DNA from: Sthenelais limicola
Taxonomy: Eukaryota; Annelida; Polychaeta; Phyllodocida; Sigalionidae
Direction of reading: 5' to 3'
Assembly (NCBI GenBank): GCA_942159475.1
Contig: OW804098.1
Coordinates: 6,982,383 to 7,046,382 of the forward strand
DNA length: 64,000 nt
Part shown: one piece after another, positions 1 to 64,000 of the stretch
Position numbering within the stretch: position 1 is the first letter of the stretch
Layout of the letters: the number at the start of each line of letters is the position of its first letter
Position numbers and translations under genes: made by a program
The notes under the pieces: generated by a model
The model's database searches: none
What the model saw: the letters and a program-made list of their open reading frames with translations, nothing else
What the model was told of the DNA's origin: nothing

Positions 1-336
1 CACGTATACAGGAAAAAAACAACGTATCTAGAGTGATTTACGCATAGTGCGTATTTTACTACTGATATACTTGGGGTTGTCATGGCAACCGATAAGGTGT
101 TTCTTTACTAAGATTACCGGTAAAATTCATGTTTATGACTTGATTTTTTTCTATTTTCATGATTGAAAGCATGTATAATAAATCTGCTAACTAACCTATT
201 GGTTTCAGTGGCTTAGAATATTGTTACGCAACTTGTGCAATATTCATGCTCCTTCAACGAACTCATTAGTTGTATATCTACTGCACACTGTGTAACTAAA
301 GGAAGAAAGTGGCAGAATAAGCGAGAGTCATTCAGA

Positions 337-445
337 CTGCAAAATGTCATTATAAACCCATTAGAACGCCTAGTACTAGGCCAGGAAACCAATTAGCGAA
401 GTAGGCGTCCAATCACTGATATACCATTATTATCTGATCCAAGGG
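337..445 (+). repeat. Dispersed repeat, inverted relative of 6605-6700
   Basis: The segment with GCCTAGTACTAGGCCAGGAA is the approximate reverse complement of a segment near 6605-6700 that includes CTGGCCCAGGACTAGGCG. The two lie about 6.2 kb apart in opposite orientation, flanking the gene at 1494. The rest of 1-1190 is AT-rich, with nothing else I can support. Confidence 0.5.
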
Positions 446-1195
446 TTTGGGCCTGGACTGCTATCGAATCTCTCGAATCTCTCCAATCCATATTATGAAT
501 TTAGACTTGGGATCAAATATTACGTCCCCTTGTGAGAATAAAATAGAATCGAATAGTTTAGAATACATTAGATCAGGATAGAATGGAGAGTTTGATGCAC
601 CGGATACCTTTAAAAAGACAGTCATTAACCATGCCTGATTAAACCTATTGATGAATGGTCTGCTTTATGTTGTAAACAAACGTTACTGAGGCAGATAAAG
701 GGAAATGTCATAGGTGATGTAATATGAGAACAAAACTCGATATACACTGATGGTGGGATATGAATGAGAACTATCACATTGTGAAACTTTGTCAATAAAA
801 TTTATTTAAAAAAAAATGCGGTAGACACAATAATTGATCGATGTATTGTATACAACTACCAATTGTGAGGCGATTCATCAAAAAGAGTCCCATGTCGGCA
901 ACTTTCATTTTGAGATATAGGGCTCCAAAGGTGGTATAGGACTTTTTCGGTCGAAAACTTTTTTTCCCGTAATATTAATCTTTATTATGTTTTTTTTGAG
1001 ACTGGAAAATATTTTGTACCAAAAACAATTATTTACGCTTCATAACGGCCGGTAAACATTTTCCTAACATGGTTGGATGGGTTTAAACAAAGGAGCCGAA
1101 GGCTATTTTTCACTAAATTCGCTCGTACGCCGTGGACATTTGATCGTAGGGTACCCCAGCACATTTGGTATCCTCGGAAAGCCGCGAATCTCCTC

Positions 1196-1377
1196 TAGCC
1201 AATGGGATTCTTCCCTTTTGAATCGCCGCGTAAGTAAACCAATCACAGAGCTCTCTCCAAGTGCATTCGGCGTAAACAATGGTTGCTAGGGTCGTCAAGG
1301 GAGCCCACGAGGGGTCGATACAGCCCTGTGATTGGTCCAGCCGCTCCGAAAGATCAACTTCCGGCTGACGCCATCTT
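1196..1377 (+). promoter_or_regulatory. TATA-less promoter region of the four-exon gene at 1494
   Basis: Three CCAAT-type boxes are visible (AGCCAATGGG near 1197, AACCAATCAC near 1237, GATTGG near 1330). They are followed by an ETS-type site ACTTCCGG (1357-1364) and a YY1-type site CGCCATCTT (1369-1377), about 120 bp before the chosen ATG. No TATA box is seen. This combination is typical of housekeeping-style animal promoters. The assignment is inferred from motifs only. Confidence 0.5.
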
Positions 1378-1493
1378 CTAGCGTGGTCTTGGATTTGAAT
1401 CGAAGCGACCAGTTATTCCTCGATTCCAGACGATACAAGACGTGTTTTACTCTCCAACAAAGTTTTAAATGGACCAAGGTTTATTATTTAAAC

Positions 1494-1783
1494 ATGGAAG
1501 CTGAGGCCACCGTCGCAGAAGCTCTTAATGGCATCGCTCGAGCCAATTTGGGAGGTGTTGTCGACAACGCCGAATGGCGTAACCTCATCGAAGAGTATTT
1601 TGTGTTCAACGAGGAAACAGAGACGGTGGAATCTGACTCAGATGGAGAACCAGACGTCCCTGATCAGCCTGAAACTCCGGAGACGAACGAAGAAGAAGTT
1701 GAGGAAGCATCAGAACCTATTCTTATTATTGATCACATGCAGGCAGTCGTGGACAAGGAACGGGAAAAGTGCTCCACGTTTCG
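1494..1783 (+). CDS. Exon 1 of the transposon-like gene
   Basis: The ATG at 1494 opens an acidic segment of 96 codons plus two bases. It ends at the donor TCG|GTAAGT. The acidic composition (runs of E and D near residues 45-80) suggests a disordered region. Confidence 0.65.
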
Positions 1784-3204
1784 GTAAGTGTTGGTGCTCT
1801 GCAGCCATCTTTTCTATCGTGTGTGTTGACATGCTGGGGGACGCGATCTGAAAACTATGCTATGTACATCCCTGGAAATCATTCCAAATCTATAATCCAA
1901 TGCTGTTATATGTGCTAGATACCTTGTGGGTATATTTAGAGGTTCTAAAATTTAATTGGTGTATGTTTTAAGTCGCATGGTGTTGTTCGTGCGTGGGGAG
2001 TTTAAGGCCCTCGAGATCTGGGGAGTAGCTATTTACTTGGGACGTCTGAGATTCCTTACTCGTCTCGTGTGGAATGTAGGGTTAAAAATACATTGTTTGT
2101 TTGTGTCATTATGGGCAAATTAAAATCTAGGATTTTGTCCATTTCAGATGTAACTGCCGATTGTTTAACGGCGGGCCATGCATAGACCAGTTCACTGTGG
2201 AACAGCGCATCTCTCATCGGTCGGAACATGACCAAATCCATCGAGGTAATTTCAAAATAATGTTTTTCTCTATTGCCTCATTGCCCATACATGCCTGTAT
2301 AATACTCATTCAGTATTTTAATCAGTATTTTAAGCTGTAGCTTGTTAAATAATGAGGACACGTCCTACCCAATTACATAGGATAACTAATTACGTAGGAT
2401 AACTGTAGGGACTCAGACTAAGATTGGTGTCGGTGATATTAGTCAGTCACAAATTCATTTTTACATTATTGTTATACTGTCGTTTCAGATGAGCTTGACA
2501 TGGCACTCTTTGGCGTTTTCAATACTGTTACTGACAACAGTGATCGATGCAGTCCAACCAAGAAGGGGCGCCAGTGGAAGGGAGAGAGAAAACACCCAAA
2601 GAGCCACTACAGGATGCATAACAAGCCTATTTGCAAAGCTACCTTTAAATTCCTTTACAAGTGAGTGTTATCATGAATCTTGTGGTGCCCATTAATACTG
2701 AACATTAGATAGCTATTCATAATAACATGATTATTTGCTAAGAATCAATATTTTGGTATTGTCATTTTAAGATCCTGCATTATGTTCAATTTCTTCCTTT
2801 GTCAACGATTAAATTATTATTAATTATTTTTTCTATTTCTTTTCTCTCCCTTCACTTCTAGGATTAGCCAAAACTTGCTGACAGTTTTGCTAAAATCCTT
2901 CGCTGAGGATGGTCTGGTCACTCGTTCACGACAGGGTGGTGGTCACCGTGCTGTGAGGTCTTTGCCAATAGATGACCTGAAGAACACTATCAACTTCATC
3001 ACATCTTATGCCGAAACACATGCTCTTGTCTTGCCAGGCAGAGTATCTTCTCACCACAGAGACGACATCTTAATTCTCCCCTGCCGTTCTACAAAAGCTG
3101 AAGTTCATCGTCTTTACACACAAGCCATGCAAGAGACTGGCAATAGGGCTGTTGCCTACTCCACTTTTGGTCATTTATGGCGCAAGTATCTTCCTGGAAA
3201 TTGA
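1494..3204 (+). CDS. Four-exon gene of a metazoan transposon-like uncharacterised family (N-terminal half only)
   Basis: I join exons 1494-1783, 2148-2245, 2489-2660 and 2862-3204. All borders are GT-AG and the frame stays open, giving 903 nt or about 300 aa. The start is the ATG at 1494, the first in frame after the promoter motifs. The product has an acidic N-terminal region (residues 40-85, rich in E, D and P), a cysteine cluster CNCRLFNGGPC in exon 2, an ELDMALFG motif in exon 3, and in exon 4 a segment containing YAETHALVLPGR and YSTFGHLWRKY. I recognise this order from a large metazoan family of unknown function that looks transposon-derived; family members normally continue for several hundred residues into a nuclease-like C-terminal half. 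Here the stop at 3202 removes that half. It is either a truncated copy, a domesticated short protein, or a gene with later exons I could not find. Confidence 0.7.
2148..2245 (+). CDS. Exon 2 of the transposon-like gene
   Basis: A 98-bp exon runs between the acceptor TTTCAG and the donor GAG|GTAATT. It encodes a cysteine-rich stretch (C-N-C, then G-G-P-C) followed by a charged helix. The two splice phases match exons 1 and 3. Confidence 0.65.
2489..2660 (+). CDS. Exon 3 of the transposon-like gene
   Basis: A 172-bp exon runs between the acceptor GTTTCAG and the donor CAA|GTGAGT. It encodes the ELDMALFG segment, a basic stretch, and a segment with RMHNKPICKATFKFLY. The matching position in relatives reads as an H-G-K-x-(V/I)-C-(R/K) motif. 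Confidence 0.65.
2862..3204 (+). CDS. Exon 4 (last) of the transposon-like gene
   Basis: The acceptor TTCTAG at 2856-2861 is followed by 343 bp ending in TGA at 3202-3204. It contains ISQNLLTVLLK, HALVLPGR and the YSTFGHLWRKYLP motif. Relatives continue beyond the last motif into a metal-binding half; this one stops five residues after it. Confidence 0.7.
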
Positions 3205-3210
3205 TACCTC

Positions 3211-3465
3211 ACAAATTAAAACATAGACAAACTGGTAACATATGAGAATATAGTGCTAAAAGGAACTGAGGGGGCATTCTTGTATCCCAGCGGCAGCCAT
3301 ATTGGATTTTGACCTTGAAATTGACCTTGAAACAAAATAATAAGTTCAGAAATGGATTTCTTGTGCCTTAAAACATAGACAAAGAGGTATTACTCATGAA
3401 TTTAGTGCTATTAGAAGCTGAGATATAACATTCCTGTTATCTGGTGGCAGCCATATTGGTTTTTG
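3211..3465 (+). repeat. Diverged tandem duplication (about 152-bp unit)
   Basis: Two units share AAACATAGACAAA, a TAGTGCTA core and a (C/G)GGCAGCCATATTGG end, at 3211-3313 and 3361-3465. They sit directly downstream of the last exon of the transposon-like gene. From 3466 to 3960 I see no gene, only unique-looking sequence. Confidence 0.6.
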
Positions 3466-3962
3466 CACATACCGGCCACCAGGGGGCTACCCCAATTTGT
3501 ATGCAGTGGTTTTTGGAAACCTTATACCCATACCTGATACCACACCAAATTTCAAAAACTTGTCACCAAGTGCTCAATTCTGGGAACTATTGGCAAGTTT
3601 CCTCCCAGCTATGGGGAGTTCCTGTGATCGTGTATAACACTATATATAACTTCTATAAAAGTCCCCACCAAGATCTATTAAATCGTCAACGCCCGAAATG
3701 AGTTCTTATAAAAAAAGAACAACGAAGACGGCAGTCGTGACTCAGGACGACTCGTGGTGTAGGCAGTTGGTGCTTGACGATGATTGCGCCATTTGTGCCG
3801 ACGCCTAAATGCCTTTAAAAAAGTTTCCACCTATAATGTATTACTCGGTACAAAGGTAGGGTGGGAAATAGATTATCTAAAGTCTACGCAGTGGTGATCA
3901 GACCATATGAGTCAGATCATCTGAACATGTACCATCACCAGCTGAAAAATGTAGCAGCTCTA

Positions 3963-4200
3963 TGGGTCAGATTTGTTTTTAGAAAAATGTACAATTTAAC
4001 TTCACCAATCTTCTCAAATAACCCACATTTCAGGCGAAAATAAATTTCGAAATTCAGTTCAACCTAACCAAACAGATTGCTAGAATCAATGCAATGCCGA
4101 ATATTTTCGAATGTACCTAGTATTGACCAAATTGCAGCCTAACTTTGAAGGGTTTACTAAATGTGTACAGCCGCTAATTGTACATTTTCTGACAATTTAT
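3963..4200 (+). mobile_element. Inverted-repeat element, family A copy 1
   Basis: A roughly 240-bp element starts with GGGTCAGATTTG and ends with a degenerate inverse (TTGTACATTTTCTGACAA). Its interior matches the other family A copies, for example the segment AATCAATGCAATGCCGAATA. It has no coding capacity, so it looks like a MITE-type nonautonomous DNA element. Confidence 0.7.
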
Positions 4201-4419
4201 CAGCTCGATACATTGAGTAAATTCTGCGAAATCAGGCTGAAAAATACTACTTGTATCAGAATGGTATTGTGTCGATTAAAAAAGATCTGTATTTTGAAGT
4301 GTATTCTAAACATAAAGTTTGTCTTAAATTGTTGTAATTCGAGAGGATTGGTGAAGATGAATTATATGTTTTTCGGGTGTTTTGCCTCACGTATCATTCA
4401 AGGGGTAGTTTGTGTATGG

Positions 4420-4690
4420 GGTGTGTGTGGTGGGGGGGGGGGGGAGGAGCGGGGGTGAAGTGTGGGGGGGGGAGTACAGGACGAGGGGAGGAGAATATTA
4501 TCAGGCCATACCTAGCTGTCTGGGGTGGTGGTGTGTGGGGTGGGAGGAGCGGGGGCCGAGGAAGGGGGTGGTGGAGGGGGTTATTATCAGACGCTATACC
4601 TGTCTGGTGTGGTGGTGTGTGGGGTGGGAGGAGGGGGGTGGGAGGGGGGTAGAGAAGGGGGGTAATCAGGCCCTATACCTGTCTGGTGTC
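4420..4690 (+). repeat. G-rich minisatellite with quadruplex potential
   Basis: Two to three degenerate units of about 85-98 bp each contain a TATACCTGTCTGGTG-like segment followed by GTGGTGTGTGGGGTGGGAGG and long G runs. The strand is extremely G-rich with many G3+ runs at close spacing. Glycine-rich open frames across it are composition artefacts. Confidence 0.7.
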
Positions 4691-5109
4691 ACTGTGGACA
4701 AGGGGTCTACGTGACAGATGTGGATTAATGCTCAGCTATTATAAAAAACAACTTCTTACCAAATCTACTCCATGCATGACCTATATTACTGGACGAAAAG
4801 TCGCCAGTGGCAATGCCATGCATAAAAACCTCAGCTCAGCAATTCGACCCAAGCTCATTGGCCGACACCTATTACGCAAATCTGCAAATAATTTCCAAAA
4901 ATCCCTACGTTCCCATATGTACACACACTTCAAACCTGTCCCAGTCTCAAGCTTATGGATTTTAAGAGACATTTCAGCAAAAAATTTAAGGTCTTACTCG
5001 TATAATTACGCAGTTCCAGCATTACATGCTTATGCCTATGTATCTCTGTTTCTCCTCGTTGCCGACATTACTCGGCTCTATCACACGCTCGGCCACACTC
5101 GGTAACCTT

Positions 5110-5190
5110 CGTGTAATGACGTCATAGGCGCGGGGATTCCCCACCGGAAACCTACCCAGAACGAGGCCCATGTAATGACGTCATAGCAGC
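5110..5190. promoter_or_regulatory. Duplicated CRE-type palindromes
   Basis: TGACGTCA occurs at 5117-5124 and again at 5176-5183. Each sits in the context GTAATGACGTCATAG followed by a GCGGGGA run, so the 59-bp segment looks tandemly duplicated. A full CRE palindrome twice in 60 bp in otherwise AT-rich DNA suggests a promoter or an element-borne enhancer. No gene is visible downstream before 5740. Confidence 0.4.
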
Positions 5191-5741
5191 GGGGAATCGC
5201 CGTATCATGTGCATTCATGATCGGCGATGATTAAAGCTAAAAAACGAAACGATTTGGAAGGCGTCGGGAGACGCCATAGGAGGGAGGTGGTCGGGATGGT
5301 GGGCAATATCAATGTACAAAAACATTCCATACTTATGAAAGCAAATAGCCCAAGACATCCCTTCATTCCCATCAAATTGTGACGATAGACCTAATCTGGT
5401 GCCACATACTCTCTAGACGCCACGGTGACTCAGTTTGTGGCCACCGTACGGTGCCGACAAGGTACATATCAATTCCCATAGGTGTCACCCTCAGTCTCTA
5501 CCTCGGAGAAACGGTACTTGCTCAAAACGGCACACGATCACCTTTTTACACTGATCTGATACATCTACTCATTTCTGTTGCCACAGAACGCCCTCTAAAC
5601 ACCTCTAGATTAATGTATTAAAGTTACACAGTCATCGTAGCATGAATAAAGGAGTAATAAACGTTTTCCTTCCCATGTGTGTGTTGGCCCTTCTCATACC
5701 ACTAGTCTACACTAGCAACATTCACCCTCACTCCTCCATTC

Positions 5742-5990
5742 AAGGTTCATAGTCTAGTGGTAAGTCACTCGCACAGAGAGCTGAGGATTGCAAGCTCGAA
5801 CCTTGGCCAGTGCAGCTACTCTATCTTTTATCACATAGACCTAGATGGTATGTTATTCCACAGAACTCCACAGACCTTGGAGTTCTGTGGCAAAAGGGAT
5901 GGTGGGTGGGATGGTGTGGTTTGTGAGTTTAGTGGTGATGGGAAAGGCAGGAGAAAGTACATATCGATATAATGTTGTACACATAATTAC
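5742..5990 (+). mobile_element. tRNA-derived SINE-like element
   Basis: An A-box-like TAGTCTAGTGGT (5750-5761) and a B-box-like AGCTCGAACCTTGG (5792-5805) lie about 40 bp apart, as in a tRNA gene or pol III SINE head. The cloverleaf is not complete. Just downstream a perfect 10-bp stem (CCACAGAACT at 5858 and AGTTCTGTGG at 5881) forms a hairpin. I read this as a SINE, not a working tRNA. Confidence 0.45.
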
Positions 5991-6119
5991 CCATCGATAA
6001 TCAATGGGCTATCGATTCTACTAAAGGAAAAATTAGGCGTTCAGGCCAGCGCTAGCATATGCCACTCTTCCTGGATGATATATTATGGTAGAAACGGTAT
6101 TCCCACAGTTTTATATCGA

Positions 6120-6446
6120 ATTGTCTCTACATTTCGAATGTTGATTCGCATAGAATTATAGGACTAATGGTACAGTGTAAAATCTACAGAACACATGTAA
6201 CAAGCATGGACAATGCTCTAATGTCAATATCCATGTGTTATACATGTTCCCATAGCATAATTCTCCTACTTTCCCATCATGCATTTGGTTTATATAGATC
6301 ATTTATGCAAGCGGTGATATTGGTGAAAACATTCTTGCAAGTATCTATGAAAATGTTACTAAATATTTGTATGTCAGATTTCATCCGAATCCATCCCATC
6401 ATGCACTGTAACAGACATGCACAGTGGCACATGCAAATCTCCTATT
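6120..6446 (+). mobile_element. Inverted-repeat element, family C copy 1 (left end decayed)
   Basis: Similar over about 300 bp to 47166-47514, sharing ATTATAGGACTAATGGTACA, GTCAATATCCATGTGTTA and the right end ATGCAAATCTCCTATT. The left terminal repeat is not recognisable here. It has no coding capacity. Confidence 0.6.
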
Positions 6447-6604
6447 GGAGGGGGAAATGAGGCAGCCTCTGCTAAATAGTTCCTCCGACTACTCTTCCAT
6501 TCTAAATCATTATGAATCTATACATTGTTAAATGACACCATGATTCCAGTCGCTCAAATTAATACTTAATTTGGATTCTATCTGGGCTCAAAGCCTCTCA
6601 GATC

Positions 6605-6700
6605 AGATAAGAATGATATGTCAATGATTGGACGACTACTTCGCTAATAGGTTTCCTGGCCCAGGACTAGGCGTCCTAATGGGAATATAATGACATGTTG
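6605..6700 (-). repeat. Dispersed repeat, inverted relative of 337-445
   Basis: Contains the reverse complement of the GCGAAGTAGGCGTCCAAT part of the 337-445 repeat. It is followed by a short duplicated motif (ATAATGACA with TTGCGGT) near 6686-6735. Confidence 0.45.
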
Positions 6701-6748
6701 CGGTCCAAATGAAATTATAATGACACTTTGCGGTTTGAGGCGAGGGGC

Positions 6749-6845
6749 TTTCCCTCAGTATGAAGGGGCTCTCGCATCTTTGGGCCTAGACTTTGAGAGG
6801 TTTCCCTCAGTATGAAGGGGCTCTCGCATCTTTGGGCCTAGACTG
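6749..6845 (+). repeat. 52-bp tandem duplication
   Basis: Two near-identical units begin TTTCCCTCAGTATGAAGG at 6749 and 6801 and end in TTTGGGCCTAGACT. They are short, local and noncoding. Confidence 0.75.
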
Positions 6846-7418
6846 GGCTTATATTGTTGGCTATTGCCTTTTGGGTCCGCCATTAGAGGCCGTGGGTTGA
6901 TGGTTGGTTATTCTTATTAAGATCAAAATGCCTAGCGATTAATATCCCTAGAAACCTTATGGCCTTGTACATGTGTTTATAAAGATCATTTCGACCATTT
7001 AAAGTTACCTTTATACTAAAATGTTATATCCGCTAAGTTATATGATAATTAAAACATGATTTTATCATATGTTTATACAAGAATGTGAAGCCCAATTAGC
7101 CAAAATGAAATATCAAATTCAGTCGCTGCTTAGAGGACTGCATTTATCAATATTCTTCTACCATTTTATGTTGATACAAAGTTTTGTTATTGAGCGATGT
7201 TTACTGAAACTGCAACGTTAACAGGGTGAATCTAGATTATATTACGGTCGGTGCATTCTAACTCTCTTTCCAAGAAAATTAATTGCTAATATGAATAAGG
7301 AGGCGAGGAATTTAATCAAATACCACGCACAGGTGACTTACTGTCTCCATTAAATGGAAAATTGTGCATGTGGCATACAATACAATCAACGTAGAGGTCC
7401 TTACAGTCACATGTATAT

Positions 7419-7637
7419 GGGCCAGGTCGCCAGAAAATGTACAATTCGCCTTCACCAATCCTCTCAAATAACTCGAATAAACAGAAATAAGCTTTAAGAT
7501 AAAGTTCAACATAACCACACAGATTTTTAAAGTCAAGTTAATTACAAATATACTGAGATATGCCCAGTATTTACCATGCTTTTCCACAGATTTACCCACT
7601 TTTACTAAATGTGTAGCAACTGATTGGGCATTCATTC
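7419..7637 (+). mobile_element. Inverted-repeat element, family A copy 2 (diverged)
   Basis: Starts GGGCCAGGTCGCCAGAAAAT and keeps the interior TTCACCAATCCTCTCAAATA and TACTAAATGTGTAG; the right terminus is degraded. Confidence 0.55.
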
Positions 7638-7643
7638 TATCAC

Positions 7644-7755
7644 TGCTATTAACATAGAGGGTCCTGTCGGAAGAACTGTCTTCGTCAGAGACATGAGACG
7701 CATTCTCTATGTAGGCTATAAGTCTAAAAATAGAAAATAAAAGTTTCAATAATAA
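7644..7755 (+). mobile_element. Retroelement 3' tail (same family as 49030-49150)
   Basis: Shares GGTCC(T/C)GT(C/T)GGAAGAACTGTCT and an end AAAATAAAAGTTTCAATA with the segment at 49030-49150. An AATAAA-like end followed by A/T repeats suggests a 5'-truncated LINE or SINE tail. Confidence 0.5.
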
Positions 7756-7857
7756 CTAATTTTCTGACGACCTGACGCCCACAGAGCTACCCTGCCATTC
7801 ACCTCACACAACCACACCTGTGATAAGATACTGCTATATATGAATGAGACAGATAAG

Positions 7858-8879
7858 ATTTGACTTCCGGTTCGCGCCTTTTTCTGAAAGAAAGTGTTCT
7901 CTCCACTCGGAGATTTAATCACCCTTTTTTTTTCAGGATAGAGGATTAATTCGCTCCTTTTCAAGGAGTATAGGAAGAGATTCTAACAAGGTTCTTATAG
8001 AAGCTTGAAATTTGGACTGTCATACGATATTTCACATGAAATAATCAAAATAAGATAGCAGTTATCATCGAACCTCGGATTATCGCCCTATACGCCATCT
8101 TGCCTCCTCCCGGCATGGTCTGGAGGAAGGGAAAATAGTAGAATACGACTAAAAGACAAACTAAAATCGAGGTCTTAGGGCCCTAAGAAGGAAGAAATAA
8201 CAGAAAAGCAACAGGATTACTAAATCTAGCTGTGAGAACTGTGAGTTAAAAACAAAAAGGATTATCGGTTAATCGACAGATTAACCCAGGAGGCAACCAC
8301 GCTAAACAGGGAAAACTCGTTCGGAAATAAGCAGTCGAAAGGAAAATACGAGAAAACAAACAACAGCTCCTTTTACATTCTTTGAAAACTGGAACAATTA
8401 CTTATATTCCTAAGGATTATAGTGGTAAATACCGGGATTAAGAACAAGTAGACGGATTATCATAATACGTAAAGCTCTGATGTCGCCATCTTAAGGAATT
8501 GACTCTCAAAGGTTGGACTAAAGACAGTTAAATTGAACTCCACCAGGTGGAGACTCTATCCCCCAACTCGAAGAACCAAGGTAGGGTAGAAAGGATTCGA
8601 CAAATGGCTGAACAGACATAATCTTCCCTTGACAAGAGGAAAAATTGACTAAAAGTGGAATAAGGAGTGTAAAGAAAGGTTTTAAAAAAGCTTTTCTTAT
8701 TTGATTTCAATCTTAGAGGATAAAAACTGAAACTTTTAAATTGTCGCTAACGTTATCGGAGTAAACCGGAAGCGTGAAGCGGCCATCTTGAATAAAGAGC
8801 AAAAAACTTTAAGCCTCATAGAAATAACAAAGCAGGAAGTTCCACACAACCCGTTACAACGCTATCCCCCCTGGGGAGC
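7858..8879 (+). promoter_or_regulatory. Putative internal promoter / 5' UTR of the LINE
   Basis: Contains ETS-type sites (ACTTCCGG near 7862; ACCGGAAGC near 8765) and three YY1-core sites (CGCCATCTT at 8093 and 8484, GGCCATCTTG at 8781). YY1 sites are a known start-site element of mammalian L1 5' UTRs. That these drive this element is inference. Confidence 0.45.
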
Positions 8880-10403
8880 ATGTCGGAGAACCACGTTGAA
8901 GGTAGCGCTAAGGGTCAAGGTATGAAAAGAGACTTGGAAAGCTCTCCACCTCAACAAATTAAGCAATCGAAAGCTGCAAAACTAAATAATAGCGATAGAA
9001 ATACATCAAGTATGGCCAATACAGACAGCAAAGAGGCTAGTGGTAGTCGATCGGATGCTGGTAAAAAGGAATCCGATCCCGGCTTAAGATCCCTGATTTC
9101 TTCCTTAGCTACGGATCAAGCTGAGTCAAATAGGAAGGCCCAAGAGAAATATAGTGCTGTACTATTAAGGCTCGATCAGCTCGACGCATTAGAACAAGAG
9201 GTAAATATCATAAAAGAAGGTTGTCGCTACAGAGACGATGAGATGACTAAGTTCGAAGAGAGATTGAAGCTACAGGAGGACAAAATGGTAGTAGTTGAAG
9301 AAAGACAAGAAAACATGACTCAACCGAAAGATACAGACTACCTAGAGGAGCAGCAAAATAGGAGAGAGAAAGATCAGGAATTCATTCTAAAAGAAACCAA
9401 AAAGCTGGAAAAAAACTTGCTCATCTTAGGAATCAAATCTGGAATAGACGAAACACAAACTCAGTTGAGCGAGAAAGTCGACAACGTGATTCAGAACTAC
9501 TTGAACTTGGCGGACATAAAAGTGGTAAAATCATTGAGGGTAAGCACGAAAGCAGATATGCCTATCAAAATCGAGCTAAAGACCGCTGAGCAAGCAAAAT
9601 TGGTATATGAAGCCAGGTCCAGATTAAAACAACATGACGAAGAAAACGTGGAAAAAGGAAAGGGTATGAATATACGCAGAGACACCCCACACATAGTGAG
9701 ACAGAGGCTAGCAAAGGTTAAAGCTATTGCCAGTGCTGCAACTGCCCAAAAAATCGAAGTTGAAATGTTCGGAACGAACATCAAGATTAATGGCATATAT
9801 TATAGGCACGATCAACTGGACGGAATCCCTTCCAGCCTCTTGTTGTCTAACATTTCCAGAAGGCAGAACGACAAAACCATGGTCTTTTTTACATCAGAAA
9901 ATCCCTTATCTAATCACCATAAGTCGCCCTTCAGAGTAGATGGACAGAAATTCGAACATGTAGAGCAATTTTTATTCTACCAGAGGGCAAGAATTGCAGG
10001 CGATCCAGTGAAACTACAACTTGCTCTAAATACTAAAAATCCGGTTGAATGCAAAAGGTTCATGGCCAATGTGGAGGATCCCAAAAACACATGGAAGGAC
10101 CACAGAGAAGAAATGCTCTTGCAAGCCATTAGAGCGAAGACAAGACAAAACGATTTGGTAAGAAATTACTTAATTCTCACAGAAGATCGTACTATAGGAG
10201 AGGCCTCACCCACGAGTAAAATCTGGGGAATTGGCATGGGACTGGATCATCCTCACGTCCTAGACTCGGATTCATGGCCCCCACATGGAAACCTGGTAGG
10301 AAAGATATGGATGAAAGTAAGGAAGGAGATAGCAGATGATATGAAAAGCAAGGAAGCATCTGCAATGCCAATGGAAGAAGCTCCCTCTGCTTCCTCCTCA
10401 TAA
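8880..10403 (+). CDS. LINE ORF1 protein with C-terminal NADAR domain
   Basis: A 507-aa ORF starts at the ATG at 8880 and stops at 10401. Residues 1-70 are polar and probably disordered. Residues 75-175 are heptad-like and charged, consistent with the ORF1p coiled coil. Residues about 177-310 (KNLLILGI onward, with an R-R-D-T-P segment) resemble the RRM plus C-terminal domain of L1 ORF1p, which binds RNA. Residues about 334-482 are a NADAR/YbiA-type domain: FFTSENPLSN, SPFRVDGQKF, VEQFLFYQRAR, AK-x2-QN, EASP, IWGIGMG and NLVGKIWMKVR are all in family order. NADAR proteins act on N-glycosidic bonds, in riboflavin precursors or on ADP-ribosylated guanine. ORF1p should coat the element RNA; the role of the added enzyme domain is unknown. 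The ORF is intact and ORF2 starts 46 nt downstream. Confidence 0.85.
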   Translation: MSENHVEGSAKGQGMKRDLESSPPQQIKQSKAAKLNNSDRNTSSMANTDSKEASGSRSDAGKKESDPGLRSLISSLATDQAESNRKAQEKYSAVLLRLDQLDALEQEVNIIKEGCRYRDDEMTKFEERLKLQEDKMVVVEERQENMTQPKDTDYLEEQQNRREKDQEFILKETKKLEKNLLILGIKSGIDETQTQLSEKVDNVIQNYLNLADIKVVKSLRVSTKADMPIKIELKTAEQAKLVYEARSRLKQHDEENVEKGKGMNIRRDTPHIVRQRLAKVKAIASAATAQKIEVEMFGTNIKINGIYYRHDQLDGIPSSLLLSNISRRQNDKTMVFFTSENPLSNHHKSPFRVDGQKFEHVEQFLFYQRARIAGDPVKLQLALNTKNPVECKRFMANVEDPKNTWKDHREEMLLQAIRAKTRQNDLVRNYLILTEDRTIGEASPTSKIWGIGMGLDHPHVLDSDSWPPHGNLVGKIWMKVRKEIADDMKSKEASAMPMEEAPSASSS

Positions 10404-10449
10404 ATAGTTTAATGTGAGTGTCTTTTCTGAGGATAAATTAACCATCAAA

Positions 10450-13400
10450 ATGAATCCTACATCAACAATGGATAATAAATCAACGATAAAATTTATTTCT
10501 CTAAACATAAATGGCTTGAATAATGTCGTCAAGAGAAAAGCGATCCTTACATATTTTAGTTCATTCACGAACACGATTGTAGCTCTACAAGAGACTCACT
10601 CAAGTGAAGCGAAAGAAGTAATATGGAATACACAATGGAAGGGACAAATATATTATGCACATGGAACTACAGCTTCTAAAGGTGTGTTATTCCTCATCCC
10701 AAGTGAGCTAAAGAAGCTAGTAATATCAAGCTGCGCTGATAGAATGGGAAGATGGTTATATTTAATATTACAAGCTAATGGTAGTAAAATTTGTGTTTTC
10801 AACATATATGCCCCAACAGCAGATAAACCTGAAGAACAATCCTCGCTGATAAAAACAATCGAAGAAAAGATACAAGAAAGCACCCATGACAGTCTGATAA
10901 TGCTAGGTGACTTCAACGCGGATATTTCTTATAAACAAAATAGTGTCCAAGGTGTTAAATTGAAAGATATGTTAGGAGATCTCGATATGAATGATGTAAT
11001 CGATTCAAAAAATCCTGGGTTACCTGCCTACACATGGTCAAGGTTAGGTCAAAATTCTAGATTGGATTATATATTTGTTTCCAACAATATAACCAGCAGG
11101 GTTTTAAACTGCTCTACGATTTTTAATACTCATTCTGACCATAAAGAAGTCCATGCGGATATTCTTATATATAGATCTGAAAGAGGTAGGGGATATTGGA
11201 AGTTGAATAATTTACTCTTGAATAATGACAAATTTGTGTATGAGGTAGAAAAACTCTGTGAAAATGCGCACAAGGAGGCTTTAAACCCCAAAATGTCATG
11301 GGAATTCTTTAAATTAAAAGTAAGAGAACTCGCTATTAAAATGTGCAGCGAAAGATCAAGGAAAAAGAGAAGTCAAAATGAAGAGAACAGAAGAATTTTG
11401 ATAGCACTTGATTCAAAACGTAGAATGAACTTAGAAGAAGTAAGTTTAAGAAATAAAACTCTACAAAAAATTAGAGAATATGATCTTGAAAAAGCTGAAG
11501 GTGCCCTGCTAAGGTCCAAGGCAAGATGGGCGACAGAGGGTGAAAAACCTACACGGTATTTTTGCTCCCTAGAGAAATACAAATCAGAGAAAAGAGTTAT
11601 CAATGTTTTAAATGTTGATGGAGAATTAAAAAACAAAAAAGATGACATAATTAACGAAGGACAGAGATTCTATGCTAACTTGTACAGCAAAGGCCTTACC
11701 GATGTTAATGTTATGAATGAGTTTGTAAATCCTGATCATTATACTTGTCTAGATGAAAGTGATAACAACCTACTGTGTAGAGAAATTACTTATGATGAGG
11801 TTGAAAAGGTGGTAAAAAGCTTCAAAAAGCACAAATCCCCGGGTTGTGACGGATTTGGAGCTGAATTCTATCAATTTTTCTGGTATTGTATTAAAGATCT
11901 ATTTATGTCTATGCTTGAAACATGTCTAGTTGAAGAAGAAATGACAGAAAATCAGAAACGAGGTCTAATTAGTGTTATTCCTAAAAAAGACAATGATTTA
12001 TCGTATTTAAAAAATTGGAGGCCAATTACTCTTTTGAATGTCGATTATAAAATCATTTCTAAAGTAATAGCTAACAGATTAGCCTTTTTTATTCCGAATA
12101 TCATTGATGATGATCAATTTGGTTTTATTAAGGGTCGTTTTATCGGGTCTGCTATACGAAAAATAGACGATATTCATTCTTGGTTAGAAAATGGCGATGA
12201 ATCGGGACTAATTACCTCGGTCGATTTCTCCAAAGCTTATGATTCCATTGATTGGACATTCATAGAAAAAGCTTTAAAAGCTCACTGTATTGATTCTATG
12301 TTTATTTCTTGGGTTAAAACTTTGTTAAAAGGCTCAAAAGCAACCTTTATGAACAATGGCTTTTCGTCGAGATGGTTTAATGTAGAGAAAGGAGTAAAAC
12401 AAGGAGATCCCATATCTTCTATCCTCTTTATAGTTGTCGCTGAAAAATTATCAGAACAAATCAGAAGAAATGAGAATATAATAGGTATAAAATATGCAAA
12501 TATTGAAACAAAACTGGTACAATTTGCCGACGATCTGACTTTATTGGTCAAAGATGAATTTTCCCTAGTACAGGCGGTAAGAGTTATTGAAAAATTCTCC
12601 TTAGCATCTGGTCTATCGCTAAATCCGAGTAAATCAAAGGGATTCATAATTGGAAATATCACAATAACAAACCGTACTCTTCTCAGTGTCGACTGGACTA
12701 ACCAAATGAAAATACTTGGAATTAATCTCTTAAATCCAAGAAATGAAGATGAAATGTTCAAAATCAACAGCTCGGAGCTGTTGAACAAGATAAAAGAAAC
12801 CATCAATGCATGGAAAAATCGCTTCTTAACTATAAAGGGCAGAATACTAATTTGTAATGTCTTTTTGTTGCCGGTGTTTCAACATGCTTTATCGTGTATC
12901 CACTTTAATGAAACATTGTTAAAGGAGATAGAGAAAGTTGTACTTAAATTTGTATACAACAGTGACCATCACAGCATAGGTGTAAACTTCCTAGCTCAAA
13001 AAGCAGGGAAAGGAGGCTTAAATCTCAGACTAATCAGAGAAATATATCAAACAAATAGAATAATGTGGGTTAGAAGAATTCTTTTGAATAGAAATAAATC
13101 GTGGTTTAAAGTCTTAGAAGCTTTTCACCAAAGAGATATAGACGAGATATTCTTGTGTAGATTCAAACCTACAATCGCGATTAATAAATTCTACAAAGAA
13201 CTATTCGAAATATGGAATAAATATTATTTTAAACTAAAGCCAGAGAGCATCGAACAAATTCTTGGAGAAAGAATCTGGGCTAATAGATATATAAAAGATA
13301 AAGGCCAGGTGTTGTATTGGTCAGAGTGGAAGCAAAAGGGAATTACTGTCATTGGAGATATTTTCAATGAAAATGGTAGTATGATGTCAACAAATGAACT

Positions 13401-14253
13401 AGCATCCAATTTCGAATTTAGACCCTCATGCTTTTCTAGACAAATGTTAAAGAAAGCAATTCCGAAAGAATGGATTAATTGTATAAAAAGGGAAAGAAAT
13501 TATACCCTAAGAAACTCTGTGATCTTTGAAATCGCAGGAAAGGAGTTAAACATTGTCGAATGTACAGCAAAGAGTGTTTATGACCAGCTGCTAACCAAAT
13601 TGAAACCAAAATGGCAGAAATTACAGAAATGGCAACAAAGGTTAGAATTGTCTAAAGAAGAATATGATAAGATCCAATGGGATGATATTTTCTCCATGCC
13701 TTATAAGGTCTCTACGGAGGCAAGAATTCATGTATTTCAGTACAAAATCTTACATGGCGTGCTAACTTGCAATGTATATTTGAAACAAATTGATGTGATA
13801 AAAACTGACACATGCTCCTACTGTAAGAAAAAAGATGATTTAATTCACTTTTTAGTAACATGCAAGAGAACAAAAGAGCTATGGCAAAACATCCTTAAGT
13901 GGATCTATGAATGTGGCTATTTAAATACTGACAGCAGTGGTAAAATGATATTTAATCGAAAAGGAAGATATATAGTCATAAGACCTATTGAGATTATTTT
14001 TGGAATCGATGTCACGAATTTAAGTTCCAAAATAATAAACTGGATTATTCTCCAGGTAAAATCATTTATATATAGACAGAAGTTGTTTGCCAAAGGTAAC
14101 ATTGACATTTTGACCACAATGTATGAACTTCGTATGAGATGTAATGTTGTTATATATGCCTTCGATTTTAAGAAAAATAGTGAGGAGGAAAAAAAAATAT
14201 GGCGGCGTGTGGCCGAAGGTATCACAGAATATATTGAGGTGCTGAAAGGCTGA
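10450..14253 (+). CDS. LINE ORF2: endonuclease-reverse transcriptase
   Basis: The protein is about 1267 aa from the first in-frame ATG at 10450; the frame is open from 10414, but only with a GTG. The apurinic-type endonuclease spans residues about 10-235, with SLNINGLN, the catalytic glutamate in LQETHS, LGDFNAD, SRLDYIFVS and the SDH box. The reverse transcriptase spans about 500-800, with KNWRPITLLN, GFIKGR, the first metal site in SVDFSKAYD, GVKQGDPISS and the FADD box near residue 691. A C-terminal CCHC finger, CSYCKKKDDLIHFLVTC, lies near 1121. All catalytic motifs are present and the frame is open throughout, so target-primed reverse transcription looks possible. Translation probably depends on reinitiation after ORF1. 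Confidence 0.92.
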   Translation: MNPTSTMDNKSTIKFISLNINGLNNVVKRKAILTYFSSFTNTIVALQETHSSEAKEVIWNTQWKGQIYYAHGTTASKGVLFLIPSELKKLVISSCADRMGRWLYLILQANGSKICVFNIYAPTADKPEEQSSLIKTIEEKIQESTHDSLIMLGDFNADISYKQNSVQGVKLKDMLGDLDMNDVIDSKNPGLPAYTWSRLGQNSRLDYIFVSNNITSRVLNCSTIFNTHSDHKEVHADILIYRSERGRGYWKLNNLLLNNDKFVYEVEKLCENAHKEALNPKMSWEFFKLKVRELAIKMCSERSRKKRSQNEENRRILIALDSKRRMNLEEVSLRNKTLQKIREYDLEKAEGALLRSKARWATEGEKPTRYFCSLEKYKSEKRVINVLNVDGELKNKKDDIINEGQRFYANLYSKGLTDVNVMNEFVNPDHYTCLDESDNNLLCREITYDEVEKVVKSFKKHKSPGCDGFGAEFYQFFWYCIKDLFMSMLETCLVEEEMTENQKRGLISVIPKKDNDLSYLKNWRPITLLNVDYKIISKVIANRLAFFIPNIIDDDQFGFIKGRFIGSAIRKIDDIHSWLENGDESGLITSVDFSKAYDSIDWTFIEKALKAHCIDSMFISWVKTLLKGSKATFMNNGFSSRWFNVEKGVKQGDPISSILFIVVAEKLSEQIRRNENIIGIKYANIETKLVQFADDLTLLVKDEFSLVQAVRVIEKFSLASGLSLNPSKSKGFIIGNITITNRTLLSVDWTNQMKILGINLLNPRNEDEMFKINSSELLNKIKETINAWKNRFLTIKGRILICNVFLLPVFQHALSCIHFNETLLKEIEKVVLKFVYNSDHHSIGVNFLAQKAGKGGLNLRLIREIYQTNRIMWVRRILLNRNKSWFKVLEAFHQRDIDEIFLCRFKPTIAINKFYKELFEIWNKYYFKLKPESIEQILGERIWANRYIKDKGQVLYWSEWKQKGITVIGDIFNENGSMMSTNELASNFEFRPSCFSRQMLKKAIPKEWINCIKRERNYTLRNSVIFEIAGKELNIVECTAKSVYDQLLTKLKPKWQKLQKWQQRLELSKEEYDKIQWDDIFSMPYKVSTEARIHVFQYKILHGVLTCNVYLKQIDVIKTDTCSYCKKKDDLIHFLVTCKRTKELWQNILKWIYECGYLNTDSSGKMIFNRKGRYIVIRPIEIIFGIDVTNLSSKIINWIILQVKSFIYRQKLFAKGNIDILTTMYELRMRCNVVIYAFDFKKNSEEEKKIWRRVAEGITEYIEVLKG

Positions 14254-14361
14254 ATTTTTATTTTTCCTAACTACCATATTATCCACATATGTCTTTAGAA
14301 TTGTAGAAGCCCAGACGGCAGGTTACAGTAAATAAAGTCTTTTGTAAAAACAAAAAAAAAG
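14254..14361 (+). other. LINE 3' UTR and A-rich tail
   Basis: A short 3' UTR contains AGAATTGTAGAAGCCC and AGTAAATAAAGTC (an AATAAA signal), then ends in an A-rich run near 14347-14360. The same end occurs at 61326-61400. Between the tail and 14940 I see only AT-rich sequence without a gene. Confidence 0.7.
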
Positions 14362-14943
14362 ATAGAAGTAGCGTATTCACTTAATCCTGGATATTTAACA
14401 ATATAAATATAGAAGATAGAATCAAACATTTCTACAAAATAATTGGCTCACAGAATATTCAACAAAAACCCAGTTTCTCCCACTGCTGGGAGATGCAGAT
14501 ATGGGATGGTGATTTAAAAACATTTAAATCTCTGAAACTGTTAACAGTAATCTGAAATACCAATGCCAGTAAATCTGTTACTCTTTAAGTTACAGGATTC
14601 TCAAATATAATGGGCAGTGTGAGCCTTTTGCGAACATATAAACTCCTCTAATACAATGAAATACTTGGATATGCTTCAAATGAAGCAGGAGTTGCACATA
14701 ATGATATACAATAAGTAAGTAAGTTTGACAGATTGAACCGGTGTAGTCTATACTCCTCCGCCGGCAAAGGCATTTTACAAATTTTTCTAAAAAAACATAA
14801 TTATTTCCACGACAAAGGCGCTTCTGTGTAAGTGTCTCTGCCTGTATCGATGTTCCACTTGTTGTTAGATCTAACTGCGCTCAGCAGGTAAAAGCTCGAG
14901 CTGCCGGCGGCACCTGGTGGCAGCCAGAGATAATCAGTTATAA

Positions 14944-15300
14944 TATAGGAGAGGGGGTGATTCGGGGGGGGGGGGGGTAGGTGCAGGGGTGGATAGCGGA
15001 GAAAAGTTTGAGGTATGTAGAGGGGTGATAGAGGGGTGATGGAAAGGGGAGGTAGTGGATGGTAGGAGAGTGGAAGCAGGAGTGAAAATATGTGTGTAGG
15101 CGGTGGGTTGGGTGGGTGGGGGTTGGGTAAGCCAAGGGGGTGCGGGGATAGGGAGTGAGGGGCAAAGACTCATGTGGGGTAAAAATACAGTGGGAAGGTG
15201 TATAGTTGGGGGAAGGGGTTTGTAGGGGGTGGGAGGGGGAGGGGAGGAGTTTAGAAGAAGGGGCAGGCACAGTAGGTGAACTGACAGGCAGGCTGTAAGG
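14944..15300 (+). repeat. G-rich low-complexity tract
   Basis: About 350 bp of G/GA/GT-rich sequence with repeated GGGGTG and GGTAG blocks and an 11-G run at its start. Proline-rich open frames on the minus strand are a consequence of composition. It has quadruplex potential, like 4420-4690. Confidence 0.7.
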
Positions 15301-15659
15301 GGGAGGCACTAGAGAGTCATGCCCCTGGGCTCTGCTGCTTCTATATCGCCGGGTCAGAATTGTTGAAGCAAATCAACTTCCAGGTTCTTTTTTTATAGTT
15401 ATACAGTAACACACATGATTAAAAAAGAGCAAATGGAGAGGAAGGAAAAGTTGTAAGAAAGGGAGGTTTAGAGAATATACAACAGTCTATCACATTATTG
15501 GTATTCATTCATTCAAACCAACGAGCATATATCACATACTCTCGTTTATCAAACAGGTATGAATACCACAGCATGTGTACATAGGCTACTCCTACCAGCG
15601 AAGAATTATTTCATTTATTATTGTCCTTCCTACAGGTGAAGGAATAGCCACACAGAGAT

Positions 15660-15870
15660 GGGTCAGAGTTTCAGAAAATGCACAATTCTCTAAAATAACC
15701 CACATCTAAGACAAAAATGAGCTTCAAAATGTTGTTAACATGACATAACTGATACTTTAAATCAATGTGATACCAAATATACTCAGATATTCCCATAATT
15801 TATCATGTTTTTAGCAGAAATTACTAAATATGTAGAGCTGCCAATTGTACATTTTCTGAAAATCTGATTC
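15660..15870 (+). mobile_element. Inverted-repeat element, family A copy 3
   Basis: Starts GGGTCAGAGTTTCAGAAAA and ends with the inverse TGTACATTTTCTGAAAATC. The interior keeps the shared AATCAATG and TACTAAATATGTAGAGCT blocks. Confidence 0.7.
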
Positions 15871-18597
15871 AGATATATTTGCCTTATCTTATACAACAGA
15901 CCGTGGGTTATCCCTATAGTGACGGTCCTCTGAATACAACCCATGACCGCATTTCTATGCTGTTCAGACTTTCCCATAGAAAAGCTGTAACTTCACGCTT
16001 GACCCTTAGAGAAGTCTTACCAATTAACTTGTTTTTTATACACTAGGTGCAAATGGAATATAATATAGGGGAACTCTGTGATATTGCTATTGTATTCATG
16101 AGGAAGTGTATACACACACGGCTATTAAGTGGCTAAGATCCTGCACATGTCATGGGAATGTAATCTTGCGGGTAATTGGTGAATTAAGTATCATTATATT
16201 TGACTAGATGATTATACAATAGACGTATTTGTCTGTCTCTCTCGCTTTCCCTATATTCTCCCTATGATAATGCAATTTTCTATCATATCTCGTGATTCGG
16301 AATTCTTTTTTCCAATATAACCAGAGGACATTGTGCCCAACGTCTGATATAATTATTATTCAAAGAATTTCAACAAATGGCCCAATAAAGAATTTAACTA
16401 AATACCAAAGATAACTAAATATGAATTCATTTGTACATCAAGGATAGAAATGATCATGTTCATGCTTGGTCATTAAATTGACTGCGATAGAAAATGTGTT
16501 CTTAAGAATATAAATATAAATACTGATATAAGTTAACTAACAAGTTGGTTGAAGGAGCGTATGAATATTGCATGAGTTGCGTAGCAACACGTGAGAGATT
16601 ATAAGCAACTGAAACCAATGAGTTAGGTAGATCTGATTAATTAAACATGCTTTTAATAATAGGCTATAAATAAAAAAATAACATTTTTGAGTTGTAAAAT
16701 AGAACATTGAAAATACAATGATTGCCATGCCTACGGCTCACTAGTGAAATCCGCACTGCATATAAGTCAACCTAAGTTGTTCTCAAAGCAATGTGTATAT
16801 AACCAGAGAGGTATATATACGGGGAATAGTCACTGATTCAAGCAGGAGACCTGTGTCCTATAGTCTAGCCACTGCATGCCAGGTGCCGCGGCAGTGCTGC
16901 TGTTAACACTAGTACCACCTAGCCCCGGTAGGTTTGATCATGTTCATGTTCCCCAGCAACAGCATACTAGTGATGAATACATAATTGGCGCTAGTAGTAG
17001 TAGTGGCAGTACTGCAAACTACTAGTGGGACATAGCTTTAACTCGAGGCCACTCCCTCTATACCCTTCATTAAATTAGAATTAAATAATACAAATGTACG
17101 CATACTGTTTGAAATTAGTTTGTACTTGTCAGCCAAATAACCATTCAGTAATAGTAATAGCAATGATAATGGTAATGGCAGCGGTACTGGTGATTGTCCC
17201 TCTGCCTATGTACATATAAATAATTATATTTAGAATATATACACAAATATATAACATTCATTCCTCCCCGCTTTCTCATTAGGTTGACTTGTGTAATTGT
17301 ATCGGTTGTTCATGAAGGTTGTCCATTAGCTCGGTAAAGGATCGAGAGGCAGAATTCTCTGGGAAAAATGGTCAGGAAATAGTTTCCGACGCACGCCCCC
17401 CCCCCCCCCCCCCCCCCGCACCCGCTCGACCCCCGAATCCCCGTCCCATCTAGACCCCTGCTACGGTGACATAACTGTTGCTTGTGGATACTATCTCAAG
17501 TATTATAGAATTCTTTTTTTGTACGTTTTCCCTAGTGTTTCTTACACATTATAACACCACCTACCATATACAGAATATAATTCATGCTACTATTAATTTA
17601 TGACACCTGATGAAGCCCAATTAGCGGCGAAAGCTTGTGATTTAATAAATAACAACCATTACAAGACAAGGGTTTATTCCATTCCTTGAACACCAACCAC
17701 ATCACCCACACCGGCAAACCAGGTATACTACGATCCTTCTCCCCCCTCCAACTTATTAATTTATTCATCAATGCAAACTAGACCCCCGTTACGGCGACAT
17801 TTGTATTTCCAGCCAATGTTCCTAGTGTAGGTTCCCAGTGTAGATCTGGCAAGAATTAACTGGAGATTCGCTATGGATATAATGGATGTATTAATTCAGA
17901 CTAAAGAATTTTCCCTCCGAAATTACTGGCTGCATTTTTTTAAACAGTGGTTTAGATATGACAACCTCCGTTTTTTATGTTTGCTCGAAAATAAGCATTT
18001 TCTTGGCCTCACGATTATGAGAATTTAAAAAAAACGGCCTAAGATACTTCCCCTAGGGGATTTTTCTCCCCAGTATACACAAATACAAACAACACAATCT
18101 CAGATCTCATTTAGTTTATTCATACTCTCTATTCCAAATTTATGTTAACAGCCGGAAGAAATGGTACCTCGCTGTACCATAATGGTATGTCGACCAATTT
18201 GTCTATTCACATACTAATCGTTTGTACTCATTTTGTATTCACCGAAAATGACTAATAAAAAACGTCTTATCTTATCTTATCTTAGATAGGTATTTTAGCC
18301 TCTGGATGAGCTGTTGTTTTTCATTCCAAATGAAGCATTTTTGGTGGAATTGCTTGTATGTCCTTCACTAATTACATATAGCATATTATGTTAAGAACTG
18401 GCTCCGCCTAGTAGCTCTAGGCGGAATCAATACCCTTGTTTTCCGAGCGTGTGCCGGCTCATTCTCACTCTCTCACCAGATTGTACATAATACTATATAT
18501 ACACATATTATATAATACAAGTGCCTTCGGCACTTGGATTGTAGAGGCAGATGTGTTTCTACTCCTTATAGGAATCCAACAACTTCCAAAACAGAAT

Positions 18598-18600
<3 letters not shown>
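15871..18600. other. Intergenic stretch without a supported gene
   Basis: AT-rich sequence with a C run of about 20 bases at 17397-17417. It contains two retroelement-like tails: 17600-17690, with CCTGATGAAGCCCAATTAGC and GCGAAAG (a Penelope- or LINE-type 3' end), and about 18100-18295, ending in a TTATC repeat (CTTATCTTATCTTATCTTAG). A TA dinucleotide run lies at 18608-18632. No open frame has protein-like composition. Confidence 0.5.
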
Positions 18601-18630
<30 letters not shown>

Positions 18631-18734
18631 CCAACAATTTACTGGACGTTTATTTCAATTTGGAGATCTATATTAATTTGATTGCCCAAAATGGCTAAAA
18701 TCACAGGGGGCCTATGTCGGGGTAGTAGGCCTAA

Positions 18735-18840
18735 GGTGTAGGAGGGAGAGAGAGAGAGAGACGGGGGGGGGGGGGGGACACAGAGAGAGAGAGAGGGACA
18801 GAGAGAGAGGGGGAGGAGAAGAGAGGGAGAGGAGAGATGA
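18735..18840 (+). repeat. GA-rich simple repeat
   Basis: A GA/GGA microsatellite with a 13-G run. The reading frames over it are low-complexity only. Confidence 0.8.
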
Positions 18841-19019
18841 AAATGACTGATATAAGAGTTTTCTGGAAAAAAATTTGCACCCCCCTCCACACACACACCT
18901 ACACATCTATCAATTTTCCTTCTCCTCCCCCTCCCCGACTACCTCCCTTGCTCTCCCTCCCTTTTTATTCCCCCTCCTCAATAATAATGAATAAGGTGTG
19001 GATAGGTACATTCTTTCGT

Positions 19020-19440
19020 AAAAAAAATCTTTAAAAAAAGTTGGTTGTAAAAAAAGCTTGTACAAAAAATAGTTGGTCGGAAAATAAAGTATAAATAAAA
19101 AAAAAAAAAAGAAAAAAAGTTGGGTAGAAAAAAAGTTGGTAAAAAAAAAAGTTGGCCGTAAAAATAGTTGGTCGGAAAAAAAGTTGGTTGGAAAAAATAG
19201 TTGGTCGGGGAAAAATATGGGGTCGTAAAAATAGTTAGTCGAAAAAAAGTTGGTCGGGAAAAAAGAGTTGGGTCGGAAAAAAAGTTGGTTGTAAAAAAAA
19301 GTTGGGTTGTAAAAATAGTTGGTTGTAAAAAAAGTTGGGTCGTAAAAAAAAAGTTAGGTCGTAAAAAAGTTGGTTGGAACAAAAAAGTTGGGTCGTAAAA
19401 AAAATGTTGGTCAAGAGAGAGACGGTCAAAAAAAAGTTGG
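19020..19440 (+). repeat. Degenerate GTTGGTYG(A)n minisatellite
   Basis: About 25 imperfect units of 14-18 bp follow the pattern GTTGGTCGGAAAAAA or GTTGGTTGTAAAAAA. The unit length varies mainly in the A run. Long frames on both strands across it (Phe/Leu-rich or Lys/Val-rich) are artefacts of the repeat. Confidence 0.85.
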
Positions 19441-19504
19441 TCTCCCTCCCCTTTTATCCCCCCCTCCTTCACCTCTCCTCCTGTTTGTAACAGGTATGGT
19501 ACTG

Positions 19505-19665
19505 AGGTAGTAGAGAGTGAGAGAGAGAGAGAGAGAGGGAGAGAGGGAGAGAGAGAGGAGAGAGAGAGGGAGAGGAGAGAGAGAGGGAGAGGAGAGAGAG
19601 AGGGAGAGAGAGAGAGAAAAAGAGAGAGAGAGAGAGAGAAAAAAAAAGAGAGAGAGAAAGAGATA
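19505..19665 (+). repeat. GA microsatellite
   Basis: A (GA)n tract with GGGA interruptions that ends in a short GATATATATA run. It is separate from the minisatellite just upstream. Confidence 0.85.
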
Positions 19666-20235
19666 GATATATATATTCTTCTGTGTACAGTGGCAGAAAT
19701 GGTGGAGATCGTTGAGGGGTCAGGGGATGCACAGGCCTATGGGGAAGAGTCCCATGGGGGAAGATCCCCTAAACAGTGTGACGTCATTGTCGTATTGTAG
19801 CGCTTATGTCGTAATTGGCGGCCCGCTTTGCGGTAGAGAACCGCTTTGCGGTTCTGCCTAGCCTTTGGATTTCTATTAATAGGCAAATATAAATATAAAC
19901 TACATACGTTCACATACATACTACTACTTGTTTGTTGTAGCTATGTATGCAAGAGCTATGTCTTCCATAGAATTTGGCTGAATGTTCGGCATGAATTGTT
20001 ATCATTATCTAATTAAATGTTATTTGTTAAATTCTGTCGGTACACGTCACATGATATGATGCGTGTCAAACTTATGTATATAAATCGGGTATCAATGCAC
20101 TAGTTACATGCAGTTGAAGTACATCAAATATTGAAGATCTAACACAAGACAATTCATGACATATTATGGTAGCGAAAACGGTTCCCTTTTCGAATATACC
20201 AATATATCTAGCATAAAATCAAACATGGTTTTATC

Positions 20236-20602
20236 ATGTGATGTCTTCCAGGAAAATGAGTCACAGGTCGCAAAAATTATATTTTTCAAAGAGTTTTTTT
20301 TTCCACAAGAAATGTTCTGATTTCTACACATATAACTATATCCATGTAACAAAGTTGAGGACATTGTATTAAATATATCCTTGTGTTTTGTTTGAAGGCC
20401 TTCATATGGAGTATATTTAATTACGTTACTGGTAATTACCCATCCAGAAACATTGCAAACTTTATTTTTCAAAAATAAAAAAAACATGAAATTTAGAAAT
20501 ACTTATAAGATGCCATAGTGTTTACTATCATTGGAATCGTCATGATCTCATCTTTTCAAACATGATGATATCTCAAAATCCATATTTTGCGACTTAATGA
20601 TT
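20236..20602 (+). mobile_element. Inverted-repeat element, family B copy 1
   Basis: Begins TGATGTCTTCCAGGAAAATG and ends near TTTTGCGACTTAATGA, which is approximately inverse. The interior matches 58977-59384 in inverted or direct blocks (CATATGGAGTATATTTAATT, ATCATTGGAATCG). Confidence 0.6.
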
Positions 20603-21118
20603 ATGAATGAATGAATAATGTTTACTCAGTAACTCCCTCACAGAGCAATAGCAATTAAAGTGCCTCACTGAGTGCATCATAACTGTGTCTTTTACACCTG
20701 GTCAGTAACACTTCATTGGGAGCATCATAACCACATTTATAAACCGGGAGCATATTCTATTTATTTGAGAATCTTATTCATCTGTATAACCTAAACAATT
20801 GTAGCACTTCTATTACAAATAATAATTCAAAACAAATTCGTCCCCACAAGTACCATAAAATTATACAACACAATGAAGCCACAACACGCCACAATAGCTG
20901 ACACTGCACACTCACCTGGCATTCACACTCACTGCGCGAATATCTGACACTCCATACTCTGACACTCATACTCACTCTCTGACACAAAGTAAAAGAAACC
21001 CCTATACACAAAGCTAAACGATACAAGCCTACCTCCATTTTTTTTAAAGAAATTTTATTGAGCTGGTTTTGGTGGTACTTTATATTCTCACCGACTCAAG
21101 TAAAAAACAATACATAGA

Positions 21119-21278
21119 TAGTACCTAATGAGAATGTGGTATGAGCGACACTTTTACACTGGCCGAGATGTTTGTTTTTTCGTGGCCCACGAGCCGATAG
21201 GCGAGTGGGTTACAAAAAAAACAAACATCGAGGCCAGTGTAAAAGTGTCCCGAGTACCACATTCTCATTAGGTACTAT
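21119..21278. mobile_element. Long foldback element
   Basis: The left arm (from TAGTACCTAATGAGAATGTG through ACACTTTTACACTGGCC and GATGTTTGTTTTTT) is mirrored by the right arm ending in CACATTCTCATTAGGTACTA. The arms are about 68 bp with few mismatches and a spacer of about 20 bp around CCCACGAGCCGATAGG. A second, outer pair (ACTCCCACGTTG near 21283 and CAACGTGGAGT near 21555) brackets the region to its right. It is noncoding and looks like a foldback MITE. Confidence 0.75.
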
Positions 21279-21661
21279 ATTTACTCCCACGTTGCTATGT
21301 TCAAGTATATTAAAGATATTAAAGGCATTTTACTTACAAAAACAAATACAGCCATGACTTGACTTAGTTTGGACCAGCCGCCCAAAACCCAGGAGAAAGC
21401 TGTCATCTGATTGGTCAATAACAACAATATGATCATGTGACGGTATCAACCAATGGGAGCCCTTGTTACTAGCCCCATCCTTCATGCGTGGATTTCTCTA
21501 TACATTACCACATTCACTCCCGCCCATACAAACAGCATGTGGTACATACACCAACGTGGAGTAAAAAAATTTCATTTCGGGTTCAATGTACAATACAAAT
21601 GTTTTCAGATTTGATCAAATTAATATTTAATCATTTATCTGACCTTGATAGGCAGTTATTA

Positions 21662-21899
21662 TACCTGGATACTTCCTACCCTAGCTATAATCTCCTGTCA
21701 GACTATAACCCATTACTATATATCTCCATCTAGGTACTGGCTCTGATCCTATGTGGATCCAATTATATCCCACCTGGTTGTACCTGGATACTTCCTACCC
21801 TAGCTATAATCTCCTGTCAGACTATAACCCATTACTATATATCTCCATCTAGGTACTGGCTCTGATCCTATGTGGATCCAATTATATCCCACCTGGTTG
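21662..21899 (+). repeat. 119-bp perfect tandem duplication
   Basis: The unit beginning TACCTGGATACTTCCTACCC occurs at 21662-21780 and again at 21781-21899 with no mismatch that I can see. It lies 170-400 bp upstream of the first coding exon of the CCP/EGF gene, so it may alter its promoter region. Confidence 0.85.
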
Positions 21900-22066
21900 T
21901 ACCTCGATCCCTGCCTTTATTACCTTACCAATTACCTGAGCCCTTACTCACCTGTAGGAGTGTCAATTATAACCTGTTCTTGCTGGGGGTGTCTGTAGCT
22001 CACCGCCCCTACTACTACAATTAGTCTAGACACACACATTTACCTATTTTTCTCTTCATTCCCCAG

Positions 22067-22133
22067 ATGGAGAGAGGGCAGTATGAAGCCTGGGGCACAC
22101 TCCTTGTGCTACTCCTCTGCTGCTCCTATGCAT
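22067..22133 (+). CDS. Exon 1: signal peptide
   Basis: The ATG at 22067 opens [20 protein letters not shown], a hydrophobic leader, ending in A before the donor CAT|GTGAGT (phase 1). Cleavage near residue 22 is predicted. Confidence 0.8.
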
Positions 22134-25100
22134 GTGAGTATACATTGAAATGTTTCACAGAGAAGTCCAATGTCTTTTTTTTTGTCCAACATGGGATCTT
22201 TATTCATTAGAGGCACATAGGTATAAAAGAGGAAAGAGGAAATCACTATACAACTCCAATGTCTTTCTTAAACGAAAAGGAACGTATTTAAATATCAACA
22301 TTCAATTAAACTTGGTGTTCTGTAAAGCATATAGTATATATGAGCAGGTTTTAGATGATGTATTAGGATAGAGTTTATGAGCACAAAACTGGCACCTACA
22401 CTTTTCGAACAGTTCAAAATAATACACCACCACCCACACAATGCGGGTATCTTGCTTTTAATGCAGCTTTGGTTGGTACATACTTCTAATGATGTTTCGA
22501 TCTAGCATTTGTCTTATATTTGTTTTGTATTATAATATAATAATGAAAACAAAAATTGGTTTAGTTATCAGCAATACTGCGCAATGTTCGATAAACTGCT
22601 GTACATATAATATCTTCTTTGTCTTGATCTTTTTAAACTACATGCAACATAATGACGATGCCATAGCATATCAATTGTTCGTGCATATTTGCAGGTGGCC
22701 AGCAATGCGTTACTCCTGCAGGGATAGCCAATGGAGTGGTTCATAACGTGGATAGCACCGGCGACCCTGACACTTTCTCGCTCACATGTTTCCCTGGCTA
22801 TGCCATATATATTGCCGTAGATACTGATGTTTCTGCAAACAATCCTGCACATGGAAAACAATTCTATGCTGGACTGGTGTGCCAAGCCGATGGGACCGCT
22901 GAGGATACAACAGACATTACATGTGGTGAGTAGATATTTCATCTTCACACGGTCATTGAGTAGGAATGATGATATTCAGGAAGCAGGATCAGTACATGAT
23001 CATTGATCTATACACATGAACCGATTACGATTGTTTGGTTTTAAGACATATTCAGGAAAACGTTGTGCAATTTATATCAGGATCAGCTTACCTGGTGCAG
23101 AAAAAGATTACACCAATCTAAAGCTATTGTTATGGCCGTTGCTAGAAACCACGGCCCGCCAAATAAAAGCAATGTCCTTCCCTATTTTCCTACAAGCAGC
23201 ATTTTTTCCGGAATATCCAAATCTCTTTTTTTCCTACACATTTTGTTGTGGCATATCACATGATGGAAATCGACATAGAGAGCATAAAAATATATCCCAC
23301 ACCAGTTATCTTTAAATTACTTTAAATCTGTATGTCTTGATATTCGCCGCATCAATCCACACTTTTCTATAATTTTAGGCTTGAAATCCGACCTGATAAC
23401 AATAATGCAACATCACAATAACTTTATCCATAATGAATCGCAAACCTCAACCTAGGACCATGTAAACCCACTTTAAATACAATCTTTAAAAGGACCAAAA
23501 ACTGATTGCCAGCATATAATAGCACACAAAATAGTGGGAAGTTGTCCCAGGAAGGGATTTATTAAGTACCGTACATGAAATGGTCCAAAGCGGCGGGTCA
23601 CTACACGGGTCAGATTTTCAGAAAATGTACAATTCAACTTTGCCAATCTTCTCAAATAACCCAAATTTCAGACGAAAATCAGGTTCAAAATACAGTTCAA
23701 CGTACTACAGTTCAACAGATTGCTAGAATCAATGCAATGCCAAATATACTCGAAGTTACCTAGTATTGACCAAATTGCAGCCTAATTTAGCAGGTTTTAC
23801 TAAATGTGTAGAGCTGCCAATGGTACATTTTCTGAAAATCTGACCCACACATACGAATACTTGCAATGGTGAACATGTAATGACCCCGGTTAATATGAGG
23901 AGAAAAATAACAAGAACACAGTTCGGTTAAAGATCTGGTTCTTTCATGACTGAGTATATTATAACAGTATTGTCATATCTTGCCTTGTATTATTATTATG
24001 TAACAAGGCTGAACCTTATTTAATATTTTCATGAATATGAATGATTAATGATTATAATGATAATCATAGTAGTAAAGGTTAATTAATTCTTTAATACATA
24101 TACATTTATCATGTAACATTATGGTAACTTTCGCCCAAGCATTATCTAGAACCATCAGGTACATTACATCATCAGGGATCCAGAACATCCTTTTTTAATT
24201 CAATTCAGGCCAAACATTTAACATCAACTAAAATGTTCATGTGTAAAGACGTATTGTCCCCAATGGACATACTTTATACGGTGCCTATCATATACATTGC
24301 AACATCTTTCCATCTAGAAAGATGCACAGGTGTTGTAAAAGCAAAGTAAAGACAGTAAATGTAATGCAGAAAGTTAAAGAAGGAAGGTGAAGAACTGCTC
24401 CATCTAGCGATCAATATGAAGGATTAAACAGAGCCATCCATCCACGCAGTAGCGAGAAGTGCAGGCAAAACGACTCAATACACTACTACATATCAAAATG
24501 TGTATTATGTAAATATGTTTAGTAGGTGGACAACAGTAAAATGGTTTAAAAATTAACTAGAAAACAAATTGCAAATGTTCTGTTCCTGGAAAAGAAAATC
24601 TCGGAATTTGGCTATTCATAACCAAGATAATTTAATTGAGGTTGTGGAAAATTGTGAATATGTGGATTTCCATCTAGACAGTGGACTGGCCTTATCCTCT
24701 CTTCATTCGATCAAATGTTCTCTGGAGGAGACTGTGTTATCCATGTATATTTGTATACTCTTGCTTACATACCTATATTCATAGGTAGGTAGGTAGGCAG
24801 GTAGGTAGGTACTGACAGTACTGATGAAATACCGGCGATTTCAGTGCATTACATTATATCATATTATTATATCATATTATATCATACCATATTACATTAT
24901 CAACTAGCTTAGATCCTTTTCCAAATTCAGGGCTATTTGGAAGACCTGTATACTTTACAGATGATACTCCTTTTTCCATATTTTTACTTCATTTCAATTT
25001 CTAGTCTGTACCATGTATTACGTTTATGGAAATAAAAATCTATTATCATTATTAGAGAAGGCACTTTTCAGATGAATCCACTTCTTTGCTGATCTACGAA

Positions 25101-28100
25101 ACTTATATAATAATAATAATAGATTTTTATTTCCATATCACATTTACAACAATTGTCATACTATGTAGAATTAAAAGAGAGAAACCTATGGAAAGAGGAA
25201 TAATCTCTGTGACAGTCACAGCTCTTCCGAATATCCCTTAAATTTTGTTTTACTTCACTAACTATATATTATTCTCACTGTAATTGAATTTGGGTGTATG
25301 TTGGTACTTCTTTTCTTAGCACAACCTAAGTAGACTCCAGTTAGTATAATTGTCTGCATACCATTTTTGGTGTCCATCGGAAGGGTTTTTTCAGAATTTC
25401 AATTAAGGATTTCAATTAAGGCCAACATCTTACCCCTCTGCTTATGGGCGTATAATTCGGTTTTGGGGACTTTAAAATTAAAGAATATCACACATAAAAC
25501 CCACGTAGCAACATCTACCGCTAAACTCCCTGCAGCAGGAGGTAGGGACAGGTTGCATCCAGCCCGGTTGGCCAAGACCGGAGAGCCGGCGACTTGACAG
25601 GGGAGCCGGGCGGCTGGCTAGTAGTGTTGAACCAGAGCGGGGAGAACCGCTCTGTCTCAAGACCACCACACATAGCACCAGACATGTATCATTTCATGTT
25701 AAATCATGTTCAATCCATAGAAATTAGGTGAAGTGGAGACAATCTCTGAGCTTATTAAGGTAGCTAATTAAGGTAACTTTGTTACAACAGCCATTACTGA
25801 GAACAATATATTATCATTAAATGTTTTGGTATCATTATAATATTAGGCCATCAGCGGAGCCTCAGAATATGGCTAGAAAGTGATTTTCGTTCCGGATTTT
25901 GGGCACTACTTTTTGATACCAGTTTCCAATTGCTGGTACTAGGCCCCTATATATTATAATACCCCAAAAGTTCTCCATGTAATTCCTGCCAGTTTCGAGA
26001 AAATCAACATTGATTTTGGCAGTGCAAAGCCTATGAGGCCAAAAGCCTGGATTCATGTTTAAGTGTAAATTTAATAATGTCATTTATTTAATGAACCTTG
26101 AATTTCGGGTCATACCAATGTTTTTTTTATCTATTCCAGACCTCCAGATTCTCCTTAATTCAAATCTGCCATGTACCACCCTGTAACCTTTCAGAATATT
26201 TTTGTATTGATGATTTTTAAAAATAAATGATTTAATCAATTTAAAAATATTGACTGGCTCTAGAATTAAGTGACTGATATCAATCGATAGGAAATAGTGT
26301 TTGAGTTATTTTGAGGCTTCTGTTTATCGAATATTGGACAGGATGTGCCCCGTCAGGGAATATAACAACGTCAAAGTCAGATGCGAGTGGATCAATGGCG
26401 AGCTTTATGATCTAATGAAACGTCGTGATAGGTACTTCAAATTAGCCACCAAATTCAAATCACCTGATCTACTGGATAAGGCCAAAAACTTGCGTAAAGA
26501 GGTAAATAAATTTGCAAAACATCTAAAGAACGATTATATAAAACATACGCTCCTGGAATGTAAAGATGACCCGCACAAGTTTTGGCAAAAAATGACCCCA
26601 TTTATAAATCCAGATAAGGTAAAACATAACGAAAAGATCCAATTAAAACAGAATGATCAAGTATTAGATCAAAAAGAAGTGCCTGATTGTTTTAACCAAT
26701 ATTTTGCGACAATTGGACCTAAGCTCGCCACGAAGATCACCCCTTTAGACAAAACCGAACACGACAAGTATACTGCAAATGTAGCGATTCGCAGAGTCTC
26801 GACAATGAATAAACAACTTAACAAAGCCAATTCCCCGTATCTCTGTTTATTCCAGTCCGTAAAACGGCAATCTATCCGGATTACCCGGCAAGGGTAGTGT
26901 ATTACAATCCGGAGCACATAAAGGTGTCAGAACACATCAGGTAATATGATAAACACAAACAATCAAATGACACATAATATAGGAATGACATGGAATATAT
27001 AAACAGAGAAGATACTCTTGCAGGAGTATATAATAAGAATTGAGGTGTAGATAAGGGATAACAAAGCATTTAGAAACACTCTACTAGTAAATGCAGGGGA
27101 TCAAACGCAGATCCCTCTGTGTTAAAGCAAAGGTACCAATCCTTTATGGATTGGCCCTAGAGGTATGTAGCGAAACTACTACAATACCCCCCCCCTTATT
27201 TTTAGATTTTTAAAAAACCCTTTTGAAAAATCGTCATAAGAACAACTAAGTACAAAGTACTACAAGGTTTTATACGGATAAATAAAAAGAGAATTCACAA
27301 TGCGAACCTGGAAAATAAGAGTTAAGGTAGGTCTTCTTGGTGACAAAAAGGAGCAGCAAATGGTGTCCTAGCTACATACTTAACACAGACCAGGTCGCTA
27401 CATCTCTAATGTAAGAAAATCCGAACTAAACAAGTGAAATGACAACAGTCAAGTAAATAAAAGAGGTAAAACACATAAAGGAGCATCCGTGTCCTAACTA
27501 CATAGGAAAACATGTTGAGGATTATTGATATATTTCTACACGTAGAAAAATAAAAATCCGGATACAAAAAGGTGCTTCCTGAGACCTCGAAGACATATAG
27601 AAAAATAGTAGGTTGAACAATACAACAACATAATCAAACACTAAATGTCTTTTGTCAAATATGAAATGCAACTACTTTCCGTCAGCATTGTCATTGGCGC
27701 TGGTGTCGGTACTAGCAGCCGGAGCAACCTGCCCGTGGGGATTCACCAAGGTTGTAGGGCTAAACAGCCAGTTTGGTATTTCATAAAGTCCTGGGTTCTG
27801 TACATCACGACGTGGAGTGCCAACGGGAGGCATCTGCTGTTGATCCAACGCCTGGACTGGAACTTGGTTCGGGGCTTGCTGAGCCAATGCTGGGTTTGGC
27901 GGAAACTGAGTCGGAGCCTGCTGAAGTGTCCTAAGGAGATTCGACAGCATGAGCAACTGAGGTAGCTGTTGCGGGTCCAACGGAAGGGCAGGAGTCATCG
28001 CCAGAGGAGTAGGGGCCGTAGAAGTTAATGCTGCGCCGACGGACGGATCCGCGGACTGCTTGGTTACTTCGGAGTCAGGGGTAGAGTTGCTTTCGCGATC

Positions 28101-31100
28101 CAGCATGGATTTTAACCGAAAGTTTTCTTCTTCAAGGCGGCGAACTCTACCATCACTGGCGGCCAGACTACGCCTTAGTCCCTCTACAACTCCTTCTTGG
28201 CTTCGACTTTGCTCCCTCAAGTCTCCAAGATTTTCTACGGAGGACTTCACCATTCCAATCGACATTAGGGGCTCTGTCACTTCTTTTACCACGGACGAGA
28301 TTTCAGCACAGGCGGCCTCAGCTGCAGAGGAAACCTTCTCCAATGCTTCAGACACCACATTCTCTACACGTCTCACCAAATCAGCACTTTCACCAGAGGA
28401 GGGCAAGTCCTTCAAAATCTCTTCAGACCAGGCCTGCGACCTTCTGCAAAGTCTCTTTGGAAGGGGAGCAGATTCTCTGTCTCGGACATCACTAGACATA
28501 GACCTATCCCTTTTTCCGGATCCAGCCGGATCTCGCCGAGCATCTGTTGCAGAACTTCTACTGCTTCCAGCAGCTGCAGCAGCCTTAGTTGCAGACCTTC
28601 CACTCGAGGTGGAGGCGGACTCTATGGATTCTTGATCCGTCCGGGATTTCTTAGGGATACAGTAGGAAGAAGATGACGTCCACCTCATTACCCTCAAATG
28701 CTGCCCGGCCATGTAACACATTTTCTGAAAAACATGATTCGGTCTTGTGGATGGTAGAACCTTAATGGCCTTGTCCTTGGCTTCATCTCTCTTAAGGTGG
28801 TGTTGGTAAGACTCCCCGTTCATGAGGTGCTGGATCAGCTCCACCCTCCTGTCCAAGATTTGGAGACACTTGGGGAAGGGGCAGATCCAGACCTGCACGA
28901 ACGGGGCATGCTCTTCGCATAAATGGCGAAACAGACGTGCCCGGGTAGAATAAGCACGGATGCCTTCCGGATTGAGGGACAAGACACGGCACACGAGAAA
29001 GGGGCACCTGTGTCCTGGTTCCCACAAGCGGTGCACCTCCATCACCTTTTGATAAGTTCCTCTATCAATAGAGTCCTCCCGGACTAGCTCCGGCCAGACA
29101 CGGGTCTCGTAGCGGTCCGGGTCTCGTAGCGGTCCATTTGATCGTCACCTTCAATCTCTTTCTCTTCTGAGTCCGATTCGGGACAGGTGACCACTCCGGA
29201 CCCGGGTTGGTCGGATCTGGGGTCCAGAGGGACCACTTCTGCCGCTGAATCTAGCTCTCTCCTAAACTGTTCCATACTGCCACGACTGGCCAACTGTTCT
29301 CTTCGTTTCTCCGCCCGATGGTAGTGGCGGCGCTTTATTTTTCCCTTGAGCTCACGGTCAGACTTCTTCTTGGTCTTTTTCTTGGCGGAACCATCAGATG
29401 AACCAGAAGTAGAAACGGAGATGGGCCCACTTGCGGTTCGATGCGGACCCGGACTCCTGCCTCTAGCAGTCCATTAGTGAGGTGCAGGAGAAGCAGATGC
29501 TTCTCTACGCCTACTTCTATTTCTCTCTCTCTTCTCACTAGCAGACTTGTTGTATTTGTCTGATTTCAAAGGGGAGGCTGACTTTCTTAAGCTCCGACGT
29601 GGGGCCGGAGTAGGGGCCTTAGGAGTGGTTCCTTGTCCACCTACATCCATTTCCTCTTCATCCCGGAGTGGCCGGATCTCGGTCCCAAGTGGACGGATAC
29701 CCGGAAGGGTACGGCCCACAGTCTCAAACTGTCCGGAATTCGCCGGATCTAGTCGCAGGAGGTCATTAGCTCCATCTAGAAGGCGAGCCTCCTCTTCTTC
29801 AGTTAGAGGCGGAACGAAAGGTTCGTCATGGTCAGAACGACCTTCACCCTCGTTACTCATACTGGTGCTTGATGTCGAAAAATCTTTGGCTTACTGAAAA
29901 GCAAAGAATAACACTCAGTCAAGGTCTAACAGCGTTTACATAAATAACGATATTCAGCAAACAACAAATCCCTCTCTCCACCATATTACATACAGGGAGC
30001 AGAGGTCCAGAAAAATAAATACAAAATGACCAGATAACACAGTCTAACTTCATTTTTAGAAGTTAACAAAAGCAGTTTCACCAGGTGAACTCTTTAGAAG
30101 ATAAATATAGGTTGGCGGATAGCCAGACAATCAAATGCTGGTGGTGTAGAGAGCCATGCTCAACGCTATATCTTCACCACACACATACGCCATTCATTCA
30201 CAAAGCACCGGTGTCATGGCCGACGTCTCGAAACATTTCACCGAACTTGTTCCACTCATCGTGAGCAATCAAAACATTTTACAAATTCCAACATATCGGG
30301 TCTAGTAGCAGACAACTCTCAACTTTCACATTGATACCAATACAGAGTATGACAAGTAAGTTTTAACCCATTTCAACTCACTTCTTTCCTAGAGGATTCT
30401 CAGTGGCGATATGCCGGCAAGCTGTTGTTGTGCAGAGTCACGGAAGTGGAGTGAGAAAGGGTGCAATACCACAGCGCCCACGGCCAGCGTGGTAACTGTA
30501 GTACACCAAGTCGCCACCAACTCACAGCGCCACCTTCCCGCCGAGACTACTGCTAAACATAGCTTTTCCTAGTGCTCTACTACAGGGCGTACAATGATGT
30601 TAAAGTATGCAGCCTGCTCTGATCTTCCGCGGAGACAAATGCGGAAACATTGTCCATAAAGCCCACTGTCCACTTAGCCGATTTTAATAGCAATTTCAAT
30701 TCAATTTCCGAGCTGATTCAAGCTTCCCGGGGAGTCTTAGTTCAGCTAGAACTCAAGGGTTCTCCCAAGCTAAGCCATTTCTCAGTGCAGTTTCTAACAA
30801 GCTCTACGGACTGAATGGTTCTTTCCCAGCCACTCAATCAATTCAATAAAGAATTTCTCAAATGTCGTGAAAGGGCGGCATGACTTATCCGATATATCAG
30901 CCACCGACTTCTCGTTGTGTATGACTTTCGTGGAACCATCAGGAAAGCTCCACCTGTACTTTAAAGCCTAAGTTCCATATTGCAATCTTGATGGAGCTTT
31001 ACGCGTGCGCTTAGCCCTTGCAATTACTGGTGGAACACTGTCCGTCTTCTTCACAGGAGAAATAGGAACATTTTGAACAATGTCCAAATTTTTCCTTGGC

Positions 31101-34100
31101 CTCCCCCTCCCTCTTTTCAAGGGCTTAGCAGAATCCGCCAAAACCAGAGGAACAGATTGCTTTTTCACAACTGTATCCGTCTTAGCTTTATTGGGTCTGC
31201 CTCTTCTCTTAAGAGGTAGCACAACCGGAGAAATTTTTAATTTCTTTTTCTTCTTCTGAGGCTTCCTCCTACCAATCCGGACAACAGCAGGACCAACATC
31301 TACTGTCTGTTCCTCGTCGGAAGGAGGAAGTTTTGCTCCAGCTGTTTTCTTAGGCCTACCTCTGGGTTTCACCCCAATGGTAACTTTCTCCTTTACTTTC
31401 CTCTCCGGACATTCAGCACCAGCTAGAACTTTTCCGCCTTCAAACTTCAGGATCTCACGCCCAGCCTTCTCTAACTTACGGAATTCAGGTGCCTTATGTA
31501 AATTAACAGCCTGAATCGGTCCGTCCTCATCAAAGGCGGGTTTCAGATAATCAACATGATATCTGACGATTCCCTCAGTTGTCTCTAATTCATAGGTAGT
31601 ACCCCCTATGAATCTACGCACTTTGAAAGGCCCATCCCATTTGGGACCATACTTCTTGTTAGCCTTAGGGGGACAGTACCTATAAACAATAGCCCCTTCC
31701 TCAAAGCGCCTAGGACGAGCCCGCCTGTCAAAGTCTTTCTTTTGGTGCACTGCAGCAACGCCCAGATTTTCTCTGACAAACTGGTGTCCGGTTCTCAATG
31801 ACTGTCTCAAGTTCTCCACGTATGACATCCGACAAGGAAAATCCAGCCCTCCGGGTTCAACTCCATGGATTAAATCCACAGGAGTCACAAGCTCAGTCCC
31901 AAAAACTACTGAATTGGGCGTACACAAAGTACTAGCATGCACCGTACCCCTGTAAGCATGCGCTATACACGGAGCGAGCAAGTCCCAATTCGAATCCGAG
32001 TAGTTAGTCAGGCAAGAGAGCTGCTCAACAAGAACTCTGTTAAAACGCTCCACCTGACCATTCGACTGAGGCCTGTACGGAAGAGTGACTAGCTTTTCGA
32101 CCCCCAACATGTCCAACAAATTCCGCAATAGCCGAGACCTGAATTCCGGCGCTCCGTCCGTCTGCAACGAAACAGGACAGCCGAATCTCAGTACCCATTC
32201 TCTAAACAAAACTTCAGCACATCTTTCTGCCGTGTGGTCTGGCATAGGAAATGCTTCCGCCCATTTCGAGAAATGGTCCGTAATTACCATCACGTAGTTG
32301 TTACCTCTAGGGGTAGTCTTAAATGGACCTATAATATCCAACGCTATTCTACTCCATCGTTCACCATGGATCTCCTTCTTTAAAGGTGTAATACCTCGTC
32401 CGCCTCTAGACTTTCTCATGCTGCACTCAGGGCAAGCCTTTAGCCATCTTTTCAAGTCATAGCGCATACCAGGCCAAAAATATTTCATTTTTGCCTTCCA
32501 GCTAGTCTTGAAATTGCCATAATGACCTTGCAACTGAGATCCGTGCAAGCAACGAAAAATATTCCTTCTCATAGAGGCAGGAATTATCTTCCTGACATAC
32601 GTGTGTCCAGTGTTCTTACGCAGCCACCGCAGACATAAGACACCCTGGACCATCTCTAAATTTTCTCTGTTACGGATGTATGTACAGAATTCCTGCGGCT
32701 CACCAGACAACTGTTCCTTGCTGGGAACCGGACTGGATCCGTCCAATACAGCCATAACTTTCTTCAACAAGGGATCTGCCTGTTGAGCATCCCGGATCTC
32801 GTCCTCCAAGGAGCCTAGAACCACCACAGCTTCCGCGATTACAGCATCATGGACACCACAATCGGAACAGCCAGGGTTTCCGCACTTCCTGGTAGGGATT
32901 CGAGACAATCCGTCCGCATTCGTATGCTTCTTGCCCGCCCGGTGAAGTATCATACTCTGCTCCAAGCCATACTCTTGCATCGTGGCTAACCATCTAGCAA
33001 GCATATCAGTTGGATCTTTAAAATTCAGGAGCCACCTAAGTGAAGCGTGGTCAGTTCTTACGTAAAAATTACGATTGCCAAGGAGATAATGTCTGAACTT
33101 CTTCAAGTAGGACAGCACTGCCAATAGCTCACGCTTAGTAGCACAGTAATTTTTCTGCGGCTTGGTGAGGCTATTACTAGCGTATCCCAATACGACTTCC
33201 TTGCCGTCTTGCATCTGCGACAAAACTCCGGCCATTGCAAAGCCACTGGCATCAGTATCCAAGATGAAATAACCTTCCTTTCTAGGATACCCAAGAACCG
33301 GGGCTGAAGTTAATAAAGTCTTAGCTGTCTTAAAGGCTTCATCACACTTCTTGGTCCACACTATAGGTTTACTATAGCGTTTCTCAGTCCCAGCATCCGT
33401 CACAATCTGTTGCAGAGGAGCTACAATTCCACCAAAGTTTGGTTGAAACTCCCTATAGTAGGAAGCGAAACCAAGGAATTGTCTAACTTCTTTAGCTGTT
33501 TTGGGAACAGGCCATTCCTGAACTTTTGCTATCTTAGCCGGATCCGCGCGGATTCCGGCGCCAGAAACAATCCGTCCCAAATACTTCACTTCCTTACGGA
33601 AGAGCTCACATTTCTTAGGCTTAAGCTTAAGCCCATATTCTCTAATGCGTTCCAACACTAGTTTAAGATTGTCTGCACATCCCTGGAGAGTCTTACCAAA
33701 GACCACCACATCATCCAGGTATACCAAACAGGATTTCCAACGCAATCCGTCCAACATACGGTCCATCATGCGTTGGAAAGTGGCAGGGGCGTTACACAGT
33801 CCAAAAGCCATCACTTTAAACTGAAACAGACCCACACTGGAAAGAAAAGCAGTTTTGTGCTTACTGTCTTCATCCATTGCAACCTGCCAATATCCGGACT
33901 CCAAGTCTAGTGTGCAAAACCATTGATTTCCACCCAAGGCTTCAACACACTCATCAATTCGAGGTAGAGGAAAACTATCCTTCTTAGTCACCGAATTCAG
34001 TTGGCGATAGTCTACACAAAATCTCTGTGTACCATCCTTCTTAGCAACCATCACTATGGGAGCCCCCCACGGACTACTGCTATGCTCTATTCTGCCTGCT

Positions 34101-37100
34101 TTATACATTTTCCAGATTTCCGCCTCTGCTCCCTCCCGCCTAGCCACTGGCATCCTACGATAGGCTTGCTTAACAGGGATTGCATCCCCAGTGTCAATCA
34201 CATGGCTAACCAAGTGAGTACAACCAACTTTGGTACCAGGTAAGGAAAAACAGTCTTGGTAATCATAGAGCAGTTTTCTAACTGAAGTATCATACTCTGC
34301 TCCAAGCCATACTCTTGCATCGTGGCTAACCATCTAGCAAGCATATCAGTTGGATCTTTAAAATTCAGGAGCCACCTAAGTGAAGCGTGGTCAGTTCTTA
34401 CGTAAAAATTACGATTGCCAAGGAGATAATGTCTGAACTTCTTCAAGTAGGACAGCACTGCCAATAGCTCACGCTTAGTAGCACAGTAATTTTTCTGCGG
34501 CTTGGTGAGGCTATTACTAGCGTATCCCAATACGACTTCCTTGCCGTCTTGCATCTGCGACAAAACTCCGGCCATTGCAAAGCCACTGGCATCAGTATCC
34601 AAGATGAAATAACCTTCCTTTCTAGGATACCCAAGAACCGGGGCTGAAGTTAATAAAGTCTTAGCTGTCTTAAAGGCTTCATCACACTTCTTGGTCCACA
34701 CTATAGGTTTACTATAGCGTTTCTCAGTCCCAGCATCCGTCACAATCTGTTGCAGAGGAGCTACAATTCCACCAAAGTTTGGTTGAAACTCCCTATAGTA
34801 GGAAGCGAAACCAAGGAATTGTCTAACTTCTTTAGCTGTTTTGGGAACAGGCCATTCCTGAACTTTTGCTATCTTAGCCGGATCCGCGCGGATTCCGGCG
34901 CCAGAAACAATCCGTCCCAAATACTTCACTTCCTTACGGAAGAGCTCACATTTCTTAGGCTTAAGCTTAAGCCCATATTCTCTAATGCGTTCCAACACTA
35001 GTTTAAGATTGTCTGCACATCCCTGGAGAGTCTTACCAAAGACCACCACATCATCCAGGTATACCAAACAGGATTTCCAACGCAATCCGTCCAACATACA
35101 GTCCATCATGCGTTGGAAAGTGGCAGGGGCGTTACACAGTCCAAAAGCCATCACTTTAAACTGAAACAGACCCACACTGGAAAGAAAAGCAGTTTTGTGC
35201 TTACTGTCTTCATCCATTGCAACCTGCCAATATCCGGACTCCAAGTCTAGTGTGCAAAACCATTGATTTCCACCCAAGGCTTCAACACACTCATCAATTC
35301 GAGGTAGAGGAAAACTATCCTTCTTAGTCACCGAATTCAGTTGGCGATAGTCTACACAAAATCTCTGTGTACCATCCTTCTTAGCAACCATCACTATGGG
35401 AGCCCCCCACGGACTACTGCTATGCTCTATTCTGCCTGCTTTATACATTTTCCAGATTTCCGCCTCTGCTCCCTGCCGCCTAGCCACTGGCATCCTACGA
35501 TAGGCTTGCTTAACAGGGATTGCATCCCCAGTGTCAATCACATGGCTAACCAAGTGAGTACAACCAACTTTGGTACCAGGTAAGGAAAAACAGTCTTGGT
35601 AATCATAGAGCAGTTTTCTAACTAACTCTTTTTCTTCTTTTCTAGACAGATGAGCATCATTCACCAACTTCTCTAACGGATCCTCGGGACTAGGAGGGAC
35701 AACTATATCAGGAGCCAAAAGCTCATCATCCACAATAGGCGAGTCCATTACCTGTATGGAATTGATAATAGCCGTCTTAATCATTTCATTATCCTCTTCC
35801 TCCGGTAGGGAAGCATCGGACACCAAAGTCACAACACTCACTCTCCCTACTATCATGTCACAATTCAGGCGTACAGTGGAACCGGACGGATTGGAAAAAG
35901 CTACCACGGACGAATTAACGTTACCCGATACGTATGTATTAAGGCTTCCCAAGGCAAAGTCTTTTAACAATCCCTGATCAGGCTCAAACATCAGCCCATC
36001 TGACGTGTCAGAGCCTCTACCCAGGTCTATCTTAGCAAGGGTCACGGACCGGGGTTGGAGGACCACAGGTTCTTTCAACCTGACTTCTCCCCCGTCCACG
36101 AACTCTCTCACTTCAACAGCCTGAACAGTGGACTGTCTCAAGCTTCTCTTCATGTGCTTCCACTGCTTACACAATACAGATACTGCTTGATTCTCAAGGA
36201 ATAGCAATCCAGACCATTTATGGACGTAATAAAAATCCGCCCCAATAAGTCCATCTTCCGGACCTTTCAGGCCGGAGACAACCAGACATGTAATCATGTA
36301 TGTCCGATCCCCTATCTTCAAAGGACAAAGCGCGCTCCCATGAGTGGTTATAGGCAGCCCATTCCCCATTGCACACACCATTTGGACCGGAACCAAAGGT
36401 GGTTTGGAAGAAAGAGAATCATAGAATCTCTTGGTAACCAGGCTAGTAGTAGCGCCAGGGTCAACCAGAAAATCTCCATTCTCACTGTCTAACCCCACTG
36501 GGGCATACCATCTCTCACGGACAATTAAATTATCCGTGATCCTCAGCGTCTTTGGCTGCTGTACAGAAACTTTCTGTATCCGCGCCGACCTGTTGGGGTT
36601 CTGTCCAACCACAACGATCTGACCTTCAACAGCTTGGTACCCGTCCTGTCCCAATCTCACATGAGAAGCAGAATCCGGGCTATCCTGGGAGATATCCGGG
36701 GAGATATCCTCACCTAGACAGGTGTTCTTTTCCGGCAACGACCTAGGATCTCTTGCGTCCGGGAGCGCCTGACCTTGTGTCGAAGCTAACCCCTTACTAA
36801 CAAGTGCCTGAGCAACACCCCCAGTTCCTATACTACTAGCCAAATCCGTCCGAGCTGTAGTACTATGAAGCGGCGTCCCTTCGGCCCCCATATCGCTTCC
36901 TATAAGGGCCGTGAAGGGTTTTCCGGAGCCTTAGCTTTAGTAGACTCGGCCAACTCCTTCAAAATCTTCGTGGTAGGACAATCAGGAGAGATATGTCCTT
37001 CCTTCCCACAGAAGTAACATCTCCTGGGTCCGTCCCTTCTCCGGCTGGAGAATTGCCCAGAAAATGTTTTCTTCCAGGGTTGTCCAGTCTTGCCATCACC

Positions 37101-40100
37101 AGGCTTCTTCTTGAAATCCCTATAGGCCTGTAAGGCCTGACAGATGACGGTTGTCACGTCCAAAGTCTCCGAACCAGAGGAGGTAACATCATCATCATCC
37201 AGGGGCTCAATCACCTGGGCTATAGCAGCACCGGACTTGCGGCGGGACCTTCTCTTCTTTACAGCCAAAGCGCGTTCCTGAACTGGTTCAGGAGCTGGCA
37301 GCGCAGCAAGTTTTTGGACGACCACACTGGATTCGGTGTCCATCAGGCATCCCTCATAAACCTCTGACCAATGAATGGCCTCCTGTAGGTCTACGGGTTC
37401 CTTCAGACGAGCCCAATTGGCCTGCTCACAGCTAGTCAACCCCTTCAGGTAAGTATGAAGAGCCATATTGACTATGGTACTATTCATCCTCTTACCGAAA
37501 GCGTACCTGGCTCTGCGGGCTACCTCGTTACCAAACTGCCGGACAGTCTGTCCGGGAGTCTGGCGACAAGCACGAAATTCAGCTTGTCTTTTTATACGAG
37601 AAACCTCGCCGAAATTCGCGTCCATGTGTTGAACGAATTCCTTCAGAGACAGACCTGCAGGCAGATCACCCATATCCGCCAACTGCCGCTTGCATCCCCA
37701 CTGCAACTGAAGCAGGAACTCTTCCTCTGACCAGTTGCATGCAACTGCCATTATCCGCATCTCAGACAGGTAAACACGCCAAGGGTCCTTTTGGTCCCAC
37801 ATCTTTATGACGGGCGGACGCATGGTGTATTTGCTCTTACCCGGACCCTGAGTATATTCAAACTCGCCAAAGTCCGAGTCGTCCGTTCCATCATAACTTA
37901 ATCCCTGGACAAGGGATCGATCTTTTTTAGCGATCCGAGATCGCTCTTTGGTTTTCCCCGACTTTACTTTTTTCAATTTCTTTCCTTTCTTCCTGGGGGC
38001 AGGAGATTCAGAGTCAGAGGACGAGGAAGAGGATGAATCACTCGGATCTGACGGATCACCAGGAGAGCCAGCCACAACCCGTATCTTCGGCTTGTAGACA
38101 TCTCCCTTTACCTGACCCCTCTCGAAATCAGTGTCCGTCCCTGCAGTACTGCTTTTCTTACCAGTACTTGCAGTGCCATCCTTCTTCCCCTCCCCTTCAG
38201 GAGTCTTATCCGTCTGAGTGCCAATACTAGCAGACAAATCAGTTACCAGCACCGTATCAGATTCAAACGGAGTTTGAGTACTAAAACTCCTACTTGTCAC
38301 AGAAAAACTGGCCTGCGGGCTTTTCTGAGAGGGTGTTTCCTTTCCTTTACTGAATGACCCATTAGCAGGGGAAGAAGTAGACATACCAGAACTTTTGTGG
38401 TCCCGAAATGTTACTCTCTTCGCCGTATCCTCAGACAAACCAACTGGAGATCCAAAGAAATCCATTCTACCTTCCCTAGTTTCTAACCCAGCCTGTGGAT
38501 CCGCAAACGTTGAACACACAGGAGCAGACCTACTTGTATTCAGAGGAGCCATACTCCTCCGACGTGTATCTGCCGCCAGTGTATTCCAAAAAGGGGACGA
38601 CACAGAATCAGTCTGAGTTGAAGCTGACTGATCTTCAGAAACATTCTGGAGACGAGAATGATCGTCTACCCGAGATATTTCACACTTCAACTTTTCATTC
38701 TCCACCTGTAATTTTTTAATAAATACAGAGTCCCTTTCTGTCACCACATCCAGTGTTTCATGGATCTCTCGGTTCTGGAACACGAGTTGTTTCATTTGTG
38801 CAACAAACTCTAAGTTCTTCCTTTTCTCTGCAGCCAAATTCCTCTGCAAACCCAACAACTGGAGGCGAGTTGCTTTCAACAAGCTTTCCTCGTCTGACTC
38901 CATGTCGCTTTCAGGGGATCTGTAATCCGTGAAGGCTGCACGGTCCTCCCGGCCAGTTCTGTACTCGTCAGATTCAGAACCAACATCAGACAAAATAATT
39001 TGTCTGAACTGTCTATCGAACTTCATCTCTGCCAATGTAGTCCCAGTGGCAATCAGTCTGCCCGGCTGCACAAGTTGCTTGCTCATCCGTACAGGGTCCG
39101 GCGGGGGTCCGCCTTCCGCTCCAGGTGCTGCTGCCATCTCTGAAAGAGAACCAATCAAGTCAACAAAATCCACGGATTTCCTAATCCGGCCAGGCTTAGT
39201 CAAACGAACTGGTCAAGAACTGGTCACGGCACCAATTGTAGCGATTCACAGAGTCTCGACAATGAATAAACAACTTAACGAAGCCAATTCCCCGTATCTC
39301 TGTTTATTCCAGTCCGTAAAACGGCAATCTATCCGGATTACCCGGCAAGGGTAGTGTATTACAATCCGGACACATAAAGGTGTCAGAACACATCAGGTAA
39401 TATGATAAACACAAACAATCAAATGACACATAATATAGGAATGACATGGAATATATAAACAGAGAAGATACTCTTGCAGGAGTATATAATAAGAATTGAG
39501 GTGTAGATAAGGGATAACAAAGCATTTAGAAACACTCTACTAGTAAATGCAGGGGATCAAACGCAGATCCCTCTGTGTTAAAGCAAAGGTACCAATCCTT
39601 TATGGATTGGCCCTAGAGGTATGTAGCGAAACTACTACACAAATATAGATAACACTGCATATCCAAACTTTGAGTTTGGACAGTTGGACACTGAAGATCT
39701 AAGAGCAATAATTCGTAAATTGCCAGAATATAAATCCTCAGGCCTAAAACACATGAGCAGTGCTTTGTTGAAAAAAATACTTGTCACTTTGATTGAACAA
39801 TTTAATTACCTGATAGAGTTGTCCTTCCTGACGGGAATCATCCCTGCTAAATGGAAATCGGGCAATGTTACCCCCTTATTTAAGGCGGGTGACAAAATCA
39901 GATCCGGGTAATTTTAGACCTATTACCAGTATCTGTGCCCCAGCCAAGATAATAGAGAATGTTGTACAAAGGAAATTGCTCCATCATTTAGAGGACAGAC
40001 ATATATTGTACAAATGGCAATATTGGTTCAGACCTGGTAAGTCTACGGGTGATGCTGTCACTACCTTCCTCAACAATGTCTACAAGGCAATCAATGATAA

Positions 40101-43100
40101 TGAGAATTGTAGGGCTGTCTATCTGAATTTCAGGAAAGCTTCAACACGGTCGATCATTCAATATTACTAAGCAAACTAGAGAGAATAGGGCTACAGGGAC
40201 ATGAATTAGATTAATTCACCAATTACTTAAACGGCAGAGTCCAGCAAGTCCTAGTAAATGGGCTGTGGTCTAGTCCTAAACTAGTAACCTGTGGAGTTCC
40301 GCAGTTCCCATTTTATTCTCGATATACATTAATGATCTTCCGTGTCAAGTTGAGAACTCCAAATTACAGCTTTTTGCTGATGATGCCATTATTAACTACT
40401 CAGGCAAAGACATGACATTGCTTTCAACCAAAATCCAATCTGATTTAGCAAATATAGTTGCTTGGTGTAGATACAACAAAATATCACTAAACGAAGATAA
40501 GTCCAAGGTCATGACTTTCCTGAGCAAACTTTCCCTGAGATCCAGATGGAAGACTACGGCACTACAACATGGATTGTATCTTGGTAATACCCTTCTAGAG
40601 GAGGTCGAGGATTATAAATATTTGGGAACCATCGTTGACGGTTCCCTGACCTTTTCAAAACACCTGGCCTCAGTCAAGAAAAAGGTAGCTCACAAGATTT
40701 GGTTGTTTAAACACCTTCGCAGTAAACTAAATAAAAAACTAAGTGCCCAGGTATATAAAGTTACAATTTTACCCCTTTTCGATCAGGCTGATATTTTTTA
40801 TGATTCAGCAACAAAGACAAAATTGAACCACCTACAAGTTCTACAAAACAGGGCACTACGGATTATTACAAGATCTAACAGATACCACTGTGTAGATCAT
40901 TTCCATGATCAATTTAATTTACTGCCCCTCAAGAAAAGACGAAGGTTACAACTGCTACAACAGGCAAATCGTATGAAACACCTGACTGAGCACCTCAATC
41001 AGAGGGAGGTCAGAACTAGACAGCATCACCCGGACAGAATTGTTATGATCTGCCCAAATCCAAGATCTGAGGTTATACGAAACTCAATTTACTATAAGAT
41101 ACCTTTTTATTGGAATGGTTTACCCACTCCTTATCATCGTATTGTTAAACCCAGTGACTTTACGTCCATGGCCAGAAATAACTATATAGGGCTGGACGGT
41201 AAATTTTTATATTGATTCATAGTTTGGGCGGTAGGTTACTTATGTAACCTCCTGACCAAGCGGTCTCTGCGGAAATTACCTGTATATATTTACATGTAAA
41301 ATATCACATGTAATGATCAATACTTTATGGCTCAATATAATTGAGCAATACATTTACATATCTTCTCGCAACATATTGTATTTTCAAATAGTAAATTACA
41401 TTATCGAACATTAAAACGAGGACTGCTAACAAGGTGTTGACTTGTTAGCAGATTGTTTCCTTGTTTCTTGTAAAACCACTGTGTCCAGCAGAATTTGGGA
41501 ACCTCCCACTACCGGGGAGTATCGAATTCGCTGATGTGGCAATTGCCAATAAAAGTAAAACAAACAAACAAACAAACTATATACAGCTTATATTTGTCAT
41601 TGCATTTGCAGTTAGCCAGGTGACATGTGTGATTCCACCTGCTGGGATAGCCAACGGAGTGATCTATGGTTTGATTGTAAACCCTGATGGTATTGAGGAG
41701 GAGGACGTTTACACGCTCACATGTTCCCCTGGCTATGCAATTATTAGTCTTGCAAATGACATCGAAGCTGGTGATGCTGTAACAAGTATGCAGATAGAAT
41801 GCGATGCTAATGCCCCAGATGCTACATGTGGTGAGTATAATGTTGAAGTATTGGGTATTGATGATCTCATACATTCTCTATGAAATTTGTACCAATAATT
41901 TTATCAATAATGAATCGCAAACCTCAACTGAAGACCATGTAAACCATGTTGTTATTTTAACAAATAGGAAAACAAATGTAGTAGACCTCTAACTTTCGAC
42001 TGTGATGTCTGTATATGAGTCACCAGTACAACATATAAATTTCCTCTCAAAAACACTTACTGAAATATATGAAACCATAAACTGGGCACATTTGGGACTT
42101 AAAACTCTTAAAATGTCTCAATATCAACAATTATTTTTTAATTACATTTGATCTTTATTAAGATGTGTCAAACAATGAGAATATTTGAGTGTATTCTGGT
42201 GTCATTGCATTTGCAGTTAGCCAGGTGACATGTGTGATTCCACCTGCTGGGATAGCCAACGGAGCGATCTATGGTTTGATTGTAAACCCTGATGGTATTG
42301 AGGAGGAGGACGTTTACACGCTCACATGTTCCCCTGGCTATGAAATTATTAGTGTTGCAAATGGCATCGAAGCTGGTGATGCTGTAACAAGTATGCAGAT
42401 AGAATGCGATGCTGATGCCCCAGATGCTACTTGTGGTGAGTATAATGTTGAAGTATTGGGTATTGATGATCTCATACATTCTCTATGAAATTTGTACCAA
42501 TAATTTTATCAATAATGAATCGCAAACCTCAACTGAAGACCATGTAAACCATGTTGTTATTTTAACAAATAGGAATACAAATGTAGTAGACCTCTAACTT
42601 TCGACTGTGATGTCTGTATATGAGTCACCAGTACAACATATAAATTTCCTCTCAAAAACACTTACTGAAATATATGAAACCATAAACTGGGCACATTTGG
42701 GACTTAAAACTCTTAAAATGTCTCAATATCAACAATTATTTTTTAATTACATTTGATCTTTATTAAGATGTGTCAAACAATGAGAATATTTGAGTGTATT
42801 CTGTTGTCATTGCATTTGCAGTTAGCCAGGTGACATGTGTGATTCCACCTGCTGGGATAGCCAACGGAGCGATCTATGGTTTGATTGTAAACCCTGATGG
42901 TGCTGGTGAAGAGGACGTTTACACGCTCACATGTTCCCCTGGCTATGAAATTATTAGTCTTGCAAATGACATCGAAGCTGGTGATGCTGTAACAAGTATG
43001 CAGATAGAATGCGATGCTGATGCCCCAGATGCTACTTGTGGTGAGTATAATGTTGAAGTATTGGGTATTGATGATCTCATACATTCTCTATGAAATTTGT

Positions 43101-46100
43101 ACCAATAATTTTATCAATAATGAATCGCAAACCTCAACTGAAGACCATGTAAACCATGTTGTTATTTTAACAAATAGGAATACAAATGTAGTAGACCTCT
43201 AACTTTCGACTGTGATGTCTGTATATGAGTCACCAGTACAACATATAAATTTCCTCTCAAAAACACTTACTGAAATATATGAAACCATAAACTGGGCACA
43301 TTTGGGACTTAAAACTCTTAAAATGTCTCAATATCAACAATTATTTTTTAATTACATTTGATCTTTATTAAGATGTGTCAAACAATGAGAATATTTGAGT
43401 GTATTCTGTTGTCATTGCATTTGCAGTTAGCCAGGTGACATGTGTGATTCCACCTGCTGGGATAGCCAACGGAGCGATCTATGGTTTGATTGTAAACCCT
43501 GATGGTGCTGGTGAAGAGGACGTTTACACGCTCACATGTTCCCCTGGCTATGAAATTGTTAGTGCTGCAAATGACATCGCTGCTGGTGCTGCTGTAACAA
43601 GTATGCAGCTACTGTGCGATGATGATGCCCCAGATGCTACTTGTGGTGAGTATAATGTTGAAGTATTGGGTGTTGATGTTCTCATACATTCTCTATGAAA
43701 TTTGTACCAATAATTTTATCAATAATGAATCGCAAACCTCAACTGAAGACCATGTAAACCCAGTTTAAATGAAATATTGAATAAAACAAAAACAGATTGC
43801 CCGCATACAATACCACAAATAGTGGGACATGGTCCCCAGGAAGGGATTTTATAAAGTACCTGAAGTGGTCCAATGCTGAGTCCAATGCTGATAGTCATAT
43901 AGACCTTTAGGGTTTTTTTGTTTGGCATCTGGGACATTACTTTTTATCAGCAATGACCTTGCTAATACACTACATGTTATTATCCCCTCCATGCACTTCC
44001 TACCAGTTTTTGAGAAATTGACCAGTGATTCTAACAGAGCAAATCCCATAGTCCATCCAACTACGTCCATTACACTAAATAACTGTATGAACTGGGAGTG
44101 GAAGGCCGACTACTCCCCATGTAAACAAGGGCGGTAGTGGGATTATGTGCTTCAAACTCTCTCTCCTTTACATTAGGAGTGGTGGCACCCTCTAACAGTC
44201 TCATCTATGCATTAGACTCTAGCTCTATTTCCCTCAATAACGCACCAATATCTCCTCACCTGTCTGCCTGACCAGTATTGTACAGGATGTTGGTTGCCTA
44301 CACACGGTAGGAATCATTTATGTACACTTTTCATAACTTTTGACATAACACTGACCACCCCTCTATCATACTCTATGGCCTATACAGGCTGCATGTCCCC
44401 AGCGTCCTCCATTCTAGTATGTGTAGTGTACTGACTATCATTTATTCCATGCTTCGGCCATCATGGTACGATATAAGATATTCAACTACTACTAATTAGA
44501 TTAACATCCAAATACATAGTAAAACGTGCTACAGATAGTGAGAATCAGCGTTAAAGTTATGCGGTTCTACTATTAACGTTTTTGATATGCAAGTGTTGTA
44601 CTATGTTAGTTGCGTAATTCTCTAAATATTCCTATATCATTTGTAATGTGATGATAAAGCAGAAGGGAACAAAGGTAAATATAGTAAAAATACCATAGCG
44701 ACAAATCCAAAACTGTCATGCAACAGGCCCCGGGGACACTCATAGTGATACTGGTAGAATAAACTGAACTGATTAATGCACATGCTCCATCCACTCATTA
44801 TAATCAAACTAATTGATGATTTATCCTAATGATAATTCTCTGAAAATGTACAAATCTCCTCGAGATCCATTTTAATGGAACATAGAATTAGTGACAATTG
44901 ATTAATAATAACATTGTAACATAGGGTATTGGAAACTCAGGCTAAATATATATTTTGCTATATTGTAACCTCATTACATTCTACTTACAGTGGACATAGA
45001 TGAATGTGCTGCTCTCGCATTACCAGCTGAGTGTGCTGATACTACCTCGTTCAGATGTGTGAATGTACCTGGCGCCTACTACTGTGTCCGTAAGTATTTC
45101 AAAGACAAAAAGGGATTTTTTAAACTGCCCATTAGTTAAAAAATATTGCCATCTTACACATTGAGCATGGAGACATGGTATGAACCTTGATGGCGGCACA
45201 TTGCACTGCTTTTCTCAGCCATCTCAGTCCAAAATGCATCCAACAATCCTCCTAATAATTGAACCAAATTCATGCATTTTGTGATTTTGCATCTTGTGAG
45301 TGAAAATGAGCATGTCGCAAAAAATGGTTATTTGCAAACTTGGTAAGAATGTTTTATTTCTTTTGATGTGTAGCGCATAAACAGATGTACCAAATTTCAA
45401 GGCTGTCTACTGAATGTATATATATGCATACCTGTATATTTAACAACTTTACTAGTGGTTGACTATTAACAACTATACCAGTTTTTTCATGCATAAAAAA
45501 ACATTAGTACTTAGTACTTAGTCGTCGAAATGTTTATGATATATCAAAATAATGAAATCTCATCTTTTGCGACTTATGACTGAGTTTTTTGTAACACTCG
45601 GAATTTCGTACCATACATGTATTCATACAACTAGCAGTGCTAAGCACCGCAAAAGTGCGAGCATTCAAACAAAGACATCTTGTCATAAATCACTTTCAAA
45701 AATATCATTTTTGCAACTTGTGATTCATTTTACTATAACACCTGACATATACATCTGCTGACTGTATTTCATCTTGCAGCTGTCACAGCCAGCGCCCAAG
45801 ACTGTGGATTCCCTGGAGATGAGCTCAACGCCCACTACCCAGAAGTCAACATTGATCTGGCGATAGACGGAGCTGCTACTGCTACAGTCACGTGTGAGGC
45901 TGGATGGCGAACCACAGCGGTACCACCAGGAACATCATATACCATACAGTGTGACACTGAAGACTGGGTGAAAGACCCAGTCGGTGTTTCCTGCACAAGT
46001 ACGTCAGTCCTTTTCATTATACATGTACACACATATATTCTGCCCTAATGAGTATAGGATAAACAGGGGACTAACCTTTGCACTGGGAAACAGCTAAAGT

Positions 46101-49100
46101 ATGTCTCATTCATGTATGAGCCTGAGCTGGAAAAGTGCAGTACATCTAAATGCATAAAGTGGTAAGTGTTGCGGTAGGAATTTGTGGGTTTGAGCCCCAA
46201 CCCAGCCCAGACTCTCACATACTCTCTGTCAATGCAGCAGTGATTGGGTTCCTAATTCATTATTTCAACAAAGGCTGTCAGGGAAAGGAGAGAGATGGGC
46301 CATGGCTGTTGTATGTTGTGCCCTAGCAATGGTTGGGTTTGATATCTAGCCCCTGATAAGGATATAAGAAGCTTTCCATGCAATAAGAAGCATGCTGCTG
46401 AATGATTTCTAAGAGCTTTGTTGGAACAATCTATGTATAGTGATCCCACGGGTCTGTACCCTCTAAATTATGAACTAAAAAAGAAAACTCTGAAAAACTC
46501 AGGAAATCTGAGGAAATATAAATGTTTTTTCATTTTCATTATTTGAATCTTCCATTCTACAGTACTCAGGATAAAGGAAAGAAATAAAAGAGACAAATAT
46601 TGTTTGGCTGCTTTAGCTGGGTCTGCAGCTGTCTAGTCATGTATGATCTGACCATCCACCACTGCCTGTATTGTTGATCCATGTTAATGAAACCATTACT
46701 TGGTAGATCCACCTTTTGCTGATATATATATTTATTACACCCCTGTGCTGTTGCTTCCTATACCTTCAGCATTGTATGTCACACTTGGTCAAAGTGGTGC
46801 ATAACATGTGAGTTATGTCACCCTGGGGACATACAACAAGTAGGTCCGCCCAAAACGTAAATTACTTCTTTTATTTTTAAATATTTATATTTTTTATTTA
46901 TTAATGGGGTGTAATAAATATGGAACAAAGCTCGGGTGAAGTCTGTACACTTGTTAGTGACCTCGGGAGCACAGAAGATCTCGGGCTAACGCCCTCTAAC
47001 TTCCCGCGCTCCCTCGGTCAATAACAAGTGTACAGACTTCCCCCTTGCTAGGTTCCATCTATATACCAGGCGCCTTACTGGACACAACAACCTAAAATTT
47101 ACTATATATATAGGCCTACATTAATTGATAAAAGGTGTACCCATATTTATTTCACTTAATTATTCAATAGGGGATTTGCATAGCCGCCATTTTGAATCTT
47201 GATTCGCATGGAATTATGGGACTAATGGTACAGTCTAAAATCTATAGAAATCATGATATGTTCAGCATGGACAATTTATCAATGTTCTAATGTCAATATC
47301 CATGTGTTATGCATGTTTCCATAACACAAGTCCCCATCTTTCCCATCATGTATATAGTTTTCATAGATCATTTATACAAGCTATGATATTGGTGAAAATA
47401 TTCTTGCAATTTTCGATAAAATATTGCCAAATATTTGAATGTAAGATTTCTTCAAAATCCATCCCAGCATGCACTGCAGTAAACATGCACACTGAGACAT
47501 GCAACTCCCCTATTATTGAATTGCAAGGCAAGGCTAAGGGATTATCAAAAAAATTAAAATATTATTTATTTGTGTGTAAACGCAATGTACAAACAGGAGC
47601 CATTTTACGAAGAATGATAATTTAACTTATTGATTGTTAACCTAATCACTGAAACTATGTTAACATAATGATAGGTAGACAAGGCAGGTAGCATGATTAC
47701 ACATCCCTTAAGGATTTAAATTTTAAACATATGATCAACATTAGAGTAACATAAATAATGCACAAATAGTGCACCAGCAAGCCCAAAGTAATGGTTTGTA
47801 ATCCTTTTAATCTCTACCTGAGGTGCATATAACTCCGAGATGTTCAAGGCAGTGATGTTAACTTTATTTCCTTCAGTGGACATTGATGAGTGCACTGAGA
47901 ATCCTGGTATATGTGGAGCTAACGCACAGTGCATAAACAAGCCTGGTTCCTTCAGCTGTGACTGTGATGATGGCTACAACTGGGATGATACCTATCAACT
48001 TCCTGCACCAGGTGGTGTACCTGTTGATGCTTGTATAGGTGAGCGATGTTTACTATTGTCTATTATCAGTGCATATCTATGAACTGGTTTAGTCCATTTG
48101 TGATGTGTTTCAGGAAAATGAGTCATAAGTCGCAAAAAATAGATTTTGAGATACCATTATATTTGAAAAGATGAGATCAAGCCGATTCCAATGATAGTAA
48201 ACAGTCTAATAATCTAATAAGTATTTCTAGATCTAAAGTTTCATATTTTCGTTTTTGAAAAAAAAAAAGTTTCCAATATTTCTATGGGTCAATAAACAGT
48301 AAAGTAACCAAATATACTCCATATGAGGACCTTTAAAACGCAAGGATATGTTACATAGATTGTCCTGAAATTTGATACATCGATTGATATAGCTATAAGT
48401 GATGAACTCCCCAAAGATTAGAACATTCCAATAGTATGATCTTGTGAAAAAAACACTTTGAAAAATATCAATTTTGCGACTTATGACTCATTTTCCTGAA
48501 ACACATCACATTTACACTTAGTATGAATATGTAAGAAATTTTGTTTCCATTATGTCAAATTTTGATCAGCACAGTTACCATGAGGAAAAAGGCAATCCCA
48601 TCTGTACAATACAGATCTTCCTGGGTGCCTTGGAGAACGTTCTGAATATAGAACTCTAAGAATTACTCTAAAAATAGTATGTGCCCTATCTCCTACACGG
48701 GTCAGATTTTCAGAAAATGTACAATTGTCAGCTGTGCACATTTAGTAAATTCTGCTATATTAGGTGGCAATTAGGTCAATACTAGGTAAATTCGAGTATA
48801 TTCGGCATTGCATTGATTCTAGCAATCTGTTTGGTTAGGTTGAACAGTATTTTGAACTTTATTTTCGTCTGAAATTTGGGTTATTTGAGAGGATTGGTGA
48901 AGGCAAATTGTACATTTTCTGAAAATCTGACCCACATATAAACAGTCATAATATATTGACTTTTATTCTACAGCATTACTTGCTTGAATGTTGATCTATG
49001 TTTGTAATTATTAATCTAGTGTATCTTGATGTAGAAGGTCCCGTTGGAAGAACTGTCTCTGATGAGAGACAGAGTCGAGAGTCCTATTTTCATGTAGAAC

Positions 49101-52100
49101 TTATGGGCGGAAAAATGAAAATAAAGTTTCAATATATATATATATATATGTTACAATCGTCTGGTCTTTAATACCTCTCTACTGATACATGTTTTAACTA
49201 AATGTCCTAACAACAATGACAATCTCATTCACACAGTGATATCTAGTTTGACCCACTTGTGATCACAGTGAATTGAGTATGAACATTGTATCTTATATCA
49301 ATGTTGCTGTTCCCCCAACCCAGAGAGTCGTTGCGTGGAGCCTGGTGTCTACCCTAATGCCTTGATGGAGCCTATTCCCCTGGCCAGTACCAAGCCTGGA
49401 CAGACCTGGATGGTGAAGTGTAAGCCAGGGTGGCAAGTGTCAGATGGCGTCTATGAGTTCACTATTACTTGTACTGATACTGCAGGTATACTGGGCTGGA
49501 ACGCTGGTGGTGCATGTAACGGTAAGGAATTACAGATGTGACTTATACATGTATAGGATGTGTTGAATATTGATTATTACTTTACATAATGACTTGCTAC
49601 ATCCACCTGATATTTATTCCACAGTAAATATTGGTTTTCATCTTTTCACCTGCATGAACTTCTGCAAAGATTTATAAGCCTTATTGTTTTAGCTGATACA
49701 ATATTACAGGTTTATGCTAGTTTGAAGAACTGTTTAGTAGTTGTCTATACTTCCTAACAACTATGATAAAACTCTTTTATTACTGCCTCCATAGAAACTG
49801 TGTGAACTGTCATGATGATATTTGTTTTCTGATATGTAGAGGACAGGAATGAGTGTGACCTTAACCCCTGTGGTGATGACGGTACATGTATCAACAACCG
49901 AGGCTCCTTCTACTGCATCTGTGCTGATGGGTATGCCTGGAATGAGGGAGAACTGCAGGATCCTCTAGGGAACAGTGGTACCACTGGAGAGTGTGTCAGT
50001 AAGTATTCTCCATGATATAAACCCAGTTGATGCGACATGATTGCCAGTGGCCTGAGGTCATTATTAGGATTAGCTGAAGAGGAGTATGATGCAATGAGAA
50101 GTACAACATGGTGGTTGTTCAAGTAATTTTTCACTACTCAAATGAGCCCATGAAAATATAGATACATTTTAGTATAGAGTCATATGATTAGACATAGATA
50201 TAACTATTTTATTTCTTTACAGAGGTGGAATGTGAGGATCCCCCAGTGATAGGGTCTGCCATACGCCTGGAGGGAGAAGGAGAAGGAGGAGCAGAAGGAG
50301 GAGAAGGATGGATGTTCCAGGATAGTCTCACATACACCTGTAACCCTGGTTACCGCCCGTCTCACTTCCTCTATGATGACATCACTACCCGCCAGTTGCA
50401 GGTCACATGCTCAGATGAATCCAGATGGGAAACGCTTGGACATCCTACATGTGTCCGTGAGTAAAGATATGTTTCTTAAAAAATAGAGTATTTAGGAAGA
50501 GGTTATATCAGAATCCTTGTGCCATGTTGTTTGCTGTAATATATCTTCAAGAGAGCTTGGCGCAGGTGGAGGGTAGTTTTAATTTCACATGCTGAATATA
50601 TTCTAAATATATGAATTATATTGGTATAATATATTGGTTTGTCTCATCTTTTACATACTGTATAACTCGTATAGAATATGGTTAGTAATTTGGTAAATGA
50701 GATACATGTAAACACCTTATTAGAAACAACAGTATATTTGTAGATGCAAAAATCAGGCTATTCTGAGAATATTTATGCTCGTTTATTAGTCCTGAATAAA
50801 ATATTTACAAAATCAAATCAAATTAATAAGGGCAAATACCACCCCAAACCTCAAACCCTCAATAAGCTGGTCCTCAACCACTCCCAGCTCTCTGCCACCT
50901 TTTTTTCTTTCAAACCAGTAGACAACTATATTAATAATTGTATCAAAGGAACAAAGTTGCACCTCAAATTATCACTTCTTCTATATTCTTCTAAGAATAG
51001 AGAGAATTAGGTGAAGGTACCAGTATATGTTATTATTAGTATTAGCTGAAATGGTAAAGAAAAAATCTTAACAATTCTCCGAAATGTTAAAAGTAAAAGT
51101 TTAGTAATTTTCTTCTATGTGAACGTCTGCCTAGTAGAAGGAGATGTTTAAGAAATTTAAACTCTATATGAAATGGAATATAAAATCTAGGGTCTTTCGG
51201 TCACAAATGTCAATTTAGGATCCTCTGAAGAAGACAAGAAGCATGTGGAACACTGAACATTTACTACTATTATCCAGGTAGTGAGGAATTACCAAGACAC
51301 TGCATCATCCGAAAATATGAACTCAAAATTGACCTTCGACAATTTTTACAAAATTAATAATATTCAAAAACATTGCACGGACCTCCGCTTAACACTAGGA
51401 CTGGAAAGTCTCTACTAAGAACTATTTATCTGTAATATCATCGATTTGTGTTCTTTTTAAAATTTTAATGAATCTAAACAGATTGTTAGTTTAAGGATTA
51501 TTTATGGACATTTTGTAAACATTTCATTTCAAAGGGCCACCAGGAAGATCACTTCTGTGAGGTTCACGTCCCTTTCTTGATTGCTATATATTGAATGTAT
51601 GTAAAGATCGTGAATAAAAGTTTTATATATATATAATAGTAGGGTCAGATTTTCAGAAAATGTAGAATCAACAGCTCTACAAATTTGCTAAATTGGGCTG
51701 TCAAATTATGCATAATGAGTATATCAGAGAATCTGAGAATTAGAGAATCGGTCCCTTTCATTGTGTTAAACTCTATTTTGAACGTTACGTTTCTCATAAA
51801 TTTGGGTTATTTGAAAGGTTTGCTGAAGATTGATTAGCCAAATCGTTGTCTTATTTTTGCGTATTGTTATTTTGTATATTGTATCTCTGTATTTTAGTCA
51901 ACAAAACTAATTATAAAACGTGTTCATCTAGTAAAGTGCTGTAAAGTTATTTTCTTCTGTTTGGATATAATTTGTGAGAATAGCCTATTAGATTGGATTA
52001 GAAATATTTTCGAACATTGAAAGGTATCGCATATGTGAAATTTGTGTTGAAATAAAATCTGTTTTTGAAAAATCTGTTTAAAAAAAGGTGAATTGTTCAT

Positions 52101-54253
52101 TTTCTGACCCAGTAATCACTGATATTAGGCTTGACTCTAATTCATAGGTATCAGTTGTCCCATCCCTGATGGTAAGCAAAATGCAGAACTGAAAAGCAGC
52201 CATATCCTATATGGGGATGTGGTGACGTATGTGTGTGCGGCAGGTTATCAATCATCTGGCAATGATGGTGGTACAGAGATTACGTCCACATGCCAGGCTG
52301 ACGGTACATGGACAGATAGCTCCGATTGTGTGGGTGAGTTGCTTACAATCTTCTTGATATGGCTAGAAATAGTTACATTGATCAGACTGCTCATATTTGA
52401 GATATAGTGTTTCCAAAGTAAAACTATGTATTACTTGTAAGGTAAAGATCTCAAGATGGTTTAAAATAACGATGCTATATGCATGTCAGGCTGATGGTGC
52501 ATAGAGACAGAGCTCCCAATATGTTTATGAGTGGCTCTATCATGTAGGTTTGGTTAAATGTATTTGGACAAAATGTTGACAAAATTGTCGAACTATGTTT
52601 AAAAAAAACAAAAAAACTGTGGGCATGCTGCTTTGGTAAAAGCCTGAGGCTCATCATTTGTGGCAGTTATTTATTATTTGTAAAATGTTAAATCATTGTG
52701 CTATGCATTGACAAGTGTGGCAGGCTTACCCAAGAAATGTATCATGATGGAATTATCCCTGATAGAATAGTACCAACGCCCTATAACTCAAGAATGTATC
52801 CATTCGATTCTTTAGTTTCCACAGAAACAATGTTGTAAAACAAAGTAAAGAATACATTTGTTCGGTTCTTATGCAATGACAGTCCTTTAAACTTCAATTT
52901 AGAATGTTGTGAATAATTTTTGAATAACATATTACTGTGTTGCAAGTAAATTTGGCAGGGGTACTAATATCCTAATGGAGAATGTGTCCCAGTAATAGCC
53001 AATACCTTTGTATGTTTGTATTTCTAATGGTAATTATTCTTTATACAGATATCGATGAGTGCAAGCAGACACCAGCAGCTTGTGGGGATGCTAAACATAC
53101 ATGTGTCAACAAGCCTGGTACCTTCCACTGCGCCTGTGAATTTGGATACAAATTGGATTCTGGTGGACAGTGTATCAAGGTTCCAACCATCTCCATAAGT
53201 AAGTGAAGCTCTTATTGCCTTGAGTGAGATCTTGAATACTGAGTGTCAAGTTGAGAGTAATTGAGGGAGTTTCTAAAACACATCAATCATACCATTGGGA
53301 GAATGTTTTAAGTACTCATTTGATAACATACTGGGAATTCTGTCCTTCCTTCATAAAATATTCAATAAAAATTGACCTGTGGTTTTCAATGCCATACATG
53401 TGATAGTCCTTAGGGAATCGTTCATATCTGTAGGTTATTGTGTGATTTATAATGTATTGTTTGAACTATTTTCCAGCTGATCCGCAGGTGGTTGGCTGTG
53501 AACTGATAGAGAGGATGGGTTTCTGTAGGGAAACAACGTGCAGAAGCTCACCTTCAGGCTTCCCTTACTGCATGTAAGTTATGTACTGTGTTTGGAAATT
53601 CTTTTTTTAGTTTTTAGTTTTGTTTCTTGATTTCTCTCATTAGGCTAGATGATTGAAACCATTGCACCAATGACATCCTGACAATGGTAATTGTTTACCA
53701 AACAATAGGATGTTCCTACCTAAACAGGGAATTGTATCTTAGGCAGGCCCCTGGTTTGTTCAATGAAGTCGGATATATATTTTCATATTTCTATAAAGTC
53801 AGTTTATTACAGTATGAATAGTTTTCAGAAAAACTGTCTATTCAGTAAATACTAATATTACCGGTATTTTTCTAACATGTTTGAACCGTATAACATCATG
53901 AAAAAGTCCTTTTGCCAATTTGCATAACTAGAATATACTGATTCCTGTGATACATGTACATCTAAAAAAAGGCTTTCGACAGAGGGACTAAATCCCATTT
54001 CAGTTGCCCAGACGGGGAAAGCGGACCATTCTGCGCCAGGGAAGAGGAACGCTACCTAACCCTTGGTACAATCCTAGGAATTGTGTCCATCTGCTTGTTC
54101 TTTTTCCTCTTCATCATCGTCATCATGATGTGTCTGCTGCAGGTACGGCCGTCAGCTCGGGACTATGGCAAGCAAGAAGTGATGGCAGCCACACCGCAGT
54201 ACTCTCCCATGTACAGGGGCTTCCGTGTGCCTTGGAGAAAGTCTTACTATTAG
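22067..54253 (+). CDS. 16-exon type I membrane protein with CCP (sushi) and EGF modules
   Basis: I join 16 exons (22067-22133, 22695-22925, 41612-41830, 42217-42435, 42822-43040, 43427-43645, 44991-45089, 45780-45998, 47877-48038, 49324-49521, 49840-49998, 50223-50456, 52148-52333, 53049-53198, 53477-53573, 54004-54253). All borders are GT-AG. Every intron is phase 1 except the last (phase 2), and the frame stays open for 2928 nt or 975 aa. Order: signal peptide (1-22), five paralogous CCP-like modules (23-391), a short EGF-like module, CCP, cbEGF, CCP-like, EGF, CCP, CCP, cbEGF, a cysteine-rich stalk, a transmembrane helix (about 912-938) and a 37-residue tail. CCP and EGF chains bind proteins or glycans outside the cell, so this is likely an adhesion or recognition receptor; the ligand is unknown. 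An acceptor-like CCCCAG just before the ATG hints at a 5' noncoding exon upstream. Intron 2 is about 18.7 kb, mostly transposons. Confidence 0.85.
22695..22925 (+). CDS. Exon 2: CCP-like module, oldest member of the array
   Basis: 231 bp, phase 1-1. It carries [12 protein letters not shown] and [13 protein letters not shown], clearly paralogous to the four array exons at 41.6-43.6 kb but longer and diverged. Four CCP cysteines are present; the tryptophan usual between cysteines 3 and 4 is missing. Confidence 0.8.
23425..23590 (+). repeat. Intronic remnant paralogous to 43717-43880
   Basis: The segment from AATGAATCGCAAACCTCAAC through ACCATGTAAACCCA and GGAAGGGATTT corresponds in order to 43717-43880, just after array copy 4. 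It shows that exon 2 and its downstream intron belong to the same ancestral duplicated unit as the array. Confidence 0.75.
23607..23846 (+). mobile_element. Inverted-repeat element, family A copy 4
   Basis: Well-preserved copy: GGGTCAGATTTTCAGAAAA at the left and the inverse TTTTCTGAAAATCTGACCC at the right. It lies in intron 2 of the CCP/EGF gene. Confidence 0.8.
23847..26265. other. Intron 2 sequence before the LINE insertion
   Basis: AT-rich intron. It contains a GGTA/GGCA microsatellite (24782-24812), an ATATCAT-type repeat near 24850-24900, and two opposed retroelement tails sharing ATGGAAATAAAAATCTATTA (25027-25056 and, inverted, 25110-25138). A GC-rich patch lies at 25520-25660. No further CCP-like exon was found here. 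Confidence 0.5.
26301..26779 (+). pseudogene. LINE reverse transcriptase, N-terminal part
   Basis: The frame encodes the endonuclease-RT linker typical of CR1/jockey LINEs ([38 protein letters not shown], and a [15 protein letters not shown] segment). It is cut at 26779 by the LTR element. The frame resumes exactly after the right-hand target duplication at 39644, so the insertion is precise. Confidence 0.8.
26780..27183 (-). repeat. 3' LTR of the Gypsy element
   Basis: 404 bp, TGTAG...CTACA. On the minus strand it shows a TATA-like TTTATATATTC (about 27003-26993) and an AATAAA signal (26851-26846), in the expected U3-R order. It differs from the other LTR at about two substitutions and one single-base indel. 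Confidence 0.95.
27184..27200 (-). other. Polypurine tract
   Basis: On the minus strand AATAAGGGGGGGGG followed by TAT directly precedes the 3' LTR, the position of the plus-strand primer in LTR elements. Confidence 0.75.
27672..29860 (-). pseudogene. Third ORF of the Gypsy element: C2H2-like finger and coiled-coil protein, disrupted
   Basis: Two frames make up one damaged gene. The upstream frame (29860-29084) is acidic then basic ([15 protein letters not shown]) and is interrupted by an in-frame TAA at 29476-29474. A 17-bp tandem duplication (29101-29134) then shifts the frame into the downstream part (from about 29100, with an ATG at 29042, to 27672). The downstream part has two C2H2-like fingers (CPFLVC with HLCEEH; CPFPKC with [11 protein letters not shown]), a Ser/Arg-rich linker, a predicted coiled coil (with [14 protein letters not shown]) and a Pro/Gln-rich tail. 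There is no signal peptide or membrane segment, so it is not an envelope protein. The position after integrase suggests expression from a spliced or internal RNA. Function is unknown; nucleic-acid binding is plausible. Confidence 0.7.
29861..30967 (-). other. Noncoding spacer between pol and the third ORF
   Basis: About 1.1 kb inside the LTR element without a protein-like frame on either strand. It could hold a splice acceptor or internal promoter for the third ORF, but I see no decisive motif. Confidence 0.5.
30968..34333 (-). pseudogene. Gypsy pol, downstream part: RT-RNase H-integrase
   Basis: A 1121-codon open frame whose first methionine (34333) is an accident of the duplication. It contains reverse transcriptase ([24 protein letters not shown] box), RNase H ([19 protein letters not shown]), an HHCC integrase zinc finger ([10 protein letters not shown] with CPEC), and an integrase core with the D-D-E triad in [17 protein letters not shown] and [14 protein letters not shown]-type module (GPFKVRRF) follows. 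The last 150 residues are basic with three AT-hook-like motifs ([24 protein letters not shown]). It is cut off from gag and protease by the frame change at the duplication junction. Confidence 0.9.
32943..35622. repeat. 1340-bp tandem duplication inside pol
   Basis: Units 32943-34282 and 34283-35622 are nearly identical; I see two differences (33759 versus 35099, and 34137 versus 35477). The unit covers reverse transcriptase and most of RNase H. Because 1340 is not a multiple of three, the upstream frame ends 28 codons into the second unit. Confidence 0.95.
34198..36891 (-). pseudogene. Gypsy pol, upstream part: protease-RT-RNase H, truncated
   Basis: The ORF starts at the ATG at 36891, 8 nt after the gag stop and in the -1 frame relative to gag; the frame is open back to 36930, so a short overlap is possible. 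The retropepsin-like domain has [12 protein letters not shown] at residues 141-152, with D-P-G where D-S-G or D-T-G is usual, and DGLIGADFY as the second motif. RT begins near residue 423 with YLDD, then RNase H. The frame runs out of the duplicated unit into 28 unrelated codons and stops at 34198. Confidence 0.9.
36900..39137 (-). CDS. Gypsy Gag
   Basis: About 745 aa from the first ATG at 39137; the frame is open to 39203, but that start would be TTG. Residues about 100-165 contain a coiled-coil-like charged segment, followed by a long Ser/Thr-rich region. The capsid-like part lies around [22 protein letters not shown] and an R-Q-x-P-G-Q-T segment. A CCHC zinc knuckle [15 protein letters not shown] lies near the C-terminus, then the stop at 36900. 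Gag should form the particle and package element RNA. It appears intact. Confidence 0.88.
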   Translation of the reverse strand: MAAAPGAEGGPPPDPVRMSKQLVQPGRLIATGTTLAEMKFDRQFRQIILSDVGSESDEYRTGREDRAAFTDYRSPESDMESDEESLLKATRLQLLGLQRNLAAEKRKNLEFVAQMKQLVFQNREIHETLDVVTERDSVFIKKLQVENEKLKCEISRVDDHSRLQNVSEDQSASTQTDSVSSPFWNTLAADTRRRSMAPLNTSRSAPVCSTFADPQAGLETREGRMDFFGSPVGLSEDTAKRVTFRDHKSSGMSTSSPANGSFSKGKETPSQKSPQASFSVTSRSFSTQTPFESDTVLVTDLSASIGTQTDKTPEGEGKKDGTASTGKKSSTAGTDTDFERGQVKGDVYKPKIRVVAGSPGDPSDPSDSSSSSSSDSESPAPRKKGKKLKKVKSGKTKERSRIAKKDRSLVQGLSYDGTDDSDFGEFEYTQGPGKSKYTMRPPVIKMWDQKDPWRVYLSEMRIMAVACNWSEEEFLLQLQWGCKRQLADMGDLPAGLSLKEFVQHMDANFGEVSRIKRQAEFRACRQTPGQTVRQFGNEVARRARYAFGKRMNSTIVNMALHTYLKGLTSCEQANWARLKEPVDLQEAIHWSEVYEGCLMDTESSVVVQKLAALPAPEPVQERALAVKKRRSRRKSGAAIAQVIEPLDDDDVTSSGSETLDVTTVICQALQAYRDFKKKPGDGKTGQPWKKTFSGQFSSRRRDGPRRCYFCGKEGHISPDCPTTKILKELAESTKAKAPENPSRPL
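39217..39234 (-). other. Primer binding site
   Basis: On the minus strand TGGTGCCGTGACCAG begins two bases after the 5' LTR. The TGG start matches a tRNA CCA end. I could not match it confidently to a named tRNA. Confidence 0.7.
39237..39639 (-). repeat. 5' LTR of the Gypsy element
   Basis: 403 bp, paired with 26780-27183. On the minus strand the promoter side is at the high coordinate. The flank CAAA matches the other side. Confidence 0.95.
39640..41215 (+). pseudogene. LINE reverse transcriptase, C-terminal part with frameshifts
   Basis: Continues the LINE after the Gypsy insertion: [46 protein letters not shown] and the FADDAI box near 40375. The C-terminal region has [12 protein letters not shown] and [10 protein letters not shown]. 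It carries a +1 shift near 39895, another shift near 40138, a TAA near 40210 and a deletion near 40305, so it is dead. Confidence 0.85.
41216..41585 (+). other. LINE 3' UTR and AAAC tail
   Basis: AT-rich 3' region of the split LINE, ending AATAAAAGTAAAACAAACAA with several AAAC units. The sequence after it resumes the array intron. Confidence 0.6.
41612..41830 (+). CDS. Exon 3: array CCP copy 1
   Basis: 219 bp, four CCP cysteines (VTCVIP, LTCSPGY, IECDAN, ATCG). Distinct from copy 2 by V/A, A/E, L/V, D/G and N/D changes plus one silent change. Confidence 0.88.
42217..42435 (+). CDS. Exon 4: array CCP copy 2
   Basis: 219 bp. Carries GIEEED and SVANGIE where copy 3 has GAGEED and SLANDIE. Flanking introns are almost identical to those of copies 1 and 3. 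Confidence 0.88.
42822..43040 (+). CDS. Exon 5: array CCP copy 3
   Basis: 219 bp. Differs from copy 4 in seven codons, all clustered in the second half of the module. Confidence 0.88.
43427..43645 (+). CDS. Exon 6: array CCP copy 4
   Basis: 219 bp. Has [14 protein letters not shown] and [10 protein letters not shown] where copy 3 has [14 protein letters not shown] and [10 protein letters not shown]: 11 nucleotide changes in seven codons, none silent. Confidence 0.88.
44991..45089 (+). CDS. Exon 7: short EGF-like module
   Basis: 99 bp, starting VDIDEC as in calcium-binding EGF. It has only four of the six EGF cysteines before splicing into the next CCP, so it is a degenerate or hybrid module. 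Confidence 0.8.
45294..45747 (+). mobile_element. Inverted-repeat element, family B copy 2 (rearranged)
   Basis: Has GTGAAAATGAGCATGTCGCA at the left. Two right-type ends (TTTTGCGACTTATGACTGAG near 45557 and TTTGCAACTTGTGATTCATT near 45712) suggest a nested or partly duplicated copy. It lies in the intron and ends about 30 bp before the next exon. Confidence 0.55.
45780..45998 (+). CDS. Exon 8: CCP-like module
   Basis: 219 bp, phase 1-1, with [28 protein letters not shown] and VSCT. Four cysteines and the tryptophan are present. Confidence 0.83.
46148..46215 (+). other. Weak tRNA-like (SINE head) segment
   Basis: AAAGTGGTAAGTG followed about 30 bp later by GGGTTTGAGCCCC resembles pol III A and B boxes. 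No cloverleaf could be drawn, so this is at most a decayed SINE. Confidence 0.25.
46939..47042. repeat. Foldback sequence
   Basis: GAAGTCTGTACACTTGTTA near 46938 is the inverse of TAACAAGTGTACAGACTTC near 47024, with a spacer of about 65 bp rich in CTCGGG and CCCGCGCTC. It is a small hairpin-forming element inside intron 8. Confidence 0.7.
47166..47514 (+). mobile_element. Inverted-repeat element, family C copy 2
   Basis: 349 bp with terminal repeats AATAGGGGATTTGCAT and ATGCAACTCCCCTATT. It matches 6120-6446 over most of its length and is noncoding. Confidence 0.75.
47877..48038 (+). CDS. Exon 9: calcium-binding EGF module
   Basis: 162 bp. [13 protein letters not shown], then [16 protein letters not shown], fits the cbEGF consensus with the Asn hydroxylation-type site and aromatic residue. 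Confidence 0.88.
48101..48509 (+). mobile_element. Inverted-repeat element, family B copy 3
   Basis: Clean copy: TGTGTTTCAGGAAAATGAG at the left and its inverse CTCATTTTCCTGAAACACA at the right, 409 bp. Confidence 0.8.
48699..48933 (+). mobile_element. Inverted-repeat element, family A copy 5
   Basis: GGGTCAGATTTTCAGAAAA at the left, TTTTCTGAAAATCTGACCC at the right, 235 bp. The interior is inverted relative to copy 4. Confidence 0.8.
49030..49150 (+). mobile_element. Retroelement 3' tail with TA repeat
   Basis: Shares GGAAGAACTGTCT and AATAAAGTTTCAATA with 7644-7755, ending in a TATATATA microsatellite. Confidence 0.5.
49324..49521 (+). CDS. Exon 10: CCP-like module
   Basis: 198 bp, phase 1-1: [28 protein letters not shown] and GGACN. 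The CCP cysteine order is kept. Confidence 0.82.
49840..49998 (+). CDS. Exon 11: EGF module
   Basis: 159 bp: [17 protein letters not shown] then [12 protein letters not shown]. Six cysteines in EGF order; the calcium-binding N-terminus is DRNE instead of DIDE. Confidence 0.85.
50223..50456 (+). CDS. Exon 12: CCP module with Gly/Glu insert
   Basis: 234 bp. [11 protein letters not shown] opens a CCP. A GAA/GGA-rich coding stretch ([13 protein letters not shown]) inserts in a surface loop before LTYTCNPGY. The repeat-like insert may vary in length between individuals. Confidence 0.85.
51533..51641 (+). mobile_element. Retroelement 3' tail
   Basis: GGGCCACCAGGAAGATCACT and an end AATAAAAGTTTTATATATAT are typical of a 5'-truncated LINE. 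From 50457 to 51532 the intron also has a CCTCTGAAGAAGAC motif (51220) seen in LINE tails, but no exon. Confidence 0.4.
51642..52110 (+). mobile_element. Inverted-repeat element, family A copy 6 with internal insert
   Basis: The left end GGGTCAGATTTTCAGAAAA is intact. The right end (TTCATTTTCTGACCC) comes after 469 bp, about 230 bp longer than other copies; the extra part follows about 51830. Confidence 0.6.
52148..52333 (+). CDS. Exon 13: canonical CCP module
   Basis: 186 bp. [34 protein letters not shown] is the textbook CCP cysteine and tryptophan pattern. Confidence 0.92.
53049..53198 (+). CDS. Exon 14: calcium-binding EGF module
   Basis: 150 bp. [13 protein letters not shown] and [18 protein letters not shown] fit cbEGF, with six cysteines. 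Confidence 0.9.
   Translation: MSMSASRHQQLVGMLNIHVSTSLVPSTAPVNLDTNWILVDSVSRFQPSP
53477..53573 (+). CDS. Exon 15: cysteine-rich stalk
   Basis: 97 bp, phase 1 in, phase 2 out. [15 protein letters not shown] and a PYC end form a small cysteine-rich juxtamembrane segment not matched to a named domain. Confidence 0.8.
54004..54253 (+). CDS. Exon 16: transmembrane helix and cytoplasmic tail
   Basis: 250 bp ending in TAG at 54251. Residues about 912-938 ([20 protein letters not shown]) are strongly hydrophobic. The tail has tyrosines in [10 protein letters not shown], which fits YxxM and YxxPhi-type motifs, and ends KSYY. Confidence 0.88.
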
Positions 54254-55829
54254 TCAGACAATACAGGTTCAGGCAGTAGACCTTTTTGCCTTACTTAAAT
54301 TCAACCTAAAATGTATTCAAGAGTATTAATTTTAACTACAAAAGCCGGTCAAAATCAATCAAGTCTGTCTTAACACTACTATTTTCTTTTCTTCTTTTCT
54401 TCCACTTCTAATACATTATGTGCTCTCTCCTTCCACTATCCATTTTTCTCTCTAGATATCGTTCTAATCATTCCAAAACCTGTCTCCAAAACCCCTGCAT
54501 TTTGGGGTTTTCTTTTTATTCCTGAGAATTTCACATTCAGAATTTTGAGATATTTTTCATCACAAGAAACAAATTTTAACAAGAATATATATCCCATAAG
54601 ATGCTCATCAAATTCATGATCTTTATATTTTAGATACTAAATTTCTAATTACCCCAAGGTGCCTTTGACCATTACTCTTGATCAAAGAGAATTCATGTTG
54701 TGTAAGTCTCCAAATACAGTGGTAGGCTGTGCTGCTGACCGCACCATCAGGTTTATACATTTTCTAAAGCAAATTCATGTGTATACATGTCATGTGACAT
54801 CGCATTTGACTAGTATAGTACTGAGAAGTGCCTAACCACCCTAGGAGGGTCGGATAAGGTCAATGTTTAATTGATATACCTTCCTTGATATTTTAGTATG
54901 TTAGAGATTCACATCAAATGTAAAATTTAATTTGTTGTGTTATAAAAGCTACATGTGATTGCCAGGAGCAAAATTACCCTTGTTGTCCTTGGAATATCAT
55001 GAAAGAGCTGGACTCTGGACCCTTTCCACACAATGAGGGTAACTTTGTCTGGATGAAGCTACAATTATTACTCCCTGAAATATTGATTTTGAAAGTTTTG
55101 TTGAATTTTCCGAAATAAATTGCTAGTGGCTATAAAACTATATATCTAAAAATGATTTTCGGGAAAGACTTTTGAGGTATTTCATTGCTTGACTGCTGGT
55201 ATCCATTTTTTATCAAATCTAATAATTGACAAATAAATCAAACAAAATTATTTCCTTAATGATCACATGTGGCAACGTTACAACATCACTTGATATAAAG
55301 GTTGTACTGTGGTTTATGATTTGTCATATTATCAGCCCAGTTTATTATGTATTGTCTTGTTACTAATATAACATTTATATATATCACAAAGTCCCTGCTT
55401 CCCTGGGCTTGGTTGTGACAGGCCAGTTCTAGTGAGACAATCAATTATAATATCACCCTTCATCATTTTTGCAATCTGAACCTAGATATCAACATTCAAG
55501 AAAGGTGATTCTTTATTACTCATTTTATAACTCAAACACCAAAATCTCTTCTACCCAAAAAATCAATTATACAGTTGAGACCTATTCAGAAATTAAACTT
55601 TAGAAAAAGGGATTTATTTTGTTCTAACTTCATAATTCAAGAATTATAAAAATCCTCTCATAGAAAAACGACCATATTGATATTTCTATCTGTAAAAATG
55701 AATTTACTTCAAGGCATATATTCCAAAGAATGAAAAGCACAGAACGCGGCATTATGTCACCATTGCTCTTGTTAACATGGACTTTGTACAATTAGTGAAA
55801 TCATAGCTGGCTTATACATGTTTAGATTT
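54254..55829 (+). other. 3' UTR and downstream flank of the CCP/EGF gene
   Basis: AT-rich sequence without a protein-like frame. Candidate poly(A) signals AATAAA lie at 55114 and 55232; which one is used cannot be told. Confidence 0.4.
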
Positions 55830-56132
55830 GGTGTGTCACATGAAAATGAGTCCCAAGTCACAAAAACAATGTTTTTAAAGTGTTTTTCACAAGATATCTT
55901 GGTGGATTAAATATGCCTTTACAGCGCTAGGGCCATCAAAATAAAGTGTGTTTAACTACTTTATCAATCCAGAAATAATATCAGTAACCTTTTCCAACAT
56001 ACAGAGATATAAAAGTACTTTCTACATATGTGCTAAAGGTTAGAATCAGTCAAATCCCATCTTTTAAAATTATGATGGTATCTCAAAATCCATTTTTTTG
56101 TGACTTGAGACTTATTTTTCAGCAACACATCA
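55830..56132 (+). mobile_element. Inverted-repeat element, family B copy 4
   Basis: A diverged copy with TGAAAATGAGTCCCAAGTCA at the left and TTGTGACTTGAGACTTATTT at the right. Confidence 0.6.
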
Positions 56133-56344
56133 GAAATATGCATAATCTGTTATATAATTGAATTTGTTATTATATGAAAATGAATTTTCGTACAGTACTT
56201 TACATATCATATCATGTAAAACATATGAGAATTCTAAAAGATATTTCCTGTAGGTGGAAGGTTGACTGGCGTTAGGGTGATATACTTCAGCCCCAGGTTG
56301 CCTTGCGAATCTAAAATGGCTGACCTTTCATGCAACCTGCATAT

Positions 56345-56569
56345 AGGTCAGATCGTCAGAAAATTTATAATAGGCAACTCAAAACATTTAGTAAATTCTG
56401 CTAAATTAAGCTGTTTGAGAATGATGGCTAATAGGTGCAATTATCTGGGTACATTTGGTTTTGCGCCAAGGAGTTTGGTTAAGTAGAACTCTATTTTGAA
56501 CCACATTTCCGTTGGAATATTTGAAATGATTGGTGAAGGCATATTGTACATCATCTGACGATTTGACCC
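56345..56569 (+). mobile_element. Inverted-repeat element, family A copy 7
   Basis: GGTCAGATCGTCAGAAAAT at the left and ACATCATCTGACGATTTGAC at the right; the same CGTCAG variant is in both ends, so the termini co-vary. Confidence 0.7.
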
Positions 56570-57556
56570 ATGTATGACAGTTACATACATCAGGGTCAGA
56601 GGTGAAATAACATCGCTCTACAAGAGTATTTGTGGTAAATCAACTATTATTTGAACTGCTTTTTATAAGTTTGTGCAAATAAAGCAGTTCAAGTTATGTG
56701 TTCAAGTTTTAAAAGAACTTAATGACATTGTGACAGGGATGATTAGATATGTGACAATGGGCCCACTGGAAGATCTATACAGTAGAAGTGATTGTCCAAT
56801 TCTGTCATTTTTTTCAACAGAATACACTTTCATTATACATGAATGAGTCCAATACATTCAACATAATTGTATTGGGTGGACAAGCTTCTTCATTCTCAGA
56901 TATAATTTATCTATTCCATGTGCAACGGTAGCTTTGTGTTGAGCCAAACCTGTGCTGTTAAACTTGAGGCATGACCTCAGAGGTTCTTGTAACTTTTTGT
57001 AGTGAGGAGACATTTGAAATGGCATACAGATGATGGCATGTAGTAATTACAGATGCCTTTAGCTGGTATTCCAATATCAAAAGGTCATTTTTCCTTTAGA
57101 GAGAGTTACAAGATACACCTGAAACCGCTGAGATACTTTGAGGCTGTATGCAGGTGTGTTAGGTATGGTGACATTTGATGTTTGAATTTAAAACTGTGCT
57201 TCAGTCAAAAACTAAAGATTTTCTCATTTTGTTCTTTTCCAATCAATTTAAAAGTTTTGGTGGATTTTGTTCAGTTGTTTTGTGGAGTCACAGAAGTTCA
57301 CTTTAATTTGATATTTTGGAGACAAGTTGAAATTATTTTCTGTGGTGACTTCACTTATTATCGCTCACCAGTGGCCGATTCAAATACAAATTCTCATATA
57401 AACATGCCTGCAGCAGAATATTGACAAATTAAGTCCTATTGGTAATACTTTGAGTAAAATTTGGTAAGATTGATTTGTCATAATAGCTATGCAGCTGTAA
57501 TTTGGCTCCCTTTGCTGCTTAACTGCATTGGAAAAGGAAATATTTGAATTAATTGT

Positions 57557-57843
57557 GGGTCAGATCATCTGAAAATGTACAATATTAAGCAGCTTTTTAC
57601 ATAGAGTATATTAAGATGAGATAAGATCATTCGTCATTTGCTTTTGTGAATAGATTCTGCTAAATTAAGCAGAGAAAATATAAATACTACATATATTTGA
57701 ATATATTAGGTAATAGGTTGATCCAAATAATTATGTAGAACAGTAATTTGAACCTCATTTATAAAATGATATTTTGAATTGAATTGAATTAATTTGAGAA
57801 GATTGGTGAACGTGAATTGTACATTTTTGTCATGACCTTACCC
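57557..57843 (+). mobile_element. Inverted-repeat element, family A copy 8
   Basis: GGGTCAGATCATCTGAAAAT at the left and ATTGTACATTTTTGTCATGA at the right; the interior is diverged and holds a GATAAGAT motif. Between 56570 and 58976 no other feature is supported. Confidence 0.55.
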
Positions 57844-58976
57844 GTACAATGTAGTCGATGTTATTGTTATGCTGAAGGGGTTGGAAACTCACAATTCCTT
57901 TTTTATACATGTATCCACCAATATTCCCACAAGGTTATTGATAAATCATTATTTAGTATCCCAGAATTGAATCAAATAACCGAGAATCAGAACAGAGGTG
58001 TATATCGTCCACTATTCCTGGTGTTTGTATAATGTGTTACCTTTGATGTACTGACAATTTCATTTTGGATCTTATTTCAAGTTTGGAAATATCAAGGAAT
58101 TATTATGAGTTTACGGTTCATTCATTCATTTAGCCAGGAAATCAAGAAAGCAGATCAGATTATGTAGGCCTATGTAATTGACCAAGGAATGTTGCTAGGA
58201 TATTTGTTTACCATTGTAAGTTTCTGATGTACTACCAAGAACTCAGACTAAAGAAATAAAAAAGATAAACACCTCAACTAAGAGTTTTATGGTTATTTCG
58301 TTATGCAACGACACAATGTTGTTAAATTGATTGAATGTTTTTAACGTCGATGACTGGAATAGAAAAGACACTGAGATGTGAATAATTATATAACCTCTTT
58401 ACTGGACAGCGATACAATGAAATTATGATCGAAATGATGAAATCAAGAATCTATGAAATCAAGAATCTATGATATCAAGGATTGTCCCGATATTTTGCCA
58501 CTGTATTCAATTCATTTAGAAAGCAATGAAGTAATCTCTTATATAAGTTGGCAGTGCACAATATTACAGAATATAATTGCCAATGTCGTTGACGAATTAA
58601 TTGGCACAACTACCCCAGGTCACCTTGATAGAAAAAAAAAACATAATAAATTTTGACTTATTTTGAGGCAGAACATGATTTGGTGTAAGTAATAAAAGAC
58701 ATACTTTTTCTTTGCAAAAAGGAGAACTTTGGAATGGACATGATTCCCTACGTCAAAACATGTAGTTTCATCAAAGTTGTTTTTTAAATATAAAAATAGT
58801 TTGTTACATTGTCAGCGAGACTGAACATGAGTGGGTGACATTACACCGTCTGGGCGGGTAGGCAGAAATGGGGTGAAAAATGCCGATTTCCCCTAGAATA
58901 TATCATAATAAATTCCAATGAATCGCGGTCCAATGGAATCAGTTACTGCGCTTCCTACACGCTAAAACTGCTATAT

Positions 58977-59384
58977 GTGATGTGTTCCAGGGAAATGAGT
59001 CATAAGTCGCAAAATTGATATTTTTCAAATTGTTTTTTTCACAGGATCTCATTATTGGAATGTTCTAATTTTTGGCGGGTTAATCACTTATAGCTATATC
59101 AATTGATGTATGAAATTTTAGCACAATCTATATAATATATCCTTTCGTTTTGAAGGTCCTCATATGGACTACATTTAGTTACCTTATACTGTTTATTGAC
59201 CCCAGAAATATTGGAAACTTTTTTTTCAAAAACGAAATTATGAAACTTAAAATCTAGAAATATTTATTAGATTATTTGACTGTTTACTATCATTGGAATC
59301 GGCTTGATCTCATCTTTTCAAATATGGTGATATCTCAAAATCCATTTTTTGCGACTTATGACTCATTTTCCTGAAACACATCTC
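58977..59384 (+). mobile_element. Inverted-repeat element, family B copy 5
   Basis: TGATGTGTTCCAGGGAAATG at the left and ATTTTCCTGAAACACATC at the right, 408 bp, close in length to copy 3. Its middle is inverted relative to copy 3. Confidence 0.78.
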
Positions 59385-59398
59385 ATATGTGCTAGTAT

Positions 59399-59577
59399 AG
59401 AAGCGCTCGGGACGTTCCGCTAATATTGTATGTGTTTGAGCGCAACTACAGGACGTTCCTTCCACGAGGGCGCCGACTGATTAGGCCCTAATGTACCAGT
59501 GGAATCGCTCTACATACTTGGGACTCTTGTATTGCGCTAAAAATATTAGCGGGCGAAGAGTATGATAAGCGCGCTCT
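59399..59577. mobile_element. Foldback element with AGCGC ends
   Basis: AGCGCTCGGGACGTTCCGCT near 59401 and a degenerate inverse ending in AAGCGCGCT (59576). CCGCTAATATT (59417) and AATATTAGCGG (59549) are a perfect 11-bp inverse pair. It is noncoding and CpG-richer than its surroundings. Confidence 0.55.
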
Positions 59578-60235
59578 GTATGAAGAAGCAAACTAATCGC
59601 GCAACATGAGCGCACATATATAAGAATTTTTATTCAGATAAAATAAGGAACAGAATGGGGCGTAGATCCTCTGTTCGCATACGCGCGTACATCTTCCGGT
59701 CCGCAACTAAATTAAATTGAATTAAATACATATATATACAGGCGATCCAGTGGAATCGAAGCTTAAGGGAAACTTGATGGAAGTAAAATGCGCTGGCGTG
59801 ACAGCGACCAGAAGCACTGGCGAGGACGGAAGCTGACGACGTCATCATAAGAATGTGACCCTAGCAACGCGTTGCGTGCACTCGATGACGACGGCGCATA
59901 GTTACAGCGGGGCCGCTTTTCCCTTGGTTACCGCCCAAATTACTTGTTACTTGTGACATGAGGTGGCGCCACTGGCTGTGGCTTGTAGCCCATGTTATTT
60001 CACTATAATGTTAAAGTAGGCCTAGTGTACGGCAGGTCATCGGTAAATGTATTCTTTCATGAATCAAAGTTTGAAAAAAATATGATATTAATTTTTTTGT
60101 TTGTTGAACAGGAGTTTATATATTTAAAACTGTTTCTGTATGGATGACTTGGGCATAATGCAAGGGTCCGCATGACACACAAAACACTAATGTCTATGTT
60201 TCTTGAGATTCGACCATCCTCAAGAAAAATATAGT

Positions 60236-60460
60236 GGGTCAGATTTTCAGATAATGTACAATTGGCACCTGTACACATTTAGTAAATCCTGCTGCAATTT
60301 GGTCAATACTAGGTAAATTTGAGTATATTCGGCATTGCATTGATTCTTGCTATTTGTTTGGTTAGGTTGAACTGTATTTTGAACTTTATTTTCTTCTAAA
60401 ATTTGGGTTATTTGAAAGGATTGGTGAAGGTAAAACGTACACTTTCTGGCGACTTCACCC
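60236..60460 (+). mobile_element. Inverted-repeat element, family A copy 9
   Basis: GGGTCAGATTTTCAGATAAT at the left; the right end is diverged (ACACTTTCTGGCGACTTCAC). Confidence 0.65.
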
Positions 60461-60689
60461 CAGTATAAATGTAGGCCTATGCATATATGCGATTTACACG
60501 TAGTTCTAAAGCTGGTACCCCAAACTGTCTGCATGACGGAGCTGTAATTAATTGATACATATACAGTTAGGCCTACACAATATCATATTATGGCAGACAC
60601 ACACAAAACTTTTCTAGGAATTATTTGTTTCACGTTTATTAATTGATATACAAAATAATATGACAAGATACAATCCTATCAAGCGAGTA

Positions 60690-61025
60690 CAGTAACATAA
60701 GATAAGATAAGATAAGATACTACTTTATTTATACATGTGTATAATTGGTATAGGGAATGAGCCTCAGTTTTAACCGTTGAAAATACGTACTGGGAACAGT
60801 AATAGTAACAGGAATAAGAAGACACCAAAACGTTTCTAGGAATGAGAAGACGCCAATCCCTCTTCATGTCGTTGTAAAATGTTGTATCATTCCTAAGTTC
60901 ATGCAGCTCAGAAGTGTCCTGTTAATGATTCGGTGGAAGGGAATGAACACTCAAGTCGATTTCTTAGATTGTTACCTTTATTCCAATATTTCGCCCTGTT
61001 GGGGGGGGGGGGGGGGGGGGCTTCA
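60690..61025 (-). mobile_element. GATAA repeat and reversed retroelement tail
   Basis: A GATAA repeat lies at 60698-60717. Further on, the minus strand reads CCTGATGAAG, then a C run (the plus-strand G run of about 20 at 61001-61020), then GGGCGAAATATTGG: a Penelope/LINE-type 3' end like the one near 17600. The link between the two parts is uncertain. Confidence 0.4.
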
Positions 61026-61319
61026 TCAGGGATAATACAGTGAACCAACGCATTACTATTTATATGAGATATGTGTACCAAATGTGAAGTTTCCTGTTAA
61101 ACTTTTTTTTTTATTTTATTTTTTCACAAATCTTGGTGGGAATGAAGGATTAAGACGTTTGAAGAGAAGTAAAAACAGACCATCCTCACACTTTGTTAAT
61201 AGTTATTAGGCGGCTGCTATATTGTTACGAACAAAGCATGTATGCTACTGATCTATCAGTGTGAGGCGTAAGAACATTTCAGAAAAAAACAAAAAAACAA
61301 TCAAAATATAAGGGACACT

Positions 61320-61400
61320 GCATATACTTGTTGTTTAGAATTGTAAGAGCCTCGATGGCAGGATATGCTAAATAAAACCTTTTCAAAAATATAAAAAAAA
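61320..61400 (+). mobile_element. 3' end of the L1/Tx1-type LINE family (truncated copy)
   Basis: TTTAGAATTGTAAGAGCC, ATGGCAGG and AATAAAACCTTTTCAAAAAT parallel the 3' UTR at 14285-14360, including the A-rich tail. It is a 5'-truncated copy or a SINE that borrowed the LINE tail. Confidence 0.65.
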
Positions 61401-61536
61401 ATCATGCAATTAAATAATTTTTACTGTTGCGCCACAAATAATGGATGGTTCGTCTCATGAGTTAAATTCAAGGCAAAGCTCCTTAAGTGGTAGTTTACAC
61501 TGACTTGTATGTAGTGCACAACAAAAAATGCTAATT

Positions 61537-61763
61537 GGGTCAGATTTTCAGAAAATGTACAATTGTACACTTTTAGTAAATTCTGCTAAATTAGGCTGCA
61601 ATTTGGTCAATACTAGGTAAATTCGAGTAAATTCGGCATTGCATTGATTCTAGCAATCTGTCTGGTTAGGTTGAACTAAATTTTAAACTTTATTTACGTC
61701 TGAAATTTGGGTTATTTGCGAAGACTGGCGAAGTTAAATTGTACATTTTCTGAAAATCTGATC
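61537..61763 (+). mobile_element. Inverted-repeat element, family A copy 10
   Basis: GGGTCAGATTTTCAGAAAA at the left and TTTTCTGAAAATCTGATC at the right, close to copies 4 and 5. Confidence 0.78.
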
Positions 61764-63730
61764 TAAATAGTGTATGTGAATATGCCCAGCTGTGATGAGG
61801 TATTGTATTATGAGAAAAACGCACATATGGAATTAGAAATAAAAGCCAAGTTTGGTTATTTAAAAAAACAAAAAAACACCAGGCCATCCATGTTGATTAG
61901 TTGCATATAAATTCAAAGATAGATTTATATATAGAGGTGACATAAAAGTAGTGATCGTTTTTAAATGCAAATTAGATTATTCAGAATACATTGGAAATTA
62001 GAAAGTGTCTGGACTGCCCTAGCTTAATCTAGTATAGCATGATGTCATTGTGATATCATGGTGTGTATGATACACATAAATAAATGTACTATTCCCTAAA
62101 GAATAATATCTACTCTATATTAAATGAAAATCTTGGTAGCTGAGAATATAAGATGTGAACTGCAAGGCTGCTATTTGGCAAGTGTTTAATGTAACTGAAT
62201 AGAAGGTGTACATTGCAAAGTGTGTGTCCAGCCTGTTACCAGCTGTCCATTCTATGTCCGGTATGTGGATATAACAGGTGTTGTAACATACCTTTCACAA
62301 TGGTCTTGTTCATATAACGGTGTACATTGGGTCATAACATATGCCCCCCTCCCCCCTTAAAAAAATGGAACTACCCCTAAGGAATTTTGAATAATCAAAA
62401 CTAGTTTCATTTTAAAAAGGTCGAATACAGTGGGACACGAAAATGCGACACCACTACTTTTGCTTGACAAGACACATTTAACACACTTTAATCCTAAACG
62501 TTCCATCACCCACACCTTCTGATCTGCACACCGAAATTATCAGAGGTGAATTTTGAATATCTTACTCCTCAAACTGTAATTTTGAGAAATGATAAACCTA
62601 AAATCCCCACCATAACCTACAACATTGGCATGGTTAAAGACCTGAACCTCCAACAACTTACAGACCATTGTGACGAAAAATCTGAGATAAACAAAATACA
62701 ATGCACATGGAACATACATGTCCTGCAGTGATGAGGAGCTACAAAATTACAAAACTGCACTGCAAAACATGCTATCCCGAAAACCTAATTCAGTATAAAC
62801 ATTTCTATAAAATATATTATATCTCTGCATTTCCAAAATTAGCACCCAAAACATGCTAAGCACCTTGTATAAGACAAACTTTTGAACACAGAGATCGTCA
62901 ACACCGAGGAATCAGCACCACAATTGAAAACAAATTTTATTCTAGAAATTAAAATTTTGAAAACATTCCTAAAGCAAGCCCTGTCCGACTACCCAAGTGA
63001 CCCAACTTCATTGTATAACCACCTGAATAACCTGACAGAACAAATAAAATAAACAAACCAATCCTCCTGTGTTGACTTCAATGATTGACATTCCCATAAA
63101 CAATACTATTTGCACAAATGCGCCATGACTTAGACTAAATGAGTAAGTCATGCACAACACTTGAATCCTGTGACAACATACCTAGACTTCCTATAAATTT
63201 TGAAAATAAATAATAATTTTGAAACTTATAATCAATAATTTTATAATTCTGAACCTTTAAATACAAGTCCTTGATACCTCTAGGGTTCTCCTTCCACGCC
63301 CTCAAGTCAGGGCATCTAACAAATTTGGTCGCCACCGATTCCGTGTAAATTTGACAACATTAACAAACAGTTTACAGTAAATTACCATAGAAATACAATA
63401 ACTTTTCGATCGAAAATGATGTAAAACTTGTATGTAAAACTTCTAAAACATGGCTTAATTTTGTTCGTAAAAATTCTGTTACTTCCAATAGAACTAACGT
63501 CCTGTATAAAAATACGTATCAAAAAACGTCCCTAATCAACGTCTGAAATGACATAAAAATAAGGCCTATACATGGCGAATAAGATAGCACACAAATTTTC
63601 ATAATACGAGGTATATGAATTTCTGAAACCTGCAGTTCCTCACAGAACCCAACTCGTTACATACTGAGTGTATAAATACATAAATATCCTCGTATTGATA
63701 TCAAATATCGTTCTCCCGAACAAACACATA
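61764..63730. other. Intergenic stretch without a supported gene
   Basis: AT-rich sequence. A short C-rich tract (62345-62358) is the only obvious structure. The small open frames have no recognisable domain or splice support. Confidence 0.5.
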
Positions 63731-63734
63731 CCCG

Positions 63735-64000
63735 ATGGGCAATTGTGCGCAATATATGCGCAAAAAAACGGGTGCAACTGAATGCGCAATAATTCTGAGA
63801 TGAGAGTTTACATTTTTTGCGCAATTTTAATTGCGGTGAAAAACGCATAAATTGCGTATACTTTTTGCATATATAATGCGCAATTATTGGGTGCATTTTG
63901 TGATACATATAATGCAGAATTATTGCGAATTTTGAGTGCAATTCTATAGCATATATAATAATTATATGTGCGCACTTTTTGCGCCTATAAATTGCATATA
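63735..64000. repeat. TGCGCA/TTGCG-rich degenerate repeat, running off the window
   Basis: More than ten short motifs of the type TTGCGCA, TGCGCAAT or TTGCGT occur in 260 bp on both strands, in AT-rich context. Several are mutually inverse, so the stretch can form hairpins. The feature is cut by the window end. Confidence 0.5.

Follow-up and report, generated by a model that had tools for sequence, protein, structure and literature searches.

A LINE retrotransposon of the annelid Sthenelais limicola carries, at the C-terminal end of its ORF1 protein, a NADAR domain on which purifying selection acts as it does on the rest of that protein, and NADAR-bearing LINEs of apparently two superfamilies occur in the same genome. 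What does an enzyme of this family do in a retrotransposon? We give a probability of about 0.5 to the reading that the domain works as a catalytically active N-glycosidase, removes ADP-ribose from nucleic acid in the RNP of its own element, and so serves in cis in repair or counter-defense. All coordinates below, unless a locus is named, refer to the window, the whole stretch of 64,000 nucleotides that we analyzed.

The element and its copies

The element and its main features, all on the + strand, are as follows:

7862..14360, +, whole LINE element, ~6.5 kb, starting GACTTCCGG and ending A-rich at the 3' end; limits from alignment with 10 other copies
7862..8879, +, 5' untranslated region; its first part is common to 9 of the 10 other copies
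8880..10403, +, ORF1, 507 aa, an open frame
9075..9425, +, predicted long helix or coiled coil, aa 66-182, from a low-confidence model of the whole ORF1
9426..9878, +, pre-NADAR region, aa 183-333, putatively RRM plus C-terminal-domain-like, by position
9879..10337, +, NADAR domain, aa 334-486, from Pfam, NCBIfam, solved-structure match and model
10414..14253, +, ORF2, 1279 aa from GTG at 10414; first in-frame ATG at 10450
10495..11142, +, ORF2 endonuclease domain (Pfam PF03372, E 1.7e-13)
11977..12729, +, ORF2 reverse transcriptase domain (Pfam PF00078, E 3.9e-40)
14331..14360, +, AATAAA and A-rich 3' end

Judged by its ORF2 sequence, the element classes as an L1-superfamily LINE. The best solved match of ORF2 is human L1 ORF2p (E 3.9e-91), with R2 far behind (E 5.2e-20), and a further match among solved chains (E 7.2e-16) is an endonuclease chain named LTX, which we take to be that of Xenopus Tx1; Tx1 is part of the L1 superfamily. 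A DNA search of the element's own genome (1.13 Gb, 161 contigs), in which 34 of 1293 candidates were scored, found it at no fewer than 37 places. Twelve of these, including the window copy, cover the full query: 11 are 99-100% identical and the twelfth 96%. The window copy, at 7862, and 9 of the 10 other aligned copies start with GACTTCCGG or one base later, one copy being without the window's 5' end, and all 11 end A-rich, the window copy at 14360. Target-site duplications of 14-16 nt flank 7 of the 10 other copies; of the remaining three, one has 6 nt, one has 7 nt that are not at the end, and one has no such 5' end, while the window copy has a 5-nt match only. ORF1 is without a stop in 10 of the 11 copies examined. 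Because of these near-identical full-length copies, target-site duplications, A-rich ends and open ORF1, we conclude that the family is young and recently active and bears the marks of target-primed insertion.

The window holds other repeats as well. A G-rich low-complexity stretch lies just 3' of the LINE (14940-15300). Farther along, at 27672-39203 on the - strand, is what by eye is a Gypsy-like LTR element. It has a gag-like frame at 36900-39203 and two pol frames, 34198-36891 and 30968-34333, which overlap and contain the same stretch of reverse transcriptase, as would arise by nesting or duplication. The element is flanked by frames that look LINE-like by eye (26301-26897 and 40412-41215), with no notable Pfam match at E <= 0.1.

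The NADAR domain and the rest of ORF1

The domain is recognized both by profile and by predicted fold. Pfam NADAR (PF08719) scores 86.1 bits over residues 339-484 (E 4.1e-24; curated cut-off 35.1), and NCBIfam TIGR02464 matches with E 1.9e-25 (89.9 bits against 73.7). In a sequence search of solved structures, the best matches were 8bau (E 1e-7), by its title a P. nicotianae NADAR with ADP-ribose, and E. coli YbiA, 2b3w (E 0.0026). The model of residues 327-490, built from a 92-row alignment, has a mean pLDDT of 97.1 and a pTM of 0.90. Compared by Foldseek with the PDB (38 rows), it matched 8bau (E 1.2e-9, TM 0.83) and 2b3w (E 6.9e-9, TM 0.76) and no other fold at E <= 0.001. In the Foldseek viral library, 55 of 111 rows reached E <= 0.001; among the 50 matches listed, the named rows are mostly phage and giant-virus NADAR proteins, with a few nido-like replicase polyproteins. 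A search of a protein database with the window NADAR alone gave six candidates and none at E <= 0.001, which reflects the limit of a word-based search rather than absence.

An earlier note, made from the letters of this DNA alone, had placed a NADAR domain at residues ~334-482 on the strength of motifs in one open frame. All of its quoted motifs are in the translation of 8880-10403, the Pfam match bears out the placement, and the structure prediction that the note had proposed as a check folds like a NADAR. A chance match of motifs is ruled out by the profiles, the model and the selection described below. The note's description of the remainder as an L1-like RNA-binding ORF1p held in part. Of what defines a type II ORF1 (coiled coil, RRM, C-terminal domain), a long helix that may be the coiled coil is predicted, in a poor model of the whole ORF1 (pLDDT 50.4) that served for this helix only; no match to L1 ORF1p was found in the window ORF1, either in Pfam at E <= 1 or in a profile search of solved structures.

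The active site

Is the domain equipped for catalysis? Residue roles follow the account in PMC11543638; positions were matched by aligning the window domain with 8bau, in which chain numbering is that of the paper +2. The corresponding window residues, all on the + strand and all placed by that alignment, are these:

9963..9965, +, Glu362, equivalent to E43 of the P. nicotianae NADAR
9984..9986, +, Arg369, equivalent to K50 (K95 of the E. coli C7 NADAR)
10053..10055, +, Lys392, equivalent to K75
10092..10094, +, Trp405, equivalent to W89
10104..10106, +, Arg409, equivalent to R93
10200..10202, +, Glu441, equivalent to E125, the marker Glu of the YbiA subfamily
10224..10226, +, Trp449, equivalent to W133

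The window copy thus retains E43, K75, W89, R93, E125 and W133, and changes K50 to R369 and D130 to S446. The adenosine contacts R79, Y84 and D86 appear as A396, P401 and K402, in a gapped loop where equivalence is unsure. With these replacements, the earlier note's statement that the motif order has no gaps in conserved positions was too strong. The catalytic pocket is not lost in the window copy; partial loss is seen in three of four older copies (L029-L032), where L030 has E441K, L029 a frameshift across the E43 region and L032 a stop at the W133 position.

The pattern of retention extends well beyond this copy. In a set of 25 NADARs—the window, 20 loci and the database proteins P0001-P0004, several of them near copies—the equivalents of E43, K75, W89, E125 and W133 are present in 25/25. 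The K50 position is basic in 24 of 25 (19 Lys and 5 Arg, the exception being Ile). Asp stands at D130 in 23 and Arg at R93 in 3, and R79, Y84 and D86 are retained in none. In 16 further L1-like elements, E43, W89, R93, E125 and W133 are kept in 16/16, K75 in 15 and D130 in 5; 12 of them have Lys and 4 Arg at the K50 position, where the relatives L030 and L031 also have Lys. R93, then, is variable outside the L1-like lineage. Since R79, Y84 and D86 are lost and R93 varies, the domain may have a ligand other than ADP-ribose, or a different mode of binding. For the K50 position, PMC11543638 describes a K95R change in the E. coli C7 NADAR that kept hydrolysis of guanine-ADPr in vitro and lost rescue from DarT1 in cells; Arg is also the residue of the window family, a point against its activity in cells. 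The YbiA subfamily is described as having a Glu in the last strand, where BC4488 has Asp and phage types have His (PMC11543638, PMC11125620); E441 of the window is this YbiA-subfamily Glu, not the Asp of the DarT1-linked BC4488 type.

From these residues, the window NADAR is most likely catalytically competent. A non-catalytic binding or folding module would explain why E441 could be lost in the old copy L030 and why one of the 25 NADARs has a non-basic residue at the K50 position. However, L030 and L029 are broken by stops in the reverse transcriptase too, and E43, E125 and W133 stand in 25/25 and 16/16 NADARs even though the LINE NADAR groups share just 22-27% identity with the window domain, so that we hold such a module to be improbable.

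Selection on the domain

We counted, over 11 copies, codon variants one base off the window, dropping codons with more than one base change. In the NADAR domain, 15 variants are synonymous and 5 change the amino acid (pN/pS 0.09), a ratio close to that of the pre-NADAR region (18 and 7; 0.10) and the coiled coil (13 and 4; 0.07); values are higher for the ORF1 N-terminus (7 and 6; 0.21) and tail (2 and 2; 0.27). A binomial test on the 5/20 in NADAR gives p 2.9e-7, which is too small, as variants shared by descent are not independent. Between the window and the four older copies, Ks in NADAR is saturated at a Ka of 0.11-0.18 (0.11-0.14 against L030-L032). Seventeen L1-like ORF1s, with L057 and L069 left out, make 136 possible pairs, of which 3 had 0.05 < Ks < 1.5 in NADAR as well as in the pre-NADAR region; their Kn/Ks was 0.183, 0.184 and 0.004 in NADAR (the last for the pair L067-L068) and, in the same order, 0.059, 0.063 and 0.111 in the pre-NADAR region. 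For the older-copy pair L029-L030, NADAR is relaxed (0.415), as expected for broken copies.

Purifying selection therefore acts on the NADAR domain, in parallel with the remainder of ORF1. The comparison across copies that the earlier note had suggested speaks against a domain of one copy drifting neutrally. Mobile elements can carry captured sequence, and the window copy alone is silent on whether its NADAR has a function, so a captured passenger might be imagined. The pN/pS of 0.09, which rules out a passenger domain, the saturated Ks at low Ka against L030-L032 and the recurrence of NADAR in 16 of 18 sampled elements (below) make this by far the least probable account.

Spread within the L1-like lineage

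How widespread is the fusion? A search with the reverse transcriptase found at least 137 places, 62-100% identical, from 11831 candidates, and one with the window NADAR at least 150 places, 52-100% identical, from 4433 candidates. By coordinates, a listed NADAR lies 2.0-3.2 kb upstream on the same strand at no fewer than 68 of the 137 reverse-transcriptase places, a lower bound, many places being 5'-truncated or broken. The upstream stretch was taken for 18 of the 137, at identities ranging from 62 to 88% and in most cases with long open frames; NADAR stands before ORF2 in 16 of these 18 sampled L1-like elements. Of the two exceptions, L058 is preceded by part of another LINE, whereas L063 has a long ORF2 frame with no long upstream frame and no NADAR further upstream. 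The search for other LINE ORF1s with the domain, called for in the earlier note, thus yields these 16 elements and hundreds of NADAR places, and a single-copy oddity is ruled out by the 12 full-length places and the at least 300 NADAR places (below).

NADAR frames also occur outside LINEs in this genome. Three near-identical, free-standing frames of 162 aa were seen at L073, L074 and L075 (G000 C1:94855254, C1:89380390 and C1:66983187). Their neighboring frames resemble what we take to be genes of Polinton-type (virus-like DNA) transposons; for the two neighbor frames scanned, no Pfam match was found. NADAR may thus have entered another kind of mobile element in the same genome.

NADAR in a second LINE superfamily

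A search of the genome with the Pfam NADAR profile found at least 150 places, from 5561 candidates, none of which overlaps those of the window-NADAR search; together there are at least 300 different NADAR places. Which elements carry the second set? We built an ORF2 tree of 24 rows, comprising 19 of 20 fetched loci of the Pfam list (L018 was too short and was left out), the window and L029-L032. The split between the window group and the other 19 rows has full support, and the branches flanking the drawn root measure 2.9 and 0.9 changes per column, in what is a quick tree with long-branch warnings; the other 19 form several deep groups. Where whole, the ORF2 of these non-L1 elements is ~950-1000 aa long, and that of L011, compared with solved chains, matches human L1 ORF2p only at E 8.7e-13 and R2 at 4.3e-15. 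We take these LINEs to be CR1/Jockey-like. An L011 reverse-transcriptase search found at least 150 places, from 16703 candidates, and at least 17 of the 150 listed have a Pfam-list NADAR 3.1-3.6 kb upstream. Among three further L011-type places, two, at 47-48% identity, have a NADAR; the third is preceded by a fragment of another LINE. Extra frames of ~170-260 aa were seen around ORF1 in non-L1 NADAR elements (L013:3992-5221, +; L016:3-2152, -; L016:4131-4781, +).

The LINE NADAR groups are just 22-27% identical to the window domain, and the ORF1 sequence before NADAR is linked across the ORF2 divide. The pre-NADAR ORF1 of the window group is homologous, up to the NADAR junction, to that of group B (L016, L022 and L015, with non-L1 ORF2), at an hhalign probability of 95.2 (E 2.8e-8). 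Other pre-NADAR pairs gave 98.8 (B-C), 86.7 (A-B), 86.2 (P-B), 73.2 (P-A), 46.0 (A-D) and 36.0 (A-C). Weak pairs were the window group with A (1.9), C (17.9), D (0.4) and P (16.8), and D-B, D-C, P-C and P-D (0.1 to 6.9). The NADAR-bearing ORF1 thus joins both LINE superfamilies via group B, with group D apart.

The history of the domain itself is less simple. In trees from which near copies were left out, and in which P0007 and P0009 were set among the LINE rows by eye for their ORF1-like sequence before NADAR, the 20 LINE rows do not form one clade against 31 outside rows, and the well-supported branches need at least three changes; constraining LINE NADARs to one clade is not rejected (p-AU 0.131). 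The window NADAR falls near P0012, P0018 and P0021, proteins of 160-185 aa that are ~30% identical to it. An ORF1-like part likewise precedes NADAR in P0001-P0005, database-contig proteins of 474-662 aa, and no relatives of P0002 were found in viral contigs. Three short NADAR proteins on contigs of 1.8-3.5 Mb (P0006, P0008 and P0010) group with the L011-type LINE NADARs and may be host genes derived from LINE ORF1s.

The presence of NADAR in at least two LINE superfamilies of one genome suggests a lasting pressure, not a single accident. Exchange of whole ORF1s between LINE lineages has a precedent among the elements treated in PMC4120745. Tentatively, ORF1-NADAR could be a transferable, enzyme-bearing module that was moved between, or repeatedly built in, L1-like and CR1/Jockey-like LINEs as a counter-defense against nucleic-acid ADP-ribosylation; we consider this possible but well short of probable. 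If true, it would suggest that invertebrate animals control transposons by an ADP-ribose-based mechanism that has yet to be described.

What the domain may do

To our knowledge, little is established about LINE ORF1 functions beyond RNA binding. In L1 biology, ORF1p coats the element's RNA, and a NADAR fused to it would therefore ride on the element's own nucleic acid in the RNP. Host ADP-ribosyltransferases would place N-glycosidic ADP-ribose adducts, most likely on guanine, on the RNA, cDNA or target DNA. Such adducts would block reverse transcription or mark the RNP, and by hydrolyzing them the ORF1 NADAR would thus serve as a cis-acting enzyme of repair or counter-defense. The earlier note's suggestion that the element may reverse ADP-ribosylation, or otherwise counter a host response based on NAD, fits the NADAR biochemistry presented in PMC11543638, which includes hydrolysis of guanosine-ADPr by NADARs. 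The assays described in PMC11125620 agree: the NADAR and YbiA proteins assayed hydrolyzed guanosine-ADPr, and none hydrolyzed thymidine-ADPr. For animals, a guanine-specific DNA ADP-ribosylating activity is reported from six clams (PMC11209040), which in a molluscan host would make a suitable opponent, and NADARs of animal RNA viruses have been argued to strip host-made ADPr adducts from macromolecules (PMC9503650).

Could the substrate instead be a small molecule? An N-glycosidase acting on cyclic ADP-ribose, other NAD-derived signals or toxic intermediates would damp a host NAD-based alarm. Such a role is proposed for phage NADARs in PMC9503650, riboflavin intermediates are also NADAR substrates (work cited in PMC9303266), and the lost adenosine contacts fit a different ligand. 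Yet fusion to a presumed RNP coat protein suggests a substrate borne on the RNP, and the same discussion in PMC9503650 assigns the animal RNA-virus NADARs to macromolecular adducts; we regard the small-molecule role as unlikely. Somewhat unlikelier still is RNA processing within the RNP, for example of modified or capped 5' ends, or RNA repair (PMC9303266, PMC12477816). Processing of RNA intermediates is suggested in the Ectocarpus paper (PMC12477816), but SNA-3 has no known substrate, and no RNA-repair enzyme was found by Pfam in ORF1 or ORF2. Hydrolysis of adducts on the element's own nucleic acid remains the most likely reading. A selected NADAR on a presumed retrotransposon RNA coat makes testable whether nucleic-acid ADP-ribosylation restricts transposons, and also what animal NADARs cleave; the role of NADAR in animals is called an open question in PMC11125620.

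Comparison with known systems

The earlier note had left undecided whether such a fusion had been described. It is already in print: several Tx1 LINE families of the Pacific oyster, Crassostrea gigas, taken from Repbase, have ORF1s that appear to hold a YbiA-type NADAR (PMC12477816). Both cases are a NADAR in the ORF1 of an animal LINE, and in all likelihood the window element is a member of this known kind. The oyster report, in its text on these elements, consists of one sentence and a supplementary figure, without selection, spread or another LINE group. Our searches of open-licence PubMed Central yielded no report of a NADAR in non-L1 LINEs or of selection acting on a LINE NADAR, and the literature searched gave no related paper joining an ADP-ribosylhydrolase, LINE-1 and retrotransposition.

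Other systems resemble the window element in part. The Gypsy elements of Ectocarpus described in PMC12477816 are likewise retrotransposons with a captured NADAR, but they are LTR elements of a brown alga, with the domain at the N-terminus of Pol. The solved proteins 8bau and 2b3w share the fold and core active site of the window domain and are not parts of LINE proteins; 8bau retains K50, R79, Y84, D86 and D130, whereas the window copy does not. The animal positive-strand RNA viruses discussed in PMC9503650 also place NADAR in an RNA-based parasite, but inside polyproteins rather than a LINE ORF1; Wenling nido-like virus 1 and gill-associated virus were among our viral Foldseek rows. CR1/L2 LINEs with an esterase or PHD in ORF1 likewise have an added ORF1 domain, with ORF1 evolving apart from ORF2 (PMC4120745); that survey, which covers 448 elements, mentions neither NADAR nor YbiA in its main text. 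Set beside these systems, the fusion itself is known, and what is new, as far as searched, is the breadth of NADAR over two LINE superfamilies and the constraint upon it.
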